Positions 1-64,000 of a DNA stretch of 64,000 nucleotides are shown in pieces (position 1 is the first letter of the stretch; the number at the start of each line of letters is the position of its first letter). Source of the stretch: a virus; the IMG/VR virus record IMGVR_UViG_3300040770_000181, positions 1 to 64,000 of that record; one strand, given 5' to 3'. The notes beneath the pieces are model-generated. The model had not been told where the DNA came from. It made no database searches and saw only the letters and a program-made list of their open reading frames with translations. The position numbers were made by a program, and so were the translations under genes.

Positions 1-210
1 TCTTTTGTAGATTTATTCGATTGGGAAAAAGAGAATGATGTTCAATATTATGCACTTTTGGCACACAAAAAAGACATAGATGATTGGTATCAAGAGACTG
101 AAGAAAGAAAAACAGCAGAAATTGTTGTAAATAAACCTAAACTATTACTAGCACATGAAGATGACAATACAACCAGCTCACTTTTTAGAGTTACAAAAAA
201 AAGGATATAG
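1..210 (+). CDS. C-terminal fragment of an unknown protein
   Basis: The reading frame is open from the first base and ends at TAG (208-210), giving the last 69 residues of a gene that begins outside the window. The fragment is charged and rich in Asp, Glu and Lys; no domain is recognisable. Its 3' end overlaps the next gene by about 50 bases, a long overlap for this block. It is one of only two genes here ending in TAG. Function unknown; partial only because of the window edge. Confidence 0.6.
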   Translation, partial: SFVDLFDWEKENDVQYYALLAHKKDIDDWYQETEERKTAEIVVNKPKLLLAHEDDNTTSSLFRVTKKRI

Positions 211-772
211 TCTTGATTTAGTTTACATTTTAAAACTAATTGATGAAGGTCATGATATCCATGAGTTGTATGCGCAATCTGCTAAAATGGAAGTTTTAGT
301 TTTAAGTCTTATTAGAAAAGATTTAATTTCTAAAGACAAATTAACAATTACAGGACAAGAATTATTAAAATTCTTAGAAATGGAAAGTACAGTTAAATTA
401 GTTAAAAAGAAAAAAGATTCAACTGCTTTTGATAAGTGGTGGTTAGCTTTTCCAGGAACAGACACGTTTGTTCATAAAGGAAAAACTTTTAAAGGATGTA
501 GAAGTCTTAAAGCAGACAAAGAAAATTGTAGATTAAAGTTTGAAAAAATATTAAATGAAGGAGAACATTCTTCACAAGTTCTAATTAGTGCTTTAGAATA
601 TGATGTATTACAAAAAAAAGACAACTCTGTAGTAAACAGTGCAAATAAGTTAACTTATTTACAAAACTCTTTAACGTATTTAAATCAAAGATCGTATGAG
701 CCCTTTATAGAATTAATTAACACAGAAATCGATATAAAAGAAGTAAAACAATTTAAAGGAACAGATGTATAA
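155..772 (+). CDS. Hypothetical protein, 205 aa
   Basis: Unrecognised soluble protein. The N-terminal half (residues 1-85) looks helical and possibly winged-helix-like. The C-terminal half holds a Trp-rich segment (FDKWWLAFPGTDTF) followed by charged helices with KLTYLQNSLTYLNQ near residue 170. A second ATG at 161 would remove two residues and give MTIQPAHF; both starts are plausible. It overlaps the upstream gene and abuts the next one (TAATG), so it is translationally linked to the gene 772-1140. Position just ahead of the DnaB-type helicase suggests a replication accessory role such as initiator or helicase loader, but this is inference from context only. Confidence 0.75.
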   Translation: MKMTIQPAHFLELQKKGYSLDLVYILKLIDEGHDIHELYAQSAKMEVLVLSLIRKDLISKDKLTITGQELLKFLEMESTVKLVKKKKDSTAFDKWWLAFPGTDTFVHKGKTFKGCRSLKADKENCRLKFEKILNEGEHSSQVLISALEYDVLQKKDNSVVNSANKLTYLQNSLTYLNQRSYEPFIELINTEIDIKEVKQFKGTDV

Positions 773-1140
773 TGGAAAAAATAATAAATAAAAGAAGTCT
801 TAGTGACGATTTTGAAGAGATGATATTGAATCTAGACAAAATGGAAGAAGAAAATTTAATTGATTTAAAAAAGCTTTCTAGTCTTGATGAAATTGTTAGT
901 TTAACTAATAAACCATCAAATCATCATATTACACTTACTAGACAATTGAACGAAGTAAATTATCTTCATAAATGTTTTGATGGAACAATTTTAGATATTA
1001 GAGGAAATCATCCAATACATAAAAGAATGGATAATGATCATTTAAAAAATCTTTTAAAATATACAAAAAATCATTATCCACATAGCAATAAACTTATTGT
1101 TATAAAAGATGAAATGACTCAACGAGGATTAACTTATTAA
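772..1140 (+). CDS. Hypothetical protein, 122 aa
   Basis: Starts at the ATG overlapping the upstream stop by one base (TAATG). The N-terminus is acidic and probably helical; the C-terminal half is His- and Lys-rich (HKRMDNDHLKNLLKYTKNHYPHSNK) and ends in MTQRGLTY. The segment around residues 80-115 resembles small phage proteins that end in a conserved arginine-containing tail, but no named family is recognised. It lies in the unbroken run of genes leading to the DnaB-type helicase. Confidence 0.7.
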   Translation: MEKIINKRSLSDDFEEMILNLDKMEEENLIDLKKLSSLDEIVSLTNKPSNHHITLTRQLNEVNYLHKCFDGTILDIRGNHPIHKRMDNDHLKNLLKYTKNHYPHSNKLIVIKDEMTQRGLTY

Positions 1141-1153
1141 ACTAGACCAAGAT

Positions 1154-1339
1154 ATGAACATTATAGCAAAAATTATAAAAAAACAACGTTTATTAAAAAA
1201 ATATAAAAAAGGTAATAAACAATGGGAAGATCAAATTTGGTTACTAACAAACTTTGATTGGGATGTCAAACAATTGCATTGGTTTTCTCATCAATTTCAT
1301 TGTGAATTACGTTGTTATTATCGTTTAAAAAAAATTTAA
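1154..1339 (+). CDS. Small basic hypothetical protein, 61 aa
   Basis: Very basic small protein with a Lys-rich N-terminus and an aromatic middle (WEDQIWLLTNFDWDVKQLHWF). Only 13 bases separate it from the upstream stop and one base from the next start, consistent with co-translation. No family recognised; nucleic-acid binding is a guess from charge. Confidence 0.55.
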   Translation: MNIIAKIIKKQRLLKKYKKGNKQWEDQIWLLTNFDWDVKQLHWFSHQFHCELRCYYRLKKI

Positions 1340-1340
1340 T

Positions 1341-1574
1341 ATGAATAAATTAGAACGTAGATTAAAACAAGAAGCAAAATATAAAAAAAGATTAAAAAAT
1401 CATGGAATAACTACAGAAATTATTAATAATATAACAAGACGTACAGGTAAAAAACCTAATTTTTATTGTTATAAAACAACAGGTAATCCATGTAGTTGTG
1501 CAAATTGTAGTCCAGGCAAAATACAAGAAAAAGCCAAATACAGACTTAATAAATTTAATAAAAATGAGTTTTGA
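1341..1574 (+). CDS. Small Cys-rich, probably zinc-binding protein, 77 aa
   Basis: Basic 77-residue protein. A cluster of four cysteines (FYCYKTTGNPCSCANCSPGK, residues 43-62) is followed by a Lys-rich tail. The PCSCxxC signature followed by a basic residue recurs in small phage proteins of unknown function, probably as a metal-binding knuckle. Its last 11 bases overlap the start chosen for the DnaB-type helicase, so the two are likely coupled. Function unknown; nucleic-acid binding is inferred from charge and cysteine pattern. Confidence 0.65.
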   Translation: MNKLERRLKQEAKYKKRLKNHGITTEIINNITRRTGKKPNFYCYKTTGNPCSCANCSPGKIQEKAKYRLNKFNKNEF

Positions 1575-2634
1575 TACACTAGCAGAAGCAGTAAAAGCAG
1601 GAATGGATGGAAAAAATTCTGGTATACCTATGGGTTTTCAAAGACTTAACAGATATATCGGAATTAGAAAATCTATGTACTTTTTAATTGGAGGGTTAAC
1701 AGGAAGTGGTAAAACATCATTTATTGATGACTGTTTTGTTTTGAATCCTTTTGATTGGTACATTAGTAAAGATAATACAACAGATATTAAACTTAAAATT
1801 ATATATCGTTCTATGGAAAGAAGTAGAACATATAAAATTGCTAAGTGGGTGGCTAGAAAGATTTTCTTAGATACAGGGATAATTATTCCTGTAGATAGAT
1901 TATTAGGATGGACCGCTAAGATGACTACACAAGAACACGAGCTATTTCTATCATACAAATGGTATATAGACGCCATGGAGGATGTAATTGTGCTTATAGA
2001 TGGAGCAGAGAACCCAGTTGGAATAGCTAAAGATCTTAAAGCATATGCTGAAGAGAATGGAGAAATTGTAGAGAAAGATAAATATAGTAAAATGTACGTA
2101 CCAAAAGATCCAAACACTGTAACAATAGTAGTTATAGATCACATTGGTTTACTTAAAACTACAAAAGACCTTCCTACAAAGAAACAAGTGATTGATAAAA
2201 TGTCTGATGAACTTAGATATGCTAGAGATTTTTATGGGTTTACACCTGTAGTTGTTTCCCAGTTTAATAGAAGCATTGCTAATCCTATGAGGATTAAAGC
2301 AGGAGATGTAGAACCTCAACTAGAAGATTTTAGTGATAGTTCTTCTACACAAAATGATGCTGATGTAATCATAGCATTGTTTGATCCACTACGTTATAAA
2401 GTGGAAGATACATCAGGGTATGATCTTGAAAAACTAGTAGATGGTTATGGTGCCAAATATTATCGAAGTGCACGTTTGATTAAAAACTCTTATGGAGAAG
2501 ATGATATCAGAATAGGCCTTGGATTTATGGGACAAATAGGAATGTTTAAAGAACTTCCTAAGAGAAAAGACATGACAGACGAAGATTATGCAGCAGTAAC
2601 TAACAAAACTTTCTTTATAAAAGGAAAGAAATGA
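1564..2634 (+). CDS. dnaB: DnaB-type replicative helicase
   Basis: Predicted 5'-3' replicative DNA helicase made of the RecA-like C-terminal DnaB domain. MGFQRLNRYI near residue 23 matches the linker/entry of the DnaB core, Walker A is GGLTGSGKTS (43-52) and Walker B is VVIDHIGLL near 190. At 356 residues it lacks a full N-terminal DnaB domain, as is common for phage helicases. The frame is open further upstream (to 1498), but the ATG at 1564 starting MSFDTLAEAV is preferred because it leaves only an 11-base overlap with the preceding gene. It heads the replication cluster (SF2 helicase, Sak4-like ATPase, SSB-like protein, primase). Family assignment is firm; role as main replicative helicase is inferred from the family and the nearby primase. 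Confidence 0.88.
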   Translation: MSFDTLAEAVKAGMDGKNSGIPMGFQRLNRYIGIRKSMYFLIGGLTGSGKTSFIDDCFVLNPFDWYISKDNTTDIKLKIIYRSMERSRTYKIAKWVARKIFLDTGIIIPVDRLLGWTAKMTTQEHELFLSYKWYIDAMEDVIVLIDGAENPVGIAKDLKAYAEENGEIVEKDKYSKMYVPKDPNTVTIVVIDHIGLLKTTKDLPTKKQVIDKMSDELRYARDFYGFTPVVVSQFNRSIANPMRIKAGDVEPQLEDFSDSSSTQNDADVIIALFDPLRYKVEDTSGYDLEKLVDGYGAKYYRSARLIKNSYGEDDIRIGLGFMGQIGMFKELPKRKDMTDEDYAAVTNKTFFIKGKK

Positions 2635-2741
2635 GATGTGAACAAAGGTTTATAGTAGCATTAACAAACCAGAAACCTTGAAATACCCATTAAGATCGTC
2701 TGTTAGGTTAATTTTAATCTCTCAACATTAAATTAAGAAGA

Positions 2742-3842
2742 ATGAAAACAAAAAATGAAGTACAAAAAGAAATTATTGCAACAATTATTAATAATAATTT
2801 TAGAGGAATAGTATTATCCTCAGTAAGAAGTGGTAAAACACGTATTTTATTAAGTGCAATTAAAAAGCACTGTTTAAAAGAAGATGGTGGCAATAAACAC
2901 ATGAGTATATTAGTTTTATATCCAAACATTGATATTAAAAAATCTTGGATGGATGAATGTGATAAAATGGATTATCATCCTAATATAACATATTCAACTT
3001 TTGCTTCTATAGACAAATTTAAAGATAGAATATATGATTATATCATAGTAGATGAAGCACACCTTTTAGGAGAAGAGAATCAACTTCCTGCAGTGGCCTT
3101 AATAGCAAAGAATAACAAACATTTAATTTTAGCCTCAGGTACTTTTAGTGAAGACACCATGGCTGCTATAAGAAGTGAAACTTTTCTAAAAAAGATTGTG
3201 CATTATTCAACAGAAGATGCTATAAAAGACGGGATTGTTAGTGATTTTAAAATCATTATCCATCAGTACAGTTTAAATAGTGTAATTCCTGTTTCCTATG
3301 GTAAAGTTAAAAAATGGAAGAATACAGAATTAGCTGAATGTTTAAGGTTGTCTAAAGCTGTTACGAAAGCGTATGGACAACATAAAATGTTTGCAGCATT
3401 AAACAGAATGAGGTTTATTAATAGTACTAATTCTCTTGTACACCATGTAAATAATTGGATTAAAAATAATCCAGATGAAAGATTTATTCTATTTACTGGT
3501 GATGAAAAAATTGGACTAAAATATAATTTACCAATGTATAACAGTAAAAGTGAAACTGATGCAGTTTTGCTTGATTTCCTTAAAGGAGATATAAATCAGT
3601 TATGCTTAATTAAGAAAGGTTCTGCAGGTGTAACGTACCCAAACTTAAAAACTATACTAATTACAGCAATAAATAGTAATGGGGAAAATTTGGAACAAAT
3701 GCTAGGTAGAAGTTTACTTACAGATACGGAAGATGCTGATATACATATATTTGTGAGTGACCAAGACTTCCAACTAAATTGGTTAAAACAAGCATTATAT
3801 GGTATAAATAAGGATAAAATTTCGTATCTTTATAAGGAATAA
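2742..3842 (+). CDS. Superfamily 2 DNA helicase
   Basis: ATP-dependent SF2 helicase/translocase of 366 residues. Motif I is SVRSGKT (27-33), motif II is VDEAH (103-107), motif III-like LASGTF lies near 131, and motif VI QMLGRSL is near 318 after the motif V-like GSAGVTYPN. These cover both RecA-like lobes with no accessory domain, as in compact phage UvsW/SNF2-like enzymes. Such enzymes remodel forks or recombination intermediates. The start follows 107 non-coding bases after the DnaB gene. Exact subfamily cannot be set by eye. Confidence 0.85.
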   Translation: MKTKNEVQKEIIATIINNNFRGIVLSSVRSGKTRILLSAIKKHCLKEDGGNKHMSILVLYPNIDIKKSWMDECDKMDYHPNITYSTFASIDKFKDRIYDYIIVDEAHLLGEENQLPAVALIAKNNKHLILASGTFSEDTMAAIRSETFLKKIVHYSTEDAIKDGIVSDFKIIIHQYSLNSVIPVSYGKVKKWKNTELAECLRLSKAVTKAYGQHKMFAALNRMRFINSTNSLVHHVNNWIKNNPDERFILFTGDEKIGLKYNLPMYNSKSETDAVLLDFLKGDINQLCLIKKGSAGVTYPNLKTILITAINSNGENLEQMLGRSLLTDTEDADIHIFVSDQDFQLNWLKQALYGINKDKISYLYKE

Positions 3843-3859
3843 TAACAAAAATAAGAAAA

Positions 3860-4708
3860 ATGAAAGATGAAAAAAAACCAGGATTAATTTTACCAGATGA
3901 CATTGAGAAAGTAACACTTGTTGCTCCAAGAGATCTTGTCATTATTGGACAACCTAAAATTGGAAAAGGTGCAATATTAGGAGATTTTACAAAAAGCAGA
4001 AATGCTCTTGTATTTGATTTAGAAAAAGGAGGTTATGAATATATAGAAGCTCGAAAGATTTCTACTTATGAATCTCAAGAAACTACACCATGGGGTAGTT
4101 ACATGAATTATGTAAAAATTAGAAACGCTTTGTTAGACAAAAAAGGAAAATACGAATATCTAATTATAGATGGTTTGTCAGATCTTGATACTATGTCTGA
4201 AATGGGAGGAACGTTAGTTTATATGAATTCTGTTATTGGTAAAAACTTTAATAGAATTAAAAATACTAATGGTACTTATGGAGCACAATTTAATCCTGAA
4301 GACCCTGAATTCAAATCTGTATTAACCTTACCTGACGGTGCTGGTTATATGCACACTAGAAAATGGTTTATGGCACAAGTGGAAATCTTTACACAAATCT
4401 CACCATATCGATTATACGCAGCTCACATTGCTGACAAGTATATTAAAGATAATGCTAAAGAAGAAGTGATTGCATCTGAAATTGCTTTAACAGGACAATT
4501 AAAAAGAATATTTGCATCTAAAGTGACTTCACTTGCTAAAATTATAGCAGACGGAGATGAAAGATTTTTAAATTTTGATGTTTTGAATGATAGCATTCTT
4601 GCAGGAAGCAGAGCACCACAATTAAAAGGAAGAATATTAATTTCACGTAAAGAGGCTAATGGAAATATAAAAACTTTCTGGGACTCAATTTATCCACCTA
4701 ATTCATAA
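3860..4708 (+). CDS. Sak4-like RecA-fold ATPase (AAA_24 type)
   Basis: A 282-residue P-loop ATPase with the layout of the phage Sak4 / AAA_24 group, which act as single-strand annealing or RecA-like recombination factors and often sit next to an SSB gene, as here. The P-loop is GQPKIGKGA (30-38), the usual DLEKGG segment follows near 53, and Walker B is YLIIDGLSDLD near 97. The residue after the P-loop lysine is Gly where Ser/Thr is normal (GKG instead of GKT/S), which could weaken Mg-ATP binding. Family call rests on motif order and context. Confidence 0.72.
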   Translation: MKDEKKPGLILPDDIEKVTLVAPRDLVIIGQPKIGKGAILGDFTKSRNALVFDLEKGGYEYIEARKISTYESQETTPWGSYMNYVKIRNALLDKKGKYEYLIIDGLSDLDTMSEMGGTLVYMNSVIGKNFNRIKNTNGTYGAQFNPEDPEFKSVLTLPDGAGYMHTRKWFMAQVEIFTQISPYRLYAAHIADKYIKDNAKEEVIASEIALTGQLKRIFASKVTSLAKIIADGDERFLNFDVLNDSILAGSRAPQLKGRILISRKEANGNIKTFWDSIYPPNS

Positions 4709-4712
4709 AATT

Positions 4713-4829
4713 ATGAAAAAAGTTTTTACAGCAACGGAGTTACTAAAAAAACATCCTACTGCTACAGAAAATATAACAAAAATGAAAAAAGAAAATTCTT
4801 TTGAGTATAAAAAAATTATTAATAAATAA
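4713..4829 (+). CDS. Small hypothetical protein, 38 aa
   Basis: A short Lys-rich ORF (MKKVFTATELLKKHPT...) fills part of the gap between the Sak4-like and SSB-like genes. It begins 4 bases after the upstream stop with an A-rich leader. The segment TATELLKKHPTATENI resembles the start of a small helical phage protein. Too short for a family call; its spacing and the following similar ORF make it probably real. Confidence 0.4.
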   Translation: MKKVFTATELLKKHPTATENITKMKKENSFEYKKIINK

Positions 4830-4838
4830 AATAACAAT

Positions 4839-4994
4839 ATGGAATTTTCAATAGAAGACAAAAAAGATTATGTAAAGTTCTTAGAAAACGAACTTAAAAT
4901 AGAAAAAGAGAAAACTGAATCGCTCTTTACTAATTACAATTCTTTTAATATTATGAAGGATTTGGTTAACATGAATTTAATAATTAAAAACTAA
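4839..4994 (+). CDS. Small helical hypothetical protein, 51 aa
   Basis: Charged ORF (MEFSIEDKKDYVKFLENELK...) with a heptad-like Lys/Glu pattern, probably a short coiled coil. It sits 9 bases after the 38-aa ORF and 5 bases before the SSB-like gene, exactly filling the gap, which supports it being coding. Function unknown; an accessory of the neighbouring recombination proteins is possible but unsupported. Confidence 0.45.
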   Translation: MEFSIEDKKDYVKFLENELKIEKEKTESLFTNYNSFNIMKDLVNMNLIIKN

Positions 4995-4999
4995 GAAGT

Positions 5000-5875
5000 A
5001 TGAGTGCAATTGGAGGAGTTAAAAAAGAAACGAGTGACTTTGGAAAGAGAGTGGGTTTAATGGAAGCTAAAGTGCTTATCATTAATCCAACAATGGAAGA
5101 ATACAAGGATAAATTAGGCATGGAATTGAAAGAAGATTCAAAAGCTGCAGAATATATTGGAGAAAGTAGAGATGGTAACACTACGTTACGATTAGATGTT
5201 TGGTTAGCTGATGCTAAAGATGCTGCTAGAAGAATGAAAGTTTCTTTCTTTTTAGAAGATAAAGAACGTCAAAACAAAGATGAAACAAAAAAGCAATATA
5301 TAAATAGTGTTGGTAATTGCTCTTGGGCTGCTGATCCTAATGATTTGCCAGATTGGTTTAAAGCAAGAGATTATAGAGTGGCTAAAATAGGTGAAGAAGA
5401 ACTTTATGAGTTTTTACGAACTTGGTTAGGTAATCTTGATTATCGTAGTTCTGCAACTGTTTTAGAAATTGAATGGAAAAAGTTAATGAAAAACAACACT
5501 AAAGATCTTGCTGACCAAATTAATGGTGAGTGGGCAACTAATGTTGGTGCATTAGCAACTGTTGTAATTAAAGACAAAGATGGTGCTATTCAAGAATATC
5601 AAGGAGTTTATAACAGAGGATTTTTACCTGTTTATGCTCTTAAGCAATTTAAAATGCTTGATTATAATGATCCAAGTGTTCTAGAAGCTATTCAAAGTAA
5701 ACCTACTAGAGATCAAAAAGTTCATGAAAAATTTGCTTTGAAAGTTACAGGAGAACATGGTTGTAAAGATTTCTTCTTGTTAGGAGATATTAAAGACTAT
5801 GATCCTTCTGAAAACATTGTAACTTCTAATGATGCCATTTTAAATGGAGAGGATGAAGAAGAACATTTTATTTAA
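5000..5875 (+). CDS. Putative single-stranded DNA-binding protein
   Basis: A 291-residue protein with beta-rich segments (around 20-100 and 180-220) and a strongly acidic C-terminus ending GEDEEEHFI. An acidic tail with a hydrophobic tip is the hallmark of single-strand binding proteins, which use it to recruit partners. Crassvirales replication clusters contain an SSB at this place, between a Sak4-like ATPase and the primase. No OB-fold motif can be proven by eye, so the call rests on tail, size and neighbours. The gene is followed by a strong terminator, closing the first transcription unit. Confidence 0.5.
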   Translation: MSAIGGVKKETSDFGKRVGLMEAKVLIINPTMEEYKDKLGMELKEDSKAAEYIGESRDGNTTLRLDVWLADAKDAARRMKVSFFLEDKERQNKDETKKQYINSVGNCSWAADPNDLPDWFKARDYRVAKIGEEELYEFLRTWLGNLDYRSSATVLEIEWKKLMKNNTKDLADQINGEWATNVGALATVVIKDKDGAIQEYQGVYNRGFLPVYALKQFKMLDYNDPSVLEAIQSKPTRDQKVHEKFALKVTGEHGCKDFFLLGDIKDYDPSENIVTSNDAILNGEDEEEHFI

Positions 5876-5893
5876 TCATTAATGACTTAGTAG

Positions 5894-5925
5894 AAAGCCT
5901 CTCAAATCTTGGGAGGCTTTTTATT
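5894..5925 (+). terminator. Rho-independent terminator after the SSB-like gene
   Basis: Inverted repeat AAAGCCTC (5894-5901) / GAGGCTTT (5913-5920), extendable by a T-G and a C-G pair to a 10-bp stem with a 7-nt loop, followed by TTATTTTA. It sits 19 bases after the stop at 5875 and ends the replication/recombination unit. Confidence 0.85.
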
Positions 5926-5938
5926 TTATATATAACTT

Positions 5939-6943
5939 ATGATACAAGGATCAAAAAAAGTAATATTAACACCAGATGCTATTCTTTCAAAGATTAGTGC
6001 ATTTGATGTTTTTATGATGTATATGCCACACAAAAATTGGCATGTGAATGATGTAACTATTTCACCATTTAGAACAGAGACAAATCCCTCTTTTTTAATA
6101 GGTAATAGAAATGGAGGACTGAGCTTTATAGATTTTGGAGATACAAGTAAAAAAGGAGATTGTTTTACATTTATAAAAATGTTGTACAATCTTGATTCTA
6201 TGGATGATGTATTAAAAATGATAGATAAAGATTTTCATCTTGGTATATCCTCAGGAATATATACAGGAGAACATAAAAAGATTATTAGTGAATATAAACA
6301 ACCTGAAGAATTAGGTAAAAGATATTCCTTGGTACAAGTTAAAGTTAGAAAGTTTACAAAATTAGAGTTGTCTTATTGGAATGGGTATTATCAAGATATT
6401 TCAGATCTCAAAAGAGAACAAATCTATTCTGTAGATAAAGTTTATTTAAACAAACAACTGTTTCCATTAAAAGAAACAGAACTAAGATTTGGATATTTTT
6501 ATGAAGGTAATTGGAAAATTTACAGACCGTTTAGTCCTAAAAAAACAAAATGGGTACCTAACAATGTTCCAATGAATTATTTAGAAGGTAAAGAAAATGT
6601 AAAAAACTGTAAAGTGGCTTTAGTTACTAAAAGTAAAAAAGACAAAATGGTTATTATGAAAGTTTACCCTCATGTATGTGCTGTACAAGCTGAAGGTATG
6701 GCTTGTTTTTCTGAAGACAATGTAGAATATTTAAAAGCAAACTCAGATAGACAAGTTTTATTATTTGATTCCGATGAAGTGGGAGTAAAGAATTCTCAAC
6801 AAATAACTAGTATTTTTGATTTGGAATATTGTAATGTACCAAAACAATATTTGTCTGAAGGAATTAATGACTACGCATCATATGGAAAAGAAAAAGGACT
6901 TTTAGCATTAGAACAACAATTTAAAGACAAAGGAATATTATGA
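5939..6943 (+). CDS. DnaG-like primase
   Basis: Predicted RNA primase, 334 residues. The N-terminal part (about 35-85) has the shape of the CHC2 domain (SPFRTETNPSF ... GLSFIDFGDTSKKGDCFTFI), but the zinc cysteines are missing. A TOPRIM domain follows: strand-plus-motif ALVTKSKKDKMVIM near 226 and the DxD motif LLFDSDEVGVKNS near 276. In textbook TOPRIM domains the first motif carries a catalytic Glu; here Lys/Ser occupy the position, a variant seen in compact phage primases. It starts right after the terminator at 5.9 kb and overlaps the next gene by four bases (ATGA). It would prime synthesis for the DnaB-type helicase at the fork. Confidence 0.78.
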   Translation: MIQGSKKVILTPDAILSKISAFDVFMMYMPHKNWHVNDVTISPFRTETNPSFLIGNRNGGLSFIDFGDTSKKGDCFTFIKMLYNLDSMDDVLKMIDKDFHLGISSGIYTGEHKKIISEYKQPEELGKRYSLVQVKVRKFTKLELSYWNGYYQDISDLKREQIYSVDKVYLNKQLFPLKETELRFGYFYEGNWKIYRPFSPKKTKWVPNNVPMNYLEGKENVKNCKVALVTKSKKDKMVIMKVYPHVCAVQAEGMACFSEDNVEYLKANSDRQVLLFDSDEVGVKNSQQITSIFDLEYCNVPKQYLSEGINDYASYGKEKGLLALEQQFKDKGIL

Positions 6944-7167
6944 GTGTAAAAGTAGAAGTAACAATAAAAGAAATACCAACTGCATGTAGCAAATGTCAGT
7001 TTTATTCTTTAACTCGTTATCGTTGTCACAATGAAATGGGGGATGAATCTAAATGTAGTTTAGGCTATATGACAGGAGACATGAGAGATGTTAATATGTA
7101 CACTGACAGAAATAGAGAAAAAAGATATTTTAATTGTAGAATAGAAGATAATATTTTAATAGATTAA
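6940..7167 (+). CDS. Small Cys-rich protein, 75 aa
   Basis: Overlaps the primase stop (ATGA). Five cysteines are visible: CSKC (16-19), RCHN near 28, KCSLG near 39 and NCRIED near 65, compatible with one or two zinc sites. Small Cys-rich proteins of this layout (CxxC...C...C) are common beside phage primases, but no family is named. Function unknown. Confidence 0.65.
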   Translation: MSVKVEVTIKEIPTACSKCQFYSLTRYRCHNEMGDESKCSLGYMTGDMRDVNMYTDRNREKRYFNCRIEDNILID

Positions 7168-7169
7168 TT

Positions 7170-7421
7170 ATGATGAAATATGTGCATGAATTGGAAGAAG
7201 GTGACGAAATTATAGTTTCAGGATTAGATTTACGTTATTTTAAAGTGGTAAGAAAACCAGTATTAAGAACAAAACCAGCAGGTTGGCAAAACTCTGTACA
7301 TGGATATAAATCTGTAAAAGTTTTAGAAACTTTTGAAGAAGTTAGATCAGAGTCTGAACCCAGAGAGATTTACATGGATTTGAATTACAAAGGATGTTGG
7401 TTAGTAAAAACAAAAAATTAA
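7170..7421 (+). CDS. Hypothetical protein, paralogue of the next gene
   Basis: An 83-residue beta-rich protein. Two adjacent ATGs (7170, 7173) make the exact start uncertain by one residue. It shares a pattern with the following protein: L-x-x-GDEI-x-V-x-G near the N-terminus (LEEGDEIIVSG here, LRIGDEILVLG next door), a Pro about 15 residues later, and a C-terminal DLNYK-x-x-W-x-(V/L). The two appear to be a tandem duplication. The GDEI segment suggests an SH3-like or small beta-barrel fold. Function unknown. Confidence 0.65.
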   Translation: MMKYVHELEEGDEIIVSGLDLRYFKVVRKPVLRTKPAGWQNSVHGYKSVKVLETFEEVRSESEPREIYMDLNYKGCWLVKTKN

Positions 7422-7425
7422 AATT

Positions 7426-7749
7426 ATGGAAATAGAAATAAATGATTTGAGAATTGGAGATGAAATTTTAGTATTAGGGCAAGTTCCTAAACTACTTACT
7501 ATTTTAGAAAATCCTTCAGAAAAAGGATTTTATAAATACAATCCAACTAAAGTGCAATACAATACATTTCGTTGTAGAAACAATGTACAAAGATTGTTAA
7601 AACCTAAAAATAGTTGGAACCGTGTAAAACAAATTTACGACGTTATTATGGTGGAAGAAAAAACTAATGTATTAGAACCATGTGAAGAAGGTGAAGGGGA
7701 AACAAAAAAAATAGACCTTAATTATAAAAGAATGTGGAAACTTAATTAA
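7426..7749 (+). CDS. Hypothetical protein, paralogue of the previous gene
   Basis: A 107-residue protein matching its upstream neighbour at both ends (LRIGDEILVLG near residue 9; DLNYKRMWKLN at the C-terminus), with a longer and more basic middle (FRCRNNVQRLLKPKNSW). It begins 4 bases after the neighbour. Tandem duplication followed by divergence is the simplest reading. Function unknown. Confidence 0.65.
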   Translation: MEIEINDLRIGDEILVLGQVPKLLTILENPSEKGFYKYNPTKVQYNTFRCRNNVQRLLKPKNSWNRVKQIYDVIMVEEKTNVLEPCEEGEGETKKIDLNYKRMWKLN

Positions 7750-7764
7750 TAAATAAAAAAAGAT

Positions 7765-10089
7765 ATGATACTAGAAAAACAAACAGAAGTTGTAATATTA
7801 TCAGATGGAGAGGAAACTCAATCATCTATTGGAATGTCATTAGACTTAGATTCTGCTCAAATGTTGATGCAGATGTTAAGTAAAAACCTCTATTCAGATG
7901 GTATAGGTTCTACTATTAGAGAAACAGCAAGTAATGCTTTAGATTCTCACAGAAGAGCAGGAGTGACAGATCCAATTATTGTAGGATTAAGAATTAACGC
8001 TGAAAGTAATTATGAATTTACAGTTGAAGATTTTGGATCAGGATTAGATGCTGATGATGTAGAAAATATCATAAGTAAATATGGTAAATCTACTAAAAGA
8101 GCAGATGCAAATGCATTAGGAATGTTTGGTCTTGGATTTAAATCTCCATTAGCTTATTGTTCATCTTTCTTTTTTACATGTAGAAAAGATGGTGTTGAAA
8201 GAAAGTATATGATGTATGAAGGAGAAGATGTAAATACAATAGATCTTTTATATGAAACACCAACAACAGAAAGAAATGGAGTAAAAATTATTGTTCCTGT
8301 AAAATGGAGTGATAGAGGAGATTTTTATGAAAAAACAAAAGAACAATTAGCTTATTTTGAAAATGTATTTTTTGATGTAAATGTTGGTGGAAGTGGAATT
8401 GATAATGATTTTATTATAGCAAGATCAGAACATTTTCAGTTTTCAGAAATTGCTAATGATTCTAATCTTCATCTTTGTTTAGATAATGTTTATTATCCAT
8501 TAGATTATACAAAACTTGGAATTAATACATTGACTGTTCCTATTGGACTTAAATTTAGTTTGTCTGATGGTATTTTCCCTACACCAAATAGAGAAAGTAT
8601 TAGATACACTTCTGAAGCAAAAGCTATTATTTTAGCTAAACTTGTAGAAGTGGCAGATTATTACATGATAAAGTTTAATGAAAGTATTGTAGATTCTTCT
8701 GATTTACATGCTGCTTTTGATTTTTACACAGCTAGAGAGAGATACGTAGTTCAATCTTTTGATCCTACAAATAAAATAGCAATTACATCGTTGATAAAAA
8801 TGTCAACTATTGTTATGAAAACTCCTAGTATAATAGGAATAACTCATTTAAAATTAGGAAGTTTAGCTAACAACAAAGAATGTCTTCTTACTGAGTATCA
8901 ATCTAAATACAAATTAGAAAATGATAGATTTTCAGAAACAAAAGGATACTATAGTAGAATTATAACATTTAGAGATGTTAGACCAACTTTACGTTTGTTT
9001 ACTGAAAGATTAGGTGGATTAAAAAAGCAATATATAAAACATATTGCTACTCATGGTAGTTACATGTTTGCTAAAAAAGAAAATCCTTATAAATTATTTC
9101 CTAGTGATAGAAATAAACATGAAAAAAATAACTTTTATAGTATTTTAAATTTACATGCTGTTCCTAAAGAATTGTGGAGAACACATATTAAAGAATTTAA
9201 AGCATTACAAGACATGTTGCTTGCAAACGTTGAAAATGTAGATGATTTAGTTATTCCTCAAGCATGGATTGATGCTAGAAAAAAGAAAAACATTGCAAAT
9301 AGTACAGGTAGAGCTATAAAACTTAAAGGAGATATTTCTTGTAAAATAGGAGCGCCTCTTTTAAGATGGGTTGATGGTAAAGATTCAAAATTAGAACCTA
9401 CAATTTTAAAATTAGAAGAAATTGCTCGTACTCCCTGTTTATATGTATATGGAAGTGTTGAAGATATTCCTGAATTAGATAAATTGTTTGCTGTAACTGA
9501 AGGTAAACAAAAATTAAAAACAGTTGTACTTTCTGCTAGAGAGTTAAAAGTTGTTAATAGTATTGAATTACATAATTTAATGCCAATAAGAAAATTTATG
9601 GAAGGAAAAAGCAAAATCTTTAAAAGAATGGTTACTGGTTTTTTAATACAAAAATTAATAGAAAAATTTGGATATGTGTTTGCTAATAGAGCAAATTTGT
9701 CTAGTATCTCTAGTAGTCTTGTTAAAAATATGGACAAACTTGTAGATTATAAAAGTGCAAATTATGTTTGTTCAAGATCAGATGTTCAAGATGCTATGGT
9801 TGAAGTGGCAGAAACTCACAATCTATTTGATGGTGATATGTATCCTGAATACTTAGCAATGAAAGAATTGTTAGAAACTTTACCATTTCTTAATCCTGTT
9901 ATGAAAACAATGACATCTTACAGTGGTACTCATAATCCAGATATGATTGAAGTTTTGTGTGATTTGTTTAAATATTACAAACAAAGAATTGATTACACAA
10001 ACTATCATCTTGTTATAGAGGATAATGTTATAGAAGAAATTCTTTCAGAAGAAGAAACAACAGAAGTAATAAACCAATCAATTAATTAA
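7765..10089 (+). CDS. rIIA: rIIA-like GHKL ATPase
   Basis: A 774-residue protein whose N-terminal quarter is a GHKL (HSP90/gyrase/MutL-type) ATPase domain: N-box IRETASNALDSH (51-62) with E53 and N57, G1 box VEDFGSGLD (87-95) and G2 box LGMFGLGFKS (118-127). T4 rIIA, which protects against prophage-encoded exclusion such as RexAB, is of this type. The adjacent downstream gene is an rIIB homologue, giving the classic rIIA-rIIB pair known in crAss-like phages. The remaining ~570 residues are an uncharacterised C-terminal extension with an acidic tail. The start follows a TAAATAAAAAAAGAT leader. Confidence 0.85.
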   Translation: MILEKQTEVVILSDGEETQSSIGMSLDLDSAQMLMQMLSKNLYSDGIGSTIRETASNALDSHRRAGVTDPIIVGLRINAESNYEFTVEDFGSGLDADDVENIISKYGKSTKRADANALGMFGLGFKSPLAYCSSFFFTCRKDGVERKYMMYEGEDVNTIDLLYETPTTERNGVKIIVPVKWSDRGDFYEKTKEQLAYFENVFFDVNVGGSGIDNDFIIARSEHFQFSEIANDSNLHLCLDNVYYPLDYTKLGINTLTVPIGLKFSLSDGIFPTPNRESIRYTSEAKAIILAKLVEVADYYMIKFNESIVDSSDLHAAFDFYTARERYVVQSFDPTNKIAITSLIKMSTIVMKTPSIIGITHLKLGSLANNKECLLTEYQSKYKLENDRFSETKGYYSRIITFRDVRPTLRLFTERLGGLKKQYIKHIATHGSYMFAKKENPYKLFPSDRNKHEKNNFYSILNLHAVPKELWRTHIKEFKALQDMLLANVENVDDLVIPQAWIDARKKKNIANSTGRAIKLKGDISCKIGAPLLRWVDGKDSKLEPTILKLEEIARTPCLYVYGSVEDIPELDKLFAVTEGKQKLKTVVLSARELKVVNSIELHNLMPIRKFMEGKSKIFKRMVTGFLIQKLIEKFGYVFANRANLSSISSSLVKNMDKLVDYKSANYVCSRSDVQDAMVEVAETHNLFDGDMYPEYLAMKELLETLPFLNPVMKTMTSYSGTHNPDMIEVLCDLFKYYKQRIDYTNYHLVIEDNVIEEILSEEETTEVINQSIN

Positions 10090-10095
10090 ATAAAT

Positions 10096-11544
10096 ATGAA
10101 ACAGAAATTTTTAAGTTTAGAATGGTTCAAGAGTAAAGTGAATCAAGCAGCAGAAACAGTTATTGAAAGAAGATTAGATAAAATCTTAGATAAACTAGAA
10201 GAAGAAGAAGAAGGAGGAGAATATCCCGAAGAATCAATTCATCTTATGCAAGATGAATATGCTCCTAAGTATGTATTTAAAGCGTACACTTCATTAAAGC
10301 TTGTTGGAGACACATTAAATGTTGTGTTGAACAATGGAACCATTTTAATGAAAACAGGCGCTACAGAAGAAGATTTCCATAAAATAAAAGCTGCAAATTG
10401 TATGCAAGATGTTATGGATGTTATTAACACTCCAGAAGTGGCAGCAGAAAAGGAAGAAGAAAGAAAAAAAGAAGAGCGTATCATAGCTTTAAGTAAAGGA
10501 ACAGATTTATTACTAGAAACTGGAGACTTTAACATAAAAGATGGATCTGTTTTTATTAATGGAATTTCTAGAAGTCTTCCTCAATTGTTAGTGGAACAAT
10601 TTATTGAAGTTGTGTCCACTATAGAAAATCGTTATGAAGGAAGACTGAGTAAAGATGACTTAAATGTTTTGCTAAACGAAGATGATGAGTATTTATCATT
10701 AAAACGTTTCTTTATGTGGTGTTGTTTAAACCCACGTGCTGAAGTGGCTAATGATCTTTATGATTTCTTAGCTAGAAATTCCTTTAGAATCACTAAACAA
10801 GGTTTCTTTGTTGCATTACGTAACGTTGTTACAGTGAATGAAAATGGTGTGAACGACACTGATCTTGTTAAGTTTATTAGTAATGCTTACAACAAGATAA
10901 AAGCTGTTTGGAAAAAGAATCCAGCTGGGTACTTAGTTGTTAAAACAGAATCAGGAGACTATGAACTTGAAAAAATTGGACTTCATGGTACTATTCATAC
11001 TAAGATTGGAATTCTTTCTGAACTTTACTTGGATTTACCTAATATGAAGGAAAACAGATTCACTGATGCCCATACAAGAACATTTGATATTCGTATTGGG
11101 AAAGTAGTAAACATGCCTTCTGAAAAATGTAATTGGAATAGAGCAGATTGTGGACATGCAGGATTACACTTTACGGCTGATGAGATTAATTATGTAGGAT
11201 GTGGAGACACATCTGTTATTGTTCTTATTAATCCTATGAAAGTTGTAGGTATTGGAAAAGCTAAAGGTAGATGTTATGAATATTTACCAATAATGGCTGT
11301 GCCAAGAGAAGAAGTTACTCAAATTTTACATGATGGTGCTTTTGACACTCTTCAACTTGATGAAGATTATGTCGTAAGAGAATTAGAATCTTTACAAGAA
11401 AAAGTCCAAGAAGGATTTACAATAGAGACAACTAAACACCAATTTAACCTACCTAGTATTTCATTAAGTGAAATTGCTAGTATAGTTAAATCTTTAGATA
11501 GCATGAAAAGTGTTATTGAAAGAAGAGTAAGATCTATAGACTAA
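10096..11544 (+). CDS. rIIB: rIIB-like protein
   Basis: A 482-residue protein starting 6 bases after rIIA. It has an acidic coiled-coil-like N-terminus with an E-rich run near 34-42, and a central module near residues 190-250 (RFFMWCCLNPRAEVANDLYD then FRITKQGFFVALRNVV) matching the signature of T4 rIIB: Asn-Pro, then a short helix, then a DG/QGxFxAxxxV strand. rIIB acts with rIIA at the membrane in T4 and blocks exclusion; role here is inferred. A hairpin with a promoter-like element follows directly. Confidence 0.8.
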   Translation: MKQKFLSLEWFKSKVNQAAETVIERRLDKILDKLEEEEEGGEYPEESIHLMQDEYAPKYVFKAYTSLKLVGDTLNVVLNNGTILMKTGATEEDFHKIKAANCMQDVMDVINTPEVAAEKEEERKKEERIIALSKGTDLLLETGDFNIKDGSVFINGISRSLPQLLVEQFIEVVSTIENRYEGRLSKDDLNVLLNEDDEYLSLKRFFMWCCLNPRAEVANDLYDFLARNSFRITKQGFFVALRNVVTVNENGVNDTDLVKFISNAYNKIKAVWKKNPAGYLVVKTESGDYELEKIGLHGTIHTKIGILSELYLDLPNMKENRFTDAHTRTFDIRIGKVVNMPSEKCNWNRADCGHAGLHFTADEINYVGCGDTSVIVLINPMKVVGIGKAKGRCYEYLPIMAVPREEVTQILHDGAFDTLQLDEDYVVRELESLQEKVQEGFTIETTKHQFNLPSISLSEIASIVKSLDSMKSVIERRVRSID

Positions 11545-11557
11545 CTAAAAAAGTTAT

Positions 11558-11597
11558 GTGGGATAACAAAGTATATTACGTATCTTTGTTATTCCAC
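11558..11597 (+). promoter_or_regulatory. 14-bp hairpin carrying a TATCTTTG element
   Basis: GTGGGATAACAAAG (11558-11571) pairs with CTTTGTTATTCCAC (11584-11597) with one G-T wobble, around a 12-nt loop. TATCTTTG (11581-11588), a match to the Bacteroidota -7 element TAnnTTTG, straddles the loop and the 3' arm. No U-run follows, so it is not a classic terminator. It lies between rIIB and the HNH gene. A twin with the same architecture lies at 15067-15094. A promoter with an overlapping operator, or a transcript-leader hairpin, are the two best readings. Confidence 0.55.
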
Positions 11598-11610
11598 TAA
11601 TTTATACAAA

Positions 11611-12015
11611 ATGGCAAAAGCAAAGAAAGTAGTTACATCAAGAGTAGCTAAAACCAGAAATGGAGGAACAATGAGCGAAAGTGCTTTTTGGAGTTTTATC
11701 AGGAGTGCCCTACGACAAAAGTCTAGATTTTGGGCTCCTATAACCCAAGCAAAACTATTAGCTAAAAGACCTTATACAGGTCAAAATAAAAGACAAAAGT
11801 TTGAATATCAATGTAATGAGTGTAAGCTTTACTTTCCTGAAAAGTTAATAAACGTAGATCATTTAGTCCCTGCAGGTAGTCTTAACAACCCTCAAGATCT
11901 TCCAGGATTTGTCGAAAGACTATTTTGTGAAGTGGACAAATTACAAGTTTTATGTGAACCTTGTCATAATGTTAAAACACAATTAGAAAAACAAGCTAAA
12001 TTAAAAAAATTATGA
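11611..12015 (+). CDS. HNH endonuclease
   Basis: A 134-residue HNH nuclease. The zinc pair CNEC (69-72) is followed by NVDHLVPAG near 84-92 (the catalytic His of the beta-beta-alpha-metal site) and by LCEPCHNVKT near 112-121 (second Cys pair plus the final HN). The basic N-terminus may bind DNA. It starts 14 bases after the hairpin at 11.56-11.60 kb. Free-standing phage HNH proteins can be homing endonucleases or act in DNA processing; with no terminase or intron visible nearby, a homing-type mobile gene is a reasonable guess. Confidence 0.82.
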   Translation: MAKAKKVVTSRVAKTRNGGTMSESAFWSFIRSALRQKSRFWAPITQAKLLAKRPYTGQNKRQKFEYQCNECKLYFPEKLINVDHLVPAGSLNNPQDLPGFVERLFCEVDKLQVLCEPCHNVKTQLEKQAKLKKL

Positions 12016-12182
12016 TAAAAAGTATTATTAGTAGATTCACTATGGTAAAAACTGGTTCAACACTGTATGATGAAATAAGTCATGAAGTAGTTTATTATTG
12101 GCAAGATATGTATTTTAATCAATATTTAGCAAACAATAGATGGGGATGTAGAGTTTTAATTAGACAAAAAAAGACAACATGA
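12012..12182 (+). CDS. Small hypothetical protein, 56 aa
   Basis: ORF overlapping the HNH stop by four bases (ATGA) and the next start by four (ATGA), so it fits a translational chain exactly. It is a basic protein with aromatic residues (VVYYWQDMYFNQYLANNRWG) and a terminal RQKKTT. No family recognised; the two ATGA junctions are the main evidence that it is coding. Confidence 0.55.
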   Translation: MIKSIISRFTMVKTGSTLYDEISHEVVYYWQDMYFNQYLANNRWGCRVLIRQKKTT

Positions 12183-12598
12183 GTTTAGATGTAAGAATGC
12201 ATAGAATTTATCATATTAGTTATGATAACGGAAAAACATTAGAAGTGAAAGAAGAAGAAGTGTATAATGCTAATATTACACATAATCTTGGAAAAATGGC
12301 TGAAAAAGCTGGTTTATATGAAGCTTTGTGGCGTCCATATAGATTAAAAACAGATTATGTTCAACAAGATGATTATGTTATTGAAGGAAAGTTTGAAGGA
12401 GCTTCAACTACTTTAGCAGAGGAAATTTCTCCTATTATAGAAAAAGGACTTCAAGATTTAAAAAATCGTCCTGATTATTTTAGAACATTTGATTCAGAGA
12501 ATGGATGGGGAATATATGATCATTTTGTTCCCTTTGTAGAAAAGTATTTAACAGCTTTAAAATCATGGCCAGAAGCCATAATAACAACAGATAGATAA
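12179..12598 (+). CDS. Conserved phage hypothetical protein, 139 aa
   Basis: The features MSLDV at the start, NITHNLGKMAEKAGLYEALWRP (48-52 onward in part), a central acidic helix and NGWGIYDHFVPFVEKYL near 107 match a widespread small family found in phages and bacterial genomes, for which I know no function. The conserved NITHNL...MA...LY..LWRP and NGWG elements are the family signature. It is joined to its neighbours by an ATGA overlap and a 1-base gap. Family recognition is by memory of pattern; role unknown. Confidence 0.75.
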   Translation: MSLDVRMHRIYHISYDNGKTLEVKEEEVYNANITHNLGKMAEKAGLYEALWRPYRLKTDYVQQDDYVIEGKFEGASTTLAEEISPIIEKGLQDLKNRPDYFRTFDSENGWGIYDHFVPFVEKYLTALKSWPEAIITTDR

Positions 12599-12599
12599 T

Positions 12600-12728
12600 A
12601 TGAAAACATTCACAATAATGTATCTTCCTCATGGCAAAGAAGCTAAAGAATGGATAGATGTAGAAGCTAATTCAAAAGAAGAAGCTATGAGTAATTTTAA
12701 AGGAGGAATGATTATCCAAATAAGATGA
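12600..12728 (+). CDS. Small hypothetical protein, 42 aa
   Basis: Short ORF (MKTFTIMYLPHGKEAKEWID...) beginning one base after the upstream stop and overlapping the following start by four bases (ATGA). The precise fit supports coding. It looks like a small alpha/beta protein, ending FKGGMIIQIR. No function assignable. Confidence 0.5.
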   Translation: MKTFTIMYLPHGKEAKEWIDVEANSKEEAMSNFKGGMIIQIR

Positions 12729-13033
12729 TAATAGCTTATAAACTTTTTAGAGTTATGAAAGATGGGTCAATATCTTCTTTATTTATTAACAAAAAAGAAA
12801 GATATCCATTAAATGTTTGGATGGATTTTCAAGATGTTCCCACTAAAGGGTTTAAACAACGTCCAGGATGGCATAGTGTGGCTTTTCCATATGCACCACA
12901 TCTTTCAGAAAAAGGAAGAAAATGGTTTAAAGTGGGAATAGAAAACATTGTAGTTGAACAAAGGCCAGAAAGCCAAGGAGGCAGATGGTTTTTATCAAAA
13001 AGATTAAAAATAATAGAAAAAATAAATATATAA
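12725..13033 (+). CDS. Conserved phage hypothetical protein, 102 aa
   Basis: Matches a common phage family of about 100 residues with the signature AYKLFRVxxDGxxxSLFIN, then PTKGFxxRPGWH (here 40-51), APHLSEKGRxW and RPxxQGGxWxLxKR near the end. All these elements are present. The function of the family is not known to me. It overlaps the upstream ORF by ATGA and the next gene by one base (TAATG). Confidence 0.75.
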   Translation: MIIAYKLFRVMKDGSISSLFINKKERYPLNVWMDFQDVPTKGFKQRPGWHSVAFPYAPHLSEKGRKWFKVGIENIVVEQRPESQGGRWFLSKRLKIIEKINI

Positions 13034-14079
13034 TGGACCAAACGTCAACAGAAGCAGAATATAGAGCATTAAAAATTGACAGTAGTTCAAGTTTAAAAGA
13101 CTTTAGCATGGACCGTAAAAAATACAGAAAAAAGTATGTATACGGTGAACGTGTTGAAGAAAAAGAAAACTTAGCTGCAAACATGGGAAGAATAGTAGAA
13201 ACATTACTATTAGAGCCTGAAGAATTTGATAATAGATTTTATCTATCGTCATGCACAGGTGCACCAACAGGATTAATGCTTGAGTTTACTGAAGCATTAT
13301 ACAAAGTTACTAAAGCAGTGACAGATGAAGATGGAATGGTAAATGCAGATTTTAATGAGCTAACTCAAGAAGCTTATAAATTATCAGGATTTAAAATAAA
13401 ATATGAAGCTGTAATGGGTAAATTTATTGACTCAGATGCTGAAGTGTATTACAATGAAATTAGAACAGTAAGATCAAGAAATTTAACTGTTATAACATTG
13501 CAAGAAATTAGTAATGCTGAAAAAATTGTAGAAGAATTAAAAATAAATGATGTTACTGCTGGGATTGTTAATTTAATAAACAGTGATAGATACACTATTC
13601 TTGATCAATATAAAATTCAAGGATATGTAGTAGATAATCATTTATTTAAATCTATGCTTGACAAAGTGGTAATTGACCACAGAAACAAAACAGTAACTCC
13701 TTATGACCTTAAATGTGTTTGGAGTGTAGAAGGCTTTTACGAAGATTATTACTTGTACAGAAGAGCGTACATACAAGCTTTTCTTTATTTTCATGCTATG
13801 CTTGCATTAGCTCAAGATCCTAATGGACCTTGTTTTGAATATAAAGTGGAATATGTACAGTTTATTATTTGTGATTCTATTAATTATTTTAATCCTTTAA
13901 TCTACACTCTTGAATTAGAGGACATGGAAGATGCTTATAATGGTTTTGTGCACAAAGGAAGAACTTATCCAGGAGTAAAATCTATTATTTCAGATTTACT
14001 ATGGGCACAAAGTACTGATATATGGCATATAAGTAGAAAAAATTATGAAAACAAAGGTATAACTAATATTAAAGGATAA
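13033..14079 (+). CDS. PD-(D/E)XK family nuclease (RecB-like exonuclease)
   Basis: Predicted 348-residue DNA exonuclease/recombination nuclease of the RecB-like PD-(D/E)XK superfamily. Visible elements are ANMGRIVETLLLEPEEF near 55 (the GxxxHxxLE-like entry helix, variant), the core VVIDHRNKTVTPYDLKCVW near 212-230 (D then D-x-K), and YRRAYIQAFLYFHAML near 246 (the QxxxY-like helix). The frame is open upstream to 12985, but the ATG at 13033 that overlaps the preceding stop by one base is chosen. Such nucleases accompany Sak4/SSB recombination systems in crAss-like phages. Confidence 0.72.
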   Translation: MDQTSTEAEYRALKIDSSSSLKDFSMDRKKYRKKYVYGERVEEKENLAANMGRIVETLLLEPEEFDNRFYLSSCTGAPTGLMLEFTEALYKVTKAVTDEDGMVNADFNELTQEAYKLSGFKIKYEAVMGKFIDSDAEVYYNEIRTVRSRNLTVITLQEISNAEKIVEELKINDVTAGIVNLINSDRYTILDQYKIQGYVVDNHLFKSMLDKVVIDHRNKTVTPYDLKCVWSVEGFYEDYYLYRRAYIQAFLYFHAMLALAQDPNGPCFEYKVEYVQFIICDSINYFNPLIYTLELEDMEDAYNGFVHKGRTYPGVKSIISDLLWAQSTDIWHISRKNYENKGITNIKG

Positions 14080-14651
14080 TGGGATTAAAAAAAACAATAA
14101 CTAGTATTTTTATGGTGCCCACTTTAAAAATACCTAAAGGTGCATTAATTGACAATGGGTTTATAAATGGTTATGTCGGTGATACATCAAGAGAATATCA
14201 ACATCAAGAATCTATATATGTTTTGTTTAAACCAACTAATTTAGAAAAATTTAAAGAATTTCTAGAAGAAGAGTATGAACGAACAAAAGACATTATAGAA
14301 GAATATGATTATACTGATGGATATGTTGTAGTTGTTTATAAGTTAAATAAAAAATATAAAAAAGATTTTGAAAAAGTAGAAAAAGGAATGTATTCTCAAA
14401 CCTCTCCTTCATTTCAAAAAGATTTTTCTAAAACAATCAGTGTAAGAAAAGGAGCAGTAACTACTGATTTAATAAGTTTGCAATATAAAATCTTTAATAA
14501 AACTCAAGATCTTGTTGATTTTTGGGAAGATAAGCTAGGAACAACATTTAAAAAAGAATATGAGTTGTGGGAAGCGTTTGACAGAGATAAAGAATTGCTA
14601 GACATAACTAAAATAAAAGAAGAATTAACTTTAAAAAAAGAAAAAATATGA
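14079..14651 (+). CDS. Hypothetical protein, 190 aa
   Basis: Overlaps the nuclease stop by one base (TAATG). Beta-rich N-terminal half (FMVPTLKIPKGAL, residues 10-22), then a central acidic helix (LEKFKEFLEEEYERTKDII) and a Lys-rich C-terminus. The layout with paired IYVLFKP and YVVVVYKL strands suggests a small alpha/beta domain. No family recognised. Translationally coupled to the genes on each side. Confidence 0.7.
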   Translation: MGLKKTITSIFMVPTLKIPKGALIDNGFINGYVGDTSREYQHQESIYVLFKPTNLEKFKEFLEEEYERTKDIIEEYDYTDGYVVVVYKLNKKYKKDFEKVEKGMYSQTSPSFQKDFSKTISVRKGAVTTDLISLQYKIFNKTQDLVDFWEDKLGTTFKKEYELWEAFDRDKELLDITKIKEELTLKKEKI

Positions 14652-15040
14652 GTGGAATAGAATTAATGGATAAACATCCTTTGAGTACAACTAAACTAAA
14701 AAAATGGTTAATAGCTAAAGTTATGGATTCAATTTTAGAAAATAATGAAATGCCAGAACAGTTTAAAGAATTTGTTTTGTCTTCTTTTGAAACTAACGAA
14801 CAATTAGGAGACATTTATGAAGATAATGCTGCATCATTGTTTGAATTTTTTGATTCTTACAGCATTTTTATTCAGATTGTAAAAGGAGTGGGAACAGATT
14901 GGTTTGCTGTTTTACAAGGAGAAACATCTGATGTTTGTGGAAGCAGAAAAAAAGCAAACCGAGTTGCTTTAGAAACTGCATTCCCAATATTAGAAAAATT
15001 GTTAACTCCTAGCCCTATACAATCTTTAGATTCTAACTAA
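14648..15040 (+). CDS. Hypothetical protein, 130 aa
   Basis: Starts within the upstream stop (ATGA). Helical N-terminus; the second half (IQIVKGVGTDWFAVLQGE then SRKKANRVALETAFPILEKL) resembles a small alpha/beta domain of the kind found in phage proteins that carry a helix with RxxAxxxAF. Last gene before the hairpin at 15.07 kb. Function unknown. Confidence 0.7.
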   Translation: MSGIELMDKHPLSTTKLKKWLIAKVMDSILENNEMPEQFKEFVLSSFETNEQLGDIYEDNAASLFEFFDSYSIFIQIVKGVGTDWFAVLQGETSDVCGSRKKANRVALETAFPILEKLLTPSPIQSLDSN

Positions 15041-15066
15041 AAGAATTATACAATAATTAATGGTAT

Positions 15067-15094
15067 GGGGCAAATTTAATGATATCTTTGCCCC
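15067..15094 (+). promoter_or_regulatory. Hairpin carrying a TATCTTTG element upstream of nrdJ
   Basis: GGGGCAAA (15067-15074) pairs perfectly with TTTGCCCC (15087-15094) around a 12-nt loop. TATCTTTG (15083-15090) spans the loop end and the 3' arm, exactly as in the hairpin at 11558-11597. The downstream sequence is A-rich, not a U-run, so a standard terminator is unlikely. Gene start is 29 bases downstream. Best read as a promoter (Bacteroidota -7 TAnnTTTG) overlapping a dyad operator or leader hairpin. Confidence 0.55.
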
Positions 15095-15122
15095 CCTAAA
15101 AATAATTTAAACAACTATATAT

Positions 15123-16997
15123 ATGAACACTGGATTACAAATTTTAAGTGATTTAACAATATTTAGCAAATATGCTAAATATCTACCTGAACAGAACAGA
15201 AGAGAAGATTGGAATGAGATTGTTTCTCGTTATGAATTGATGATGATTACAAAATATCCTAAATTAGAAGAGGCTATTAAAGAAAGCAGTCAGTTTATTA
15301 GAGATAAAAAAGTTTTACCTTCTATGAGAGCGTTACAGTTTGCTGGACCAGCTGCTGAAGTTAATAATGCTAGGATATACAATTGTTGTTTTCTTCCTAT
15401 GGATAACATTGCAAGTTTTAGTGAAACTATGTTTTTACTATTAGGAGGTACAGGTGTTGGATATTCAGTGCAAAGACATCACGTAGCTGAGTTACCTGCA
15501 ATAACAAAACCAGGAAAGAAAAGAACTTATCTTGTAGAAGATTCCATTATGGGTTGGGCAGATGCTGTTAAAGTTTTAATGAGAGCTTATCTAGAAGGTA
15601 AGTTTACACCAAACTTTGATTTTAGAGCTGTTAGACACAAAGGAGCACGGTTAGTTACTGCTGGAGGAAAAGCACCAGGTCCAGAACCATTAAAGATTTG
15701 TTTAGTTCACATCCAAGCAATTCTTGACAGAAAAGCAGTGGGAGAACAACTAAGCCCATTAGATTGCCATGACATACTTTGTCATATAGCTAACTCAGTT
15801 TTATCAGGAGGAATTAGAAGAAGCGCAATGATTTCTTTATTTAGTTTTGATGATGAACAAATGGTTACATGTAAATATGGAGCATGGTGGGAATTAAACG
15901 AACAAAGAGGTCGTGCAAACAATTCTGCTGTATTAGAAAGAGATAAAATAACTGAAGCAGATTTTAAAAATCTTTGGTTAAGAATTGAAAATTCAGGATC
16001 AGGAGAACCAGGAACTTATTGGACTAATAACATAGATTGGGGAACTAACCCTTGTTGTGAAATTGGTTTAAGACCTTATCAGTTTTGTAATCTTTGCGAA
16101 GTGAATGTTGATAACATTGAAAGTCAAACAGATTTAAATGATAGAGTGGGTGTTGCAGCCTTTTTCGGCACATTACAAGCAGGATTTTCAAACTTTCATT
16201 ATCTACGTCCAATATGGACACAAACAACGCAGAAAGACGCTTTATTGGGAATTGGAATGACAGGAATTGGTTCTGGTAAAATTCTAGAATTTGATTTAAA
16301 GATTGCAGCAAATACAGCAAAGGTGGTTAATAGTCTTATTTCAGAAAAAATTGGAGTTAATGAAGCTGCTAGAGTTACTTGTATTAAACCTGCAGGAACA
16401 ACTTCTTTAGCTTTAGGTGTAGCATCAGGTATTCATGCTTGGCATGCTCCTTTCTATTTAAGAACAATGAGATTTAACAAGAATGAAGCTGTTGCAATGT
16501 ATTTAATGATTAATCATCCTGAACTATGTGAAGATGATTTATTACGTCCTACAGATACAATTTGTGTACGTATTCCAGTTAAAGCACCAGAAGGATCTAT
16601 AATGAGAACAGAATCTGCTATTGATACACTAGAAAGAGTAAAAAGATTTTCTCTTGACTGGGTTAGAGAAGGACACATTAGTGGAGATAACACTCATAAC
16701 GTTAGTGCTACAATTTCTATTGATAAAAAAAGAATGTACGATGACAAAAATGAATGGCAAGCATCTGTTGAATGGATGTGGGAAAACAGAGAAGTTTATA
16801 ATGGACTATCAGTTTTAGATTATGATGGAGGAACTTATGTACAAGCACCTTTTGAAGATATTACAGAAGAAGAATACAACAAATTAAGTGTTAACTTAAA
16901 AACTGTAAACTTTAGTGGTGTTGTTGAAATGGATGACAATGTAGAATTTGGACAAACTGCAGCTTGTGCAGGTGGAGCATGTGAAATAGAAATATAA
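15123..16997 (+). CDS. nrdJ: Class II (adenosylcobalamin-dependent) ribonucleotide reductase
   Basis: Reduces ribonucleoside triphosphates to deoxy forms using coenzyme B12, without oxygen or a second subunit. The NPCCE motif at 309-313 gives the thiyl-radical Cys311 and Glu313. Cys322, eleven residues after Cys311, matches the redox Cys of the Lactobacillus leichmannii monomeric enzyme (C408/E410/C419), with Cys88/89 (NCCFLP) as its partner. The C-terminal CAGGAC matches the CxxxxC shuttle pair. GGTGVGYSVQ near 110 and CIKPAGTTSL near 420 are family motifs. At 624 residues it is shorter than the ~740-residue L. leichmannii enzyme, probably lacking part of the N-terminal and allosteric insertions. 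It opens a new unit after the hairpin at 15.07 kb. Confidence 0.9.
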   Translation: MNTGLQILSDLTIFSKYAKYLPEQNRREDWNEIVSRYELMMITKYPKLEEAIKESSQFIRDKKVLPSMRALQFAGPAAEVNNARIYNCCFLPMDNIASFSETMFLLLGGTGVGYSVQRHHVAELPAITKPGKKRTYLVEDSIMGWADAVKVLMRAYLEGKFTPNFDFRAVRHKGARLVTAGGKAPGPEPLKICLVHIQAILDRKAVGEQLSPLDCHDILCHIANSVLSGGIRRSAMISLFSFDDEQMVTCKYGAWWELNEQRGRANNSAVLERDKITEADFKNLWLRIENSGSGEPGTYWTNNIDWGTNPCCEIGLRPYQFCNLCEVNVDNIESQTDLNDRVGVAAFFGTLQAGFSNFHYLRPIWTQTTQKDALLGIGMTGIGSGKILEFDLKIAANTAKVVNSLISEKIGVNEAARVTCIKPAGTTSLALGVASGIHAWHAPFYLRTMRFNKNEAVAMYLMINHPELCEDDLLRPTDTICVRIPVKAPEGSIMRTESAIDTLERVKRFSLDWVREGHISGDNTHNVSATISIDKKRMYDDKNEWQASVEWMWENREVYNGLSVLDYDGGTYVQAPFEDITEEEYNKLSVNLKTVNFSGVVEMDDNVEFGQTAACAGGACEIEI

Positions 16998-17004
16998 ATT
17001 AAAA

Positions 17005-17217
17005 ATGGAAAAAAGATCAGAACAAGAAAACAATGAATTAGTTGAAAAATTAAATTTTATTGGAATTACCAAAGGTACATCTCATAGTGCCTACTTAAAT
17101 TCTTGTACAGAATACAATACTACTAGTACAAGAGAAACAATAGATCTTGAGTATAACGCAGCATTACAAGACATGATTTTAATGGCAGAACAAGCTAATT
17201 TAATAAACAAACAATAA
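17005..17217 (+). CDS. Small acidic hypothetical protein, 70 aa
   Basis: Charged ORF in the gap between nrdJ and recA (7 bases and 2 bases away). The protein is rich in Glu, Asn and Thr, with a Thr/Ser patch (SCTEYNTTSTRETID) in the middle and helical ends. No domain recognised; position suggests co-expression with nrdJ and recA. Confidence 0.55.
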   Translation: MEKRSEQENNELVEKLNFIGITKGTSHSAYLNSCTEYNTTSTRETIDLEYNAALQDMILMAEQANLINKQ

Positions 17218-17219
17218 AC

Positions 17220-18287
17220 ATGGCAAAAGCAGTAAAAAAGAAAGAGGAGCCTACGGGTAAAAGCAAATTACAAGATGCAATGGATAAGTTAAACAAAACT
17301 TATGGTACTGGATCTGTTCTCGCACTAGATTCGCAAACAACAGGAGATTATGATGTTATCAGTACAGGGAGTATTGGTTTTGATTATGTAACTCTTGGTG
17401 TAGGTGGATTTGTTAAAGGAAAAATGTATGAACTTATGGGCTGGGAGGGAACTGGTAAATCTACTATATGTGGACATGCCACTGCAGAATGTCAAAAAGC
17501 AGGTGGAACTGTTCTTTATATTGATGGAGAGAATGCTGTTGATAAAAAATATTTTCAAGAATTAGGAGTGGATACTAAGAAAATGTTGCTTTCTCAACCA
17601 TCTTGTGGTGAGGAAGGATTTAACATAGCTATGACCATGATTGAATCTGGAGAAATTGATCTTGTTATTATTGATTCAGATTCTTCTTTAATTCCTAAAA
17701 AGCAACTTGATGGGGATGTAGGTGATTCTACAATAGGTCACAAATCACGATTAAACAGTAATGCATATCCAAAATTAAAAGGAGCATTATCAAAACATAA
17801 TGTTTGTGTGATTGTTATTTCTCAATACAGAGAAAAAATTGGTGTTATGTTTGGTAATCCTACTACTACTCAAGGTGGACATGCTTTAAAATTCTACGCT
17901 GATTGTAGAATAGAAGTTACTAAATCACAAGCTAAAGATGGAGATGTTGTTTATGGTAACATTACTAAAGTAAAATCTATCAAAAATAAAATGACTCCTC
18001 CTTATAGATTAGCTCAATTTGAAATTGTTTATGGTGTAGGGATTGATAAAGTTGATGAGATGATGACCCTCTTAAATGATTATGAATTAGGAAGGAAATA
18101 TGGTCAAACTATGACAGTTGATGAAGTGAAATATAATCTTGAAGAATTTAAAGACCTAGTTAGAGATAATCCTGAGTTTTATGATGAACTAAAAGAAAAA
18201 ATCATTGCTAAAATTAAACACGTAGAATCAGAAGAAGTTTTTGAAGAAATAGAAACTTTAGATAACCAACAAAATTTAGACTTATGA
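17220..18287 (+). CDS. recA: RecA/UvsX-type recombinase
   Basis: A 355-residue bacterial-type RecA. Walker A is GWEGTGKST (74-82), preceded by the RecA segment ISTGSIGFDYVTLGVGGFVKGKMYEL in the usual place. Walker B is LVIIDSDSSLIP near 147; a GHKSRLNSNAYPKL segment and the L2-like NPTTTQGGHALKFYADCRIEV near 217 follow. It would form filaments for strand exchange and recombination-dependent replication. The tail is acidic as in RecA. It shares the four-base ATGA overlap with the next gene. Because a Sak4-like ATPase is also present, the phage carries two RecA-fold recombination proteins. Confidence 0.9.
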   Translation: MAKAVKKKEEPTGKSKLQDAMDKLNKTYGTGSVLALDSQTTGDYDVISTGSIGFDYVTLGVGGFVKGKMYELMGWEGTGKSTICGHATAECQKAGGTVLYIDGENAVDKKYFQELGVDTKKMLLSQPSCGEEGFNIAMTMIESGEIDLVIIDSDSSLIPKKQLDGDVGDSTIGHKSRLNSNAYPKLKGALSKHNVCVIVISQYREKIGVMFGNPTTTQGGHALKFYADCRIEVTKSQAKDGDVVYGNITKVKSIKNKMTPPYRLAQFEIVYGVGIDKVDEMMTLLNDYELGRKYGQTMTVDEVKYNLEEFKDLVRDNPEFYDELKEKIIAKIKHVESEEVFEEIETLDNQQNLDL

Positions 18288-18610
18288 ATGGAAAAGAATT
18301 TGATATTGTAGTAGAAGAAAGATTAAAAAAAACAGTGGCAACTCTTCTTGTAAAAGCCAAAGAATATAGAAGGAATGATGATGCAATGCATAATTTTGAT
18401 AAAGCTGCTCAACTAGGTAACACTACAAGAGAAAAAGCTTTGTGGGGCTTTGCATTAAAGCATTATGTTTCTTTTATGGACATTCTTGATGATATGGATA
18501 AAGGCCATTTGCCTACTGAAAGTCACATTGATGAAAAAATTGGAGATTTGATTAATTATTTGATCTTGTGTGAAGCAAGTATTAAAGACAAAATCCGATC
18601 TGTTGAGTAA
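18284..18610 (+). CDS. Conserved phage protein, possible all-alpha NTP pyrophosphohydrolase-like
   Basis: A 108-residue all-helical protein. The pattern KAKEYRRNDDAMHNFDKAA (25-43), then KHYVSFMDILDDMDKG and a helix DEKIGDLINYLILCEASIKDK matches a small family often seen in phage genomes. The EYxxxDDxxHNF and DEKxGDxxNYLIL elements recall the acidic metal-binding helices of MazG/dUTPase-like all-alpha hydrolases, which would fit the neighbouring ribonucleotide reductase. That enzymatic role is inference. It overlaps recA by ATGA. Confidence 0.6.
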   Translation: MNGKEFDIVVEERLKKTVATLLVKAKEYRRNDDAMHNFDKAAQLGNTTREKALWGFALKHYVSFMDILDDMDKGHLPTESHIDEKIGDLINYLILCEASIKDKIRSVE

Positions 18611-18998
18611 ATGTAAAACTTGTGGAAAAAATGCTGAAAGTGATTATTGCTTTCAGCATAAACCACGTAAACCCATGAAAACTAGTATGATGAAAAAGTC
18701 TTTTACCACTACAAAAGTAGTTGACAATGCATACATTCAACAAGTTGCAATGTTTAGAGAAATATGGAGACAAAAACAACATTACTCAGAAATTAGTGGA
18801 GAGTATTTAGGATCAGAAGCATTAAGTATTTATTTTCATCACATCTTAGCTAAAGAAAAATATCCTGAAGCTTGTCTGGACCCTGAAAATATAGTACTTT
18901 TGTCTTTGGATGAACATACAAATGTAGAAAGTAACATGTATAGATATGAAGAAATTAATAAAAGGAGAGAAACTCTTAAAACTAAATACAATATTTAA
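18570..18998 (+). CDS. HNH-like nuclease with N-terminal zinc knuckle
   Basis: A protein of up to 142 residues. CKTCGKNAESDYCFQH near the start is a zinc knuckle. YSEISGEYLGSEALSIYFHH (72-91) then NIVLLSLDEHTNVESN near 107 match the SxxSGxxL...HH...N...EH layout of a phage HNH family related to NinG-type recombination proteins. The start is uncertain: GTG at 18570 or TTG at 18603 both keep the Cys knuckle, while the first in-frame ATG (near 18675) would remove it. All overlap or follow the previous gene closely. Probably a DNA-processing or homing nuclease; the catalytic His pair is intact. Confidence 0.65.
   Translation: MKQVLKTKSDLLSKCKTCGKNAESDYCFQHKPRKPMKTSMMKKSFTTTKVVDNAYIQQVAMFREIWRQKQHYSEISGEYLGSEALSIYFHHILAKEKYPEACLDPENIVLLSLDEHTNVESNMYRYEEINKRRETLKTKYNI
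18872..18902 (+). promoter_or_regulatory. Intragenic promoter candidate TTG-N20-TACTTTTG
   Basis: TTG at 18872-18874, exactly 20 bases, then TACTTTTG at 18895-18902. This is the same -33/-7 spacing and -7 sequence seen upstream of the - strand late genes, but here it lies inside the HNH-like gene on the + strand. It could drive the 60-aa ORF, phoH and following genes. Chance occurrence cannot be excluded. Confidence 0.35.
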
Positions 18999-19128
18999 GA
19001 TTACAAAATTTGATTTTTTGTTTGCTGCTTTAAACAAAGTTATAAATCAAAGAATTAAAGAAATTAAAAAAGATGTAATTAAAACAAAATCATCCACTCA
19101 TTCTAGTAAATACAATAAATTTAAATAG
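18946..19128 (+). CDS. Small basic hypothetical protein, 60 aa
   Basis: A Lys-rich ORF that overlaps the upstream gene by 53 bases and ends in TAG, three bases before phoH. It would fill an otherwise empty 130-base gap. The sequence (KFDFLFAALNKVINQRIKEIKKDVIK) looks helical and amphipathic. The long overlap and lack of any family make this a weak call; a shorter version with a later start is also possible. Confidence 0.4.
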   Translation: MKKLIKGEKLLKLNTIFKITKFDFLFAALNKVINQRIKEIKKDVIKTKSSTHSSKYNKFK

Positions 19129-19130
19129 TT

Positions 19131-19778
19131 ATGAAAGAAACCAACAGAGAAAGAAAGGGAGAAATTAAATACAATGTCACCCTTAATGAAGAACAAAAAG
19201 AAGCTACAGGACTTATTCATAATAATCAAATTGTGATTGTTACAGGTAGAGCAGGTTCTGGAAAGTCTTTGGTATGTGCACGAGCTGCATTAAATTTTCT
19301 TATGAAAAAAGAATGTGAACAAATCTATGTAACAAGAGCTGCTATAGAAGTTGGTAATTCCTTAGGATACTTACCTGGAGGTTTAGATGATAAATTTAAC
19401 CCTTATTTGGAAGCTTTTAATGAAAATTTGTATAAATGCTATGATAAAGTGAAGATTGATGATTTTATTAAAAACAAAAAAATTATAGCATACCCTATAC
19501 AGTATATTAGAGGAAAAACTGTAGATGATATTTTAGTTGTAGAAGAAGCACAAAATCTTACTAAACCAGAAATGTTAGCCATTTTAACTAGACTTGGTAA
19601 AACAGGTAAAATTATTATAAATGGAGATCTTGAACAACAAGATACAAGAGATTCTATGACTGGTCTTGCTTATGCAATTGAGTTATCAAAAAACATAGAA
19701 GGCATTGAATGGATTAAATTAAAAGAAAATCACAGATCTGACCTTGTTGGACAGATTTTAACTTATGAATATAAATAA
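19131..19778 (+). CDS. phoH: PhoH-like ATPase
   Basis: A 215-residue PhoH-family P-loop protein. Walker A is VTGRAGSGKSLV (37-48), the segment YVTRAAIEVGNSLGYLPG follows near 65 (PhoH motif xxR...LGxLPG), Walker B is ILVVEEAQNLT near 133, and NGDLEQQD near 159 is the sensor-like NGDxxQxD. PhoH proteins are RNA/DNA-binding ATPases related to SF1 helicase cores and are common auxiliary genes in large and marine phages; their role in infection is unsettled. It sits in the middle/late early block after recA. Confidence 0.85.
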   Translation: MKETNRERKGEIKYNVTLNEEQKEATGLIHNNQIVIVTGRAGSGKSLVCARAALNFLMKKECEQIYVTRAAIEVGNSLGYLPGGLDDKFNPYLEAFNENLYKCYDKVKIDDFIKNKKIIAYPIQYIRGKTVDDILVVEEAQNLTKPEMLAILTRLGKTGKIIINGDLEQQDTRDSMTGLAYAIELSKNIEGIEWIKLKENHRSDLVGQILTYEYK

Positions 19779-19788
19779 ATAAATAAAT

Positions 19789-20088
19789 ATGAAAAACCAA
19801 TTTAGTTACACAATTACTCACAATACAGGGACAGAAGCAGCCCCTGTTATTATTAGCACGAAAGCTTCTTTTAATATTGAAAAAGTTATTAGAAGTATGG
19901 AAGTTTCAGATGGTTCACTTGTAGTGATTCTTGATGATTTTCATGAAGAAATGGTTATGGGGCCTGACACTGTTAACACAAGTACAAACAGACTTGTCAA
20001 AGGCAAAAGAGAAATGAGTGTTGTACAATCAGAAATTCAATTACACGGAGAAGACAAAGAAAGATTTTTTAACTTATTAACAGTATAA
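19789..20088 (+). CDS. Hypothetical protein, 99 aa
   Basis: A beta-rich 99-residue protein: FSYTITHNTGTEAAPVII near the start, alternating strands, then VILDDFHEEMVMGPDTVNTS and a charged helix ending LHGEDKERFFNLLTV. The tail form (E-x-Q-L-x-x-x-D-x-x-R-F-x-x-L) suggests a helix packing on a small beta barrel. Unknown family. It is followed after two bases by the probable anti-CBASS gene, so the two are likely translated together. Confidence 0.65.
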   Translation: MKNQFSYTITHNTGTEAAPVIISTKASFNIEKVIRSMEVSDGSLVVILDDFHEEMVMGPDTVNTSTNRLVKGKREMSVVQSEIQLHGEDKERFFNLLTV

Positions 20089-20090
20089 TT

Positions 20091-20348
20091 ATGGAAATCA
20101 ATGAAAACTTAAAAGAAGCTACATTAACTTTTGGAGAAAAATTAGTAGGATTATCATTTAATCCTTCAGGAGATGAAAAAGTAAATAAAGTTAAACAATT
20201 ATGTGCTGAATTAATGGATGTATTATATAATGATATTCCAGAAGATGGCGACCGAACTTATTTGCAAGACACACTTTTTAATAAAAGTGTAGGAGACATT
20301 TTAAATGCTCAAATGACTGCAGTAAAATTATTAACATTAAAATATTAA
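20091..20348 (+). CDS. Probable Acb2/Tad1-type anti-CBASS protein (cyclic nucleotide sponge)
   Basis: An 85-residue, mostly helical protein with the hallmarks I associate with the Acb2/Tad1 hairpin family. Near the N-terminus it has LVGLSFNPSGDEKVNKVKQL (18-37 in part), i.e. FNPSG followed by V-x-x-(I/V)-K. A long helix carries an LCAELMDVLYN stretch, and a C-terminal helix has ILNAQMTAVKLLT near residue 71 (AQMxAVKxxT). Acb2 binds the cyclic di- and trinucleotides made by CBASS defence and so stops effector activation. It sits among small early-type genes between phoH and a GroES-like gene, a place where counter-defence genes are plausible. The family call is from pattern memory, not a search; function is inferred. 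Confidence 0.55.
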   Translation: MEINENLKEATLTFGEKLVGLSFNPSGDEKVNKVKQLCAELMDVLYNDIPEDGDRTYLQDTLFNKSVGDILNAQMTAVKLLTLKY

Positions 20349-20350
20349 AA

Positions 20351-20644
20351 ATGGCATTAGAATTTAAAAAATTAAGAGGACATAGAGTTTATGTTTCTCT
20401 TCCTAAACAAGATGAAAGCAAACTTATTGTAGATGAAAATACTAAAGAAGCTTTAAATAAAGAACTATTGGCTAAAATGTCAAAGTTAGTAGTTTATGCT
20501 GTTGGAGATCTTGTCACTGATATTGTGGAAGGAGATTCTATTTTAGTTGATCCAAGTAAGCTATCAGGAGGATTGTTAGTTCCTCTAACTTCAGATAAAA
20601 ATGTGTTGTTAATTTCATCTTTTGACGTAATTCACGTCTGGTAA
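20351..20644 (+). CDS. GroES-like co-chaperonin
   Basis: A 97-residue protein with the GroES beta-barrel pattern: LRGHRVYVSLPKQDESKLIV near the start (first strand, x-V-x-x-P-x-x-x-x-x-x-x-(L/I)-(I/V)), KLVVYAVGDLVTDIVEGDSILVDP (45-68 in part) with the V-G-D...G-D-x-(I/V) turn, and VLLISSFDVIHVW at the end in place of the typical final (L/I)-x-x-x-D-I-L strand. Length fits GroES. Phage-encoded GroES homologues such as T4 gp31 replace the host co-chaperonin to fold the capsid protein. The mobile loop is only partly recognisable, so the assignment is moderate. Confidence 0.5.
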   Translation: MALEFKKLRGHRVYVSLPKQDESKLIVDENTKEALNKELLAKMSKLVVYAVGDLVTDIVEGDSILVDPSKLSGGLLVPLTSDKNVLLISSFDVIHVW

Positions 20645-20645
20645 G

Positions 20646-21401
20646 ATGGAATATAAATTCATAAGTTGCAAATGCGTTACCTATGGAAGAGTTGATCTAC
20701 TTGAGGAAGCTATACAAAGCTTTCTCAAGCAAGATTACCCTGCTGATAGATGTGAATTAATCATAGTGAATGATTATCCTTTACAAACGCTTGTTTATAA
20801 CCATCCAAACATCACAATTATAAACATGCCTAAAACTTTTACCACTATTGGTGATAAAGAACAATATGCTACATATATGTGTGCTGGAGACATTATCTGC
20901 CAATGGGATGATGATGATATTGCATTACCAAATCATTTAAGTAACGTCAATAAATATTTTACAGATGAAACTAATATCCTTCATTGGAAAAATGGTATAT
21001 TTTATAATGAACCTCATATTACTGCTATTACTTTTGTTGGTAATTCTGGCATTGTTTTCAGAAAATCAGCATGGGAAGCTATAGGAGGACATCCTCTTGA
21101 AAATGCTGGTTATGATATGACTTTTATTGAATCTTTAAATGCATATGGAGGAAGAACTTTTGCTGAACCTCCTAAACCAGAAGCTAGTTGGATATATAGA
21201 TGGCATATGAGCTCTGCTGATTTGTATCATCAATCAGGTATGGGAACTGATGTTCCTGGTAGACCAAATATTTTAGAAAGGCATTCGCAACATATAGAGA
21301 TTCTTAGATTAAAAGGAAGAATACCCACAGGAGAAATTAAATTAAAACCTTATTGGCGCCAAGATTATGTTCAACTGTTAAAAGAATTTATTGATAAATA
21401 A
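20646..21401 (+). CDS. Family 2 glycosyltransferase
   Basis: A 251-residue GT-A enzyme. It has the GT2 opening (FISCKCVTYGRVDLLEEAIQS...QDYP, residues 4-30), the strand CELIIVNDYP near 36, the DxD metal site QWDDDDIALPNHL near 84, and a second acidic site near 150 (GGHPLENAGYDMTF). It transfers a sugar from a nucleotide donor, acceptor unknown. It is the last + strand gene before the bidirectional terminator. Two further glycosyltransferase genes lie within 8 kb, suggesting that the phage modifies a surface or its own virion. Confidence 0.82.
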   Translation: MEYKFISCKCVTYGRVDLLEEAIQSFLKQDYPADRCELIIVNDYPLQTLVYNHPNITIINMPKTFTTIGDKEQYATYMCAGDIICQWDDDDIALPNHLSNVNKYFTDETNILHWKNGIFYNEPHITAITFVGNSGIVFRKSAWEAIGGHPLENAGYDMTFIESLNAYGGRTFAEPPKPEASWIYRWHMSSADLYHQSGMGTDVPGRPNILERHSQHIEILRLKGRIPTGEIKLKPYWRQDYVQLLKEFIDK

Positions 21402-21402
21402 C

Positions 21403-21434
21403 AAAAAACCCTCTATCACTAGAGGGTTTTTTTA
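21403..21434. terminator. Bidirectional terminator between converging blocks
   Basis: AAAAAACCCTCTA (21403-21415) pairs with TAGAGGGTTTTTT (21420-21432) around a 4-nt loop. The A-run on one side and T-run on the other give a U-tract in both directions. It lies between the + strand glycosyltransferase stop (21401) and the - strand stop at 21435, serving both. Confidence 0.88.
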
Positions 21435-21542
21435 TTACTTGGTTGGTGGTTTCCTACTAGGAGAACTTTCTTTCATGACCATTGGTTTCTTTTTACTAGG
21501 AATAGAAACTTTAGGTGCTTTTTTAGGACTTCCTGATTTCAT
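21435..21542 (-). CDS. Small basic Pro/Lys-rich protein, 35 aa
   Basis: ORF on the - strand of 36 codons ending TAA next to the bidirectional terminator. The peptide is Lys- and Pro-rich with Ser (MKSGSPKKAPKVSIPSKKKP...), similar in style to short basic arms of virion proteins. It lies 9 bases downstream of the gene 21552-21809, so it would be the last gene of that unit. No homology can be claimed; coding status is likely but not proven. Confidence 0.45.
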   Translation of the reverse strand: MKSGSPKKAPKVSIPSKKKPMVMKESSPSRKPPTK

Positions 21543-21551
21543 AATAGTTTT

Positions 21552-21809
21552 TTATGGTTGGTTAGATAATGTTGCTACACCTTTTTCAACAGCGTTACCC
21601 ATTAATTTTTCAATTATTTTATTAGCATCATTAGCCATTAAAATAACTGTAGCTTGTTCAGTATTTAAAACTGCTCTAAGAGTGTTTAAAAGATGTCCAA
21701 ATTCAGCACCATTTAATTCAAATTTATCTTCTGCAGTCCAGGTATATTTCTTAGCTGGATCATATTTTTCAATTGATACTTCTACTGCGTCTTCTATTTC
21801 TTCTTTCAT
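21552..21809 (-). CDS. Hypothetical protein, 85 aa
   Basis: An acidic N-terminal half with Trp (KKYTWTAEDKFELNGAEFGHLLNTLRAVL) and a helical second half (TVILMANDANKIIEKLMGNAVEKGV). The pattern YxWxxxDxFxLxGxEFxxLxxxLR resembles small phage proteins lying near tail and lysis genes, function unknown. A TTG-N20-TACTTTTA promoter candidate lies 23 bases upstream. Confidence 0.7.
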   Translation of the reverse strand: MKEEIEDAVEVSIEKYDPAKKYTWTAEDKFELNGAEFGHLLNTLRAVLNTEQATVILMANDANKIIEKLMGNAVEKGVATLSNQP

Positions 21810-21831
21810 AATTTTGGTTTTAAGATTTGTG

Positions 21832-21862
21832 TAAAAGTAATAAAAAATATTAAGTTACACAA
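21832..21862 (-). promoter_or_regulatory. Late promoter candidate TTG-N20-TACTTTTA
   Basis: On the - strand, TTG (21860-21862) is followed after exactly 20 bases by TACTTTTA (21832-21839), 23 bases before the start at 21809. It differs only in the last base from the two other - strand late promoter candidates and fits the Bacteroidota -33/-7 pattern apart from that base. Confidence 0.45.
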
Positions 21863-21866
21863 GGTT

Positions 21867-22160
21867 TTATCTTTTATAATCCAAAACAATGTCAAAAACT
21901 ATTGTAGCTGAGGTAGTTATAGATTTACTCATATCTAATTTAATTTTCATTAAATTACAAAACTTTAAAATTTCTTCTATAAGCATATTGTTATATTTAG
22001 GAAGACTTGAAGCTATCCTAAATCTATAACAATTAATACTTTTTGAAATTTCAAGACAACATAACTCATCAACAGAAGATATTACACCTTCTAAGTGAGC
22101 AAGAAACACTTCATCGTTATCTTGCATCACTTTAGGAAAATGTTTTCTATTTATCTCCAT
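21867..22160 (-). CDS. Hypothetical protein, 97 aa
   Basis: A soluble-looking protein of mixed helix and strand (EVFLAHLEGVISSVDELCCLEISKS...). It has Cys-Cys near 34-35 and a C-terminal strand TIVFDIVLDYKR. Its stop lies just before the promoter candidate at 21.83-21.86 kb and its start one base from the neighbour's stop (22162). No family recognised. Confidence 0.65.
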   Translation of the reverse strand: MEINRKHFPKVMQDNDEVFLAHLEGVISSVDELCCLEISKSINCYRFRIASSLPKYNNMLIEEILKFCNLMKIKLDMSKSITTSATIVFDIVLDYKR

Positions 22161-22161
22161 A

Positions 22162-22344
22162 TTATATTGGAGCTATTGTTGTAGTCGTTGTTGTTGTAGT
22201 TGGTCCACAACATTCGTATGATACAATTTCTTGCCATTTTCCCACTTTTGGTTTATTTTTACGAAGAATTAAACTTCCTGCTACAACTCTTCCGCTTCCA
22301 TCGATGCGAACAAAGGCCTTTAGGTCTCTCTTACTTGTACTCAT
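22162..22344 (-). CDS. Small virion-type protein with C-terminal poly-Thr tail, 60 aa
   Basis: Sequence begins MSTSKRDLKAFVRIDGSGRV, then SLILRKNKPKVGKW, and ends in ECCGP followed by eight Thr and IAPI. The RDxKAFVRxDGxGRVxxGSLILRxxxPKVGxW pattern recurs in Bacteroidota phage genomes near fibre genes, probably as a structural or fibre-associated protein. The Thr run may be a flexible or glycosylated tail. Two other nearby proteins share Thr-rich C-termini. Confidence 0.65.
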   Translation of the reverse strand: MSTSKRDLKAFVRIDGSGRVVAGSLILRKNKPKVGKWQEIVSYECCGPTTTTTTTTIAPI

Positions 22345-22355
22345 AATAATTGTAT

Positions 22356-23372
22356 TTAATAATTAATGTTATATTTTGTTTGTAATTCTTTTAATTTATT
22401 TGCATAATAAGAAGTGCAATATTTTTTTGATTCTTCACTATTTATAACAATATCTATCTGAGTGTCTAACATTGGATTTAGACCAGTATGATATTTTCCT
22501 TTATAAAAAGCAGGATAACCATTTCCCATTTCAGAAACAATCCCTGCATTGTGAAATATAGTGTTTGTTTTTAATTTTTCAATAGAATCTGAGGCCCATG
22601 CAAAGTTTAATTCAGGTACCACTTTAGTTTCTTGATTTCTTAACCAAAGATTCCAAAGAACAGCCCACATATCTGCACACCAGGATTGAAAACCACTATT
22701 TTCATCTGCAAAGAATTCTCTATTTACTTGACCAAGATATGTTCTGATTAGAATACAATCATTCATAACCTTACTCCAGTAATATGAATCTACATTCTTT
22801 AAGAGATATTGAGCACCTCCAGAATGTAAATTATTGTTTTCAGCTATCTTTCTATCGATTCCGATAATTGCACATAGCTCGCCCAGTATATCTCTACTTT
22901 TATATTCTTCAAGCTTATCTGGTAACACCTGGTTAACTTTACTGTCAAAATAGTCTGCATTTATATAACTGTTAGTATCTGAAAGATAATGTACATCATC
23001 TTCAAGAAATTTATCAATATTAAAATCTTTCATAAAAAGAATATCAGAGTCACAATAAAAAATTGCTTTGTTACTCATCTCAGGACGTTCTTTAAAATAC
23101 TTCCAAGCAGTGTAAGGTCTTAATACAGGTATATAAATACCTAATAAAGAATTTACATCATCCTCATCAGTATAAAAGTTAAATTCCGCCTCAGGATATA
23201 AACTAATAATTTGATCCCATTTAGTATTTTGAGTTCTACCTTTAGGAACAAACAAAAGCACAATAGCTTTATCTGAGTGTCCTAAGTCTCTTAAGCTGTC
23301 AAGCCAAAGATGCACTTGCCAAGTGTAATACGTATCATCTGGGCAAATTGTTAGAAATTTTAAATCTTTCAT
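22356..23372 (-). CDS. GT8-like glycosyltransferase (GT-A fold)
   Basis: A 338-residue protein read from the ATG at 23372 (MKDLKFLTICPDDTYYTWQ). A TTG nine codons further up would overlap the promoter-like TATATTTG and is not chosen. The metal site AIFYCDSDILFMKDF lies near 113-127, and LSDTNSYINADYF, HSGGAQYLL and WNLWLRN are seen further on, consistent with a DxD-dependent GT-A enzyme acting on nucleotide sugars. A module in the 1144-aa fusion at 25.5 kb has a similar YIDSDS site. Acceptor unknown; its place among lysis and virion genes hints at virion or surface modification. Confidence 0.65.
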   Translation of the reverse strand: MKDLKFLTICPDDTYYTWQVHLWLDSLRDLGHSDKAIVLLFVPKGRTQNTKWDQIISLYPEAEFNFYTDEDDVNSLLGIYIPVLRPYTAWKYFKERPEMSNKAIFYCDSDILFMKDFNIDKFLEDDVHYLSDTNSYINADYFDSKVNQVLPDKLEEYKSRDILGELCAIIGIDRKIAENNNLHSGGAQYLLKNVDSYYWSKVMNDCILIRTYLGQVNREFFADENSGFQSWCADMWAVLWNLWLRNQETKVVPELNFAWASDSIEKLKTNTIFHNAGIVSEMGNGYPAFYKGKYHTGLNPMLDTQIDIVINSEESKKYCTSYYANKLKELQTKYNINY

Positions 23373-23396
23373 ATATGTAATTATTGGTTTAATGTA

Positions 23397-23404
23397 CAAA
23401 TATA
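23397..23404 (-). promoter_or_regulatory. -7 element TATATTTG upstream of the GT8-like gene
   Basis: TATATTTG on the - strand, 25 bases before the ATG at 23372, is a full match to TAnnTTTG. No TTG lies at the 20-base spacing seen in the other late promoters, so the -33 box is weak or absent. Confidence 0.4.
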
Positions 23405-23419
23405 ATAAAATTATTTAAA

Positions 23420-23560
23420 TTATACTACTGTTGTAGTGGTAGTTGTGGTTGCAACTGATTTTTTAGTAGCAGCATTTATTTTTATTAATCTGTCTAATTG
23501 CTTAGATATTTGATATAATAATTTAGCTTCTGTGCTCATTCCTGCTTGTTTTGAATTCAT
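23420..23560 (-). CDS. Small protein with Thr-rich tail, 46 aa
   Basis: A 47-codon ORF in the gap between the glycosyltransferase and lysozyme genes. It has a helical middle (AKLLYQISKQLDRLIKINAATKK) and a C-terminal run of seven Thr before two Val. The helix-plus-Thr-tail form parallels the 60-aa neighbour at 22.2 kb. Coding is supported by fit in the gap and by the recurring tail; function unknown. Confidence 0.5.
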   Translation of the reverse strand: MNSKQAGMSTEAKLLYQISKQLDRLIKINAATKKSVATTTTTTTVV

Positions 23561-23578
23561 TACGTTTAGTTTAAATTG

Positions 23579-24076
23579 TTATATTTTTGTAAAGTATAAA
23601 TTACTTTCTGCTTTTCTTCTTCTGATAAGTCCTCTTAATTGAACACCGTCTGCTGTTATGTATTTAGTTTCTATCCATTTTCTAATAGAAGCTTCAGAAG
23701 CTCTGTTGTTTATTAATTTATACAATGTAGAAGACCCACCTGTATTATAAACATAAGAAACCAAAGCATCAAATTGATTTTGATTTAAAGGAACTTTTAT
23801 TTTTTGCATAACAATATGCTCTCTAGGATCTAAATCTTGTAACATTAATTTAGTAGCTTCTGCTTTAGTTTTAACTTTTGCTGATTTATATGCCAAAGCT
23901 TTATTAGCAATTCCTTTTAAAAAATTACCTTTAGAATCACGCATAGCATGACCATATCCTTCAGTCCATATACCAATTGGATCCATTTTTGGTTGTAAAC
24001 CAATCATAGTTAAATCTCCATCATGTAAAGACTCAAATTCTTGAATTAATTGTATTCCTACATTACTCGTTTTCAT
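23579..24076 (-). CDS. GH24 (T4-type) lysozyme, endolysin
   Basis: A 165-residue muramidase that cleaves peptidoglycan at the end of infection. LIQEFESLHDG (10-20) gives the catalytic Glu15, and GIWTEGYGHAM near 34-44 gives the T-x-GYGH element. LNQNQFDALVSYVYNTG near 98-114 is the conserved helix (x-x-x-Q-x-x-A-L-x-S-(F/Y)-x-x-N-x-G), and LIRRRKAE near 149 the typical end. No signal peptide, so it needs the holin. It overlaps the holin-like gene by 14 bases and is the last gene of the lysis unit. Confidence 0.88.
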   Translation of the reverse strand: MKTSNVGIQLIQEFESLHDGDLTMIGLQPKMDPIGIWTEGYGHAMRDSKGNFLKGIANKALAYKSAKVKTKAEATKLMLQDLDPREHIVMQKIKVPLNQNQFDALVSYVYNTGGSSTLYKLINNRASEASIRKWIETKYITADGVQLRGLIRRRKAESNLYFTKI

Positions 24077-24323
24077 CGTTTTGTTTTTTTGCTAAAGAAT
24101 TAGAATAAGTTGTTAATGATAATAAAGCAGCAATAAGCCCTGCTTCAATGCCTAAAAGCATTGCTGCATCTGCATAAGACTTGCCTAACTCCCATGTAAA
24201 TATAGAATGATTTAGGTTTCTAACAAAGTCTAATGCAAAAACAAGAGCCAAAACTCTTCTAATTGAAATTTTACTATTTGTCCCTAACCACAATGGTTCT
24301 ATATATTTAAAAATTCTTTTCAT
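24063..24323 (-). CDS. Putative holin
   Basis: An 86-residue protein with two likely membrane segments (about 24-42 and 53-73, the second LLGIEAGLIAALLSLTTY) and a hydrophilic, charged C-terminal tail. It lies directly upstream of the lysozyme, with overlaps on both sides, as expected for a holin releasing the endolysin. No sequence family is certain. Confidence 0.62.
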   Translation of the reverse strand: MKRIFKYIEPLWLGTNSKISIRRVLALVFALDFVRNLNHSIFTWELGKSYADAAMLLGIEAGLIAALLSLTTYSNSLAKKQNDENE

Positions 24324-24949
24324 TTATGTAATTTTATTTTCCAGTATAAGTTTACACCTACATGAAAGTTTTTTTGTGTATCTATTCCTCCATATAAACC
24401 AATTATTTGATCTTTTTTGTCTTTAAACATAAAGCCTGCGTTTAATTGTACAGTATTTGGTACAGGACTAACTTCAACTCCTCCACCATAATACACTTGA
24501 TTAACAGGTTTAGAAAGTTTTGTAATAGTAGTAGTTATAGTTGGGTATTTTAATGAATAAGATGTTTTTCTTCCAACAATAAGGTTTTCACTAACTGTAT
24601 CAATTATATTTACATATCCAATGTCATCAATTTTAATTGAGTCTTTATGTATATTTTGTTCAGTGTACTTATCAACTAAACCATTATATTGTTTAACCAG
24701 CCTATTATAATTTGGATCTGCAACATATTTAATTTTAATTTCAGGTTTACCAACAATAGTTTTAATTAATTTTGGTTTAGTTACAATTGTATCAGTGACT
24801 TTTTTCCATATAGTATCCGTCTTTACAATAATTTCAGGAGAAGTTATTGCATCTCTTTCACATTTTTGTAAAACAATAACAATTACTAGTATTGCAATTA
24901 ATGCAACTAGTAAATTATCTTTAAACCAAGTTAAAATTTTAGACACCAT
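24320..24949 (-). CDS. Membrane-anchored lysis-cassette protein (spanin-like candidate)
   Basis: A 209-residue protein with one N-terminal membrane segment (about 12-28: LLVALIAILVIVIVLQ) followed by Cys29, a periplasm-facing charged and helical stretch (60-110), and a C-terminal beta-rich part (VYYGGGVEVSPVPN near 150, LYGGIDTQKNFHVGVNLYWK near 184). Topology and place next to the holin fit an inner-membrane spanin component, but the beta-rich end, reminiscent of outer-membrane strands, is unusual. It overlaps both neighbours. Function inferred from context. Confidence 0.5.
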   Translation of the reverse strand: MVSKILTWFKDNLLVALIAILVIVIVLQKCERDAITSPEIIVKTDTIWKKVTDTIVTKPKLIKTIVGKPEIKIKYVADPNYNRLVKQYNGLVDKYTEQNIHKDSIKIDDIGYVNIIDTVSENLIVGRKTSYSLKYPTITTTITKLSKPVNQVYYGGGVEVSPVPNTVQLNAGFMFKDKKDQIIGLYGGIDTQKNFHVGVNLYWKIKLHK

Positions 24950-25271
24950 TAGCTTTATTTATTGATATGTAAATATTAGCTATGTATTGAATTAAAACTC
25001 CCATAGCAATTAAAACACTTATTGTCCAAATAATTCTGTTTTTAAATGTTTCTTGGTCTATTAATTTTTTTTCAAGTTCTTTTACTTTTGCTTGCAATGA
25101 TCTAATATCATTTACAACACCTCCATCTTTTGTTAATGCATTTCCTAAAATAGCATCTACAACTTGGGAGATCTTTGTGTCGATGGAAGTCACTTTTCCT
25201 TCCAGCTCTTCAAGACGCTGATCCATACTTTTTAATTCTTTTTCTATTTGTTTTTCGAAAGTTTCTGGCAT
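24939..25271 (-). CDS. XhlA-like coiled-coil membrane protein
   Basis: A 110-residue protein. A long heptad-type coiled coil (EKELKSMDQRLEELEGKV ... LQAKVKELEKKLI, about 8-75) is followed by a single C-terminal membrane segment (IIWTISVLIAMGVLIQYIANIYI, part, about 79-101). This is the layout of XhlA-type hemolysin-like phage lysis proteins. First gene of the lysis unit, 70 bases downstream of a promoter candidate. Function inferred from topology and position. Confidence 0.6.
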   Translation of the reverse strand: MPETFEKQIEKELKSMDQRLEELEGKVTSIDTKISQVVDAILGNALTKDGGVVNDIRSLQAKVKELEKKLIDQETFKNRIIWTISVLIAMGVLIQYIANIYISINKANGV

Positions 25272-25340
25272 ATTATTAAAATATTAATCACGCTCTTTCT
25301 TGGGCATGGCATAGTGTTTTTGATTAGGTTAAGTTAATAG

Positions 25341-25371
25341 CAAAAGTAAGGCTAAAATACTATAGATACAA
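25341..25371 (-). promoter_or_regulatory. Late promoter TTG-N20-TACTTTTG for the lysis unit
   Basis: On the - strand TTG (25369-25371), 20 bases, then TACTTTTG (25341-25348), with the XhlA-like gene starting 70 bases further on. It has identical spacing and -7 sequence to the site upstream of the 932-aa virion protein at 59.9 kb. The 184-base gap (25272-25455) holds this site and the divergent + strand element, and nothing else visible. Confidence 0.6.
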
Positions 25372-25423
25372 CACAAGCAATAACTTAAAGTACATAATAT
25401 AGCATTACACAAAATTATTTTTA

Positions 25424-25431
25424 TATATTTG
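25424..25431 (+). promoter_or_regulatory. -7 element TATATTTG for the isolated glycosyltransferase cassette
   Basis: TATATTTG (TAnnTTTG) lies 25 bases before the ATG at 25456, the same sequence and nearly the same distance as upstream of the GT8-like gene on the other strand. No clear -33 TTG at 20 bases. With the terminator at 28.9 kb it makes the fusion gene a self-contained unit. Confidence 0.5.
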
Positions 25432-25455
25432 TAGTATAATTCAAAATAATTCATT

Positions 25456-28400
25456 ATGCCAACAAGCTATACTGTTTTTAAAGAAGAAATTAAAGATTAT
25501 TTCTTAAAAAATGTGCCAAATTCTAAAAGAATTTTGGATGTAGGACCAGGGGAAGGAACATATTCTACCCTCCTAAATAATATGGGGTATCAAATAGATG
25601 CTATAGAAATATGGAGACCATATATTGAAAAATATTCACTTAGAGAAAAATATGATAATGTATATTTAGGAGATATATTAGAATTTAATGTAGAAAACTA
25701 TGATTTTATTATATTAGGAGATGTTCTTGAACACATTCCTGTTAAATTAGCTCAAGAACTTATAAACAAATTTCAAAGAAAAGGTATAGAATATATGGTA
25801 GCAGTTCCTTATATGATGGAACAAGGAGAATGGGGTGGTAATATACATGAAACTCATTATCAGCCAGATCTTACACCAGAAAATATGTTAGAAAGATACC
25901 CATCTTTAGAATTACTTTATTCTAATGAATGGTATGGTTATTATATTTCTAAGAATATAAAAGTAGAAAAAGCATATGTATTATATGCAAATGCAGCTTA
26001 TTTTAAAACTGTACAAGGATGTGTAGCTTCTATAAAAGCTGTAAGTGATTTACCAATATTTGTTTATTTAATGAATTTTAATGCAAAAATTGAAGGAGCT
26101 AAAACTGTTTATTGGAATTGTGATATTAAGGAAAATATTCAATCTGATTATATTGATAGGTCTGATCCTAATATTTATAATATTCTTATACAAAGACCTG
26201 AAATTGTTAAACATTGTTTGCTTAATTACGCAGATACAGTGGCATACATTGATTCAGATTCTGTTGCTACACACAATGTAGATAAAATCTTTTCTTTAGC
26301 TCCTAAGCAAGCTGTACACCCTTATTTTGTAGAAGGAATGTATGATTGGTTACAATATAATGGTAAAGGAGGAGTAGAAGATGAAACTGAATATCATAAA
26401 AGCCTTGAATACCCTGCATGTGAATTATTTAATGTTAATCAATTTGTTAGAAAAAAATATAGACAAACAGGTTATTTTGTAGCATCTAAATGGAATATTA
26501 AATTTCTTAATGAATGGATATGGATGTGTAATCACCCTGAAGTTAAGCAAAATCCACAATTATATGCTCCTTATAATGAAGAAACTCTTCTTAATGTTTT
26601 GTTGTGGAAACATAATATACAAGTGGGACTTCCTTATTTATATGTTAATGGTAATCTTGAAACAATTAAAAACATAAATAATAATGAATCTATTGAAGAA
26701 AAAGATTGGTTTAGATTAGTTAAAAAAGAAGATATATTATTTTTTCATGGAGAAAAATCATATTCTAAAATGATAGAAATGACAGAAGAAATTGGTAAAC
26801 ATGAAACTAAATTAACAATTTTATTTTTAGCTCCCCATTTATCTACAGGAGGTATGCCTGCTTTTTTATTAGAAAGAATAAAAGGACTATTAAATTTAGG
26901 ACATGAAATATTTGTTATAGAATATCAAAACTATAGTATGGATTTTGTTGTTCAACGTAATGCCATTATAGAATTAATTGGTAAATCAAGTTTTTATACT
27001 TTATCTGAAAATAAAAAAGAATTATTAAACATTATTAATGATATTAATCCAGATATAGTTCATATTGATGAAATGTCTGAAAGATTAGATAATTCTGTTA
27101 TAAAAGAACTGTATGATTCTAATAGATCTTATAGAATTATAGAAACATGTCATGATATTTCTTTTAATCCAGAAACTAAACACTTTACACCAGACGCCTA
27201 TGCTTTTTGCACTCCTTATCATTTGGATACTTTTAAAGATAATCAAGGGGAAAAATCAGTAATTGAATTTCCCATAAATCCCACTGTGTTCTTTCAAGCA
27301 GGAGCACAAGCAGTATTAGGAATGGACCCTAAGAAAAAACACATAGTTAATATTGGTTTGTGGACTTCAGGTAAAAATCAAAAAGAAATGTTGCTTGTAG
27401 CAAAAAATATGCCTGAACATGAATTTCATTTTGTAGGTAATCAAGCTGGTAATTTTGAATCTTATTGGAAACCTTTAATGGAGACCCTCCCCCCCAATGT
27501 TACTGTATGGGGAGAAAGATCAGATGCACATACGTTTATGGAAGCAGCTGATATTTTTATGTTCAATTCTACTTGGGAATGTAATCCTCTTGTATTAAGA
27601 GAAGCTATAGGATATGGTAAATCTATTATTGCTAGAAATCTCCCTCAATACAAAAACATGTTTATTTCGTATATAGAAGATTTATCTGATGTACATTTAA
27701 AAGAACAAGTGAAATATTTAATTAAAAACCCTGCTAGATATTGGGTTCCAACTAATAACACTTCTATTCACTTTGCAGAAAATCATGTAAATCTATACAA
27801 AAAAATTATGAAACAAAAACCACAACAACAGATAAACACTTCTTATCAAATACACCAACATTTTGTTGGACAGCCTTTTATTGAAATAACAGGAGATTCT
27901 AAATCACTTTTTACAGTGGAATTTTGGGATAAAGAGGAATTAATACATGCAGCAAAAATAACTGTCAATAGTTGGGTAAAAGTTAATAGAGAGTATTACA
28001 CAGATTGGATTACCAGAATTTATAAAGATGATGTCTTAGTATATGATAAACCATTAGACTATACTGGTAAAAGAGTTTATATATCATTTGATAGTTCTTC
28101 TTTAGGAGATACTATAGCTTGGTTCCCTTATGTAGAAGAATTTAGAAAAAAACATAATTGTACTGTTATAGTTTCTACGTATAAAAATTTCCTTTTTAAA
28201 GAATCTTATCCAGAGCTTGAATTTGTTGAACCAGGAACAGTAGTAAACAATATATTTGGTATGTATAAACTTGGGTGGTTCTATGATGATAATAAGGAAC
28301 CAGTTCTTCCTAATACAATTCCTTTACAACAAACAGCCACTAACATATTAGGTTTAGAATATACTGAAATTAGACCAAAAATCAGTTTTAAAAAAACTAT

Positions 28401-28890
28401 ATCAGGTCCTCAAAGTTATGTAGCTATAGCAACTAACTCTACAGCTGGTTGTAAATTTTGGACAAAAGAAAATTGGCAAGCAGTTATAAATTATCTTGTT
28501 AACTGTGGATATAACGTAATTAACACTTCTTTAGAAGATAATTCTTTTACTAACTGTGCAACTCTTACAGATAAATCAATAGAAGGAACTATGTCATGTA
28601 TTTCTAATAGTGAATTCTTTATAGGATTGTCATCAGGGTTATCATGGTTAGCATGGACATTAAATAAAGAAGTTATAATGATTTCTAACTTTACTGAGGA
28701 AAATCATGAATTTAAATGTCATAGACCTATAGTAAAAAGTGTTTGTCATGGATGTTGGAATAATAAAAATTTCAAATTTGATAAAGGAGATTGGAATTGG
28801 TGTCCTATTAACAAAGGCACTGACAAACAGTTTGAATGTCAATCCTCTATCACTCCTCAAATGATAATAGAAATAATTGATTCTTTATAA
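25456..28890 (+). CDS. Four-module fusion: methyltransferase, two glycosyltransferases and BAHT-type heptosyltransferase
   Basis: A 1144-residue cytoplasmic enzyme. Module 1 (about 1-165) is a SAM-dependent methyltransferase: LDVGPGEGTYS (27-37) and ILGDVLEHIP near 88. Module 2 (about 170-440) is a GT-A-like domain with YIDSDSVATHN near 266. Module 3 (about 450-800) is GT4-like, with LAPHLSTGGMPAFLLER near 457 and WECNPLVLREAIGYGKS near 705. Module 4 (about 870-1144) is GT9/BAHT-like: ISFDSSSLGDTIAWFP near 875, and at the end C1097-x2-C1100-x15-C1116-x11-C1128, recalling the iron-binding Cys finger of bacterial autotransporter heptosyltransferases such as TibC. Those enzymes heptosylate Ser of repeat proteins. 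The gene stands alone on the + strand between converging and diverging - genes. Substrate is unknown; fibre or surface glycosylation is inferred. Confidence 0.78.
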   Translation: MPTSYTVFKEEIKDYFLKNVPNSKRILDVGPGEGTYSTLLNNMGYQIDAIEIWRPYIEKYSLREKYDNVYLGDILEFNVENYDFIILGDVLEHIPVKLAQELINKFQRKGIEYMVAVPYMMEQGEWGGNIHETHYQPDLTPENMLERYPSLELLYSNEWYGYYISKNIKVEKAYVLYANAAYFKTVQGCVASIKAVSDLPIFVYLMNFNAKIEGAKTVYWNCDIKENIQSDYIDRSDPNIYNILIQRPEIVKHCLLNYADTVAYIDSDSVATHNVDKIFSLAPKQAVHPYFVEGMYDWLQYNGKGGVEDETEYHKSLEYPACELFNVNQFVRKKYRQTGYFVASKWNIKFLNEWIWMCNHPEVKQNPQLYAPYNEETLLNVLLWKHNIQVGLPYLYVNGNLETIKNINNNESIEEKDWFRLVKKEDILFFHGEKSYSKMIEMTEEIGKHETKLTILFLAPHLSTGGMPAFLLERIKGLLNLGHEIFVIEYQNYSMDFVVQRNAIIELIGKSSFYTLSENKKELLNIINDINPDIVHIDEMSERLDNSVIKELYDSNRSYRIIETCHDISFNPETKHFTPDAYAFCTPYHLDTFKDNQGEKSVIEFPINPTVFFQAGAQAVLGMDPKKKHIVNIGLWTSGKNQKEMLLVAKNMPEHEFHFVGNQAGNFESYWKPLMETLPPNVTVWGERSDAHTFMEAADIFMFNSTWECNPLVLREAIGYGKSIIARNLPQYKNMFISYIEDLSDVHLKEQVKYLIKNPARYWVPTNNTSIHFAENHVNLYKKIMKQKPQQQINTSYQIHQHFVGQPFIEITGDSKSLFTVEFWDKEELIHAAKITVNSWVKVNREYYTDWITRIYKDDVLVYDKPLDYTGKRVYISFDSSSLGDTIAWFPYVEEFRKKHNCTVIVSTYKNFLFKESYPELEFVEPGTVVNNIFGMYKLGWFYDDNKEPVLPNTIPLQQTATNILGLEYTEIRPKISFKKTISGPQSYVAIATNSTAGCKFWTKENWQAVINYLVNCGYNVINTSLEDNSFTNCATLTDKSIEGTMSCISNSEFFIGLSSGLSWLAWTLNKEVIMISNFTEENHEFKCHRPIVKSVCHGCWNNKNFKFDKGDWNWCPINKGTDKQFECQSSITPQMIIEIIDSL

Positions 28891-28917
28891 AAAAAGCCCC
28901 TTAATTGGGGCTTTTTT
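28889..28917. terminator. Bidirectional terminator after the fusion gene
   Basis: AAAAAAAGCCCC (28889-28900) pairs with GGGGCTTTTTT (28907-28917) around TTAATT. It overlaps the fusion stop and lies 5 bases from the - strand fibre stop at 28922, with a T-run in each direction, so it ends both units. Confidence 0.88.
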
Positions 28918-28921
28918 ATGA

Positions 28922-30142
28922 TTAATAATCAGATTCAATATACATTCTATTTACACCAACAGAAGCTGCAGTGGCACCAGCATTAGTTGCACCAGGCCCT
29001 ATTGCACAAGTTGGTATAAGAAGAGCTGTTGTAGTTGGTAAATCTAAAGTTATAGAACTATCTATTAATGTCACATTTGATGAAAGATCATCTATTCTAT
29101 AATAAACAACTGAATCATTTGGTTTACAATAAATAAAGAAATCATAAACATTGTTAGTTGCTAATGCTGGTTGAACAGCAATAGTTTCTTTTATAGCAAC
29201 CCCCACTCCATCATTGTGCATAAAAGAAATAGCAGTATCTGCTGTATCAACAGCAAATCCCAACATATTAAATTTAGTAGAAGGATCTGCAGTTAATAAT
29301 GCTGTTGTATCTACACACATTCCTACAAATAATCTATTAGTAGGTGTCCATGTATTAAATCCAGCTCTACAAAAAAAGAAAAACCCTCCTGAAGTAGGAA
29401 TTGCTCCTCTGTAAAAGATTGGTTCTCCTCTTAAACTGTTCATAGTATTAACACCTGTTGCAGCAGTAAATGTATTTTTTCTTAAAGAAGTGTATCTATT
29501 TGTTGTAGATGGTAATACAGAAACTCCTGCAACTATAGCAGTTACAAGGGAACCTATCATATATCCTGAAGTTGCTCCTGGGTTCCACATTACAACGTTA
29601 TTTTTAAACAAAGCAGCTTGAAAAGGAGTGTCAGCTCCAGTGGGACCTTTCCATTTAGGAAGCATTCTTCCAGCAACATTTTTTGAATAAATTCTAACAC
29701 CATTAACAGAAGGAGCAGCAGGATCTGCAATACCATCAAAATCTTGATATTTAGAAATATTTAAAGTTTCTAAAACTGAAGATAATATAGTTCCAAGACT
29801 CCACCCTATTCCAGACTCATAAAACATTGTTGCTCCTGGAATTAATAAAACTTCTCCTGTTCCTAAATATTCTATTCCAGAAACATCTTTAAGAACAGAA
29901 ATAAGATTTGAAGTTGTTAAATTTTTGTTTCTAATAAAAATAGATTTAAGTTGTCTAGATATCCCTGTAGCAGGAGCAGGACAAATTATAGTAGTACCTA
30001 TTGTTGTTATTTTTCCTTGTGCTGACCCTGGAACTGCTGAAACAAAAGGATCAATATCTACGTAATTTACTTGATAGTCTATATCAGCAATGGAAGTTGT
30101 TTTAATTCTAAAACTTTCGTTATTATTTTGTAAAAATATCAT
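28922..30142 (-). CDS. Tail fibre / virion fibre protein, 406 aa
   Basis: A structural protein with beta-rich composition and no membrane segment. Around residues 145-200 it carries VRIYSKNVAGRMLPKWKGP...GADTPFQ...VVMWNPG, the same module as near the C-terminus of the 1393-aa collagen-like fibre ([23 protein letters not shown]...VYWQPLG). The segment after it is a beta-sandwich ending NRMYIESDY, like NSMYIETDQ... in the larger fibre (here CSMYIETDQ). So both end in a homologous C-terminal domain, probably a host-contact or trimerising domain. The N-terminal part (FRIKTTSIADIDYQVNYVDI) differs. Last gene of the fibre operon. Confidence 0.72.
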   Translation of the reverse strand: MIFLQNNNESFRIKTTSIADIDYQVNYVDIDPFVSAVPGSAQGKITTIGTTIICPAPATGISRQLKSIFIRNKNLTTSNLISVLKDVSGIEYLGTGEVLLIPGATMFYESGIGWSLGTILSSVLETLNISKYQDFDGIADPAAPSVNGVRIYSKNVAGRMLPKWKGPTGADTPFQAALFKNNVVMWNPGATSGYMIGSLVTAIVAGVSVLPSTTNRYTSLRKNTFTAATGVNTMNSLRGEPIFYRGAIPTSGGFFFFCRAGFNTWTPTNRLFVGMCVDTTALLTADPSTKFNMLGFAVDTADTAISFMHNDGVGVAIKETIAVQPALATNNVYDFFIYCKPNDSVVYYRIDDLSSNVTLIDSSITLDLPTTTALLIPTCAIGPGATNAGATAASVGVNRMYIESDY

Positions 30143-30146
30143 ATTA

Positions 30147-33100
30147 TTATAATTTTAATGTGTTGATTGAATAATTTCTTGCAAAGTTAAAGGAAATTCC
30201 TGAAGTTCCACTAGTACCAGATGATCCAAATGTTGTTCCAGATGACCCAGATGTTCCAGTAGTTCCTGCTGTACCGCTTGTTCCACTTGTTCCACTAGTT
30301 CCTAAAGAAGCAAATATTCCAGCATTTACAGCGTCAACAGTGGGATATTTTGATCCAGAACCATCAGTAACTAAAGAATCTTGTTTATTAAAAAGATTTT
30401 CTTTAACTGTTATATCTGGCACTACAACTTCTGCCCAACCTAAATTTTTTCTTGCATATTGTTTATTATCTGAAGGAGCCTCTAATACAGGATTAAGTTC
30501 TTTTAACTTATCCTCAATAAGAAATGAAGTTGTTTTTTTATTAAGAAGCTCATACTGAGTTGTTTCAATATAATTATCTAAATTATATTCAGCAGCACCT
30601 GTAGTTTCATTAAAAGTAAGTTGTTTATTGTTTTGTGATATAAAAAATTCATTAAGAAGAGTAATTTGTCCAGAAACATATCCCAAATATTTTCCAGAAC
30701 TTAATTGATTTAAACTCAAATATTCTTGTCCAACTGTTCTACTAACAAAACTTGGTGGAACTATAAATACACTTCCGTCTGTATTTAAAACTATAGATTT
30801 ATTAATTGTAACTCCATTATAAGATGTTTGAGAATTATAAGAAGTAAAATTACCTGTTATAAGTAATTTTCCATTTGTAGTTAAAACTATTGTAAAAATC
30901 TCAAGATTAAAACCAGTTCCTGTTACAAATGAAGTATCTATAGATCCATCTAAATTTAATTTAACAATTCTCCCTGCTGGTGTACCATTATAGAATGTCA
31001 TAGTTCTCCCATACACATATAACTTTCCATCAAGAGCATATAATAATCTATGATAATTAGTACCTGTTCCAGTAACACTAATACCTGTACCAACATTAAA
31101 AGTAGTGTCTCTACTACCATTAGAAAGTATTTTAACTATAAGTGGAGAACTAAAACCATTAAATGTAGGAGCATAAGTAGTAACATACACTCCACTGCCA
31201 TCAGCAGCTGCTAATGCATCAGTTACTGCAGACCCGTTACCCCAAACGCCTGTTGCAAAAGTAAGATCTCTAAGCCCATCAGCGGATATTCTAATTAAAT
31301 TAGAACCAGCACTTCCTCCAAAAGTAGTAAAAAACCCACATACATAAATTTGTAGGTTATCTGGAGTAAAAGACATACCTTGAACACTACCATTTGCACC
31401 TCCAAAAGTATTAAAAGCTAAGTCTACTGAACCATCAAGATTAAATCTAGATATTCTATTTTTCCCCACACCATTTATTGATGTAAAATCACCTCCTATT
31501 AAAAGTTTTTTTGTTACAGGATCTTCTAAAATAGAGTTAGAGGAAAAAGCATTACCATTCATTGCAGTTGGCGGCTTAAAACTTGAATCTATAAGTCCAT
31601 CATTTTTTATTTTAATTACATATTGTGCTTGAATTCCAGCATAAGATATAAAATTACCATAAGCATAAAAACCACCACCAGTAGCTTGATAAATATCAGC
31701 AATAAAATTATTAGTAGGTAAAAATATTCCAGGATTGTAAAAAGTTTTAAGAAGTTGAATTTTATCTGCTGTCTTATTTACAGTGATAACATCCTGTAAA
31801 CTTTTTTTAACAAAGGGAATAGTTTTATTATCAAACCATTCTTTGGTTATTACTGATCTTTCTTCTAAATCAATTCCAACAATAGTAGAAAAAGGCAACG
31901 TAATAGTATTAACACCTAAATTAATTTTATTAGATTTAGTTATTAATCCTTCTTCATTTAAAGTAAGTAAATTAGTAAAAGTAATTGGAGGGCTTATTTT
32001 AACTAATTTATTAAGAGGTAAAAATACACCAAAAATATTATTTAAAGCATCAACTTCAATATGTCTTAACTCTTCAGTAGATGATAAAATCTCAGTTATT
32101 GCACCAGTTGTTTTAGAAATTTTATGAATTAAATTAGGAGCACCTGTTTCTGGTTTTCTTGATGTAGCTATTATATCTTCTTGAGGAGTAAGTGCAGTAT
32201 AATAAGGTTGATTGCCAACAGGAAATGTAGCCAATGTTGAAAAAACTCCACTAGCAGATATTTTAGACAAAGTTCGAGTTGAATTTACACTTGCAAAGTA
32301 TAAATTATTATCTTTATCACATAATGGTCTTGTCCACCAAGCAGTATTAGGAAAAGGTATATTAGATCTTACTTTATCAGGAGTCCATTTATCTGCACCA
32401 CCAGGAGGATATAAATTTTGTACGTATAAATTATCTAAATTATCTAATTTAAAAGGAGCTTTATCATCACTAGTATAGCCATTAACACTGAAATTTAAAT
32501 AAGTAGCTACAACTCCAGCAGGAGATATTTTAACAATTTTATCAGTGTCAAAGCTAAGTGAAGGAACTTGAGCAAATAAATTTCCTTGCTTATCAAATTC
32601 CAGAAAACTTACAAATTTTCCTGGAATAGCAAATACTGTTACTACACCACTTTGAGTCATTTTATATATAGTTCCTGAAACGTAATGTGATATAAAAATA
32701 TTGCTATTAGCATCAATTACTAAATCAAAATGATCATCATTAAATGGAGTACTTCCTAATACACTACTAGTGCCATTAGTATTAACTTTATAAACTTTAC
32801 CTCCTCTAGTTAATACATATGTAATTCCAGTAGTTTTATCTATTTTAAAAGCTCTAAGTTCAGATTGTATAGTAGCTGGTCCAGGTTCTAATATAATAAA
32901 ATCTGAAATACTATATGCAGTAGTTTGTAAATTTTTTAATTGGGTAAAAGTCAATCCAGAATTTTCTAAAATACCACTATTAATAATCACAGGTTTTACT
33001 ACAGAAATGTTGCTAATATTTTCTAAAATACTACTATCAACATAACCTCCATTTAAATATTTAGGTAAATAATTATTAGTACCTTGTGCTGCTGGTATGT

Positions 33101-33614
33101 CACTTAAAGTAGCTAAAGTGTAAACCCCTCCAGATTTTTTAGGAGCATAAAAGTAATTATTAGCATTTAAATCAGGATGTAATAAAAATGTGTTTTGAAA
33201 ACTATCTCTAACAACATTAAAACCGTAAGTAGTTGGATCAAATGATGCTCTTTGAATTTCTCCAAACCAATCAATACTACCTGTAAAAGCAGCTACACCT
33301 ATTCCTATAACAGTTTTACTTTTAAAAGGATTTGTTCCACTTGCATCTAATATAATATTTTTATCAATTGCACTATTTCCGTTAGTTAATACAGATTCTA
33401 AATTTTGATTTCCTCCTACAGCTAATAAACCTTGATTAACTGCATCAACTGTTGCATATTTAGTTCCAGTACCATCAAAAACTAAACTATTTTGTTTGTT
33501 AGAAATTTCTTCTTTATTTAATAAAGAAACCCAAGAACCATCTCCTCTTAACCAATTTGATAAATCAGGAGTGCCTATCATACCTAAATCTGCAATTTTA
33601 ATTTTACCAGCCAT
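30147..33614 (-). CDS. Fibre/adhesin with beta-propeller (NHL and delta-60) repeats and GTSG tail
   Basis: A 1155-residue protein. The start (IADLGMIGTPDLSNWLRGDGSW) has the form of phage fibre N-termini. About 240-560 are NHL-like propeller repeats (KVYKVNTNGTSSVLG, NIFISHYVSGTIYKM, NLYFASVNSTRTLSKIS). About 625-960 are delta-60 type repeats with the DxSF/DxTF and IGGDFTSINGVGKNRISRFN signature (DSSFKPP, DLAFNT, DLTFATG, DTTFNVG, DTSFVTG). The C-terminus has a short GTSGTSG collagen-like run. A segment NKQNSLVFDGTGTKYATVDAVN near 40 recurs near 1090 (NKQDSLVTDGSGSKYPTVDAVN). Probably a receptor-binding virion protein; the double propeller is unusual for a phage fibre. Confidence 0.72.
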   Translation of the reverse strand: MAGKIKIADLGMIGTPDLSNWLRGDGSWVSLLNKEEISNKQNSLVFDGTGTKYATVDAVNQGLLAVGGNQNLESVLTNGNSAIDKNIILDASGTNPFKSKTVIGIGVAAFTGSIDWFGEIQRASFDPTTYGFNVVRDSFQNTFLLHPDLNANNYFYAPKKSGGVYTLATLSDIPAAQGTNNYLPKYLNGGYVDSSILENISNISVVKPVIINSGILENSGLTFTQLKNLQTTAYSISDFIILEPGPATIQSELRAFKIDKTTGITYVLTRGGKVYKVNTNGTSSVLGSTPFNDDHFDLVIDANSNIFISHYVSGTIYKMTQSGVVTVFAIPGKFVSFLEFDKQGNLFAQVPSLSFDTDKIVKISPAGVVATYLNFSVNGYTSDDKAPFKLDNLDNLYVQNLYPPGGADKWTPDKVRSNIPFPNTAWWTRPLCDKDNNLYFASVNSTRTLSKISASGVFSTLATFPVGNQPYYTALTPQEDIIATSRKPETGAPNLIHKISKTTGAITEILSSTEELRHIEVDALNNIFGVFLPLNKLVKISPPITFTNLLTLNEEGLITKSNKINLGVNTITLPFSTIVGIDLEERSVITKEWFDNKTIPFVKKSLQDVITVNKTADKIQLLKTFYNPGIFLPTNNFIADIYQATGGGFYAYGNFISYAGIQAQYVIKIKNDGLIDSSFKPPTAMNGNAFSSNSILEDPVTKKLLIGGDFTSINGVGKNRISRFNLDGSVDLAFNTFGGANGSVQGMSFTPDNLQIYVCGFFTTFGGSAGSNLIRISADGLRDLTFATGVWGNGSAVTDALAAADGSGVYVTTYAPTFNGFSSPLIVKILSNGSRDTTFNVGTGISVTGTGTNYHRLLYALDGKLYVYGRTMTFYNGTPAGRIVKLNLDGSIDTSFVTGTGFNLEIFTIVLTTNGKLLITGNFTSYNSQTSYNGVTINKSIVLNTDGSVFIVPPSFVSRTVGQEYLSLNQLSSGKYLGYVSGQITLLNEFFISQNNKQLTFNETTGAAEYNLDNYIETTQYELLNKKTTSFLIEDKLKELNPVLEAPSDNKQYARKNLGWAEVVVPDITVKENLFNKQDSLVTDGSGSKYPTVDAVNAGIFASLGTSGTSGTSGTAGTTGTSGSSGTTFGSSGTSGTSGISFNFARNYSINTLKL

Positions 33615-33615
33615 T

Positions 33616-33984
33616 TTATGTTGTTGTTATTATGGTTATAGAAGACAAACTATTTAGATATTCTTCTTTTTTACTACTATATTCATTTTTAGCACATTCT
33701 CTTAAATGTAATATGTTTAAAGGAATATCTGTTCCATTTATAATTTTCCTTTCTATAGCTTCTTGCAATCCTTGAATATTAGAAATGCATTGACTACAAT
33801 CTTCTCTAAGTAAGTTTATATTATATTCCACTTCAAGATCTGTCAAATTCTCAGTAAAATTTACAGGATTTCCACTTAATACATACTCTTTATATTCAGG
33901 ATATAAAGGAGAACTTTCATTCATAGGAATAAACACATTGTTTTCATCTATTATATACCCACTTTTTGTTGAAAAATATTTCAT
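33616..33984 (-). CDS. Small fibre-cluster protein, 122 aa, with Thr-rich end
   Basis: A 122-residue protein between two fibre genes. The start MKYFSTKSGYIIDENNVFIPM and an aromatic/acidic middle (SPLYPEYKEYVLSGNPVNFT) resemble fibre-assembly or connector proteins; the helical second half has Cys pairs (DCSQC). It ends SSITIITTT, one of three Thr-rich C-termini in this region. A role as chaperone or adaptor for the large fibres is inferred from position only. Confidence 0.55.
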   Translation of the reverse strand: MKYFSTKSGYIIDENNVFIPMNESSPLYPEYKEYVLSGNPVNFTENLTDLEVEYNINLLREDCSQCISNIQGLQEAIERKIINGTDIPLNILHLRECAKNEYSSKKEEYLNSLSSITIITTT

Positions 33985-33994
33985 AATTTAAATT

Positions 33995-36900
33995 TTATTG
34001 ATCGGTTTCTATATACATTGAACAAATGTCTAATCCCACTGCTAATGCTGTTGCATTATTAGTTCGCCATGCTCTAGGAGTAAGTAATATAGTTGAATTA
34101 GAAATTTGTGTAGTTGGTGTTAAATTAAGCACTCCTGTTACTGTTACTTGTGTTCCTAAATTTTTAATTTCATACCCTATTCTACCAGCAAAGTTAGGAT
34201 ATGAAAATAATACAATATCCCAAGCGGTATTTGTTAATGTTGGTGCTCCTAATGCTGTACCCATAGGAATAGGAGTTTGTGCAATAGATCCTCCATAAAA
34301 AAAGTACCATTGTGTAGCATCAGTAGATAATTGTCCAAATCCCATTGCATTTAATAATGTACTTGGTTCAACATTAGTAGGAGAAGATACGTTACCGTGC
34401 ATTCCTATAAACATTCTTGCTCCTGCAACAACAGCTGCATCTGAAATTACAATTCTTTCCATATAAGTAAACCCACCAAGACCTGTTCCATCCCCTGTAG
34501 TAAATTGAGACCCCGTTGCTGCATAAAAATGTCCACATAAACCTCCAGCAGTTGCTACTGAAACATAACCTAATCTTTTAATTCTTGTAGCAATATTTGT
34601 TACAGCAACGTTTCTTGTTGTAGCTGTACCAACAACAACTGCTGTAGAAACCCCTGTTTGTATAGGAGCTGTTGTTGCATTTCCTAAAGGTTGCCAATAA
34701 ACTGCTCTGTTTCTTCCCCAATGAGGTTGTAATACAGAGTCTAAACCAGATGGAGCAATAAAAGCAGGAAGTAATCTTCCACCTACAGATCTAGCAAAAA
34801 TAGATAATGCTCCTAATGGTGGTATTGGAGGAGTAACAACAGTAGCATTTAAATTTAAAGAATTATTTGTATCATCATAAATACAAACATCTATAATACT
34901 CCAAGCTCCTGCAACAGCAACACCTATACGAAGTGCTTGCCCTGGTAATAATATAAAAGGAAGATTAATAGCAAGTCCGTCTATAGTTTCCCCTGTTGCA
35001 GGATAAACATCTAATGTGTTTAAACCACTATTTACAACAGTAATCATATCACTTAAAACTGCAGATGGTAATATTACACCACTATCTAAAGGAGTAGTTG
35101 TTATTGTATTTACTTTAGCAGTTAATAATAACGCATTTCCTTGTACAGTCCCTGTTGCAGCTAAAGATGTATTATAAGTAAAACTATACCCACCACCACC
35201 AGCACCAGATGTACCAGAAGTACCTGTTAACCCTGAACTACCCGAAGTACCAGCAGTTCCAGAAGTTCCAACAGCACCTGTTAATCCAGAAGAACCAGAT
35301 GTACCTGTAGTTCCACTAATTCCGCTAGTTCCAGAAGTACCAACAACACCATTTACACCATTTGTTCCACTAGTTCCACTTGTACCTGTACCTCCATTTA
35401 AACCAGAAGTTCCAGATGTTCCAGTAGTACCTGATGTGCCATTTACACCTGTTAAACCACTAGTTCCTGTTGTACCTGAACTACCACTAGTTCCTGTAAG
35501 CCCTGATGATCCAGAGGTTCCCGATGTACCAAGACTAAGACCTGATGAACCACTTGTTCCAGTAGTTCCTGACGTTCCACTAGTACCAATTGCTCCATTA
35601 ATCCCAGAAGTTCCACTAGTGCCACTAGTTCCTTCAACACCGTTAATACCACTAGTCCCTGATGTACCAGTAATACCAGAAGTTCCACTTGTACCGCTAG
35701 TACCACTTGTACCTACAATTCCATTAATACCACTTGTACCAGATGTGCCAGATGTTCCTGTTACGCCATTAATTCCACTAGTGCCAGATGTGCCACTAGT
35801 TCCATTTACTCCAGAAGTACCTGAAGTTCCTGTTGTGCCACTTGACCCTGATACTCCATTTATTCCAGAAGTACCAGAAGTACCACTTGTTCCAGATATA
35901 CCAGAAGTACCTGTTAATCCACTTGTTCCATTAACACCAGAAGTGCCTGTTAAACCAGAACTACCAGATGTCCCTGTTGTACCACTTGTTCCTAAAACAC
36001 CATTAACACCACTTGAGCCACTTGTGCCTGAAGTTCCAGAAGTACCAGAAATTGCACTAGTTCCTGAACTACCACTAGTTCCTATTAATCCATTAAGTCC
36101 AGAAGTTCCTGATGTGCCATTACTGCCAGTAATTCCACTTGTTCCAGTAATTCCACTTGTTCCATTTAATCCAGATGTGCCAGAGCTTCCAGAAGTTCCA
36201 TTAGAACCTGCAGGTCCTTGAGATCCAACAAAAATATTACTTCTTACATAAGAAACACTGTTTGTTCCATCGTAAGTTAAACATATATTTCTTGGACCAC
36301 CACCTGCAGTTTTTAATGCAAAATATTTAACAATTAATCTATCAGTAGTTAATAAAGTAAATCCTGGTTGTGTTATTGTAGAAGTATAAAGAGTTGTAAC
36401 AAGCCCCATTATATCTCCTGTAGATCCTGAAAATAATTGAGTTTCCGTTCCACCTAAATCTCTTTTATATACACGAATAACTATTTCATTAGTTCCTCCA
36501 GAAGAATCAATATTAGCATATGTTCTAAATACCCATGGACCTGCTGGAATTTCCTCAACTCCTGGTTTACCTGATATTGTTACAAAAGATTGAATTAAAA
36601 CTTCTCCACTAGACGTAGTTATAGACTGACAATTTGTTATTTCTGTATTAACAGGAACAAAAAGTCGTAAATCTTTATAAGGAACAATATCAGAATTGAC
36701 ATTGTGTAAATACCAAAATTGAGGAATAGCCTGGTCTCCATTTAAACCAGAAGTACCTGCACTTCCACTAGTACCACTAGAACCACTAGTACCACTAGAT
36801 CCACTGGATCCTGCAGTACCACTACTGCCTGTTGTTCCAGACGTAGCAGATGTTCCAGATGTTCCTGTTGTACCAGATGTACCTGTTGTACCACTTGTGC

Positions 36901-38176
36901 CATTTAAAGCAGAAGTTCCTGAAGTTCCATTTGTACCATTTATAGCGGATGTTCCTGATGTACCATTTATTCCAGAGCTACCAGATGTTCCTGAACTTCC
37001 AGATGTTCCAGTAGTTCCATTAATACCAGATGTTCCTGAAGTACCATTAATACCTGAAGACCCACTAGTTCCAGTTGTTCCTGAACTACCTGATATACCA
37101 TTAGTTCCATTTACAGCACTAGTTCCACTAGTTCCTGTTGTACCTGAAGTACCATTATTTCCAGTTGAGCCACTTGATCCACTTGTTCCACTTGTTCCAG
37201 TTGTTCCACTTGTTCCAGTTAAACCACTACTTCCTGACGTTCCTGAAGTGCCTGTAGTTCCACTAGTACCATTTGTTCCGTTAATTCCATTAATACCACT
37301 AATTCCACTTGTTCCTGATGTACTACTAGTCCCAGAGGTTCCATTAGTCCCTAAAACAGAAATTCCACTTGTACCAGAAGTTCCTAGTGTTCCATTAATT
37401 CCTGAACTTCCTGAACTTCCTGAAGATCCTCCATCTGTTGATACATTGTAATAAACAAATAAAGATTGAGAAGGGTCAGGAGCAGTAACCATAGTTATTG
37501 TATTTCCTAAAACTGTATAATCTATTCCATTATATTGTGTAACACCATTTTGAATTACTATAACTGCTGCTGGATTGGTAGGAATCTCTAATAAAGTAAA
37601 AATTTTATTAACACCATCTATAATTCCAATAGGAGTTTCTGATTTTGTAATACTTGAACTTCCAGAACTTCCTGACGTTCCTGTTGTACCAGATGTACCA
37701 TCAAATCCTTCTTTACCATTAGTTCCTGATGTACCATCAATTCCTGAAGTACCTGATGTGCCAGTTAAACCACTAGAGCCACTTGTTCCAACAGATCCGC
37801 TTGTTCCTGCTGAACCACTTGTTCCATTAACGCCACTACTACCAGAAGTTCCATCTGATCCATTTATACCACTAGTACCATTTATACCAGAAGTTCCATC
37901 TACTCCACTAGTCCCATCTACTCCAGTGGTACCATCTAAACCATTAATACCTGATGTACCTGATTCACCAGAAGTTCCACTAGTGCTAGATAATCCTGAA
38001 GAACCAGAAGTTCCTGCAGAGCCTGAAGTTAATAAAGCAAGATCTATTTTTTCTAATGCTGTCTGAAAAGAATCATTAGTATTAATACCTGTATAAATAA
38101 GATTAGCCCCCTCGTAAAAAACGCATTGGGAGCTAAGAATTATTGGGCAAGCATCTGGTGTACAAATTATTGACAT
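33995..38176 (-). CDS. Giant collagen-like GTSG-repeat fibre protein, 1393 aa
   Basis: A virion fibre. The head (1-50) is non-repetitive with four Cys and a [16 protein letters not shown] helix. GTSG-type repeats follow (about 51-172), then a beta domain (about 173-246, [20 protein letters not shown]...), a second repeat block (about 247-479) and a central beta domain (about 480-650, [21 protein letters not shown]...). A third repeat block (about 651-996) leads to a C-terminal domain shared with the 406-aa fibre. Repeats are GXX triplets rich in Thr/Ser ([16 protein letters not shown]), a collagen-like pattern that gives long trimeric shafts. The C-terminal domain probably contacts the host. 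Such GTSG fibres are typical of aquatic Bacteroidota phages. The antisense strand is open too, an effect of the repeats. Confidence 0.8.
35190..36225 (-). repeat. Collagen-like repeat block 3 (codons for GTSG)
   Basis: About 1 kb of 9-base-period repetition coding for GTSG/GSSG/GING triplets of the fibre. Codons vary (Gly GGA/GGT, Thr ACT/ACA, Ser AGT/TCT/TCA), so the protein repeat is much more regular than the DNA. Confidence 0.8.
36739..37436 (-). repeat. Collagen-like repeat block 2
   Basis: About 0.7 kb of the same 9-base-period repetition, coding GTSG/GTTG/GING triplets between the two inserted beta domains of the 1393-aa fibre. Confidence 0.8.
37660..38026 (-). repeat. Collagen-like repeat block 1
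   Basis: About 0.37 kb of 9-base-period repetition coding the first GTSG/GVDG/GING shaft of the 1393-aa fibre, just after its N-terminal head. Confidence 0.8.
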
Positions 38177-38195
38177 CTATATTTTTATTAAATTG

Positions 38196-41100
38196 TTATT
38201 GTCTTGATTGAGTAGTCACTTTTATTCCCATTTCTTTTGCATATTCTGGAGCTACATAAGGTAAAACTTCTGTTTGAAGTTGTGACAGAATTGGTACAAG
38301 GCTAATGACAGCTTTTAAACCATGTGCTTTTTTGTGGTCTTCTGTAAATTCTTTTGCAACTTGCATTATAACTCTTTCTGCTTTTGAAATTAAACCTAAA
38401 GAAGGTAAAATAGAACCTTGTGTCATACTTTGAAAAGATACAGGACTGTAATAAAAAGTAATTTCATCTGTAATTTTATTAATCATTTTTAAAACAAACT
38501 TGTATTGATTCTTTGTTATCTTACTTTCATCTTCTGGAGGATCAACAATTTTTGCTGTTAATATAATACCCATCATAGAAAACAAAACACCTAATTCTTT
38601 CATTTCATTACTTAATTCTTTTCTTACTAAGTCATAAAATTCTTCTTGAGTAATTTCTAACTCTTGCCCTGTTTTAAGAAAATATTCTCTTTTCTTATTT
38701 TCAAGCATTTCATCTAAAATTTTTAATCCTTCTTCTGTTCCTGAAATAATATCACGCATTTTGCTAATATTTCCTAATCCCAGTTGTTGCCAAGTTTTAA
38801 AAAAGAGTCTCACTCTACCATATTCCCATTCTCCTAATTGAGAATTTTTATCTATATCAGTTATTCTGTCTCCAAGTAATTTAGGCATCCACGTTTTAAA
38901 CATCATAAAAGAAGAAAAAATAGCATCTCGTCTATATCCTGCTTTATTATCTGTATTCATTTGCCCATTTAGTTTTCTTCCAAATTCAACAATGCTTGTT
39001 CTAAATTTAGCTAATTCTTCTAAACTAACACCAGGAATTACCACTTCATTGTTTTCAATTTTAGCAAGAGTTAACAAAGACTCTTTTTTCATTTCAGCAG
39101 CTCTAGCCTCAAAAGAATCTTCTAATGTTTTTCTATCTTGTTCAGACAATGTATATTTAGTTTGTCTGTCTTTTTCTTTAAGAAATTGTCTAATATTAAC
39201 AATTTTACCGTTAACAATAGTAGAGTTTTCTATAAAAGATAAAGCATTTGCTAACTGTAATTTCTTTTCAGGAAAAGCATTTGTAATCATCATCACATCA
39301 CTAAAAGACCATGTAGATAAATAAGCACTTATCCCTTGTTTTTTTGCTATTTTTCTTCTTTCTTCATCAGTAATGTTATCATTTAAAGGAACAAATAAAT
39401 CTAACAAGCCTGTTTCAATTTCAGAAATATTTCCAACAGTAACTCTTGCATTGTTTCTTTCAAATTGTCCCCATGTATACACTCCTCCAGAATTAATAAA
39501 CATTTGAAATTGGTTACCAAACCAGTTAGCAATAGCAATTAACGGTTTTAAACCTACAGCAATTGCTCTTGTGTATGTATCAAGATTGTGTATTGTTTTT
39601 TTTACGTTAGTAGAATACTTAGCTTTTTGTTCATCTGTTTTTCCTGCTTTATTTGCAAATGCTGTAATTCCTTTATTAAAAGTTGTTCCCAAGTCTTGTC
39701 CTAAATTATACAAAGCATCTTCAGCTATCACTTTCATAATATCTGCATTTTTGTTTTCGTTCTTGTTTACTTTAGGGTTCATAGAACTATCAAAAATAAC
39801 TTGATTGTTTTCATCTAACATTAAAGAACCTTTTGCTTTTTCCACTTCCAATAAAACTTTAAAAGTATCTTCTAATGAATCAGCTTTTTCATAATCTAAT
39901 AAAGCTTTTATCCATAAAGCTCCCACTCTATTTAAATCAGTAGATAATTGTCTTACTTCTTTATCTGTTCTTGTAAAGTATTTAGGTATTGCTCTTACTG
40001 GTTGACCAGTTTCAGGATCAATTTTTGACATACCTTGCTCTTCATTGATTTTAGTAGTATACAATCCTCTAAAAACATCTGCAGTTTCTGATAAAACATT
40101 AGAAGCAGACCCCATTTTTTGTAGAATAGTAGCTTCAATTAATGGAAAAAAAGAAGAATCTCTTTTATTAAAATATCCTATTTCTTTTGCTTTTTCATTT
40201 AAATTTGTAAAGTACTCCCACATGTTAAGAGCATGCTCTCTACCCTTTAAAGTTTTATATTCAGGAGAATAATGTGGTTCTTCAATTATTGTTTGTTTAA
40301 ACAGCTCATTAAAATAATAAGAATCATATCCATTAAAAGTTGGAAGATCAATAAAAATTTCATTACGAAGATTTTTTAATCTGTATTCTTTTATACTTTC
40401 ATTCTCTTCTTCATCAGCAGAAAATGTAGTGTTTTCAATAGTAGTAGAGTTAGCTAAAAATAATTCATTTGCTAATCTTTTATATTCTGTTTTATTTATA
40501 TTGTCTAAGAAAAACTGTTTGTTTTTATTTTCTTTAGCATCTGAAACATCTTTGTAAAATTTAGGATCAAGTTTTTTAATTAAATTTAAACCTGTTTCAC
40601 TCATTGTTCCAATTAAATCAAATGCTTTTTTACCTATTTTTGATGCTTCTTCTTCTAAAGGAACTAATAGTTTTCCAAAAGTATCCATTTGTTTAGCATA
40701 TGCAATGTTAACTAAAGACCCAGCATTTATATTTAAATTTGCTACAAGTTTAATTAACTTAGCAGACAGCTTAGATGCTTCTTCCCATGTTTTAGAAAAC
40801 CCACTAATAGCTACTTCAGGTTTTAAAGCACTTTCTGCATTGTCTACAATACCTTCTTTTACAGCAAGTTGCCCAGCATATATTCTCATAAGATCTATAA
40901 TCTTATTTTGCATAATTTTTGTAGAGTCTGTAGCGTATTTTAATCTTTGTAAAGTTTTTTTGTTTTCTGCTGTTAGACTTTCTTTAGGGTATTGTGATAA
41001 AAACACTTCATCCATAGAAGCAAACTTTTCTCCACTTTTTTGATAATCTAGTAAATTTTGTAAGTGTGCTTTTATTTCACCCTTAGTCATTGTTGAATAA

Positions 41101-43043
41101 TCTGCATTTTGAAGACTGTCTATAGTTTGTTTAGCACTATTTAAAAATTCTTCAGCTACAGTGTATAAAGGAGCAAAGTTTAATTTAATTTGTAAGTTAC
41201 GTATAGCAGCACTTAATTGATTTAGTCTTATATCCTTTGCAAACTTGTTTTCTCCTTTAGGAGCTTTGTAAAGTTTTTCATGATATGCTTGTAAAGATTT
41301 TACAAGATCATCCACTTCACTGTTTCCTGTAGTTTCAGAAGCACTAGGAACAGGTAATAAATATAAATTTGTTTCTTTAAAAACATCTAAATTTCCTATT
41401 TCTAATGAAACAGGTATTGTAGATTGTTGCCCAGTTATTGACAAAGCTGAATCATAGTTTAATATAAACGGAACCATTCTAGTCTTACCTAATTGATTTG
41501 TGCTTACACCATTGTCTCTATCGATTTTTACATACTCTCCCATTTGAGGAACCCAAACTTCTTGTTTGTACCAAGGAATATCAGTTTCTCTTGTTTTATC
41601 AATACTTGTAAACTTCCAGTCTAAAGTATCTACTTTCATTTGCTCAGTACCATCTTTTGCTGTAACAGGATAAATTGCTTTAAAATCCACAGTGGAACCA
41701 AGCATGCCTTCTTCTTTAAAATTAACAACTTTAGATTCAATTAAAAACTTTGTTCCTGCAGGATAAGAACTAATCAAGCCTTGAGCAAATTGTCCAAGTT
41801 GTATTTGTAAAGCAGCAGATAAATTACTACTAACAGGCACTGAAGTAAAAGCTTTTTTATTTCCTTGCTTGTCTATAAGATTTTCTACTATATATTTTTC
41901 AATAAATTTGTGTCCTTCATCACCCCACATTTTTTTAGCTTCATCTAAAACTTTTTGTGCATCAGTTCTTTCTTTTTTAAATTTACCTTTTTTGCTTGTT
42001 TTTATTTTTTCTGTAACAGTTTTTGCAACTCTTTCTCCATCATAAGTGTAATGTCTATCATCTGGATTAGCATCTTGGAGAACTAATCTACTATTCATAT
42101 CACGATACTTTTCATAAAGAGTATCTATACTTTCTTTTACAGAATCTGTTATCTGAAAATAGACCCCCCCCGTTGATTGTAAATCATTAACAGTTCCAGA
42201 TTCAGCAGACATAATCTGTGTTGCTGCTTCTTCAAATATACTAATATTAGATTTTCCGTAAACACCACGAATAAAATCAAGAATGTTTTGCCACCACCCT
42301 TGTATAGTTGTTCTAGTTTCAAGAGCCATAAGCTCAGGAAACTCTGTAGAGCCTTCGTTTTGAAAGATTATCACTTCAGCTATAAGTTTATCTACAGCTT
42401 CTTTTTTAATCTTTCTAATGTCAGGTTTGCCATTAGGCAACTGGTAGTTTTTATTTCCTTTGTAAGCATCAAGGGTCCTTTTGTAAATTGCAAACTTATC
42501 AATTTGACTAATTAATCTTGTAACAACACTTGGATTTGTTTGCTCTAATATACCAGTAGCAATGTGAACCATTTCTTCTGTAAGAGTTACATCTTCTTTT
42601 CCTTGTGCAATAGCTATAATACCATGAACAAGATCTGCTACACCATTAACATTTTTAATACTAACACTAGGATTTCCTTTAGCATAATCAGTTAAAGTTT
42701 GCATACCAATACCCATTTTAGTAGCAGCAAGTTTAACTTTTTCAATAGTTTGAGTAGAAGCTGTTGAAGCAGGTATATCTTCTACTTGATAGTTTATATT
42801 ATTTTGGCTATCAATTTTTTTAAATGCTTCTTTATTAGGAATAGCTTTATTGTCTTCTTCATAAAACAGATTCCCTATAATGTCAAATCTTTTTTTAGCA
42901 TCTGCAGTCCATTCTTTATTTAATTTCCTAAACAAATTTCCATCTACAATGTTTCTATATATATCAATGGCCCCCTTAGTTCGTAAGGAGGCTTTTGATG
43001 ATGCTTCTGCTGTTTTGAATTTTTTCTTATCGTTACAACTCAT
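38196..43043 (-). CDS. Large virion-associated protein with PD-(D/E)XK-like nuclease region, 1615 aa
   Basis: A 1615-residue protein next to the giant polymerase, the place where crAss-like phages encode other large proteins carried in the virion. A helical region has DVTLTEEMVHIATG near 151-164: an E-E-x-x-H motif like a degenerate zincin site. About 435-478 has GSTVDFKAIYPVTAKDG and KVDTLDWKFTS, a G-x-x-(V/I)-D ... D-x-x-D-x-K pattern of PD-(D/E)XK nucleases. The remaining ~1100 residues are mostly helical (coiled-coil parts near 700-950) with no known domain. Packaging in the particle and injection with the polymerase is inferred from position and size; the enzymatic sites are tentative. 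Confidence 0.65.
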   Translation of the reverse strand: MSCNDKKKFKTAEASSKASLRTKGAIDIYRNIVDGNLFRKLNKEWTADAKKRFDIIGNLFYEEDNKAIPNKEAFKKIDSQNNINYQVEDIPASTASTQTIEKVKLAATKMGIGMQTLTDYAKGNPSVSIKNVNGVADLVHGIIAIAQGKEDVTLTEEMVHIATGILEQTNPSVVTRLISQIDKFAIYKRTLDAYKGNKNYQLPNGKPDIRKIKKEAVDKLIAEVIIFQNEGSTEFPELMALETRTTIQGWWQNILDFIRGVYGKSNISIFEEAATQIMSAESGTVNDLQSTGGVYFQITDSVKESIDTLYEKYRDMNSRLVLQDANPDDRHYTYDGERVAKTVTEKIKTSKKGKFKKERTDAQKVLDEAKKMWGDEGHKFIEKYIVENLIDKQGNKKAFTSVPVSSNLSAALQIQLGQFAQGLISSYPAGTKFLIESKVVNFKEEGMLGSTVDFKAIYPVTAKDGTEQMKVDTLDWKFTSIDKTRETDIPWYKQEVWVPQMGEYVKIDRDNGVSTNQLGKTRMVPFILNYDSALSITGQQSTIPVSLEIGNLDVFKETNLYLLPVPSASETTGNSEVDDLVKSLQAYHEKLYKAPKGENKFAKDIRLNQLSAAIRNLQIKLNFAPLYTVAEEFLNSAKQTIDSLQNADYSTMTKGEIKAHLQNLLDYQKSGEKFASMDEVFLSQYPKESLTAENKKTLQRLKYATDSTKIMQNKIIDLMRIYAGQLAVKEGIVDNAESALKPEVAISGFSKTWEEASKLSAKLIKLVANLNINAGSLVNIAYAKQMDTFGKLLVPLEEEASKIGKKAFDLIGTMSETGLNLIKKLDPKFYKDVSDAKENKNKQFFLDNINKTEYKRLANELFLANSTTIENTTFSADEEENESIKEYRLKNLRNEIFIDLPTFNGYDSYYFNELFKQTIIEEPHYSPEYKTLKGREHALNMWEYFTNLNEKAKEIGYFNKRDSSFFPLIEATILQKMGSASNVLSETADVFRGLYTTKINEEQGMSKIDPETGQPVRAIPKYFTRTDKEVRQLSTDLNRVGALWIKALLDYEKADSLEDTFKVLLEVEKAKGSLMLDENNQVIFDSSMNPKVNKNENKNADIMKVIAEDALYNLGQDLGTTFNKGITAFANKAGKTDEQKAKYSTNVKKTIHNLDTYTRAIAVGLKPLIAIANWFGNQFQMFINSGGVYTWGQFERNNARVTVGNISEIETGLLDLFVPLNDNITDEERRKIAKKQGISAYLSTWSFSDVMMITNAFPEKKLQLANALSFIENSTIVNGKIVNIRQFLKEKDRQTKYTLSEQDRKTLEDSFEARAAEMKKESLLTLAKIENNEVVIPGVSLEELAKFRTSIVEFGRKLNGQMNTDNKAGYRRDAIFSSFMMFKTWMPKLLGDRITDIDKNSQLGEWEYGRVRLFFKTWQQLGLGNISKMRDIISGTEEGLKILDEMLENKKREYFLKTGQELEITQEEFYDLVRKELSNEMKELGVLFSMMGIILTAKIVDPPEDESKITKNQYKFVLKMINKITDEITFYYSPVSFQSMTQGSILPSLGLISKAERVIMQVAKEFTEDHKKAHGLKAVISLVPILSQLQTEVLPYVAPEYAKEMGIKVTTQSRQ

Positions 43044-43053
43044 GGTTTATTTA

Positions 43054-46000
43054 TTAAAATGGAGTACAAGAGTCATCGTTAAGTTCTTCTTGCCAAGTTT
43101 CCTCAATTAATTCTTGAGATGTTGTTAAAGTTTTGCCTAACTGTGATTCAACATGTTTTCCTATTATGCTAACAAATTCGTTTAAAACTTCATTACTAAG
43201 TTCTGCATATCTTTTTTCGATTGCTGCAGTTCTAGTAGCATTAGTTGAAATAGCCATATTTAATTTTGCAAACTGTGCAACTTTAGGGCGTAAGTCTATT
43301 AATTTTTGTTTATCCTCAGAACTTATAAAATCAAACTCATTAAAATCTACATCCATCAACACTTGCATGTTATCTGAAACTTGTTTAATAGAATCTTTAA
43401 ATGAATTTAATCTTCCAACTGGACGAGTTCCTTCATAATAATTAGAAGGTAATACTAATCTAGTAAATCCATATGCATCTAATCTTTCATTTAGTCCTAC
43501 AATGTCAGTTCCTCCTTGTGGAATACCACTTACTTTTGAAACAACTACAACATTATAAAAATGTCTACTTTGTGTACCATTGATAAAATTCTTAGAAAAT
43601 TTATTATCTCTTTCAAATTCTGCCCAATCTGTAAATCCTTCTCCTTTTGCAAGATCATCTTTAGCCATTGTACTTCCTGCTATAAATCTAATAACATCTC
43701 CAACAACTTTTCCCATTCCAAGGGGAGTTAATGTAACTTCAGTACCATCAGGAAGCGTGTATGTTCCTGATTGTAATTCAGTACTACGATTAGTTATAGT
43801 TTTAGTACCAGCTTTTATTTTAGCAATATTGTCTGGTTGCATTTCTAATCTACTTTTTGCAGCAACAACTGCAGCTGATGCAACACGTGCTGCTTCTTTA
43901 GCTGCTGCCATTATAGCAGGGTCTACAGTTTGTGTAGGTTGTTCAACAGAAAGACCTAAAATGTTTTCTATAACAGAATCTTCAACCTCTGCTGACGTTA
44001 GCAATTTTCCTGTAGCATCTCTTGTTTCTATTACTTTATCATATCCATTATCTAAAGCAGATTCTCTTTTAGTATCATAAAATTCCTGAGCTCTAAAGGA
44101 ATCTCCCCAAGCATTGATGGCTTTAAACAAAAACTTTCTTGTTATTTTACCAGTCATTTTGCTTTCAGTCACTTGCATTAATGGAACTTTTTCTCCTTTA
44201 TCATTAGTTGTATAAACTTTTTGTAAAAGTACTCTGTGAATATGAGAGTAATCACCCACTTTTCTTCTTCTTGCTTTTTCAGCTTTTCCAACATACGTTT
44301 CAGAACTATAAGTAATAAAATCATTTCTTCCTTCTGATGTAAACGGAGAAATAGCAATTATTTTAGGGAGTTGCCCTTTTTTTACTGCATCTTTAAGCTT
44401 TAAATCAATACTTTCATCAGGATTATAAAGCCTATCATCATACATACTTTGTAATAATTTTGCTCTTCTTACAGGAACAATATCTGTATTACTATAATTT
44501 TCTCTTTCAAACACATTTAGGTTACTAAATTCTGCTAAGTTACTAATATTTTCTAAGTTAGACAATGTTTCATTGTATATTTTTTGAAAATCATTGTAAG
44601 GAAGTAATGTAGTAAATGATATTTTAGATTTGTTTAATCCAGATTGTAATAAAGCAACTCTAACTAGCTGAGCGTAAAGGTCTTTGTTCTCAGATTTTAA
44701 GTGTTCTCTTAATTCATTAAATCCATATATTACTAAATTTTGATCATAAACTTTATTATCCCTACCTGCTAAATATAAGTTATTAACTTTTCCTTGATTT
44801 TCTCCTGAATCCATTTTAAGAGAGTTAACTATTATGTTTCCAAATAAAGGATGTTCAGTATTTGGTTTGATTCCTTTTAATTCATTTCCAAGAATAGTAT
44901 CAATATAATCTATTATTTTAACTGAAGATGATTTCTCTGTTTCAGATCCTAATAAAACTGATTTTATGTTTTGAACAAATTCTGGAGAAGTTTGTATTGC
45001 CCAGTCAAACATATCATTTACAGCTTTTTGAGAAACCTTTACAAAGTCTCTATCATTTAAATTTACATAAGGTAATAAAACACTTTCCATCACTGCTCTT
45101 ATTTTTGGCTTATCAGATATTAATATCTGAGCAAACGCATCTCTAAAATCATTAATAGTTTCTGTTAATGGACCAACAAATGAACTTTCTAATATGTCAG
45201 TTACAGACGATATAATAGTTTTTTTAGCTCTCTCAAGTTGAATTCTTTTTTTAAATACTAAATATGGATCATTAAAGTTTGCTGTATCATGGTTTGTACC
45301 TTGTGTTACATTAAACATGTGTGAAGACATCTTAGCATATTTTAAAAACTCTTTCAAGATATATTGTTGTTGAAGTTTTTGTACATCATCCATGTTATCT
45401 CTGTTTTCCTTCTTATTAAAAGGAAGCATTTTATATAATTCTTGTTCAGAAGGAATACCTAAAACTTCCATTACTTTAGTAGTTTTGTATTCATCCATAG
45501 TTTCAGTGGCTATACTATCAATAAACAACCAAGAGTATCCTTTGTTTTCTATATTAGCAAGATAATCTCTAATGATTGGTTGGTTCATAAAATATGCAAC
45601 AGTTTTAATTGGCACACCAAGATCTGATAAAAATAACCAAGTGCTTGTAACGTTTGGTGTAGCTCCAAGTTCCATAATCCATGGTCCTTTTGAGATATCC
45701 ACATATCCATCAATAAACATTCCATTTACATCAGAAATAAAATCACCTGCAGCATCTTTTATTCTAGAAAGAATAGGTCTTCTTTTTCCATTTACCATTG
45801 CTGAGTTATATTCTTGAAAATTAATATTAGGATTTGTAGCAAAAACATTACTGTTTGTAGTTCCTCCTAAAATAATTTTATCTGCATCATCAATTAAATC
45901 TCCATTTAACCGATCTAAATCTATATAGGTAAGTGATCTTTGTCTTTGTGCATGTCCTGTTTGTGCAACAGCAGCAATACCAATAGCTTGTTTACCAGAA

Positions 46001-49000
46001 ACAAAAGCATGTCTAAGCCCAGTCATAAACTTTCTGCTTAACATATTTCCTACTGATGTATAATCTATTTTTACGTTACCCATTTGTTTTTGAATATCTT
46101 CAGATAAAGCTTTTAAACTTGACGCATCATTAGGTTTAACAAGACTAGCAAAGTTAGACTCATGCGATACTAAATTTTCAAGAGATTGAATATATTCATT
46201 TTCTAATGATTTTTTGTAAAGAGTGTCAATTACATCTTCTCTTTGTGTAGAATATTCCTCAGGAAACATACTTTCCATAAGAGCGTCTTCCATACTACCT
46301 AAAGGTAATGAATCTTTTATTCCTGCTACATAATCATCAAAATAACCTGCATCATACAACTTACCATATTGTTCTTTTGCTTTATCACCAATACCAAAAA
46401 ATGGTACAACTTTTAATCTTCCTGCATTGTCAGAAAATAAATTCTTTAAATACATAGACAATTTATCAATATCAAAATCCGATCCTGCTTTCTTTACAAG
46501 AGCAGAAGGTATAATTACTGAATCCCCAAATTCTTTTGGCAAGAATTTTTTAATTTTAAATACATCAATAGAGTTTTGTTTTTGAGTAGGAATACGATAT
46601 GCAATTCCTGCTAAAGCAGCTAGCTCTTTTTGTCCTTCTGGACTGTTATTAAAATATGCTAAAAGTTCTGCATCCGTTTTCTTAGATTTGAACCATCTAC
46701 CAACCATAACTTCACAATAACGTTTTCCATCTTCATCCTCGTAAAATTTAAGTACATCAGAAGAGTAGACAGGCTTACCATTAAGTTCTCCTGTTACAAC
46801 TCTGTTTTCTTCAAGTAATGCAGAAGACACTTGTACTTTCATTCCTCCTGATATTTTAGGACGAACAATGTTTTTATCTGCAATAGAGTAAAGAATGTTT
46901 CTAATTTGTTGGTACACAGGAGTAGCTTCAAGAACAACATGCCCTTTTTCAAAACCTTCAAATGCATCTAACAAGTTATAATTAACTTCTCTTTTAATAA
47001 TTTCGTCTCTTAATGTGTCAATAAGTTTTGTTCTATCTTTAATTGTATATTGTTTTTTCCCATCTACAGTGGATTCTACTAGTCCCAGTTTTTTTAATAA
47101 AGAGTTATATCCCTCTATTGTCTTTGCTTCAAGAAGTGCTTGGTTATGTTTAATTTCTTTGTATAAAGGAGATGCAATTTCTTTTGCTTCTTCTGTACCT
47201 ACTTCCATCCATGCTGCAAACCTAAGATCAAAATCTTCAATTTTTTTTCCTTCTTTATCAAAAATTTTAAAATCAACTGGTACACCAGCTTCTAAAAAGT
47301 CCATGGTTGCAAGTTTAGTTATCTGAGACCCTTGTGTAACCATAGGCGTGTCTTTAGAAGGCACTTCAGACTGAACAGCAACAATAGAGAAAGGAATTTT
47401 ACTAACTGCTCTAAGATCACTTGTTTTAAGAGTACCATCTAGTTCTTCTTGAGATTGAAAAGGAGTTTCATCAAATGCACCTGTTGAGGTGTATAAAGGA
47501 GAAACTTTTTCTGTTCCCACTTTACTACCAGAAGCAAACACAGCATAATCAATATCCTCTTTTTGCATCTTATTATAAAGTTTAATTGCATTAGAGTTAG
47601 GATTCATTATGTGTAAGATTCTAAAAGATAATGGTACCAATGCAAACTTATGCAAAACAATATCATTATAATTTCTTCCATTATCTTTACTTCCTCTAGT
47701 AATAGGTTTGATAGGAGTGTATGTACTTTTTATTTCAGGGTTTCCTGCTTTAAATAATACTTTTTCTTCATCAGACAATTTAATTCCTTTAACATTCTTT
47801 TCATAAGCAATGTCAAACATGTATTGTCTTTCATTAGCCTCAGTCCATGACCCATCTCTTAATTTAAAAACTCTATTTGCTTTTAATGTAATGTATCCAC
47901 CACCATCTGTTTCTTCATAAGCATCATCATAATCTTGTAAATCATTTACACTTAATACATCTTCTGCAGTTATAGTTCTAAAATGGTCTCTTAACATATC
48001 TGTATGACCAATATCTCCTTCTGCATATCCTTTATCTTCATTGTAAAGTTTATTAAGAGAAGTGTTAACAACAGAAGAATTACTAATTAAAGGTTGCCCA
48101 GGAGAATTAAAGTTTTTAATACGTTTTAATTCATCTTTATATTGGTAAGGATCTGAATAAATAATTTTGTGTAACTCTATGTTAGAAATCATATAATTAG
48201 CTGCCAACAATCTTAACTCCTGTAACAATGTTTCAGGTGTTAAATTTTCCATTTCATTAAATAACAATTCTTTAACTACAAAACCATCTTCTGTATATTC
48301 AGTTATTTGATATTGTGCTAACAAGTCAGCAGTTTCATTTGCTTCTTTTTCTATAAAAGCTTGAACAGCTGCATCTATTTTAGCTTGATACCCTTTAAAT
48401 GCAGCACCTTTTCCATAACCATAATAAAGTTGTTCTGCTGAATACTTAGAGTTAGCAGTAGACATTATTTCATTGTGTAATGCATCTCCTAAAATAGATT
48501 TAAAAAAACGTAAATCTGTTGTGTTTCTTCCTTTTACTGAAGGAATGTTTCTTTTTTCTTTTGCTAAATTTACTTCAGCAAAAAAGTAATCTCTAAAAAT
48601 TTCTTTATGTTTGTCTAACTTGTACGTAGCATTACTAACAAATGGAGAATCGGCAGTGTGCATCTTAACAAAATATTCTAATGACGCATCCCCAGGAACA
48701 AGATTTGCATACTTTCCTGATATGTTAAGATTTATTTCTTGAACAATTCTTTCTTTAATAGATTGTTTAGAAGATTGTTTTTTCTTACCAGTAGATTCAT
48801 TGTTAGTACCATCAATAATAGTAACTTTTAATAAATCATTAGTTCCTTGTTTTCTACCACCATTACCAATAAGGTCAAACATTTTTCCAAGTAATACAGA
48901 ACCTTTAGTAAAACTGTCAGTTAATAAATATTTGTAAGCAGTACCGTCTAATTCACTAATACTCTTCATTTTAGAAAGAGTGTTATGTAAATCACTAACA

Positions 49001-52000
49001 ACATTAGTTCCAATAAATGTTTGAGACCTTTCACCATTAATATTAAAGTAAGTACTCTCATGATCAGGTTTATCTAATATAGCTAGTACAACACTTAACT
49101 GACTAAGACGTTTGTCAATATTTAATGTTCTTGCATTTACAACTGTTATAGCAGAATCTCCTTCTGTTTGTTTACCATTTGCATCTGTAATCATTTGAGG
49201 ATCTCCTATTACAACAAGAGATTCTTTTATTTTAGTAACAGCTTCAAAAAACAAAGCACGTTGTGTGTCATCTAAATTAAACTTAACATCTCTTAATGTA
49301 ATATTAATTCCAAGGTTTTTTAAAAAATTTACATAACCTTCTGGAGCTTTTACATTAAATTCTGGTAATGCTTTTAGTTTAGCTGAAGCATAAAATTTAT
49401 AATTTTCCTTATTATAAGTAAAGAAAGGTGATTGATCTTGTTTAATTGTTTGAGACATTTTACTAATCAATTCTCTTTTTTGTTGTTTTGATGCATTGTT
49501 AAGAGTAGTGTCTCCAATAACAACAGACCCATCTCCTAAAACAAATACAGTTACAATATCTGCATTTTGTTTTTTCATAGATTTCCAGAAAGATGCAATC
49601 AATTGAAAGTCATGTGCTTTAATATCAGCTAGATTTAATGTAGTGCCAGGTTTTTTTCCTGTCATTCTTGAATACAATAAAGAATAGTTGTCATTCTTCA
49701 TAGCCATTCCATTAAGTTTTTTAAACATGTCTTCAATATTAACAGAGTTGTGTAACTCACTAACAAGATCTATGTAAACTTTATCTGCAGGCAATAATGT
49801 TCTACCACCAATAGATGATGGTTTGTTCTTTAAGACACCGTCTATTAGTTGTTTTTCTGGAAGTGTTCCTAACATTAACTTAATAGCACTATTTGATTTT
49901 CTAAATGAATCAATCTTATCAGCACCATCGTATTCTCCTTTACCAGTAGTAGAAGCAGAATCATCTTCTAAAACAATCTCATCATTTTCATCAAAGTCTA
50001 CTGAGTAAGATTTTAAATTAAGTACATGCTCTTTAACAATATTATCCCATTGTGCAGAAACTGTTCTGTAAAGAGTTGTAAAATTATTAGCACCTATAAT
50101 ATCATCAGCTGAAATTGCTGTAGTTCTTTTTATTGAAATTAAGTTTAAAACTTCTGCTTTTAACCTAGTATATAATTCTGTTTTATTAATACTTTCTATA
50201 GTGAACACACTCTTATCATCTTTAATCATGTTTGCTAGAGTTGAATAAGTCATGTGTTGTATAATGTCATGAAATTGTACTTCAGGAATTCCTACAACAC
50301 GAAATGCAGAAGTAGCATCCCCAGTAGCATTAGCTACATCAATGATTCCTTTGTTAGCATAGGAAAGCCCACTAGTATAAGGATTATAGTCTTTATAGTA
50401 TCCATTACCTATTTTACTAAATAATTTTTGTGTATTGCTCAATGCTGCCTCACCTGTAAAAAATTCCTTTATAAACGCAACAAGTTCACTAAACATTCTT
50501 GATATAAGAGAACCTCCTTTTTTTCTGTCAGCAATTTTGCCTGTCATAACAAAGTCTCTAAATTCTTCAGCTAGCTCTTCTTTTAATTGTTCGTTTGTTG
50601 CTACACTATATGCAATTCTTTCTCCTGTAAACCTATCAATGTAAGTTCCTTTTCTATCTCTAAATTCATCTATAATTGTTTGTTTATCAGCAGGACCTGT
50701 AAACATTTTCCACACTGCTTCAAACACTTCATGGTAAGCTGTACCTGCTTCTGCATTCTCATAAATATATATAGCACCATCATGTAACATTCCCCAAGCT
50801 TGTCTACCATTAGTAGCTTGAATAATATTCTTCACTCTATATACAGGAACGTTTGGAAAGTTTGCTTTTATAAACTCTTCAACTTGTGCCCAGTTTTCTG
50901 GAGGAATAGTTTGTGATACATACTCTTGAACTAATCTATAGTTATCATCATTTACAGGAGTAGGAGGAGGAATGTCATCACCAGCATCTAAAACTGTAAC
51001 AGGAGCTGCTTGTCCAACTGGAGGATCAGCAACTGCTGGTTGATTAGGCATTTGTGAAGCTTTTACAAAAGGTTCAACTTTTGCTTCTATAGATTTTATA
51101 AATACACTAGCAGCTTTTTGTTGTGCAATATCTCTTTGCTGTTCTTCTGTTTTATTCATATCTGCTGGTGCCACTGGATATGTTAATGACAGTTTTATAA
51201 TAGCAGGCAGAGTTTGATCTAAATCTAAAGTAACTTTTCCTGTTGGAGCGATAGTAAAAACAAGGTTTCCAAACACAGGATGAGAAATAGTATTAAGACC
51301 ATCCATTACAAAAACAGGAGTTACAGGAGCTGGCCTAGTTAAAGCATCGTATTCTGCAACTAATGCAGTTAGACCGTTAGCATCATCCCATGCTTTCATT
51401 GCAGCATCTAGAGCTTCAAGAGTTATTAACTGTTGATTAGAATCTCTAATTGCTTTCTGAACTACTTTATCATTTTTTCTTTCATTAACTAACACATTAA
51501 TTTTTTCAGCTAATATTTCTGCTGGACTTTTTTGAGTAGCTTTTTCAGCAGCTTTATCAGCAGCTTCTTTTTCTTCTCTATATTTCTTAGCTAAAGATTT
51601 TTTTATTACACTATAAGCAAAATTTATTTCATCTTGAGATGTTCCAGTAGACTGTATTTCAATAGCAGGTAAAGATTTTTCTTTATTGACCTCTACATTA
51701 AATGCAGCATCTATAGTAAAATAAACATTACCAATAGTTGCATTGTTATATATATTTTCTGTTACTCCATCAAACACAACAGTACTTGCTGTAGGTGTAG
51801 GGGTAACAGTAGGTGTAACAGTAGGTGTAACAGTTACAGTCACTGCAGGTTTAGTTGCTGTAGGTGCTGTTTTTGTTCTTACAGGAATATCAAATCTTTC
51901 TTTATTACCATCTAATGTAAAATAAATAGCTTTTCTATTAGTAGGTTGATCTTCTGATATAGGTCTAAATTGTGTAGCCAAAGGAATTTCTTTAGCTGAT

Positions 52001-55000
52001 CTATTCTTTCCATCAGGAGTTTTATTAGATAATAAGTAAGATTGATAGTTTTGCCAAACAACTTTGTTAACACTACCATCAGAATTAACTCCAGTTATTT
52101 GTATATAAGGAATGTTAACAGCATCTGATTTATTAACAACAGAAGAGTTTGTATTAAGATACATGTTGTTTAACAAATAAAGAATGTCAGTTTTTCTTTC
52201 AAGAAGTCCACTAGGTGTAAAGTCAAAAGCTTTTTGAGAGTCTTTATTTAAACCAGACATAAAAAGTTTTTGAACCATTTTACCTTCTTCGTTTTGAGCA
52301 GACTCAAACCAAATGTTATTATACCCAGCATCTTTTCTTCTACCATCAGGATATTTTGCAATTCCCCAGTATACCACTGTTTTTAACCAGTCAAATAATT
52401 CTTTTGAATCTTCAGAAATTTCTCCCTGTTTCATTGTGTTCTTTGTAATTTGTAACATTACATCAAACATTGTTTCAGCCTCAGTAGAATTAAACTTTCT
52501 ATTAAAAAGTTTAGCCATACCAACACCTGCAATTCTTAAGAATACTCTACCTTTTGGAGATTCAAAAATAACATTGTTTTCATCAACAGTATCTCCTGTT
52601 GATGCCACCTCAACCACTTTATTTTGACGTAAAGTATCTTGAGTTATTAATCCTGCGTCTTCTGCAGATGTTCTAGCATCAGAGGGTACAGTTGTAATTC
52701 CTTTTGAATCTGTTGTAGTAACCAATTCAGGTATACCAAAAGAAGCTGTGATAGCTTCTGAATAAGGAGCGTCTGTAAGAGCTAATTGTTCATCTCTCCA
52801 TTCTTTATATCTTTTTTCTAAGACAGCTACATCATCAGGATGAGTGTCATCTCTAAACATTGAACCATAAACTTTTTGTCCTGCTGCGTTGTAATAATTT
52901 CCTTTTAATTCAGCTGCAGGAAACACTTGATAAATACCATTATTAATAGCATCACCACCTTCAGGAATTCTAACTCCTTCTTGGTCAACAGGAAATCCTT
53001 CTTCATCAGTCATAACTAATACAATAACGTCATCATTACTATATTTAGCTCTATCTTTTGCAGATAAGTCTGACATTAAATGTTCTACAAGACCAGGTAT
53101 AACATCGTTTTCTGTTTTATTTGTAACAACTTGTCCACGGATCTCATCTCGGTTTTTAAACGTATGTAAGTTATTACCAAATATATTAGCTCTCTTTTGA
53201 TGAGGTTTACCATCATCAACAGGTTTAGTACTAGTTACCACCTGCATATCAGTTTTTTTAGGAGCAGCTTCATAAGGTCTAGTTCCAAAGAAATTTTGAA
53301 CACTGTTCATGAGGGTTCCAAGAAATGATTTTTTTAATTCTTCATTTTCTTGCATTTTAATAGCTTCTAGTCTTAAAGTTTCAATGTCAGCAGCGTATTG
53401 TTCAAAAGCAGCAAGTATTTCTGCTTTAGCAATTTGTTCATTAATTAACTTATCAATGCCTTTATCTAAATCTGCTATTTCTTCAATTACTTTTTCTAAC
53501 TGTGCATTAAGTTTTGGTATACCAAGTTCTTCATAAAAATCATTTAGGTCAGCTTCTAGTTCTAAAACTTGAGCTGTAAACCCTTGTTTGTTATCAATAA
53601 AATATTGTGCTCCTTCTTCTCCTAACATTTTTTCAAGGTTAGCTTGTAAAGCATCAATAGACAATGGTACATTAGGATTATCTTCTTTAATACGTTTAAT
53701 GTAATCATTAAATATAGATAAAGTTCTTTGAAGAGTATCTTCAATTTGTTTTAATAAAGACTCATTAGATTTAATAGCATCTGAAGTTATTTTAATAACA
53801 TCATCTAATACATTAATATCATCTTTTAATTGCTTAATCATATCTCTACCTGATTCAGGAAGAGTTTCTAAGGTGTCTAAAAAGTCTTTAAAGAAAGGAA
53901 TGTTACTTTCTAAGTCTTCTTTTTCTTCTTTTAATGTTTTAGTTTCAGCTTCAACAGTAGTATGAAGATCTGCAAGAGCAGCAATTGTTCTTCTTAAAAT
54001 TACATTAGGTCTTTTTCTAACAGTCCCTTTAGCAGTTAAATCTCCTTTTGCTTGTTCTCTATCTCTTATTTCTTCTAACGCTGCTTTTTCTTTTTCAAAT
54101 CTTTCTTTATTTCTTTCTAATTTTTTAGTAATTTCTTCAACACGTTTAACTCCATTAGTATAAAGGTCAGAAATAATACTATTACGAACTTTTAATCTTT
54201 CAGATACAGTTGTTTTTGCTTTTCCAAATTCTACTAAAGCAGTTTGTTCTGCAGCAGTTAATTCTCCAACAGCAACTAACATAGCTTGTTTGTAATCTTT
54301 TTGAGCAACAAATTGATTATTCCAAACTTCTTTTCTTTGTACAACACCATTATCATCTACATAAGCAAATGTAAGTCTGTCCTTAGCATGATTGTATTCA
54401 AGTCTTCCTCTTACAGGCTGTCCCTTAGAATCTTTAATATTGTAATTTTTATATATTTTATTTTGATTAGCTTCTAAAAATTTATATTTAGGGTTAGCTA
54501 ACATTTCACTAGACTTAGTTAATGAATAAGAATTAAACTCTGCTTCAGAAACATCTCTAATAACTCCGTTAGAACCTTTTATTTTTATTGTACCATCTTC
54601 ATTTTTTCCTAATACAGTTAATCTAGGTTGACTAAATACTGCAGCACCTTTAGCTGTATAAGCAATTGTTTTACCTAAAGCATATTCAGTTCCTATTTCA
54701 ACTTGTCTATCTCCATTTTTAGTTTTAATAGTAATTTTTTCTTTAGGAGTTTCTTCTGCAAGCTTTTTTTCTCCAGCAGGTTTTTCTGTATAGTTTTCAG
54801 GTTTGTTTTTTATATCTTGATATTCTTTTACAAATTCTCTTCTACGCATAGCAAGTTCAATTACATCTTGCAATGCAACTTTAAGATCATCTTTGTCTAA
54901 TGTGTCAGAATCTGCAACATCAGCTAAAGCACCTTTAATTGATTCTTCACTAGGAATACCACTTACCATAACATCTTCCAACACAGCCATTGTATTCACT

Positions 55001-57093
55001 CCAGCAACTGCAAGTTCAGAGTTTAGTTCTGGTAATCTTCTATCGTAGTCCATAACTTTTGAACCAGCATATACAAGTTTTTCTATAACAGCATCTGAGT
55101 AAACTCTTTCTCCTGTTTCTTTATTTACAACACCTGAATATTTTAACGTAGCAGCATCATACATTTTAGAAGCATGTGCAGCATGAGTTTCTATATTAGC
55201 TAACCTAGCAAGGAAAGATTCCTTAGTATCCAAAGCTGTAGCAACTTCTGTTTGTTGTAACCCTACAAAGTTTTCTATAGCAGCTAATCTAAGATCTGCT
55301 ATTTCTGAAGCTATTGCATCTTTAGCACCATATTTTAAACGAGTGGCTATAAAGTTATGGGCATAATCAAATTCAAGATCTTTAGATTCTAAAATATCTC
55401 CTCTTCTAATTGCAGCTTCTCTATCAGCTTGTATACTTTCTGCAGCAACAACATTACGATAAGCATCTATCATCTTATCTTTTATTCTTGTTTTGTTCAA
55501 AGCTACTATAGATGTTTCTCTATCTATAGATTCTTGTCCACCATATCCAGTAAAACCTCTTTCACCTATTTTTCCAGTTTGTCCAAAAGAAGGCAAACCA
55601 TTTTTTACTCCAACAATACCTGAAGATTGTAAAGCTCCAGAAAATGCTCCAGTAAATATATTAAGAGTACCTTCTCCTGTAGTTAAAGCTTCTTTAACAC
55701 CAAACAATAAACCATCTGCTAAAGCAGAAGGAGTTTCATTACGGTATTTTTTATCAAAATAATGCTGAGTACCTGTTTGAATAGCAAACTGTGCTCCTTC
55801 TTCAAAACCTTCTGAAGTGTTAAAAAACAAAGAAGCAACATTTTTAGCTTGATACATTCTTTTCCCAAATCCTTTTGCTGCTAAAGAGGAAACATATTCT
55901 CCTTCTGCATTTCTAACAACATTATTTAATATGTTTTTTTCAGCTTTAAAAGAAGAAGAAAATATTTTAGGAAGTTGTATGTAGTTAGTTGCTGTTAATA
56001 AAGCAGTATTTAAACCAAAACTCCAATCACCAACTTCTGCAGCAGCTCTATTAATTTCTTCTAACTCCATTCCGTCTGGAGCATAACCATATTTTTCAGT
56101 AAAGTCAGCAATTTTCTCAGCTCTAAATTGTTGAGAGTTACCCAAAGCTTCCATACCAGCTTCACCAAATGTACCAAACGTTGCAACAATAGCCCGATCA
56201 GATTGCATTAAACCTTTACCAATGTTAACTTTTGCACCACCCCAAAGGTTTTCAAGTGCTGAAGTTGTTCTTGCCATTCTTTCAGCAGCAGGAAGCAATG
56301 AAGCTTCAGCAATAGCAGTGTCAGCAGATGCAGCAAGTTTAGACCCTGCTCCCATTAACTTACCTGTTAATCCAATTGCTTTTAATGCACCACCCCAAGC
56401 AAAACCTGAAGCCATTGCACCTACAGAAAATCCTAAGTTTTTAATAATATTATCAAATAAAAAGTTACCAGAAAATACATTAGCTGGTTCCCACCAATCT
56501 CCTGTTCTTTCTCTTTCTGTTTTATAATGAGCAAAGCTGTCTTCCATCTCTGCTGTAACATTATTAAGATAATTAGTAAGGTCATTATTATAAAATGATT
56601 CTACTTTACCATCTTCTGCTGCTTTAGCTATCCCATAAACAAGTCCTGCTGTACCATTAACAAAAGTAGTAGTAGCAATTCCTGCCATTTTAACAACACC
56701 ATTAACTGCTTTTTGGCCAAGAGTTTGTCCTCCTGCATATGCAGTTTCATTATCAATTCCTTTATATGTTAAAGGATATCTGTTAGATAATTGATTTGTA
56801 TTAATTGTAAATTTAGTAGTATCTTCTGCTGAACCATTAGCTCTTGCCATACTTTCAGCAATAGAGTCTGTTTTTATATTTGCATTGTTAGACTGCCCTC
56901 TAATAGGTCTTGGGCCTGCACTTGATCTTTGAGCAGGTTGAGTGGTATCCATACTACCAGCATCTCCTACATTTGTACCTCTTTCTCCTAACCAAGCGTC
57001 AAATCCACTATCAGTGGATGCAGGGGTTAGTGATGGTGTTGCTGGACTTAGTAATTGTAAATCTTGTGGTGTCAATAAGTTTTCTTCTTCCAT
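43054..57093 (-). CDS. Giant virion RNA polymerase-containing protein, 4679 aa
   Basis: A single 14-kb gene. Near residue 3539 it has KKAGSDFDIDKLSMY with D3539-x-D3541-x-D3543, the metal-binding DxDxD of two-barrel RNA polymerases. About 40 residues before is YRIPTQKQNS, matching the RxPxQ element next to the catalytic barrel. The crAss-like phage phi14:2 virion polymerase (gp66) has this arrangement and is injected to transcribe early genes. Upstream are N-terminal Ala/Gly-rich possible membrane-active helices (130-270), coiled coils (about 1000-1300), a Thr/Pro linker near 1770, and a zincin-like HEVFE site at H2121. Near 4410-4530 is an ASCH/PUA-like region (AKIKAGTKTITNRS). No proteolysis sites are evident. 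Product: transcription on entry (inferred from family). Confidence 0.8.
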   Translation of the reverse strand: MEEENLLTPQDLQLLSPATPSLTPASTDSGFDAWLGERGTNVGDAGSMDTTQPAQRSSAGPRPIRGQSNNANIKTDSIAESMARANGSAEDTTKFTINTNQLSNRYPLTYKGIDNETAYAGGQTLGQKAVNGVVKMAGIATTTFVNGTAGLVYGIAKAAEDGKVESFYNNDLTNYLNNVTAEMEDSFAHYKTERERTGDWWEPANVFSGNFLFDNIIKNLGFSVGAMASGFAWGGALKAIGLTGKLMGAGSKLAASADTAIAEASLLPAAERMARTTSALENLWGGAKVNIGKGLMQSDRAIVATFGTFGEAGMEALGNSQQFRAEKIADFTEKYGYAPDGMELEEINRAAAEVGDWSFGLNTALLTATNYIQLPKIFSSSFKAEKNILNNVVRNAEGEYVSSLAAKGFGKRMYQAKNVASLFFNTSEGFEEGAQFAIQTGTQHYFDKKYRNETPSALADGLLFGVKEALTTGEGTLNIFTGAFSGALQSSGIVGVKNGLPSFGQTGKIGERGFTGYGGQESIDRETSIVALNKTRIKDKMIDAYRNVVAAESIQADREAAIRRGDILESKDLEFDYAHNFIATRLKYGAKDAIASEIADLRLAAIENFVGLQQTEVATALDTKESFLARLANIETHAAHASKMYDAATLKYSGVVNKETGERVYSDAVIEKLVYAGSKVMDYDRRLPELNSELAVAGVNTMAVLEDVMVSGIPSEESIKGALADVADSDTLDKDDLKVALQDVIELAMRRREFVKEYQDIKNKPENYTEKPAGEKKLAEETPKEKITIKTKNGDRQVEIGTEYALGKTIAYTAKGAAVFSQPRLTVLGKNEDGTIKIKGSNGVIRDVSEAEFNSYSLTKSSEMLANPKYKFLEANQNKIYKNYNIKDSKGQPVRGRLEYNHAKDRLTFAYVDDNGVVQRKEVWNNQFVAQKDYKQAMLVAVGELTAAEQTALVEFGKAKTTVSERLKVRNSIISDLYTNGVKRVEEITKKLERNKERFEKEKAALEEIRDREQAKGDLTAKGTVRKRPNVILRRTIAALADLHTTVEAETKTLKEEKEDLESNIPFFKDFLDTLETLPESGRDMIKQLKDDINVLDDVIKITSDAIKSNESLLKQIEDTLQRTLSIFNDYIKRIKEDNPNVPLSIDALQANLEKMLGEEGAQYFIDNKQGFTAQVLELEADLNDFYEELGIPKLNAQLEKVIEEIADLDKGIDKLINEQIAKAEILAAFEQYAADIETLRLEAIKMQENEELKKSFLGTLMNSVQNFFGTRPYEAAPKKTDMQVVTSTKPVDDGKPHQKRANIFGNNLHTFKNRDEIRGQVVTNKTENDVIPGLVEHLMSDLSAKDRAKYSNDDVIVLVMTDEEGFPVDQEGVRIPEGGDAINNGIYQVFPAAELKGNYYNAAGQKVYGSMFRDDTHPDDVAVLEKRYKEWRDEQLALTDAPYSEAITASFGIPELVTTTDSKGITTVPSDARTSAEDAGLITQDTLRQNKVVEVASTGDTVDENNVIFESPKGRVFLRIAGVGMAKLFNRKFNSTEAETMFDVMLQITKNTMKQGEISEDSKELFDWLKTVVYWGIAKYPDGRRKDAGYNNIWFESAQNEEGKMVQKLFMSGLNKDSQKAFDFTPSGLLERKTDILYLLNNMYLNTNSSVVNKSDAVNIPYIQITGVNSDGSVNKVVWQNYQSYLLSNKTPDGKNRSAKEIPLATQFRPISEDQPTNRKAIYFTLDGNKERFDIPVRTKTAPTATKPAVTVTVTPTVTPTVTPTPTASTVVFDGVTENIYNNATIGNVYFTIDAAFNVEVNKEKSLPAIEIQSTGTSQDEINFAYSVIKKSLAKKYREEKEAADKAAEKATQKSPAEILAEKINVLVNERKNDKVVQKAIRDSNQQLITLEALDAAMKAWDDANGLTALVAEYDALTRPAPVTPVFVMDGLNTISHPVFGNLVFTIAPTGKVTLDLDQTLPAIIKLSLTYPVAPADMNKTEEQQRDIAQQKAASVFIKSIEAKVEPFVKASQMPNQPAVADPPVGQAAPVTVLDAGDDIPPPTPVNDDNYRLVQEYVSQTIPPENWAQVEEFIKANFPNVPVYRVKNIIQATNGRQAWGMLHDGAIYIYENAEAGTAYHEVFEAVWKMFTGPADKQTIIDEFRDRKGTYIDRFTGERIAYSVATNEQLKEELAEEFRDFVMTGKIADRKKGGSLISRMFSELVAFIKEFFTGEAALSNTQKLFSKIGNGYYKDYNPYTSGLSYANKGIIDVANATGDATSAFRVVGIPEVQFHDIIQHMTYSTLANMIKDDKSVFTIESINKTELYTRLKAEVLNLISIKRTTAISADDIIGANNFTTLYRTVSAQWDNIVKEHVLNLKSYSVDFDENDEIVLEDDSASTTGKGEYDGADKIDSFRKSNSAIKLMLGTLPEKQLIDGVLKNKPSSIGGRTLLPADKVYIDLVSELHNSVNIEDMFKKLNGMAMKNDNYSLLYSRMTGKKPGTTLNLADIKAHDFQLIASFWKSMKKQNADIVTVFVLGDGSVVIGDTTLNNASKQQKRELISKMSQTIKQDQSPFFTYNKENYKFYASAKLKALPEFNVKAPEGYVNFLKNLGINITLRDVKFNLDDTQRALFFEAVTKIKESLVVIGDPQMITDANGKQTEGDSAITVVNARTLNIDKRLSQLSVVLAILDKPDHESTYFNINGERSQTFIGTNVVSDLHNTLSKMKSISELDGTAYKYLLTDSFTKGSVLLGKMFDLIGNGGRKQGTNDLLKVTIIDGTNNESTGKKKQSSKQSIKERIVQEINLNISGKYANLVPGDASLEYFVKMHTADSPFVSNATYKLDKHKEIFRDYFFAEVNLAKEKRNIPSVKGRNTTDLRFFKSILGDALHNEIMSTANSKYSAEQLYYGYGKGAAFKGYQAKIDAAVQAFIEKEANETADLLAQYQITEYTEDGFVVKELLFNEMENLTPETLLQELRLLAANYMISNIELHKIIYSDPYQYKDELKRIKNFNSPGQPLISNSSVVNTSLNKLYNEDKGYAEGDIGHTDMLRDHFRTITAEDVLSVNDLQDYDDAYEETDGGGYITLKANRVFKLRDGSWTEANERQYMFDIAYEKNVKGIKLSDEEKVLFKAGNPEIKSTYTPIKPITRGSKDNGRNYNDIVLHKFALVPLSFRILHIMNPNSNAIKLYNKMQKEDIDYAVFASGSKVGTEKVSPLYTSTGAFDETPFQSQEELDGTLKTSDLRAVSKIPFSIVAVQSEVPSKDTPMVTQGSQITKLATMDFLEAGVPVDFKIFDKEGKKIEDFDLRFAAWMEVGTEEAKEIASPLYKEIKHNQALLEAKTIEGYNSLLKKLGLVESTVDGKKQYTIKDRTKLIDTLRDEIIKREVNYNLLDAFEGFEKGHVVLEATPVYQQIRNILYSIADKNIVRPKISGGMKVQVSSALLEENRVVTGELNGKPVYSSDVLKFYEDEDGKRYCEVMVGRWFKSKKTDAELLAYFNNSPEGQKELAALAGIAYRIPTQKQNSIDVFKIKKFLPKEFGDSVIIPSALVKKAGSDFDIDKLSMYLKNLFSDNAGRLKVVPFFGIGDKAKEQYGKLYDAGYFDDYVAGIKDSLPLGSMEDALMESMFPEEYSTQREDVIDTLYKKSLENEYIQSLENLVSHESNFASLVKPNDASSLKALSEDIQKQMGNVKIDYTSVGNMLSRKFMTGLRHAFVSGKQAIGIAAVAQTGHAQRQRSLTYIDLDRLNGDLIDDADKIILGGTTNSNVFATNPNINFQEYNSAMVNGKRRPILSRIKDAAGDFISDVNGMFIDGYVDISKGPWIMELGATPNVTSTWLFLSDLGVPIKTVAYFMNQPIIRDYLANIENKGYSWLFIDSIATETMDEYKTTKVMEVLGIPSEQELYKMLPFNKKENRDNMDDVQKLQQQYILKEFLKYAKMSSHMFNVTQGTNHDTANFNDPYLVFKKRIQLERAKKTIISSVTDILESSFVGPLTETINDFRDAFAQILISDKPKIRAVMESVLLPYVNLNDRDFVKVSQKAVNDMFDWAIQTSPEFVQNIKSVLLGSETEKSSSVKIIDYIDTILGNELKGIKPNTEHPLFGNIIVNSLKMDSGENQGKVNNLYLAGRDNKVYDQNLVIYGFNELREHLKSENKDLYAQLVRVALLQSGLNKSKISFTTLLPYNDFQKIYNETLSNLENISNLAEFSNLNVFERENYSNTDIVPVRRAKLLQSMYDDRLYNPDESIDLKLKDAVKKGQLPKIIAISPFTSEGRNDFITYSSETYVGKAEKARRRKVGDYSHIHRVLLQKVYTTNDKGEKVPLMQVTESKMTGKITRKFLFKAINAWGDSFRAQEFYDTKRESALDNGYDKVIETRDATGKLLTSAEVEDSVIENILGLSVEQPTQTVDPAIMAAAKEAARVASAAVVAAKSRLEMQPDNIAKIKAGTKTITNRSTELQSGTYTLPDGTEVTLTPLGMGKVVGDVIRFIAGSTMAKDDLAKGEGFTDWAEFERDNKFSKNFINGTQSRHFYNVVVVSKVSGIPQGGTDIVGLNERLDAYGFTRLVLPSNYYEGTRPVGRLNSFKDSIKQVSDNMQVLMDVDFNEFDFISSEDKQKLIDLRPKVAQFAKLNMAISTNATRTAAIEKRYAELSNEVLNEFVSIIGKHVESQLGKTLTTSQELIEETWQEELNDDSCTPF
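51791..51836 (-). repeat. Short tandem repeat coding a Thr/Pro/Val linker
   Basis: Tandem 12-base units (GGTGTAACAGTA as read on the + strand, repeated with small changes) code for TVTPTVTPTVTPTP near residue 1765 of the giant protein, an interdomain linker. Repeat number could vary by slippage. Confidence 0.7.
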
Positions 57094-57095
57094 GA

Positions 57096-59894
57096 TTATA
57101 GTCCATTGTTTATTAAATTGTCGAGCATTGCTTTGTTATTTATATCTGATGTAATCCATTTAGTTGCGTCATCTGCACTTGTAAAACGGTTAGGGGTTAT
57201 ATCTCCTTTGTTTGCTTTAGCAGGAACACCTATTACGCCAGCGTTTGTTTTTACATATAAGTATACACCATGTCCTCCTCCGTCTAATTTAACAACTTCT
57301 GCTCCTAAAACATTTGTTGAATTAAATTTTTCTTGGAACATACTACCAGGAATCATAGCTCCCTTATAAGCATCAGGATGATTTGGTTTAAGTTTACCTG
57401 CATTTGTAGTACCAGCAACTCCACTTGCTTGTAAGCGTCTGGCTGTTGCTGAAGGGCCTGCAGGAACATCAATAATAGACCCTTTTAAATAATTAGCTTC
57501 CATAGAGCTAATAGGAATAGATTTTACTAAACCTGCTGCATTATATAAGTTTAAAGAGAAATCTTCTTTTTTACTAAAGGCTCCACCTCTATCTATTTGT
57601 ATTTGTGTAGAAAAGTTTTTTTCATCTGTGTACAAACTATTAAAAGCATCCAAACCTCCTGTGTCTTTGTGATTGTTTAAAACTAATTTTACTCTATCAT
57701 TAGTAGATTCTCTTTCTGCTCCTTTTGCATCTTTATTATAAATAGTATAAGCTAGTGGTTGTGGAGTAATAGAATTATCTGATAAATATTTTTCTTGGGC
57801 TGCAAGAACATTAGCAAATTTTTGACTGTTAACTGTTGCAACAGCTTTAACTAAAGAAGGATTAGCAGGAGTTAATTGTCCAGAACTTTGTCCTAAACCT
57901 GTAACACCCATTAATTGATCAACACTCACTCCAAATTTTTGAGTAAGAGAAGCAGATGCTCTTTCATATTGTTTTTTTTCACTATCAGTTCTTGTAATAG
58001 TTCTTGCTGTACCAATAACTCCTCCTTGCATTCTTTGTACAATTGCTAAGTTTACTGCATCTGTTGCAGTGACTGTTGCTTTTAATTGTTTACGTGGTTG
58101 AAACAGTCCACGATTGGTTGGAAAAAATGTAGCATTGTCTTCTTCATAAAGAGTAATTTCAAATGGTTTGTATCCTTTACTTATTGATTCAACGTTAACT
58201 TCCTTTCCACCTGCAGCAACAACTAATGGATCGTTATTCATATTTGAATTTACAGAATCTGATTCATGTAAATTAGCTTCTGCCTGTTGTGCTAAAGGTA
58301 TTTTTGTTAGTAGTCCTGAATAAAGAGGGTTTGCTACTAATGCTTTATTAGATGATACTTTTATTGCTCGGTCATACATTCTAACCATATACCCAGGCGC
58401 TGATTTTTCATAAGCTGCCATTTGTTTTCTTACTTGATCTGGTGTAGGTGTTTTTCCATTTCCAAAATTTAAAGCAGATATATACTCAGCAACAACATCT
58501 CCTTGAATTTTTTTAAAGTCAGATGCAATATCTTCTGTTGATTGCATAAAATAACCAACATTAGATTGATAAGGAGTTCCTCCTGGAATTGCATCTCCAA
58601 CAGTTGTTGGTTTTAATTTATTATTTGGATTAGTTTTATCATTGTCCCATTTAGTCTGTGCTAAATTTGTGTTCATCCTTCCTGTTTCAGCATTATAATT
58701 AGCTGTAGCATTAGAAGCCCATCCTCTTGCAGATGCATCTTTTTGTGCCCAGTCATCTCTTGCAGCTTGTAACCTAGCTTGAGCAGCTTCATAAGGAACA
58801 TTCTTCATAATTTCTGAAGTATATTGTTCAGTCACTCCACTCTTCATATAATTGTTTCTAACAGACATAATTTCTAAAGCAGCTTTATATCCTTCAACAG
58901 AACCAAACTGTGCAGCTTCTGTTTCTTTAGCTAATGTTTCTTCTCCAATACTAATAACTCTTGCTTCGATTGCAGAAACAGCTGATTGATAAGCTAGTTT
59001 TTCTTGAGGAGTTGTTACCTCTGTTGCCTTTTCCATTAGTTCAATTTTTCTTGCTTCTAATGTTTCAATTGCTGATGCTTTTTCTCTTTCATATTTTTGT
59101 ATAAAAGAATTAATATCAGAGTAGCCTCTGTAATTATATATACCACGCATGGTTAATTCCTGCTTTGCTTCAGGTCTTTGTAAAACACCATCAATAGCAG
59201 CAGCAACATTTTGACTAAATCTACCTTCTTTTTTTTCTCTAATAGCGTAATCAGAAAGAATAGGCTGACCTTTAGAGTCATGCATAATTCTTTTATTTTC
59301 ATCCATTCTAAATACATTATCTGCGCTCCATTTACTTTCTCCAACAGCTTTAATTGCTTCTAGCATATTTTTATCTATGTCCCAAGATTGATCATACTTA
59401 CCATTAAAAGCAACAGCAGATCCATCTTCTTCAAGAAGATTAGTATTATTATAATATTTGCTACGCTTTAAACCATAATAGTATTCTGCATGAGGAGTAA
59501 GTTTACCTTCCTTTTTATCAGATTCCATCTGGGCTACTTGTTTTCTATCGTTTGCAGTAGATGATACAGCAGATCTAATGATACTATCATTTGCTATATT
59601 TTTAATCATACTAGTAGTAGAATTCTGTAATTGAAAATTAGAAAAATCTCCACCAGCAATTCCTTTTAAACGATTACCTGTATCATTTAATTTAGATTGA
59701 ATATAAGATTTATCTACATCTCTACCTATGTCAAGACCAGCAACTTGATCAATACTTTCTTGTATTTTTTGGTATCCTTCATTGTATTGTTGTTGCTTCT
59801 GCATACCAACTTTAACCATTGCATCAATGGGTTGTTGTTCTACATAAGGGTTAAAGGTGGAGAGAGCTTGTGTATTATCTGTAAATGAAGCCAT
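57096..59894 (-). CDS. Virion structural protein, 932 aa
   Basis: A 932-residue protein, first of the operon that includes the giant polymerase (starts 2 bases apart). The N-terminus MASFTDNTQALSTFNPYVEQQPIDAMVKVG..QKQQQYNEGYQKI is a pattern I associate with structural proteins of Bacteroidota phages. The middle (240-420) is helical and charged, the second half beta-rich and Thr/Val-rich with a Gly-rich end (LDGGGHGVYLYVKTNAGVIGVP). A tail, connector or cargo role is likely but not defined. A TTG-N20-TACTTTTG promoter lies 17 bases upstream. Confidence 0.65.
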   Translation of the reverse strand: MASFTDNTQALSTFNPYVEQQPIDAMVKVGMQKQQQYNEGYQKIQESIDQVAGLDIGRDVDKSYIQSKLNDTGNRLKGIAGGDFSNFQLQNSTTSMIKNIANDSIIRSAVSSTANDRKQVAQMESDKKEGKLTPHAEYYYGLKRSKYYNNTNLLEEDGSAVAFNGKYDQSWDIDKNMLEAIKAVGESKWSADNVFRMDENKRIMHDSKGQPILSDYAIREKKEGRFSQNVAAAIDGVLQRPEAKQELTMRGIYNYRGYSDINSFIQKYEREKASAIETLEARKIELMEKATEVTTPQEKLAYQSAVSAIEARVISIGEETLAKETEAAQFGSVEGYKAALEIMSVRNNYMKSGVTEQYTSEIMKNVPYEAAQARLQAARDDWAQKDASARGWASNATANYNAETGRMNTNLAQTKWDNDKTNPNNKLKPTTVGDAIPGGTPYQSNVGYFMQSTEDIASDFKKIQGDVVAEYISALNFGNGKTPTPDQVRKQMAAYEKSAPGYMVRMYDRAIKVSSNKALVANPLYSGLLTKIPLAQQAEANLHESDSVNSNMNNDPLVVAAGGKEVNVESISKGYKPFEITLYEEDNATFFPTNRGLFQPRKQLKATVTATDAVNLAIVQRMQGGVIGTARTITRTDSEKKQYERASASLTQKFGVSVDQLMGVTGLGQSSGQLTPANPSLVKAVATVNSQKFANVLAAQEKYLSDNSITPQPLAYTIYNKDAKGAERESTNDRVKLVLNNHKDTGGLDAFNSLYTDEKNFSTQIQIDRGGAFSKKEDFSLNLYNAAGLVKSIPISSMEANYLKGSIIDVPAGPSATARRLQASGVAGTTNAGKLKPNHPDAYKGAMIPGSMFQEKFNSTNVLGAEVVKLDGGGHGVYLYVKTNAGVIGVPAKANKGDITPNRFTSADDATKWITSDINNKAMLDNLINNGL

Positions 59895-59910
59895 AGTCTA
59901 TATTGTTTAA

Positions 59911-59941
59911 CAAAAGTAATAGAAAAAATTAGAACTACCAA
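59911..59941 (-). promoter_or_regulatory. Late promoter TTG-N20-TACTTTTG for the giant polymerase operon
   Basis: On the - strand TTG (59939-59941), 20 bases, TACTTTTG (59911-59918), then the ATG at 59894. It is the same as the lysis-unit promoter. It lies in an 88-base gap together with a hairpin, and would drive the 932-aa, 4679-aa, 1615-aa and fibre genes, as no other promoter is visible in that run. Confidence 0.6.
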
Positions 59942-59962
59942 GTTTATTAGTTAGACTTGGTA
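59936..59962 (-). terminator. Weak terminator-like hairpin after the 902-aa gene
   Basis: TACCAAGT (59936-59943) pairs with ACTTGGTA (59955-59962) around an 11-nt loop. In the - direction a T-rich stretch (CTAATTTTTTC) follows a few bases later. It would end the unit of the 902-aa gene just before the next promoter; its edge overlaps the promoter's -33 TTG. Confidence 0.45.
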
Positions 59963-59982
59963 ATTCTTTATAATTAAGTTAG

Positions 59983-62691
59983 TTACATTCTTTTTAGTGA
60001 TCTTAAAATAGCACCATTACGTCCTACAATGGTTTCTGCTTTTGCTGCTTTTGCTGCATCTGCTTTAGCACTATCTTTTAAAATTTTTAGTCTTGCATTA
60101 AGTATAGCTTGCTGATCAGCATTGTTTCCTGTTCCACCTTTATAAGTTGTATCAAATTGAGCTAATGGATTTTCATTAATTGCTCTATAATTTTTATCAA
60201 ATCTATAGTTATACATATTCTCATATGTTTGTAGTGTTCTGTTCTCTAATGCATTTTTAGAATATTTATCAGCTATAGAACTTAATGCAGCTTGCGTAAT
60301 TGCTTTAGTGTTAGATTTAGCTTGTGATTGTCTAATGTATTGTTGATCATATAATCCAATATTCTTTAATTGAGCATCATTCATAGTGGCTCTGTTTTGT
60401 GAATACACTTGATCTTTTTTAGACTGATTCATTCTAAACTCGTCTGCTCCCACTTTTTGATTAGCAGCATATTTTTGAGCATTTAACTGTGCCTGAAATG
60501 CAGGATTACCCTGACCCATTCTTTGTGCTGCTCTGTAATCAGCTTGATTTTCATTACGAATATCTTGCAATGAAATGTCAAAAGGAACATCTAACTGTGG
60601 TTGATAAGACTGTGCTTGTACAGGATCTAATTGATTATTAGATAATGCATACATTTCTCCTGCTAGTTGACGAGGATTTAATTGTTCAGTATCATTAGTT
60701 CTTAAAAAAGGAAGTGCTCTATTAAATAAATCCATATAAGGGTCACGCTTGTTTGCTTCCACTGCATCTATTGGAGGGTTTGCTCTTTCATCAGGTTGAT
60801 CAGCACCAACTGGTACAGGCTGTGCTACTGGTGTTGCTGCTGCTTTAGGTTTACCTAAAGTTGACATATATTTCATTGTTCTTGTTCCCCAAAGACTATC
60901 TTCATTACTAGCTAAATTTTTAGAAAGATTTTGTGCTTTACCATAAGTTGTTAAAGGCTCAGAATCAATAACTGCTTGAGCATACTTAGGAGCAGATTTA
61001 TGATATTCTTTTTGAAACGCTAAAACATCTGCTTTACTTCTTGATTTTTCTGCTGTGTTGTATAAAGCAGATATTTTATCATATGTAGCTTGATCTACTT
61101 CTGGAAGCGGATCTGTAATTTTTGGTAAATCTACACCTGCTTGTGCTTTAAATATGTCAGTGCCATACTTAGATCCTTTAACTGGTTTTGCTTTTCTAAT
61201 ATGTCCTTTTGACAAATGAAAAGCATCTAACCCACGTTCTTCTGCTTCTTGATTAATAGCACTTTGAAGGTCTCCAGCTTTTGCTTTTTTAACAGCAATG
61301 TCTTGAAGTTGTGTATCAAATCCTTTTGCCATTGCTTTTCTAGTATTAAATTTTAATTCTTCTATAGAAGTTCTAGGAGAAGCATCACCTTCTTCTATAA
61401 AGTTCTTTTGACTACTTTTATTAATTTTGGCTTCTTCTTTAGAGAGTTTATCTACATATTTTTGAAATGATTTTCCAGAAGCTTTTGAATCTCCTAACAA
61501 TGCTGCGTTTTCTTTTGATATTCTTAATGCTCCAAAAACAATACCATCACTAATAGGCTCATTATCTTGCACCTCAACATCAGCACCACCTTCCATATGA
61601 CCACCTTCTCCCATAACTTTAACTCCTATACCTGTTCTACCAGAACCATCAGACTCATCATGTGTATTACCATTAGCCATATATGTAATTCCAGAACCTT
61701 CAGAATAAGGATTATGAGAAACTGCTTCTAGCTCTCCACCCCACTCAGTTTGATACTCTCCACCATTTTCATAAGAAGGCATATCTCCACCACTAGCATA
61801 CATAGGATATTCCCCCCCTTCTTCATACATAGGAAGCTCTGTTCCATTTTCAGCAAATGAACTATACTGTTGTTGTACTGCTTGCCCAAATTGATTTCCT
61901 TGCATGCCTGCTATATTTCTACCAGTAGCATCTGTAAACTTCTTTGTTTTTTCAGCACTTCTATCTATAAGACCACCCGCAAGTGTAAGTAAAGGTTTAG
62001 CAACCATTTTAGCAATAGGACCTACACCAGGAATCATTCCCACTGCATCTCCTGCAACTGCTCCAAATTGTGAACCAGCATCATTTTTCATTAAAGCACT
62101 TGCGCCTCTAGAAGCCATACCACTTGCTTGCCCCATTTGTGTACTTGTTATGCCACCAAATTGTGCTTTACGTATATTGCCACCATATTCAGCAGAATCA
62201 ATAGGATTAGAACCTACACCATATACAGGGAAAAATTCTTCTCCTGTATTCATAGTATCTTCTGGTCTAACATATTTTCTTTCAATTTGCTCAGGTCTTG
62301 TTCTTGATGCAGCTAATTGAACATCAGTGACTCTGTTCATTTGCTTAGCTTCTTGTAATGTTCTTTTCTGTTGTTTAGCTGTAGCAAATGCTCCCGCTAA
62401 CCCCTCAACTACATTACCAGCAGCCCCTAATTGCCCTGCAAAATCAAAACCTGCTTTAGGTGCTTGAGAATTAAAATTGTTATCACCATAATTTTGATTT
62501 GGGTTTTGAGAACCACCCAAGCCTCCTTCAAAAGGAACTACTCCTCCATATAATTCAAGATCATCTCCACCATATTGCATCTGCTTAAGCTCTTTACCAT
62601 ACTTAGCTCTAAAACTTGCTTCGTCTGGAAATGCTTTATAAAAATCTTTTTCATTTTTATAACCAGCTATTTTCATCATTTGTGCTTTCAT
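59983..62691 (-). CDS. Virion structural protein, 902 aa
   Basis: A 902-residue protein starting MKAQMMKIAGYKNEKDFYK. Gly/Tyr-rich segments (ELPMYEEGGEYPMYASGGDM near 280) are followed by GNTHDESDGSGRTGIGVKV...GGADVEVQDNEPI near 345, a combination recurring in Bacteroidota phage proteins near the portal/tail region, though I cannot name the family. Short motifs KQMQYGG, RKAQFGG and FKAQAG resemble the AQxGG-like signals repeated in virion proteins of these phages. The C-terminal half is helical with many Gln, Asn and Ala. The gene is separated from the next - gene by 5 bases. Confidence 0.6.
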   Translation of the reverse strand: MKAQMMKIAGYKNEKDFYKAFPDEASFRAKYGKELKQMQYGGDDLELYGGVVPFEGGLGGSQNPNQNYGDNNFNSQAPKAGFDFAGQLGAAGNVVEGLAGAFATAKQQKRTLQEAKQMNRVTDVQLAASRTRPEQIERKYVRPEDTMNTGEEFFPVYGVGSNPIDSAEYGGNIRKAQFGGITSTQMGQASGMASRGASALMKNDAGSQFGAVAGDAVGMIPGVGPIAKMVAKPLLTLAGGLIDRSAEKTKKFTDATGRNIAGMQGNQFGQAVQQQYSSFAENGTELPMYEEGGEYPMYASGGDMPSYENGGEYQTEWGGELEAVSHNPYSEGSGITYMANGNTHDESDGSGRTGIGVKVMGEGGHMEGGADVEVQDNEPISDGIVFGALRISKENAALLGDSKASGKSFQKYVDKLSKEEAKINKSSQKNFIEEGDASPRTSIEELKFNTRKAMAKGFDTQLQDIAVKKAKAGDLQSAINQEAEERGLDAFHLSKGHIRKAKPVKGSKYGTDIFKAQAGVDLPKITDPLPEVDQATYDKISALYNTAEKSRSKADVLAFQKEYHKSAPKYAQAVIDSEPLTTYGKAQNLSKNLASNEDSLWGTRTMKYMSTLGKPKAAATPVAQPVPVGADQPDERANPPIDAVEANKRDPYMDLFNRALPFLRTNDTEQLNPRQLAGEMYALSNNQLDPVQAQSYQPQLDVPFDISLQDIRNENQADYRAAQRMGQGNPAFQAQLNAQKYAANQKVGADEFRMNQSKKDQVYSQNRATMNDAQLKNIGLYDQQYIRQSQAKSNTKAITQAALSSIADKYSKNALENRTLQTYENMYNYRFDKNYRAINENPLAQFDTTYKGGTGNNADQQAILNARLKILKDSAKADAAKAAKAETIVGRNGAILRSLKRM

Positions 62692-62696
62692 AATAT

Positions 62697-64000
62697 TTAG
62701 TATTTATCTAACCAGCCTTTTTCTGGTTTAGCAAAGTTAGTTAATTTTTTTCCATTTCTAGCCTGAGTGACAGACTGTTTACTATTTGATGATTGTTCAG
62801 CAACAGTGTTTAATATGTTTATAATTTCATCATCTTCATACATTTCTCTTAAGTCACCAATAGATTGTCTTGCCCCTTCATTAACTTTATTAAAAAGACT
62901 TGAATCTACTTTTTGTCCAGGTTTTAATTTGAACTCACTTCTTATATTCATTATTCTAGGATACATACCATCTTTTTTTAAATAATTGTAGTATTCTTCT
63001 CCGTATGAATCTTTAGTATAATTTGGATCTGCTTTTTGATTATAATTTATTTCCATGTAATTTTCCATTTTATCTTGTATACCAGAACCATGTGTCATTT
63101 CATGTGCTAAGGTGCCTTTATCTCCATTATCTCTCATAGACATTGAGTGTATTTTTGGAATATATTTACCAGCTACATTGGGCTCTCCTCTTAACCTATT
63201 AAATGTAGACTCCATTTCATAATATCCTTCATCTGATTCTATATTATTTTGTAATCTATAATTATTTACAAAGTCAGAAGTAGATTTACCTGACATTTTT
63301 CTTTGATCATAAACAGGTAAAGTATCTAAACTTTTATTTATAACATTTACTGGATTTTTTCCTTCCATTAAATAACCTATTTGAGAGTTTAACCTTCCTT
63401 TTGTAACTGGGTTGTTCATCCAATTTTTTACAAAAGGATCTACATCATTAGCCATTTTATATGTTGACTGTATTTCTTCTCTATTGTTCCACCAATCTTC
63501 AACACCTAAACCACCAGATATTTTTTTTCCATTTTGAGCCATTGGGTATTCTGTAAACTTTTTAGCACCAGGAAACTTTTGTGTACCTGAGTTAGCTTGT
63601 ACCATTCTTGGTTCTCCTACATCAGGAACAACGTATAACGGTATATCACCGTACCCATGTGTAGCCATTGTATCTCCTGAGATTTCTGTTATCTCTCCAG
63701 GATGATCCCATTGACCACGATCATCTTTTACAACACCACCATTTTTTCTTAATTTTGGTTTAACTGTAGAAGTTTTATCAATTACTTTTCTATTAATCTC
63801 ATAAGAAGGGTTGTAATCTTTAAGAGTGCTTTTACTTTTACTTTTACTCTTAGCTTTACTTTCAGATCTAATACTTCCTATTTTAGGTTTAGTTGTAGCA
63901 GTATTATCAATCCTAACATTTCCATCATTATCTACAAATGCTTTTTCTTTTAACAATTGTGTTAATGGTTTACCTGTTTCTCTTGATGCTCTAACTTCTC
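62697..64000 (-). CDS. Zincin-type metallopeptidase-like virion protein, 5'-truncated by the window
   Basis: The frame is open from the window edge to the TAA at 62697, so the true start lies beyond 64000; a TTG at 63956 is only an internal start. The protein contains TLAHEMTHGSGIQDK, an intact HExxH zinc-binding motif, with Glu/Tyr/Asp-rich segments after it. Upstream is DDRGQWDHPGEITEI...GYGDIPLYVVP, a segment I associate with large phage structural proteins. Basic KSKSKSKST lies near its visible N-terminus. The C-terminus ends QARNGKKLTNF...GWLDKY, echoing PMAQNGKKISGG internally. It may be a virion-associated peptidase with packaging signals; substrate unknown. Confidence 0.68.
   Translation of the reverse strand, partial: EVRASRETGKPLTQLLKEKAFVDNDGNVRIDNTATTKPKIGSIRSESKAKSKSKSKSTLKDYNPSYEINRKVIDKTSTVKPKLRKNGGVVKDDRGQWDHPGEITEISGDTMATHGYGDIPLYVVPDVGEPRMVQANSGTQKFPGAKKFTEYPMAQNGKKISGGLGVEDWWNNREEIQSTYKMANDVDPFVKNWMNNPVTKGRLNSQIGYLMEGKNPVNVINKSLDTLPVYDQRKMSGKSTSDFVNNYRLQNNIESDEGYYEMESTFNRLRGEPNVAGKYIPKIHSMSMRDNGDKGTLAHEMTHGSGIQDKMENYMEINYNQKADPNYTKDSYGEEYYNYLKKDGMYPRIMNIRSEFKLKPGQKVDSSLFNKVNEGARQSIGDLREMYEDDEIINILNTVAEQSSNSKQSVTQARNGKKLTNFAKPEKGWLDKY

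Follow-up and report, generated by a model that had tools for sequence, protein, structure and literature searches.

The crAss-like phages are the dominant members of the human gut virome. Several cargo proteins of 150-700 kDa must pass, in order, through tail constrictions of less than 50 Å. The annotations of gp65, gp66 and gp67 of phage phi14:2 are based on virion MS/MS, and the structure of gp66, a single-chain RNA polymerase with two barrels, was solved (6VR4). The gp67-, gp66- and gp65-type proteins of crAss001 are, by profile, gp47, gp50 and gp49, respectively, and these cargo proteins are reportedly not resolved in the cryo-EM of this phage. All three were detected by MS in crAss001 virions, in which disulfides between virion proteins are also known (PMC10172136). 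The role in early transcription is known for crAss-like relatives (PMC10136315).

Giant polymerases are also carried by other phages. The vRNAP of N4-like phages (Schitoviridae) is likewise a giant single-chain polymerase injected with the DNA, but it belongs to the T7-like family. The vRNAPs of LUZ7, LIT1 and PEV2 are cysteine-free, and this was proposed to ease passage through the tail and periplasm (PMC3715699). The virion RNAP of P23-45, gp96, is fused with the tape measure (PMC10770324). The protein described here is likewise predicted to be a two-barrel RNAP within a giant ejected chain, but in P23-45, a Thermus phage with a long tail, the RNAP is N-terminal on the tape measure, and the fusion partner is a different one.

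The window analyzed here covers positions 1-64,000 of a virus record of 81,250 bases, which is an incomplete contig. An open reading frame of 4,679 residues is located on the minus strand at 43054..57093, in exact agreement with the ORF listing; its product is designated here as the giant, and the coordinates of its parts and of its cargo neighbors are likewise on the minus strand. The next gene (38196..43043) encodes a 1,615-aa protein which matches phi14:2 gp65 in blastp (E = 7e-6) and is designated as the gp65-type partner. On the other side, proteins of 932 aa (57096..59894) and 902 aa (59983..62691), both without Cys, occupy the places of crAss cargo C2 and C1. The cargo/transcription block is in the crAss order of tail protein, C1, C2, gp67-, gp66- and gp65-type, where C1 and C2 are assigned by position only, from the gene order of phi14:2.

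The first-pass annotation recognized a crAss-like virion RNA polymerase from a DFDID metal motif preceded, by about 40 residues, by RIPTQ. DFDID is present at residues 3539-3543 (46465..46479) and RIPTQ at residues 3500-3504 (46582..46596), 39 residues earlier; the single occurrence of DFDID compares with 0.004 expected from composition. A family profile of residues 2920-4110, built from 19 relatives, matched 6VR4 in PDB with the e-value 1.1e-43 over ~870 residues (858-1728 of the chain), with DFDID aligned on DFDID. Using residues 3350-3900 as the tblastn query, phi14:2 gp66 (annotated as 'Catalytic RNA polymerase subunit'; E = 8e-18) and many other crAss-like RNAPs were retrieved. In the blastp search against phi14:2 proteins, residues 2349-3851 were aligned on gp66 (E = 7e-36, ~21-24% identity), and a weak second gp66 piece was found at 4132-4373. 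The gp66-type polymerase part, predicted to be two-barrel, is accordingly assigned to residues 2349-4385 (43939..50049). D3539, D3541, D3543, K3191, K3260, R3500 and Q3504 show no variation among the 19 aligned relatives. Lys 3191 (SGSKVGTEK) and Lys 3260 (GSQITK), located at 47314..47523 and corresponding to the alignment columns K272 and K341, are candidates for the catalytic lysines of the second barrel, and both of their motifs, as well as the DFDID context, lie inside the region homologous to 6VR4.

The AlphaFold2 model of residues 2920-4110, based on 19 sequences, shows a mean pLDDT of 59 and a pTM of 0.52, and its barrel region (pLDDT 30-50) is of too low confidence to show a double-psi barrel. 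Nevertheless, when this low-confidence model was compared by Foldseek with 350,542 PDB chains, 6VR4 was the sole significant match (E = 1.4e-14), although the Foldseek scoring also draws on residue identity and this fold match is therefore not fully independent of the sequence. It is extremely improbable that DFDID arose by chance or is unrelated and that the giant is a tape-measure-like or ejection protein devoid of polymerase activity. Searches of Pfam, PHROGs and, with the single sequence, PDB with the whole giant gave no match explaining the protein, and this would suit such a reading, as would the low-confidence barrel, but the profile match over ~870 residues and the catalytic residues invariant in all relatives argue against it. 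Judged by these similarities, the giant is a crAss-type virion RNA polymerase of the gp66 family, as was first proposed, and enzymatically it is predicted to be one more representative of a known type.

The N-terminal part of the giant is related to another cargo protein. Residues 156-495 were aligned on phi14:2 gp67 by blastp, and the HMM of the N-terminal module (residues 96-490; 55624..56808) matched phi14:2 gp67 (E = 2e-14), crAss001 gp47 (E = 6e-47), phi17:2 gp039 (E = 5e-52) and a 1552-aa protein of the cyanobacterial phage Lbo-JY46 (E = 6e-43). This module is conserved in crAss-like phages and also in relatives without the polymerase. In crAss001 and Dulem virus 41, the gp67-type protein has a zincin-like domain at its C-terminus, and the fusion boundary in the giant is therefore placed just past its zincin-like domain, at ~2260-2290. 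On these matches, gp67-type and gp66-type cargo are fused in the giant. The chain would consist of a gp67-type leader with a zincin-like end (~1-2290), a gp66-type polymerase (~2290-4385) and a variable tail, in line with the earlier description of a multi-domain cargo with uncharacterized parts. With respect to the coiled coils named in the first-pass annotation, K, E, R and D account for 41% of residues 1001-1100. A membrane-spanning leader was considered and dropped, since 21-residue windows with hydropathy of at least 1.2 number 2, versus 9.6 in the shuffled sequence.

The fusion accounts for a length of more than twice that of gp66, which the first-pass annotation had pointed out and which is not unusual among crAss-like phages. 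Fusions of this kind are already on record in cr4_1 (4,491 aa), cr118_1 (4,946 aa), cr50_1 (4,774 aa) and Fpv1 gp33 (4,401 aa), and about 100 distinct relatives from IMG/VR, which holds hundreds of relatives, are mostly 3,700-5,000 aa. With annotated crAss-like proteins of 4,491-4,946 aa and published giant crAss RNAPs of up to ~6,000 aa (PMC10136315), the length of the giant was rejected as a novelty. In one relative (L074:965-20191), the gp67-, gp66- and gp65-type parts are all joined in a single chain of 6,405 residues. phi14:2 gp66 shares with the giant the single-chain polymerase with DFDID, predicted to be two-barrel in the giant too, the place in the gene order and a Cys near the C-terminus. 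It differs in being separate from gp67 and in having an N-terminal Cys, while the giant is fused, lacks that Cys pair, and additionally holds the zincin-like domain and an ASCH-like tail. cr118_1, cr50_1, cr4_1 and Fpv1 gp33 have the same leader-polymerase fusion and the same neighbors, and there, too, giant and partner both carry Cys where their ends face each other. However, cr118_1 shows only ~23% identity where compared, and a helicase is found in its tail in place of the ASCH-like segment.

The zincin-like domain (residues 2050-2260; 50314..50946), which forms the C-terminal end of the gp67-type part, is among the best conserved parts of the giant in the alignment. The HEVFE site reported by the first-pass annotation is present at residues 2121-2125 (50719..50733). 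It is not, however, the plain HExxH of zincin metallopeptidases; the second His is substituted by Glu, giving HExxE with an altered second metal ligand. Among 100 distinct homologous domains, ~76 have HExxE and 23 have HExxH. The HExxH form is seen in cr118_1 and cr50_1 (canonical HEAFH, versus HEVFE in the giant), in the group L019-L024 and in crAss001 gp47, whose residues 2105-2294, with the motif HEAFH, match the HMM of this domain (E = 3e-17). The polymerase tree places the HExxH group L019-L024 in a nested position close to HExxE sequences, and therefore the two states have interchanged. A low-confidence AlphaFold2 model of residues 2030-2360 from 18 sequences gave no fold match in PDB. 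By motif alignment, the gp65-type partner contains a related-looking EExxH motif together with a PD-(D/E)xK-like motif. The giant of L010 has an extra canonical HEIGH at residue 916 in its leader part, in addition to its HEVGE site.

Carriage in the virion, the remaining part of the initial proposal, is well supported by homology, namely by the MS/MS-based annotations of phi14:2 and by the MS data on crAss001 (PMC10172136). By analogy with these two phages, the giant is likely to be packaged and injected. It would be threaded into the host with the DNA, leader first, and would transcribe the early genes.

The giant contains only 2 Cys in 4,679 residues, C3460 and C4676. The latter (43066..43068) is located at the very end of the chain (DDSCTPF followed by the stop), while the gp65-type partner, which starts with MSCNDKKKF, has its single Cys at position 3 (43035..43037). 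This arrangement is general among the relatives. The complete relatives contain on average 1.85 Cys per ~4,280 residues (0.04%), compared to 1.2% in the replication proteins of the phage itself. A Cys lies within the last 12 residues in 79 of 80 complete giants, against 0.42 expected, an expectation which considers composition only, and a Cys at position 3-5 was found in 92/92 downstream partners, whose starts in the IMG/VR set were placed at the first ATG close to the stop of the upstream gene; as the IMG/VR relatives share ancestry, neither 79/80 nor 92/92 represents independent trials. No other Cys is present in 61 of the 71 complete partners.

The same pattern was observed in 12 named phages, all crAss-like or related: crAss001, DAC15, cr112_1, Dulem virus 41, phi14:2, phi17:2, Fpv1, cr50_1, cr118_1, cr108_1, cr4_1 and Lbo-JY46. 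p-crAssphage is outside this set, and for cr4_1, which was read through reassigned in-frame TAG codons, the analysis was restricted to the termini. Wherever two neighboring cargo proteins are separate, both of the ends that face each other carry Cys (18 of 18 junctions), while no Cys is found within 15 residues of the free N-termini (0/12) or the free C-termini (0/12), and none at fused junctions. Proteins with two partners, such as gp66, crAss001 gp50, DAC15 gp076, the Dulem RNAP and phi17:2 gp038, have Cys at both ends. In crAss001, in which the three proteins are separate, junction Cys are seen at all four facing ends. Cys kept only at junction ends also distinguishes crAss cargo from the cysteine-free N4-like vRNAP.

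Changes in the number of chains are accompanied by changes in Cys. The fully fused 6,405-residue chain contains zero Cys. In L067, the giant is split in two, and exactly at the split a Cys is found at the end of the upstream piece and the polymerase begins with MGVC; in L180 an extra split coincides with an extra Cys pair. The N-terminal tags of the L067 polymerase and of the gp65-type protein are homologous (score 152 versus a shuffled maximum of 71), as if a single coupling module had been employed at both sites. Cys pairing predicts the succession gp67, gp66 and gp65 types, and the fused chains show this very succession. In the IMG/VR set, the C-tag and the N-tag change jointly by class; because the two are adjacent in the DNA, this joint change could be one recombination. 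A literature search for disulfide or terminal-Cys links among ejected phage proteins, which did not extend to the phi14:2 structure paper, found none for crAss cargo, and the terminal-Cys rule looked new.

From the Cys pattern, it may be proposed that C4676, the sole terminal Cys of the giant, and C3, the sole Cys of the partner, form an interchain disulfide. The pair would exit the virion as a head-to-tail chain and be separated by reduction in the host cytoplasm, and a fusion would be the peptide-bond equivalent of the disulfide link. Both the disulfide and a role in ordered ejection are suggested by this pattern alone. We are reasonably confident that the giant is a deep-branching crAss-like vRNAP with a gp67-type leader, a two-barrel polymerase and a variable tail in one chain, packed and injected, with the proposed disulfide between C4676 and C3 of the gp65-type partner. 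If true, the coupling would explain the near absence of other Cys in the cargo proteins. The Cys rule would predict the links between cargo proteins and their sequence along the chain, and would make the question of ordered ejection testable.

Other explanations of the terminal Cys were weighed against the partner link. The Cys could serve a homodimer disulfide, metal binding, lipid attachment or a contact with the portal or capsid, and the disulfides known in the crAss001 virion (PMC10172136) mean that a terminal Cys could bond to structural proteins. This is unlikely, as the Cys are found only at ends facing another member of the series while free N- and C-termini have none, and a general terminal function would not track junctions in such a way that splitting a chain adds Cys pairs and fusing chains removes them. 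Far less probable is a signal in the nucleic acid, such as translational coupling or an RNA element at the stop-start junction. It is prompted by the IMG/VR set, in which the giant and partner genes overlap or are within ~15 bases and both Cys codons lie near that point. However, crAss001 (gp47), cr112_1 and DAC15 encode the gp67-type protein on the opposite strand, and it still has the C-terminal Cys, and the last two partners of phi17:2 are separated by another gene; a cause in the DNA junction is rejected because the junction Cys are kept in these phages. Moreover, TGT and TGC are both used as junction Cys codons, and the fully fused gene has no Cys.

The fusion itself could be read differently, as a precursor which is cleaved after synthesis or after entry into gp67-like and gp66-like proteins. 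A P/T-rich, poorly conserved stretch at ~1780-2050 and the position of the zincin-like domain directly ahead of the polymerase part fit this possibility, which is nevertheless doubtful: a cleavage site was not identified in the giant, most of the clade has the altered HExxE as the zincin motif, and the fusion takes the place of a junction Cys pair, as if the linkage were meant to last.

The C-terminal end of the giant (residues 4386-4679; 43057..43938) lies past the end of the alignment at residue 4385, and is absent from the closest relatives. Among 101 distinct relatives, the tail is 17-92 residues long in 71 and at least 100 residues long in 30. Long tails include NADAR domains in L011 (E = 2e-13), L020 (2e-14), L120 (1e-12), L147 (1e-14) and L151 (4e-14), and in L080 just below the cut-off. 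DUF7831 was found in the tails of L037 and L041 (E ~3e-38), cpYpsA/SLOG in those of L095 and L107, a weak ART-PolyVal in L057, and ASCH-like segments in others; the helicase in the cr118_1 tail belongs to superfamily 1. The tail in the window contains an ASCH-like segment at ~4408-4525, and its similarity to the ASCH-like group is seen in the motif and in direct matches (L188-L190); a similar segment is also present in L012, at another position. The ASCH-like end noted at first is plausible on this basis, but it stays below the Pfam threshold: ASCH (PF04266) gave no match to the tail of the giant, and homologous tails reached only E ~0.06-0.1.

Judged from the alignment, the C-terminal tail is a variable slot behind the polymerase. 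Its domains in the relatives are like those of polyvalent proteins and NAD/ADP-ribose effectors, which are virion-carried and include NADAR, ART and SLOG-type domains; the text of the survey of this repertoire does not mention crAss phages (PMC9503650). The difference is that in the relatives of the giant these domains sit behind the polymerase. NADAR, cpYpsA/SLOG and DUF7831 are clear in the relatives, while the giant has only the weak ASCH-like segment. The payload slot looked new. We infer that it delivers counter-defense enzymes at entry, and it points to domains which phages would deliver on entry, ahead of the host-defense reaction. Extending the Cys pattern and the slot to crAss-like phages in general, we lean slightly towards a covalent head-to-tail cargo train, in which a C-terminal Cys would be joined to the next N-terminal Cys, peptide fusion would be interchangeable with Cys pairs, and the slot would carry exchangeable counter-defense enzymes.

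TerL, portal and MCP were not found on the incomplete contig, and its assignment to the crAss-like phages (Crassvirales) relies on sister contigs as well as on its own tail and cargo genes. A phi14:2-type portal was found in 12 of 16 sister records and TerL in 6 of 8. The TerL of one sister contig, L027, is closest to that of Lbo-JY46 (40%), followed by those of the Cellulophaga phages phi4:1 and phi17:2 (31.6%). The phi14:2 MCP as a query gave no match in the sister contigs, and a 520-aa protein at the MCP position of L027 matches only the Leptolyngbya phage Lbo-JY46. phi17:2 belongs to the Epsilon group, which was described as being without the RNAP block (PMC7886860). The lineage thus looks like a deep, environmental crAss-like lineage possessing the polymerase. 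Lbo-JY46 (L026, PP438436), by TerL the nearest named relative of the lineage, possesses a tail and cargo block of the crAss-like type, which includes the gp67-type module and the junction Cys pair; the DxDxD context of the polymerase was not found in its cargo proteins.

Several further observations concern the polymerase gene and its surroundings. In cr108_1 (L017), the polymerase gene is split at 14528-14819 between GSD and FDID, exactly within the catalytic motif, and an intron is the probable cause; polymerase gene disruptions of this kind were reported (PMC7886860). L009 and L011 have an insert of ~200 residues (~residues 3556-3803) of no recognized family, ~27 residues past DFDID. The small gene gp037 of phi17:2 (L197), located between gp038 and gp036, encodes a protein with a SLOG-type-like start (MFKIIIAGGRDFC). 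Elsewhere in the window, a 1,144-aa protein (25456-28890) without a PHROG match appears by eye to be a fusion of a methyltransferase and glycosyltransferases. A 1,393-aa tail fiber with long GTSGTSG collagen-like repeats is encoded at 33995-38176, and rIIA- and rIIB-like proteins (PHROG 612 and 609) are encoded side by side at 7765-11544.
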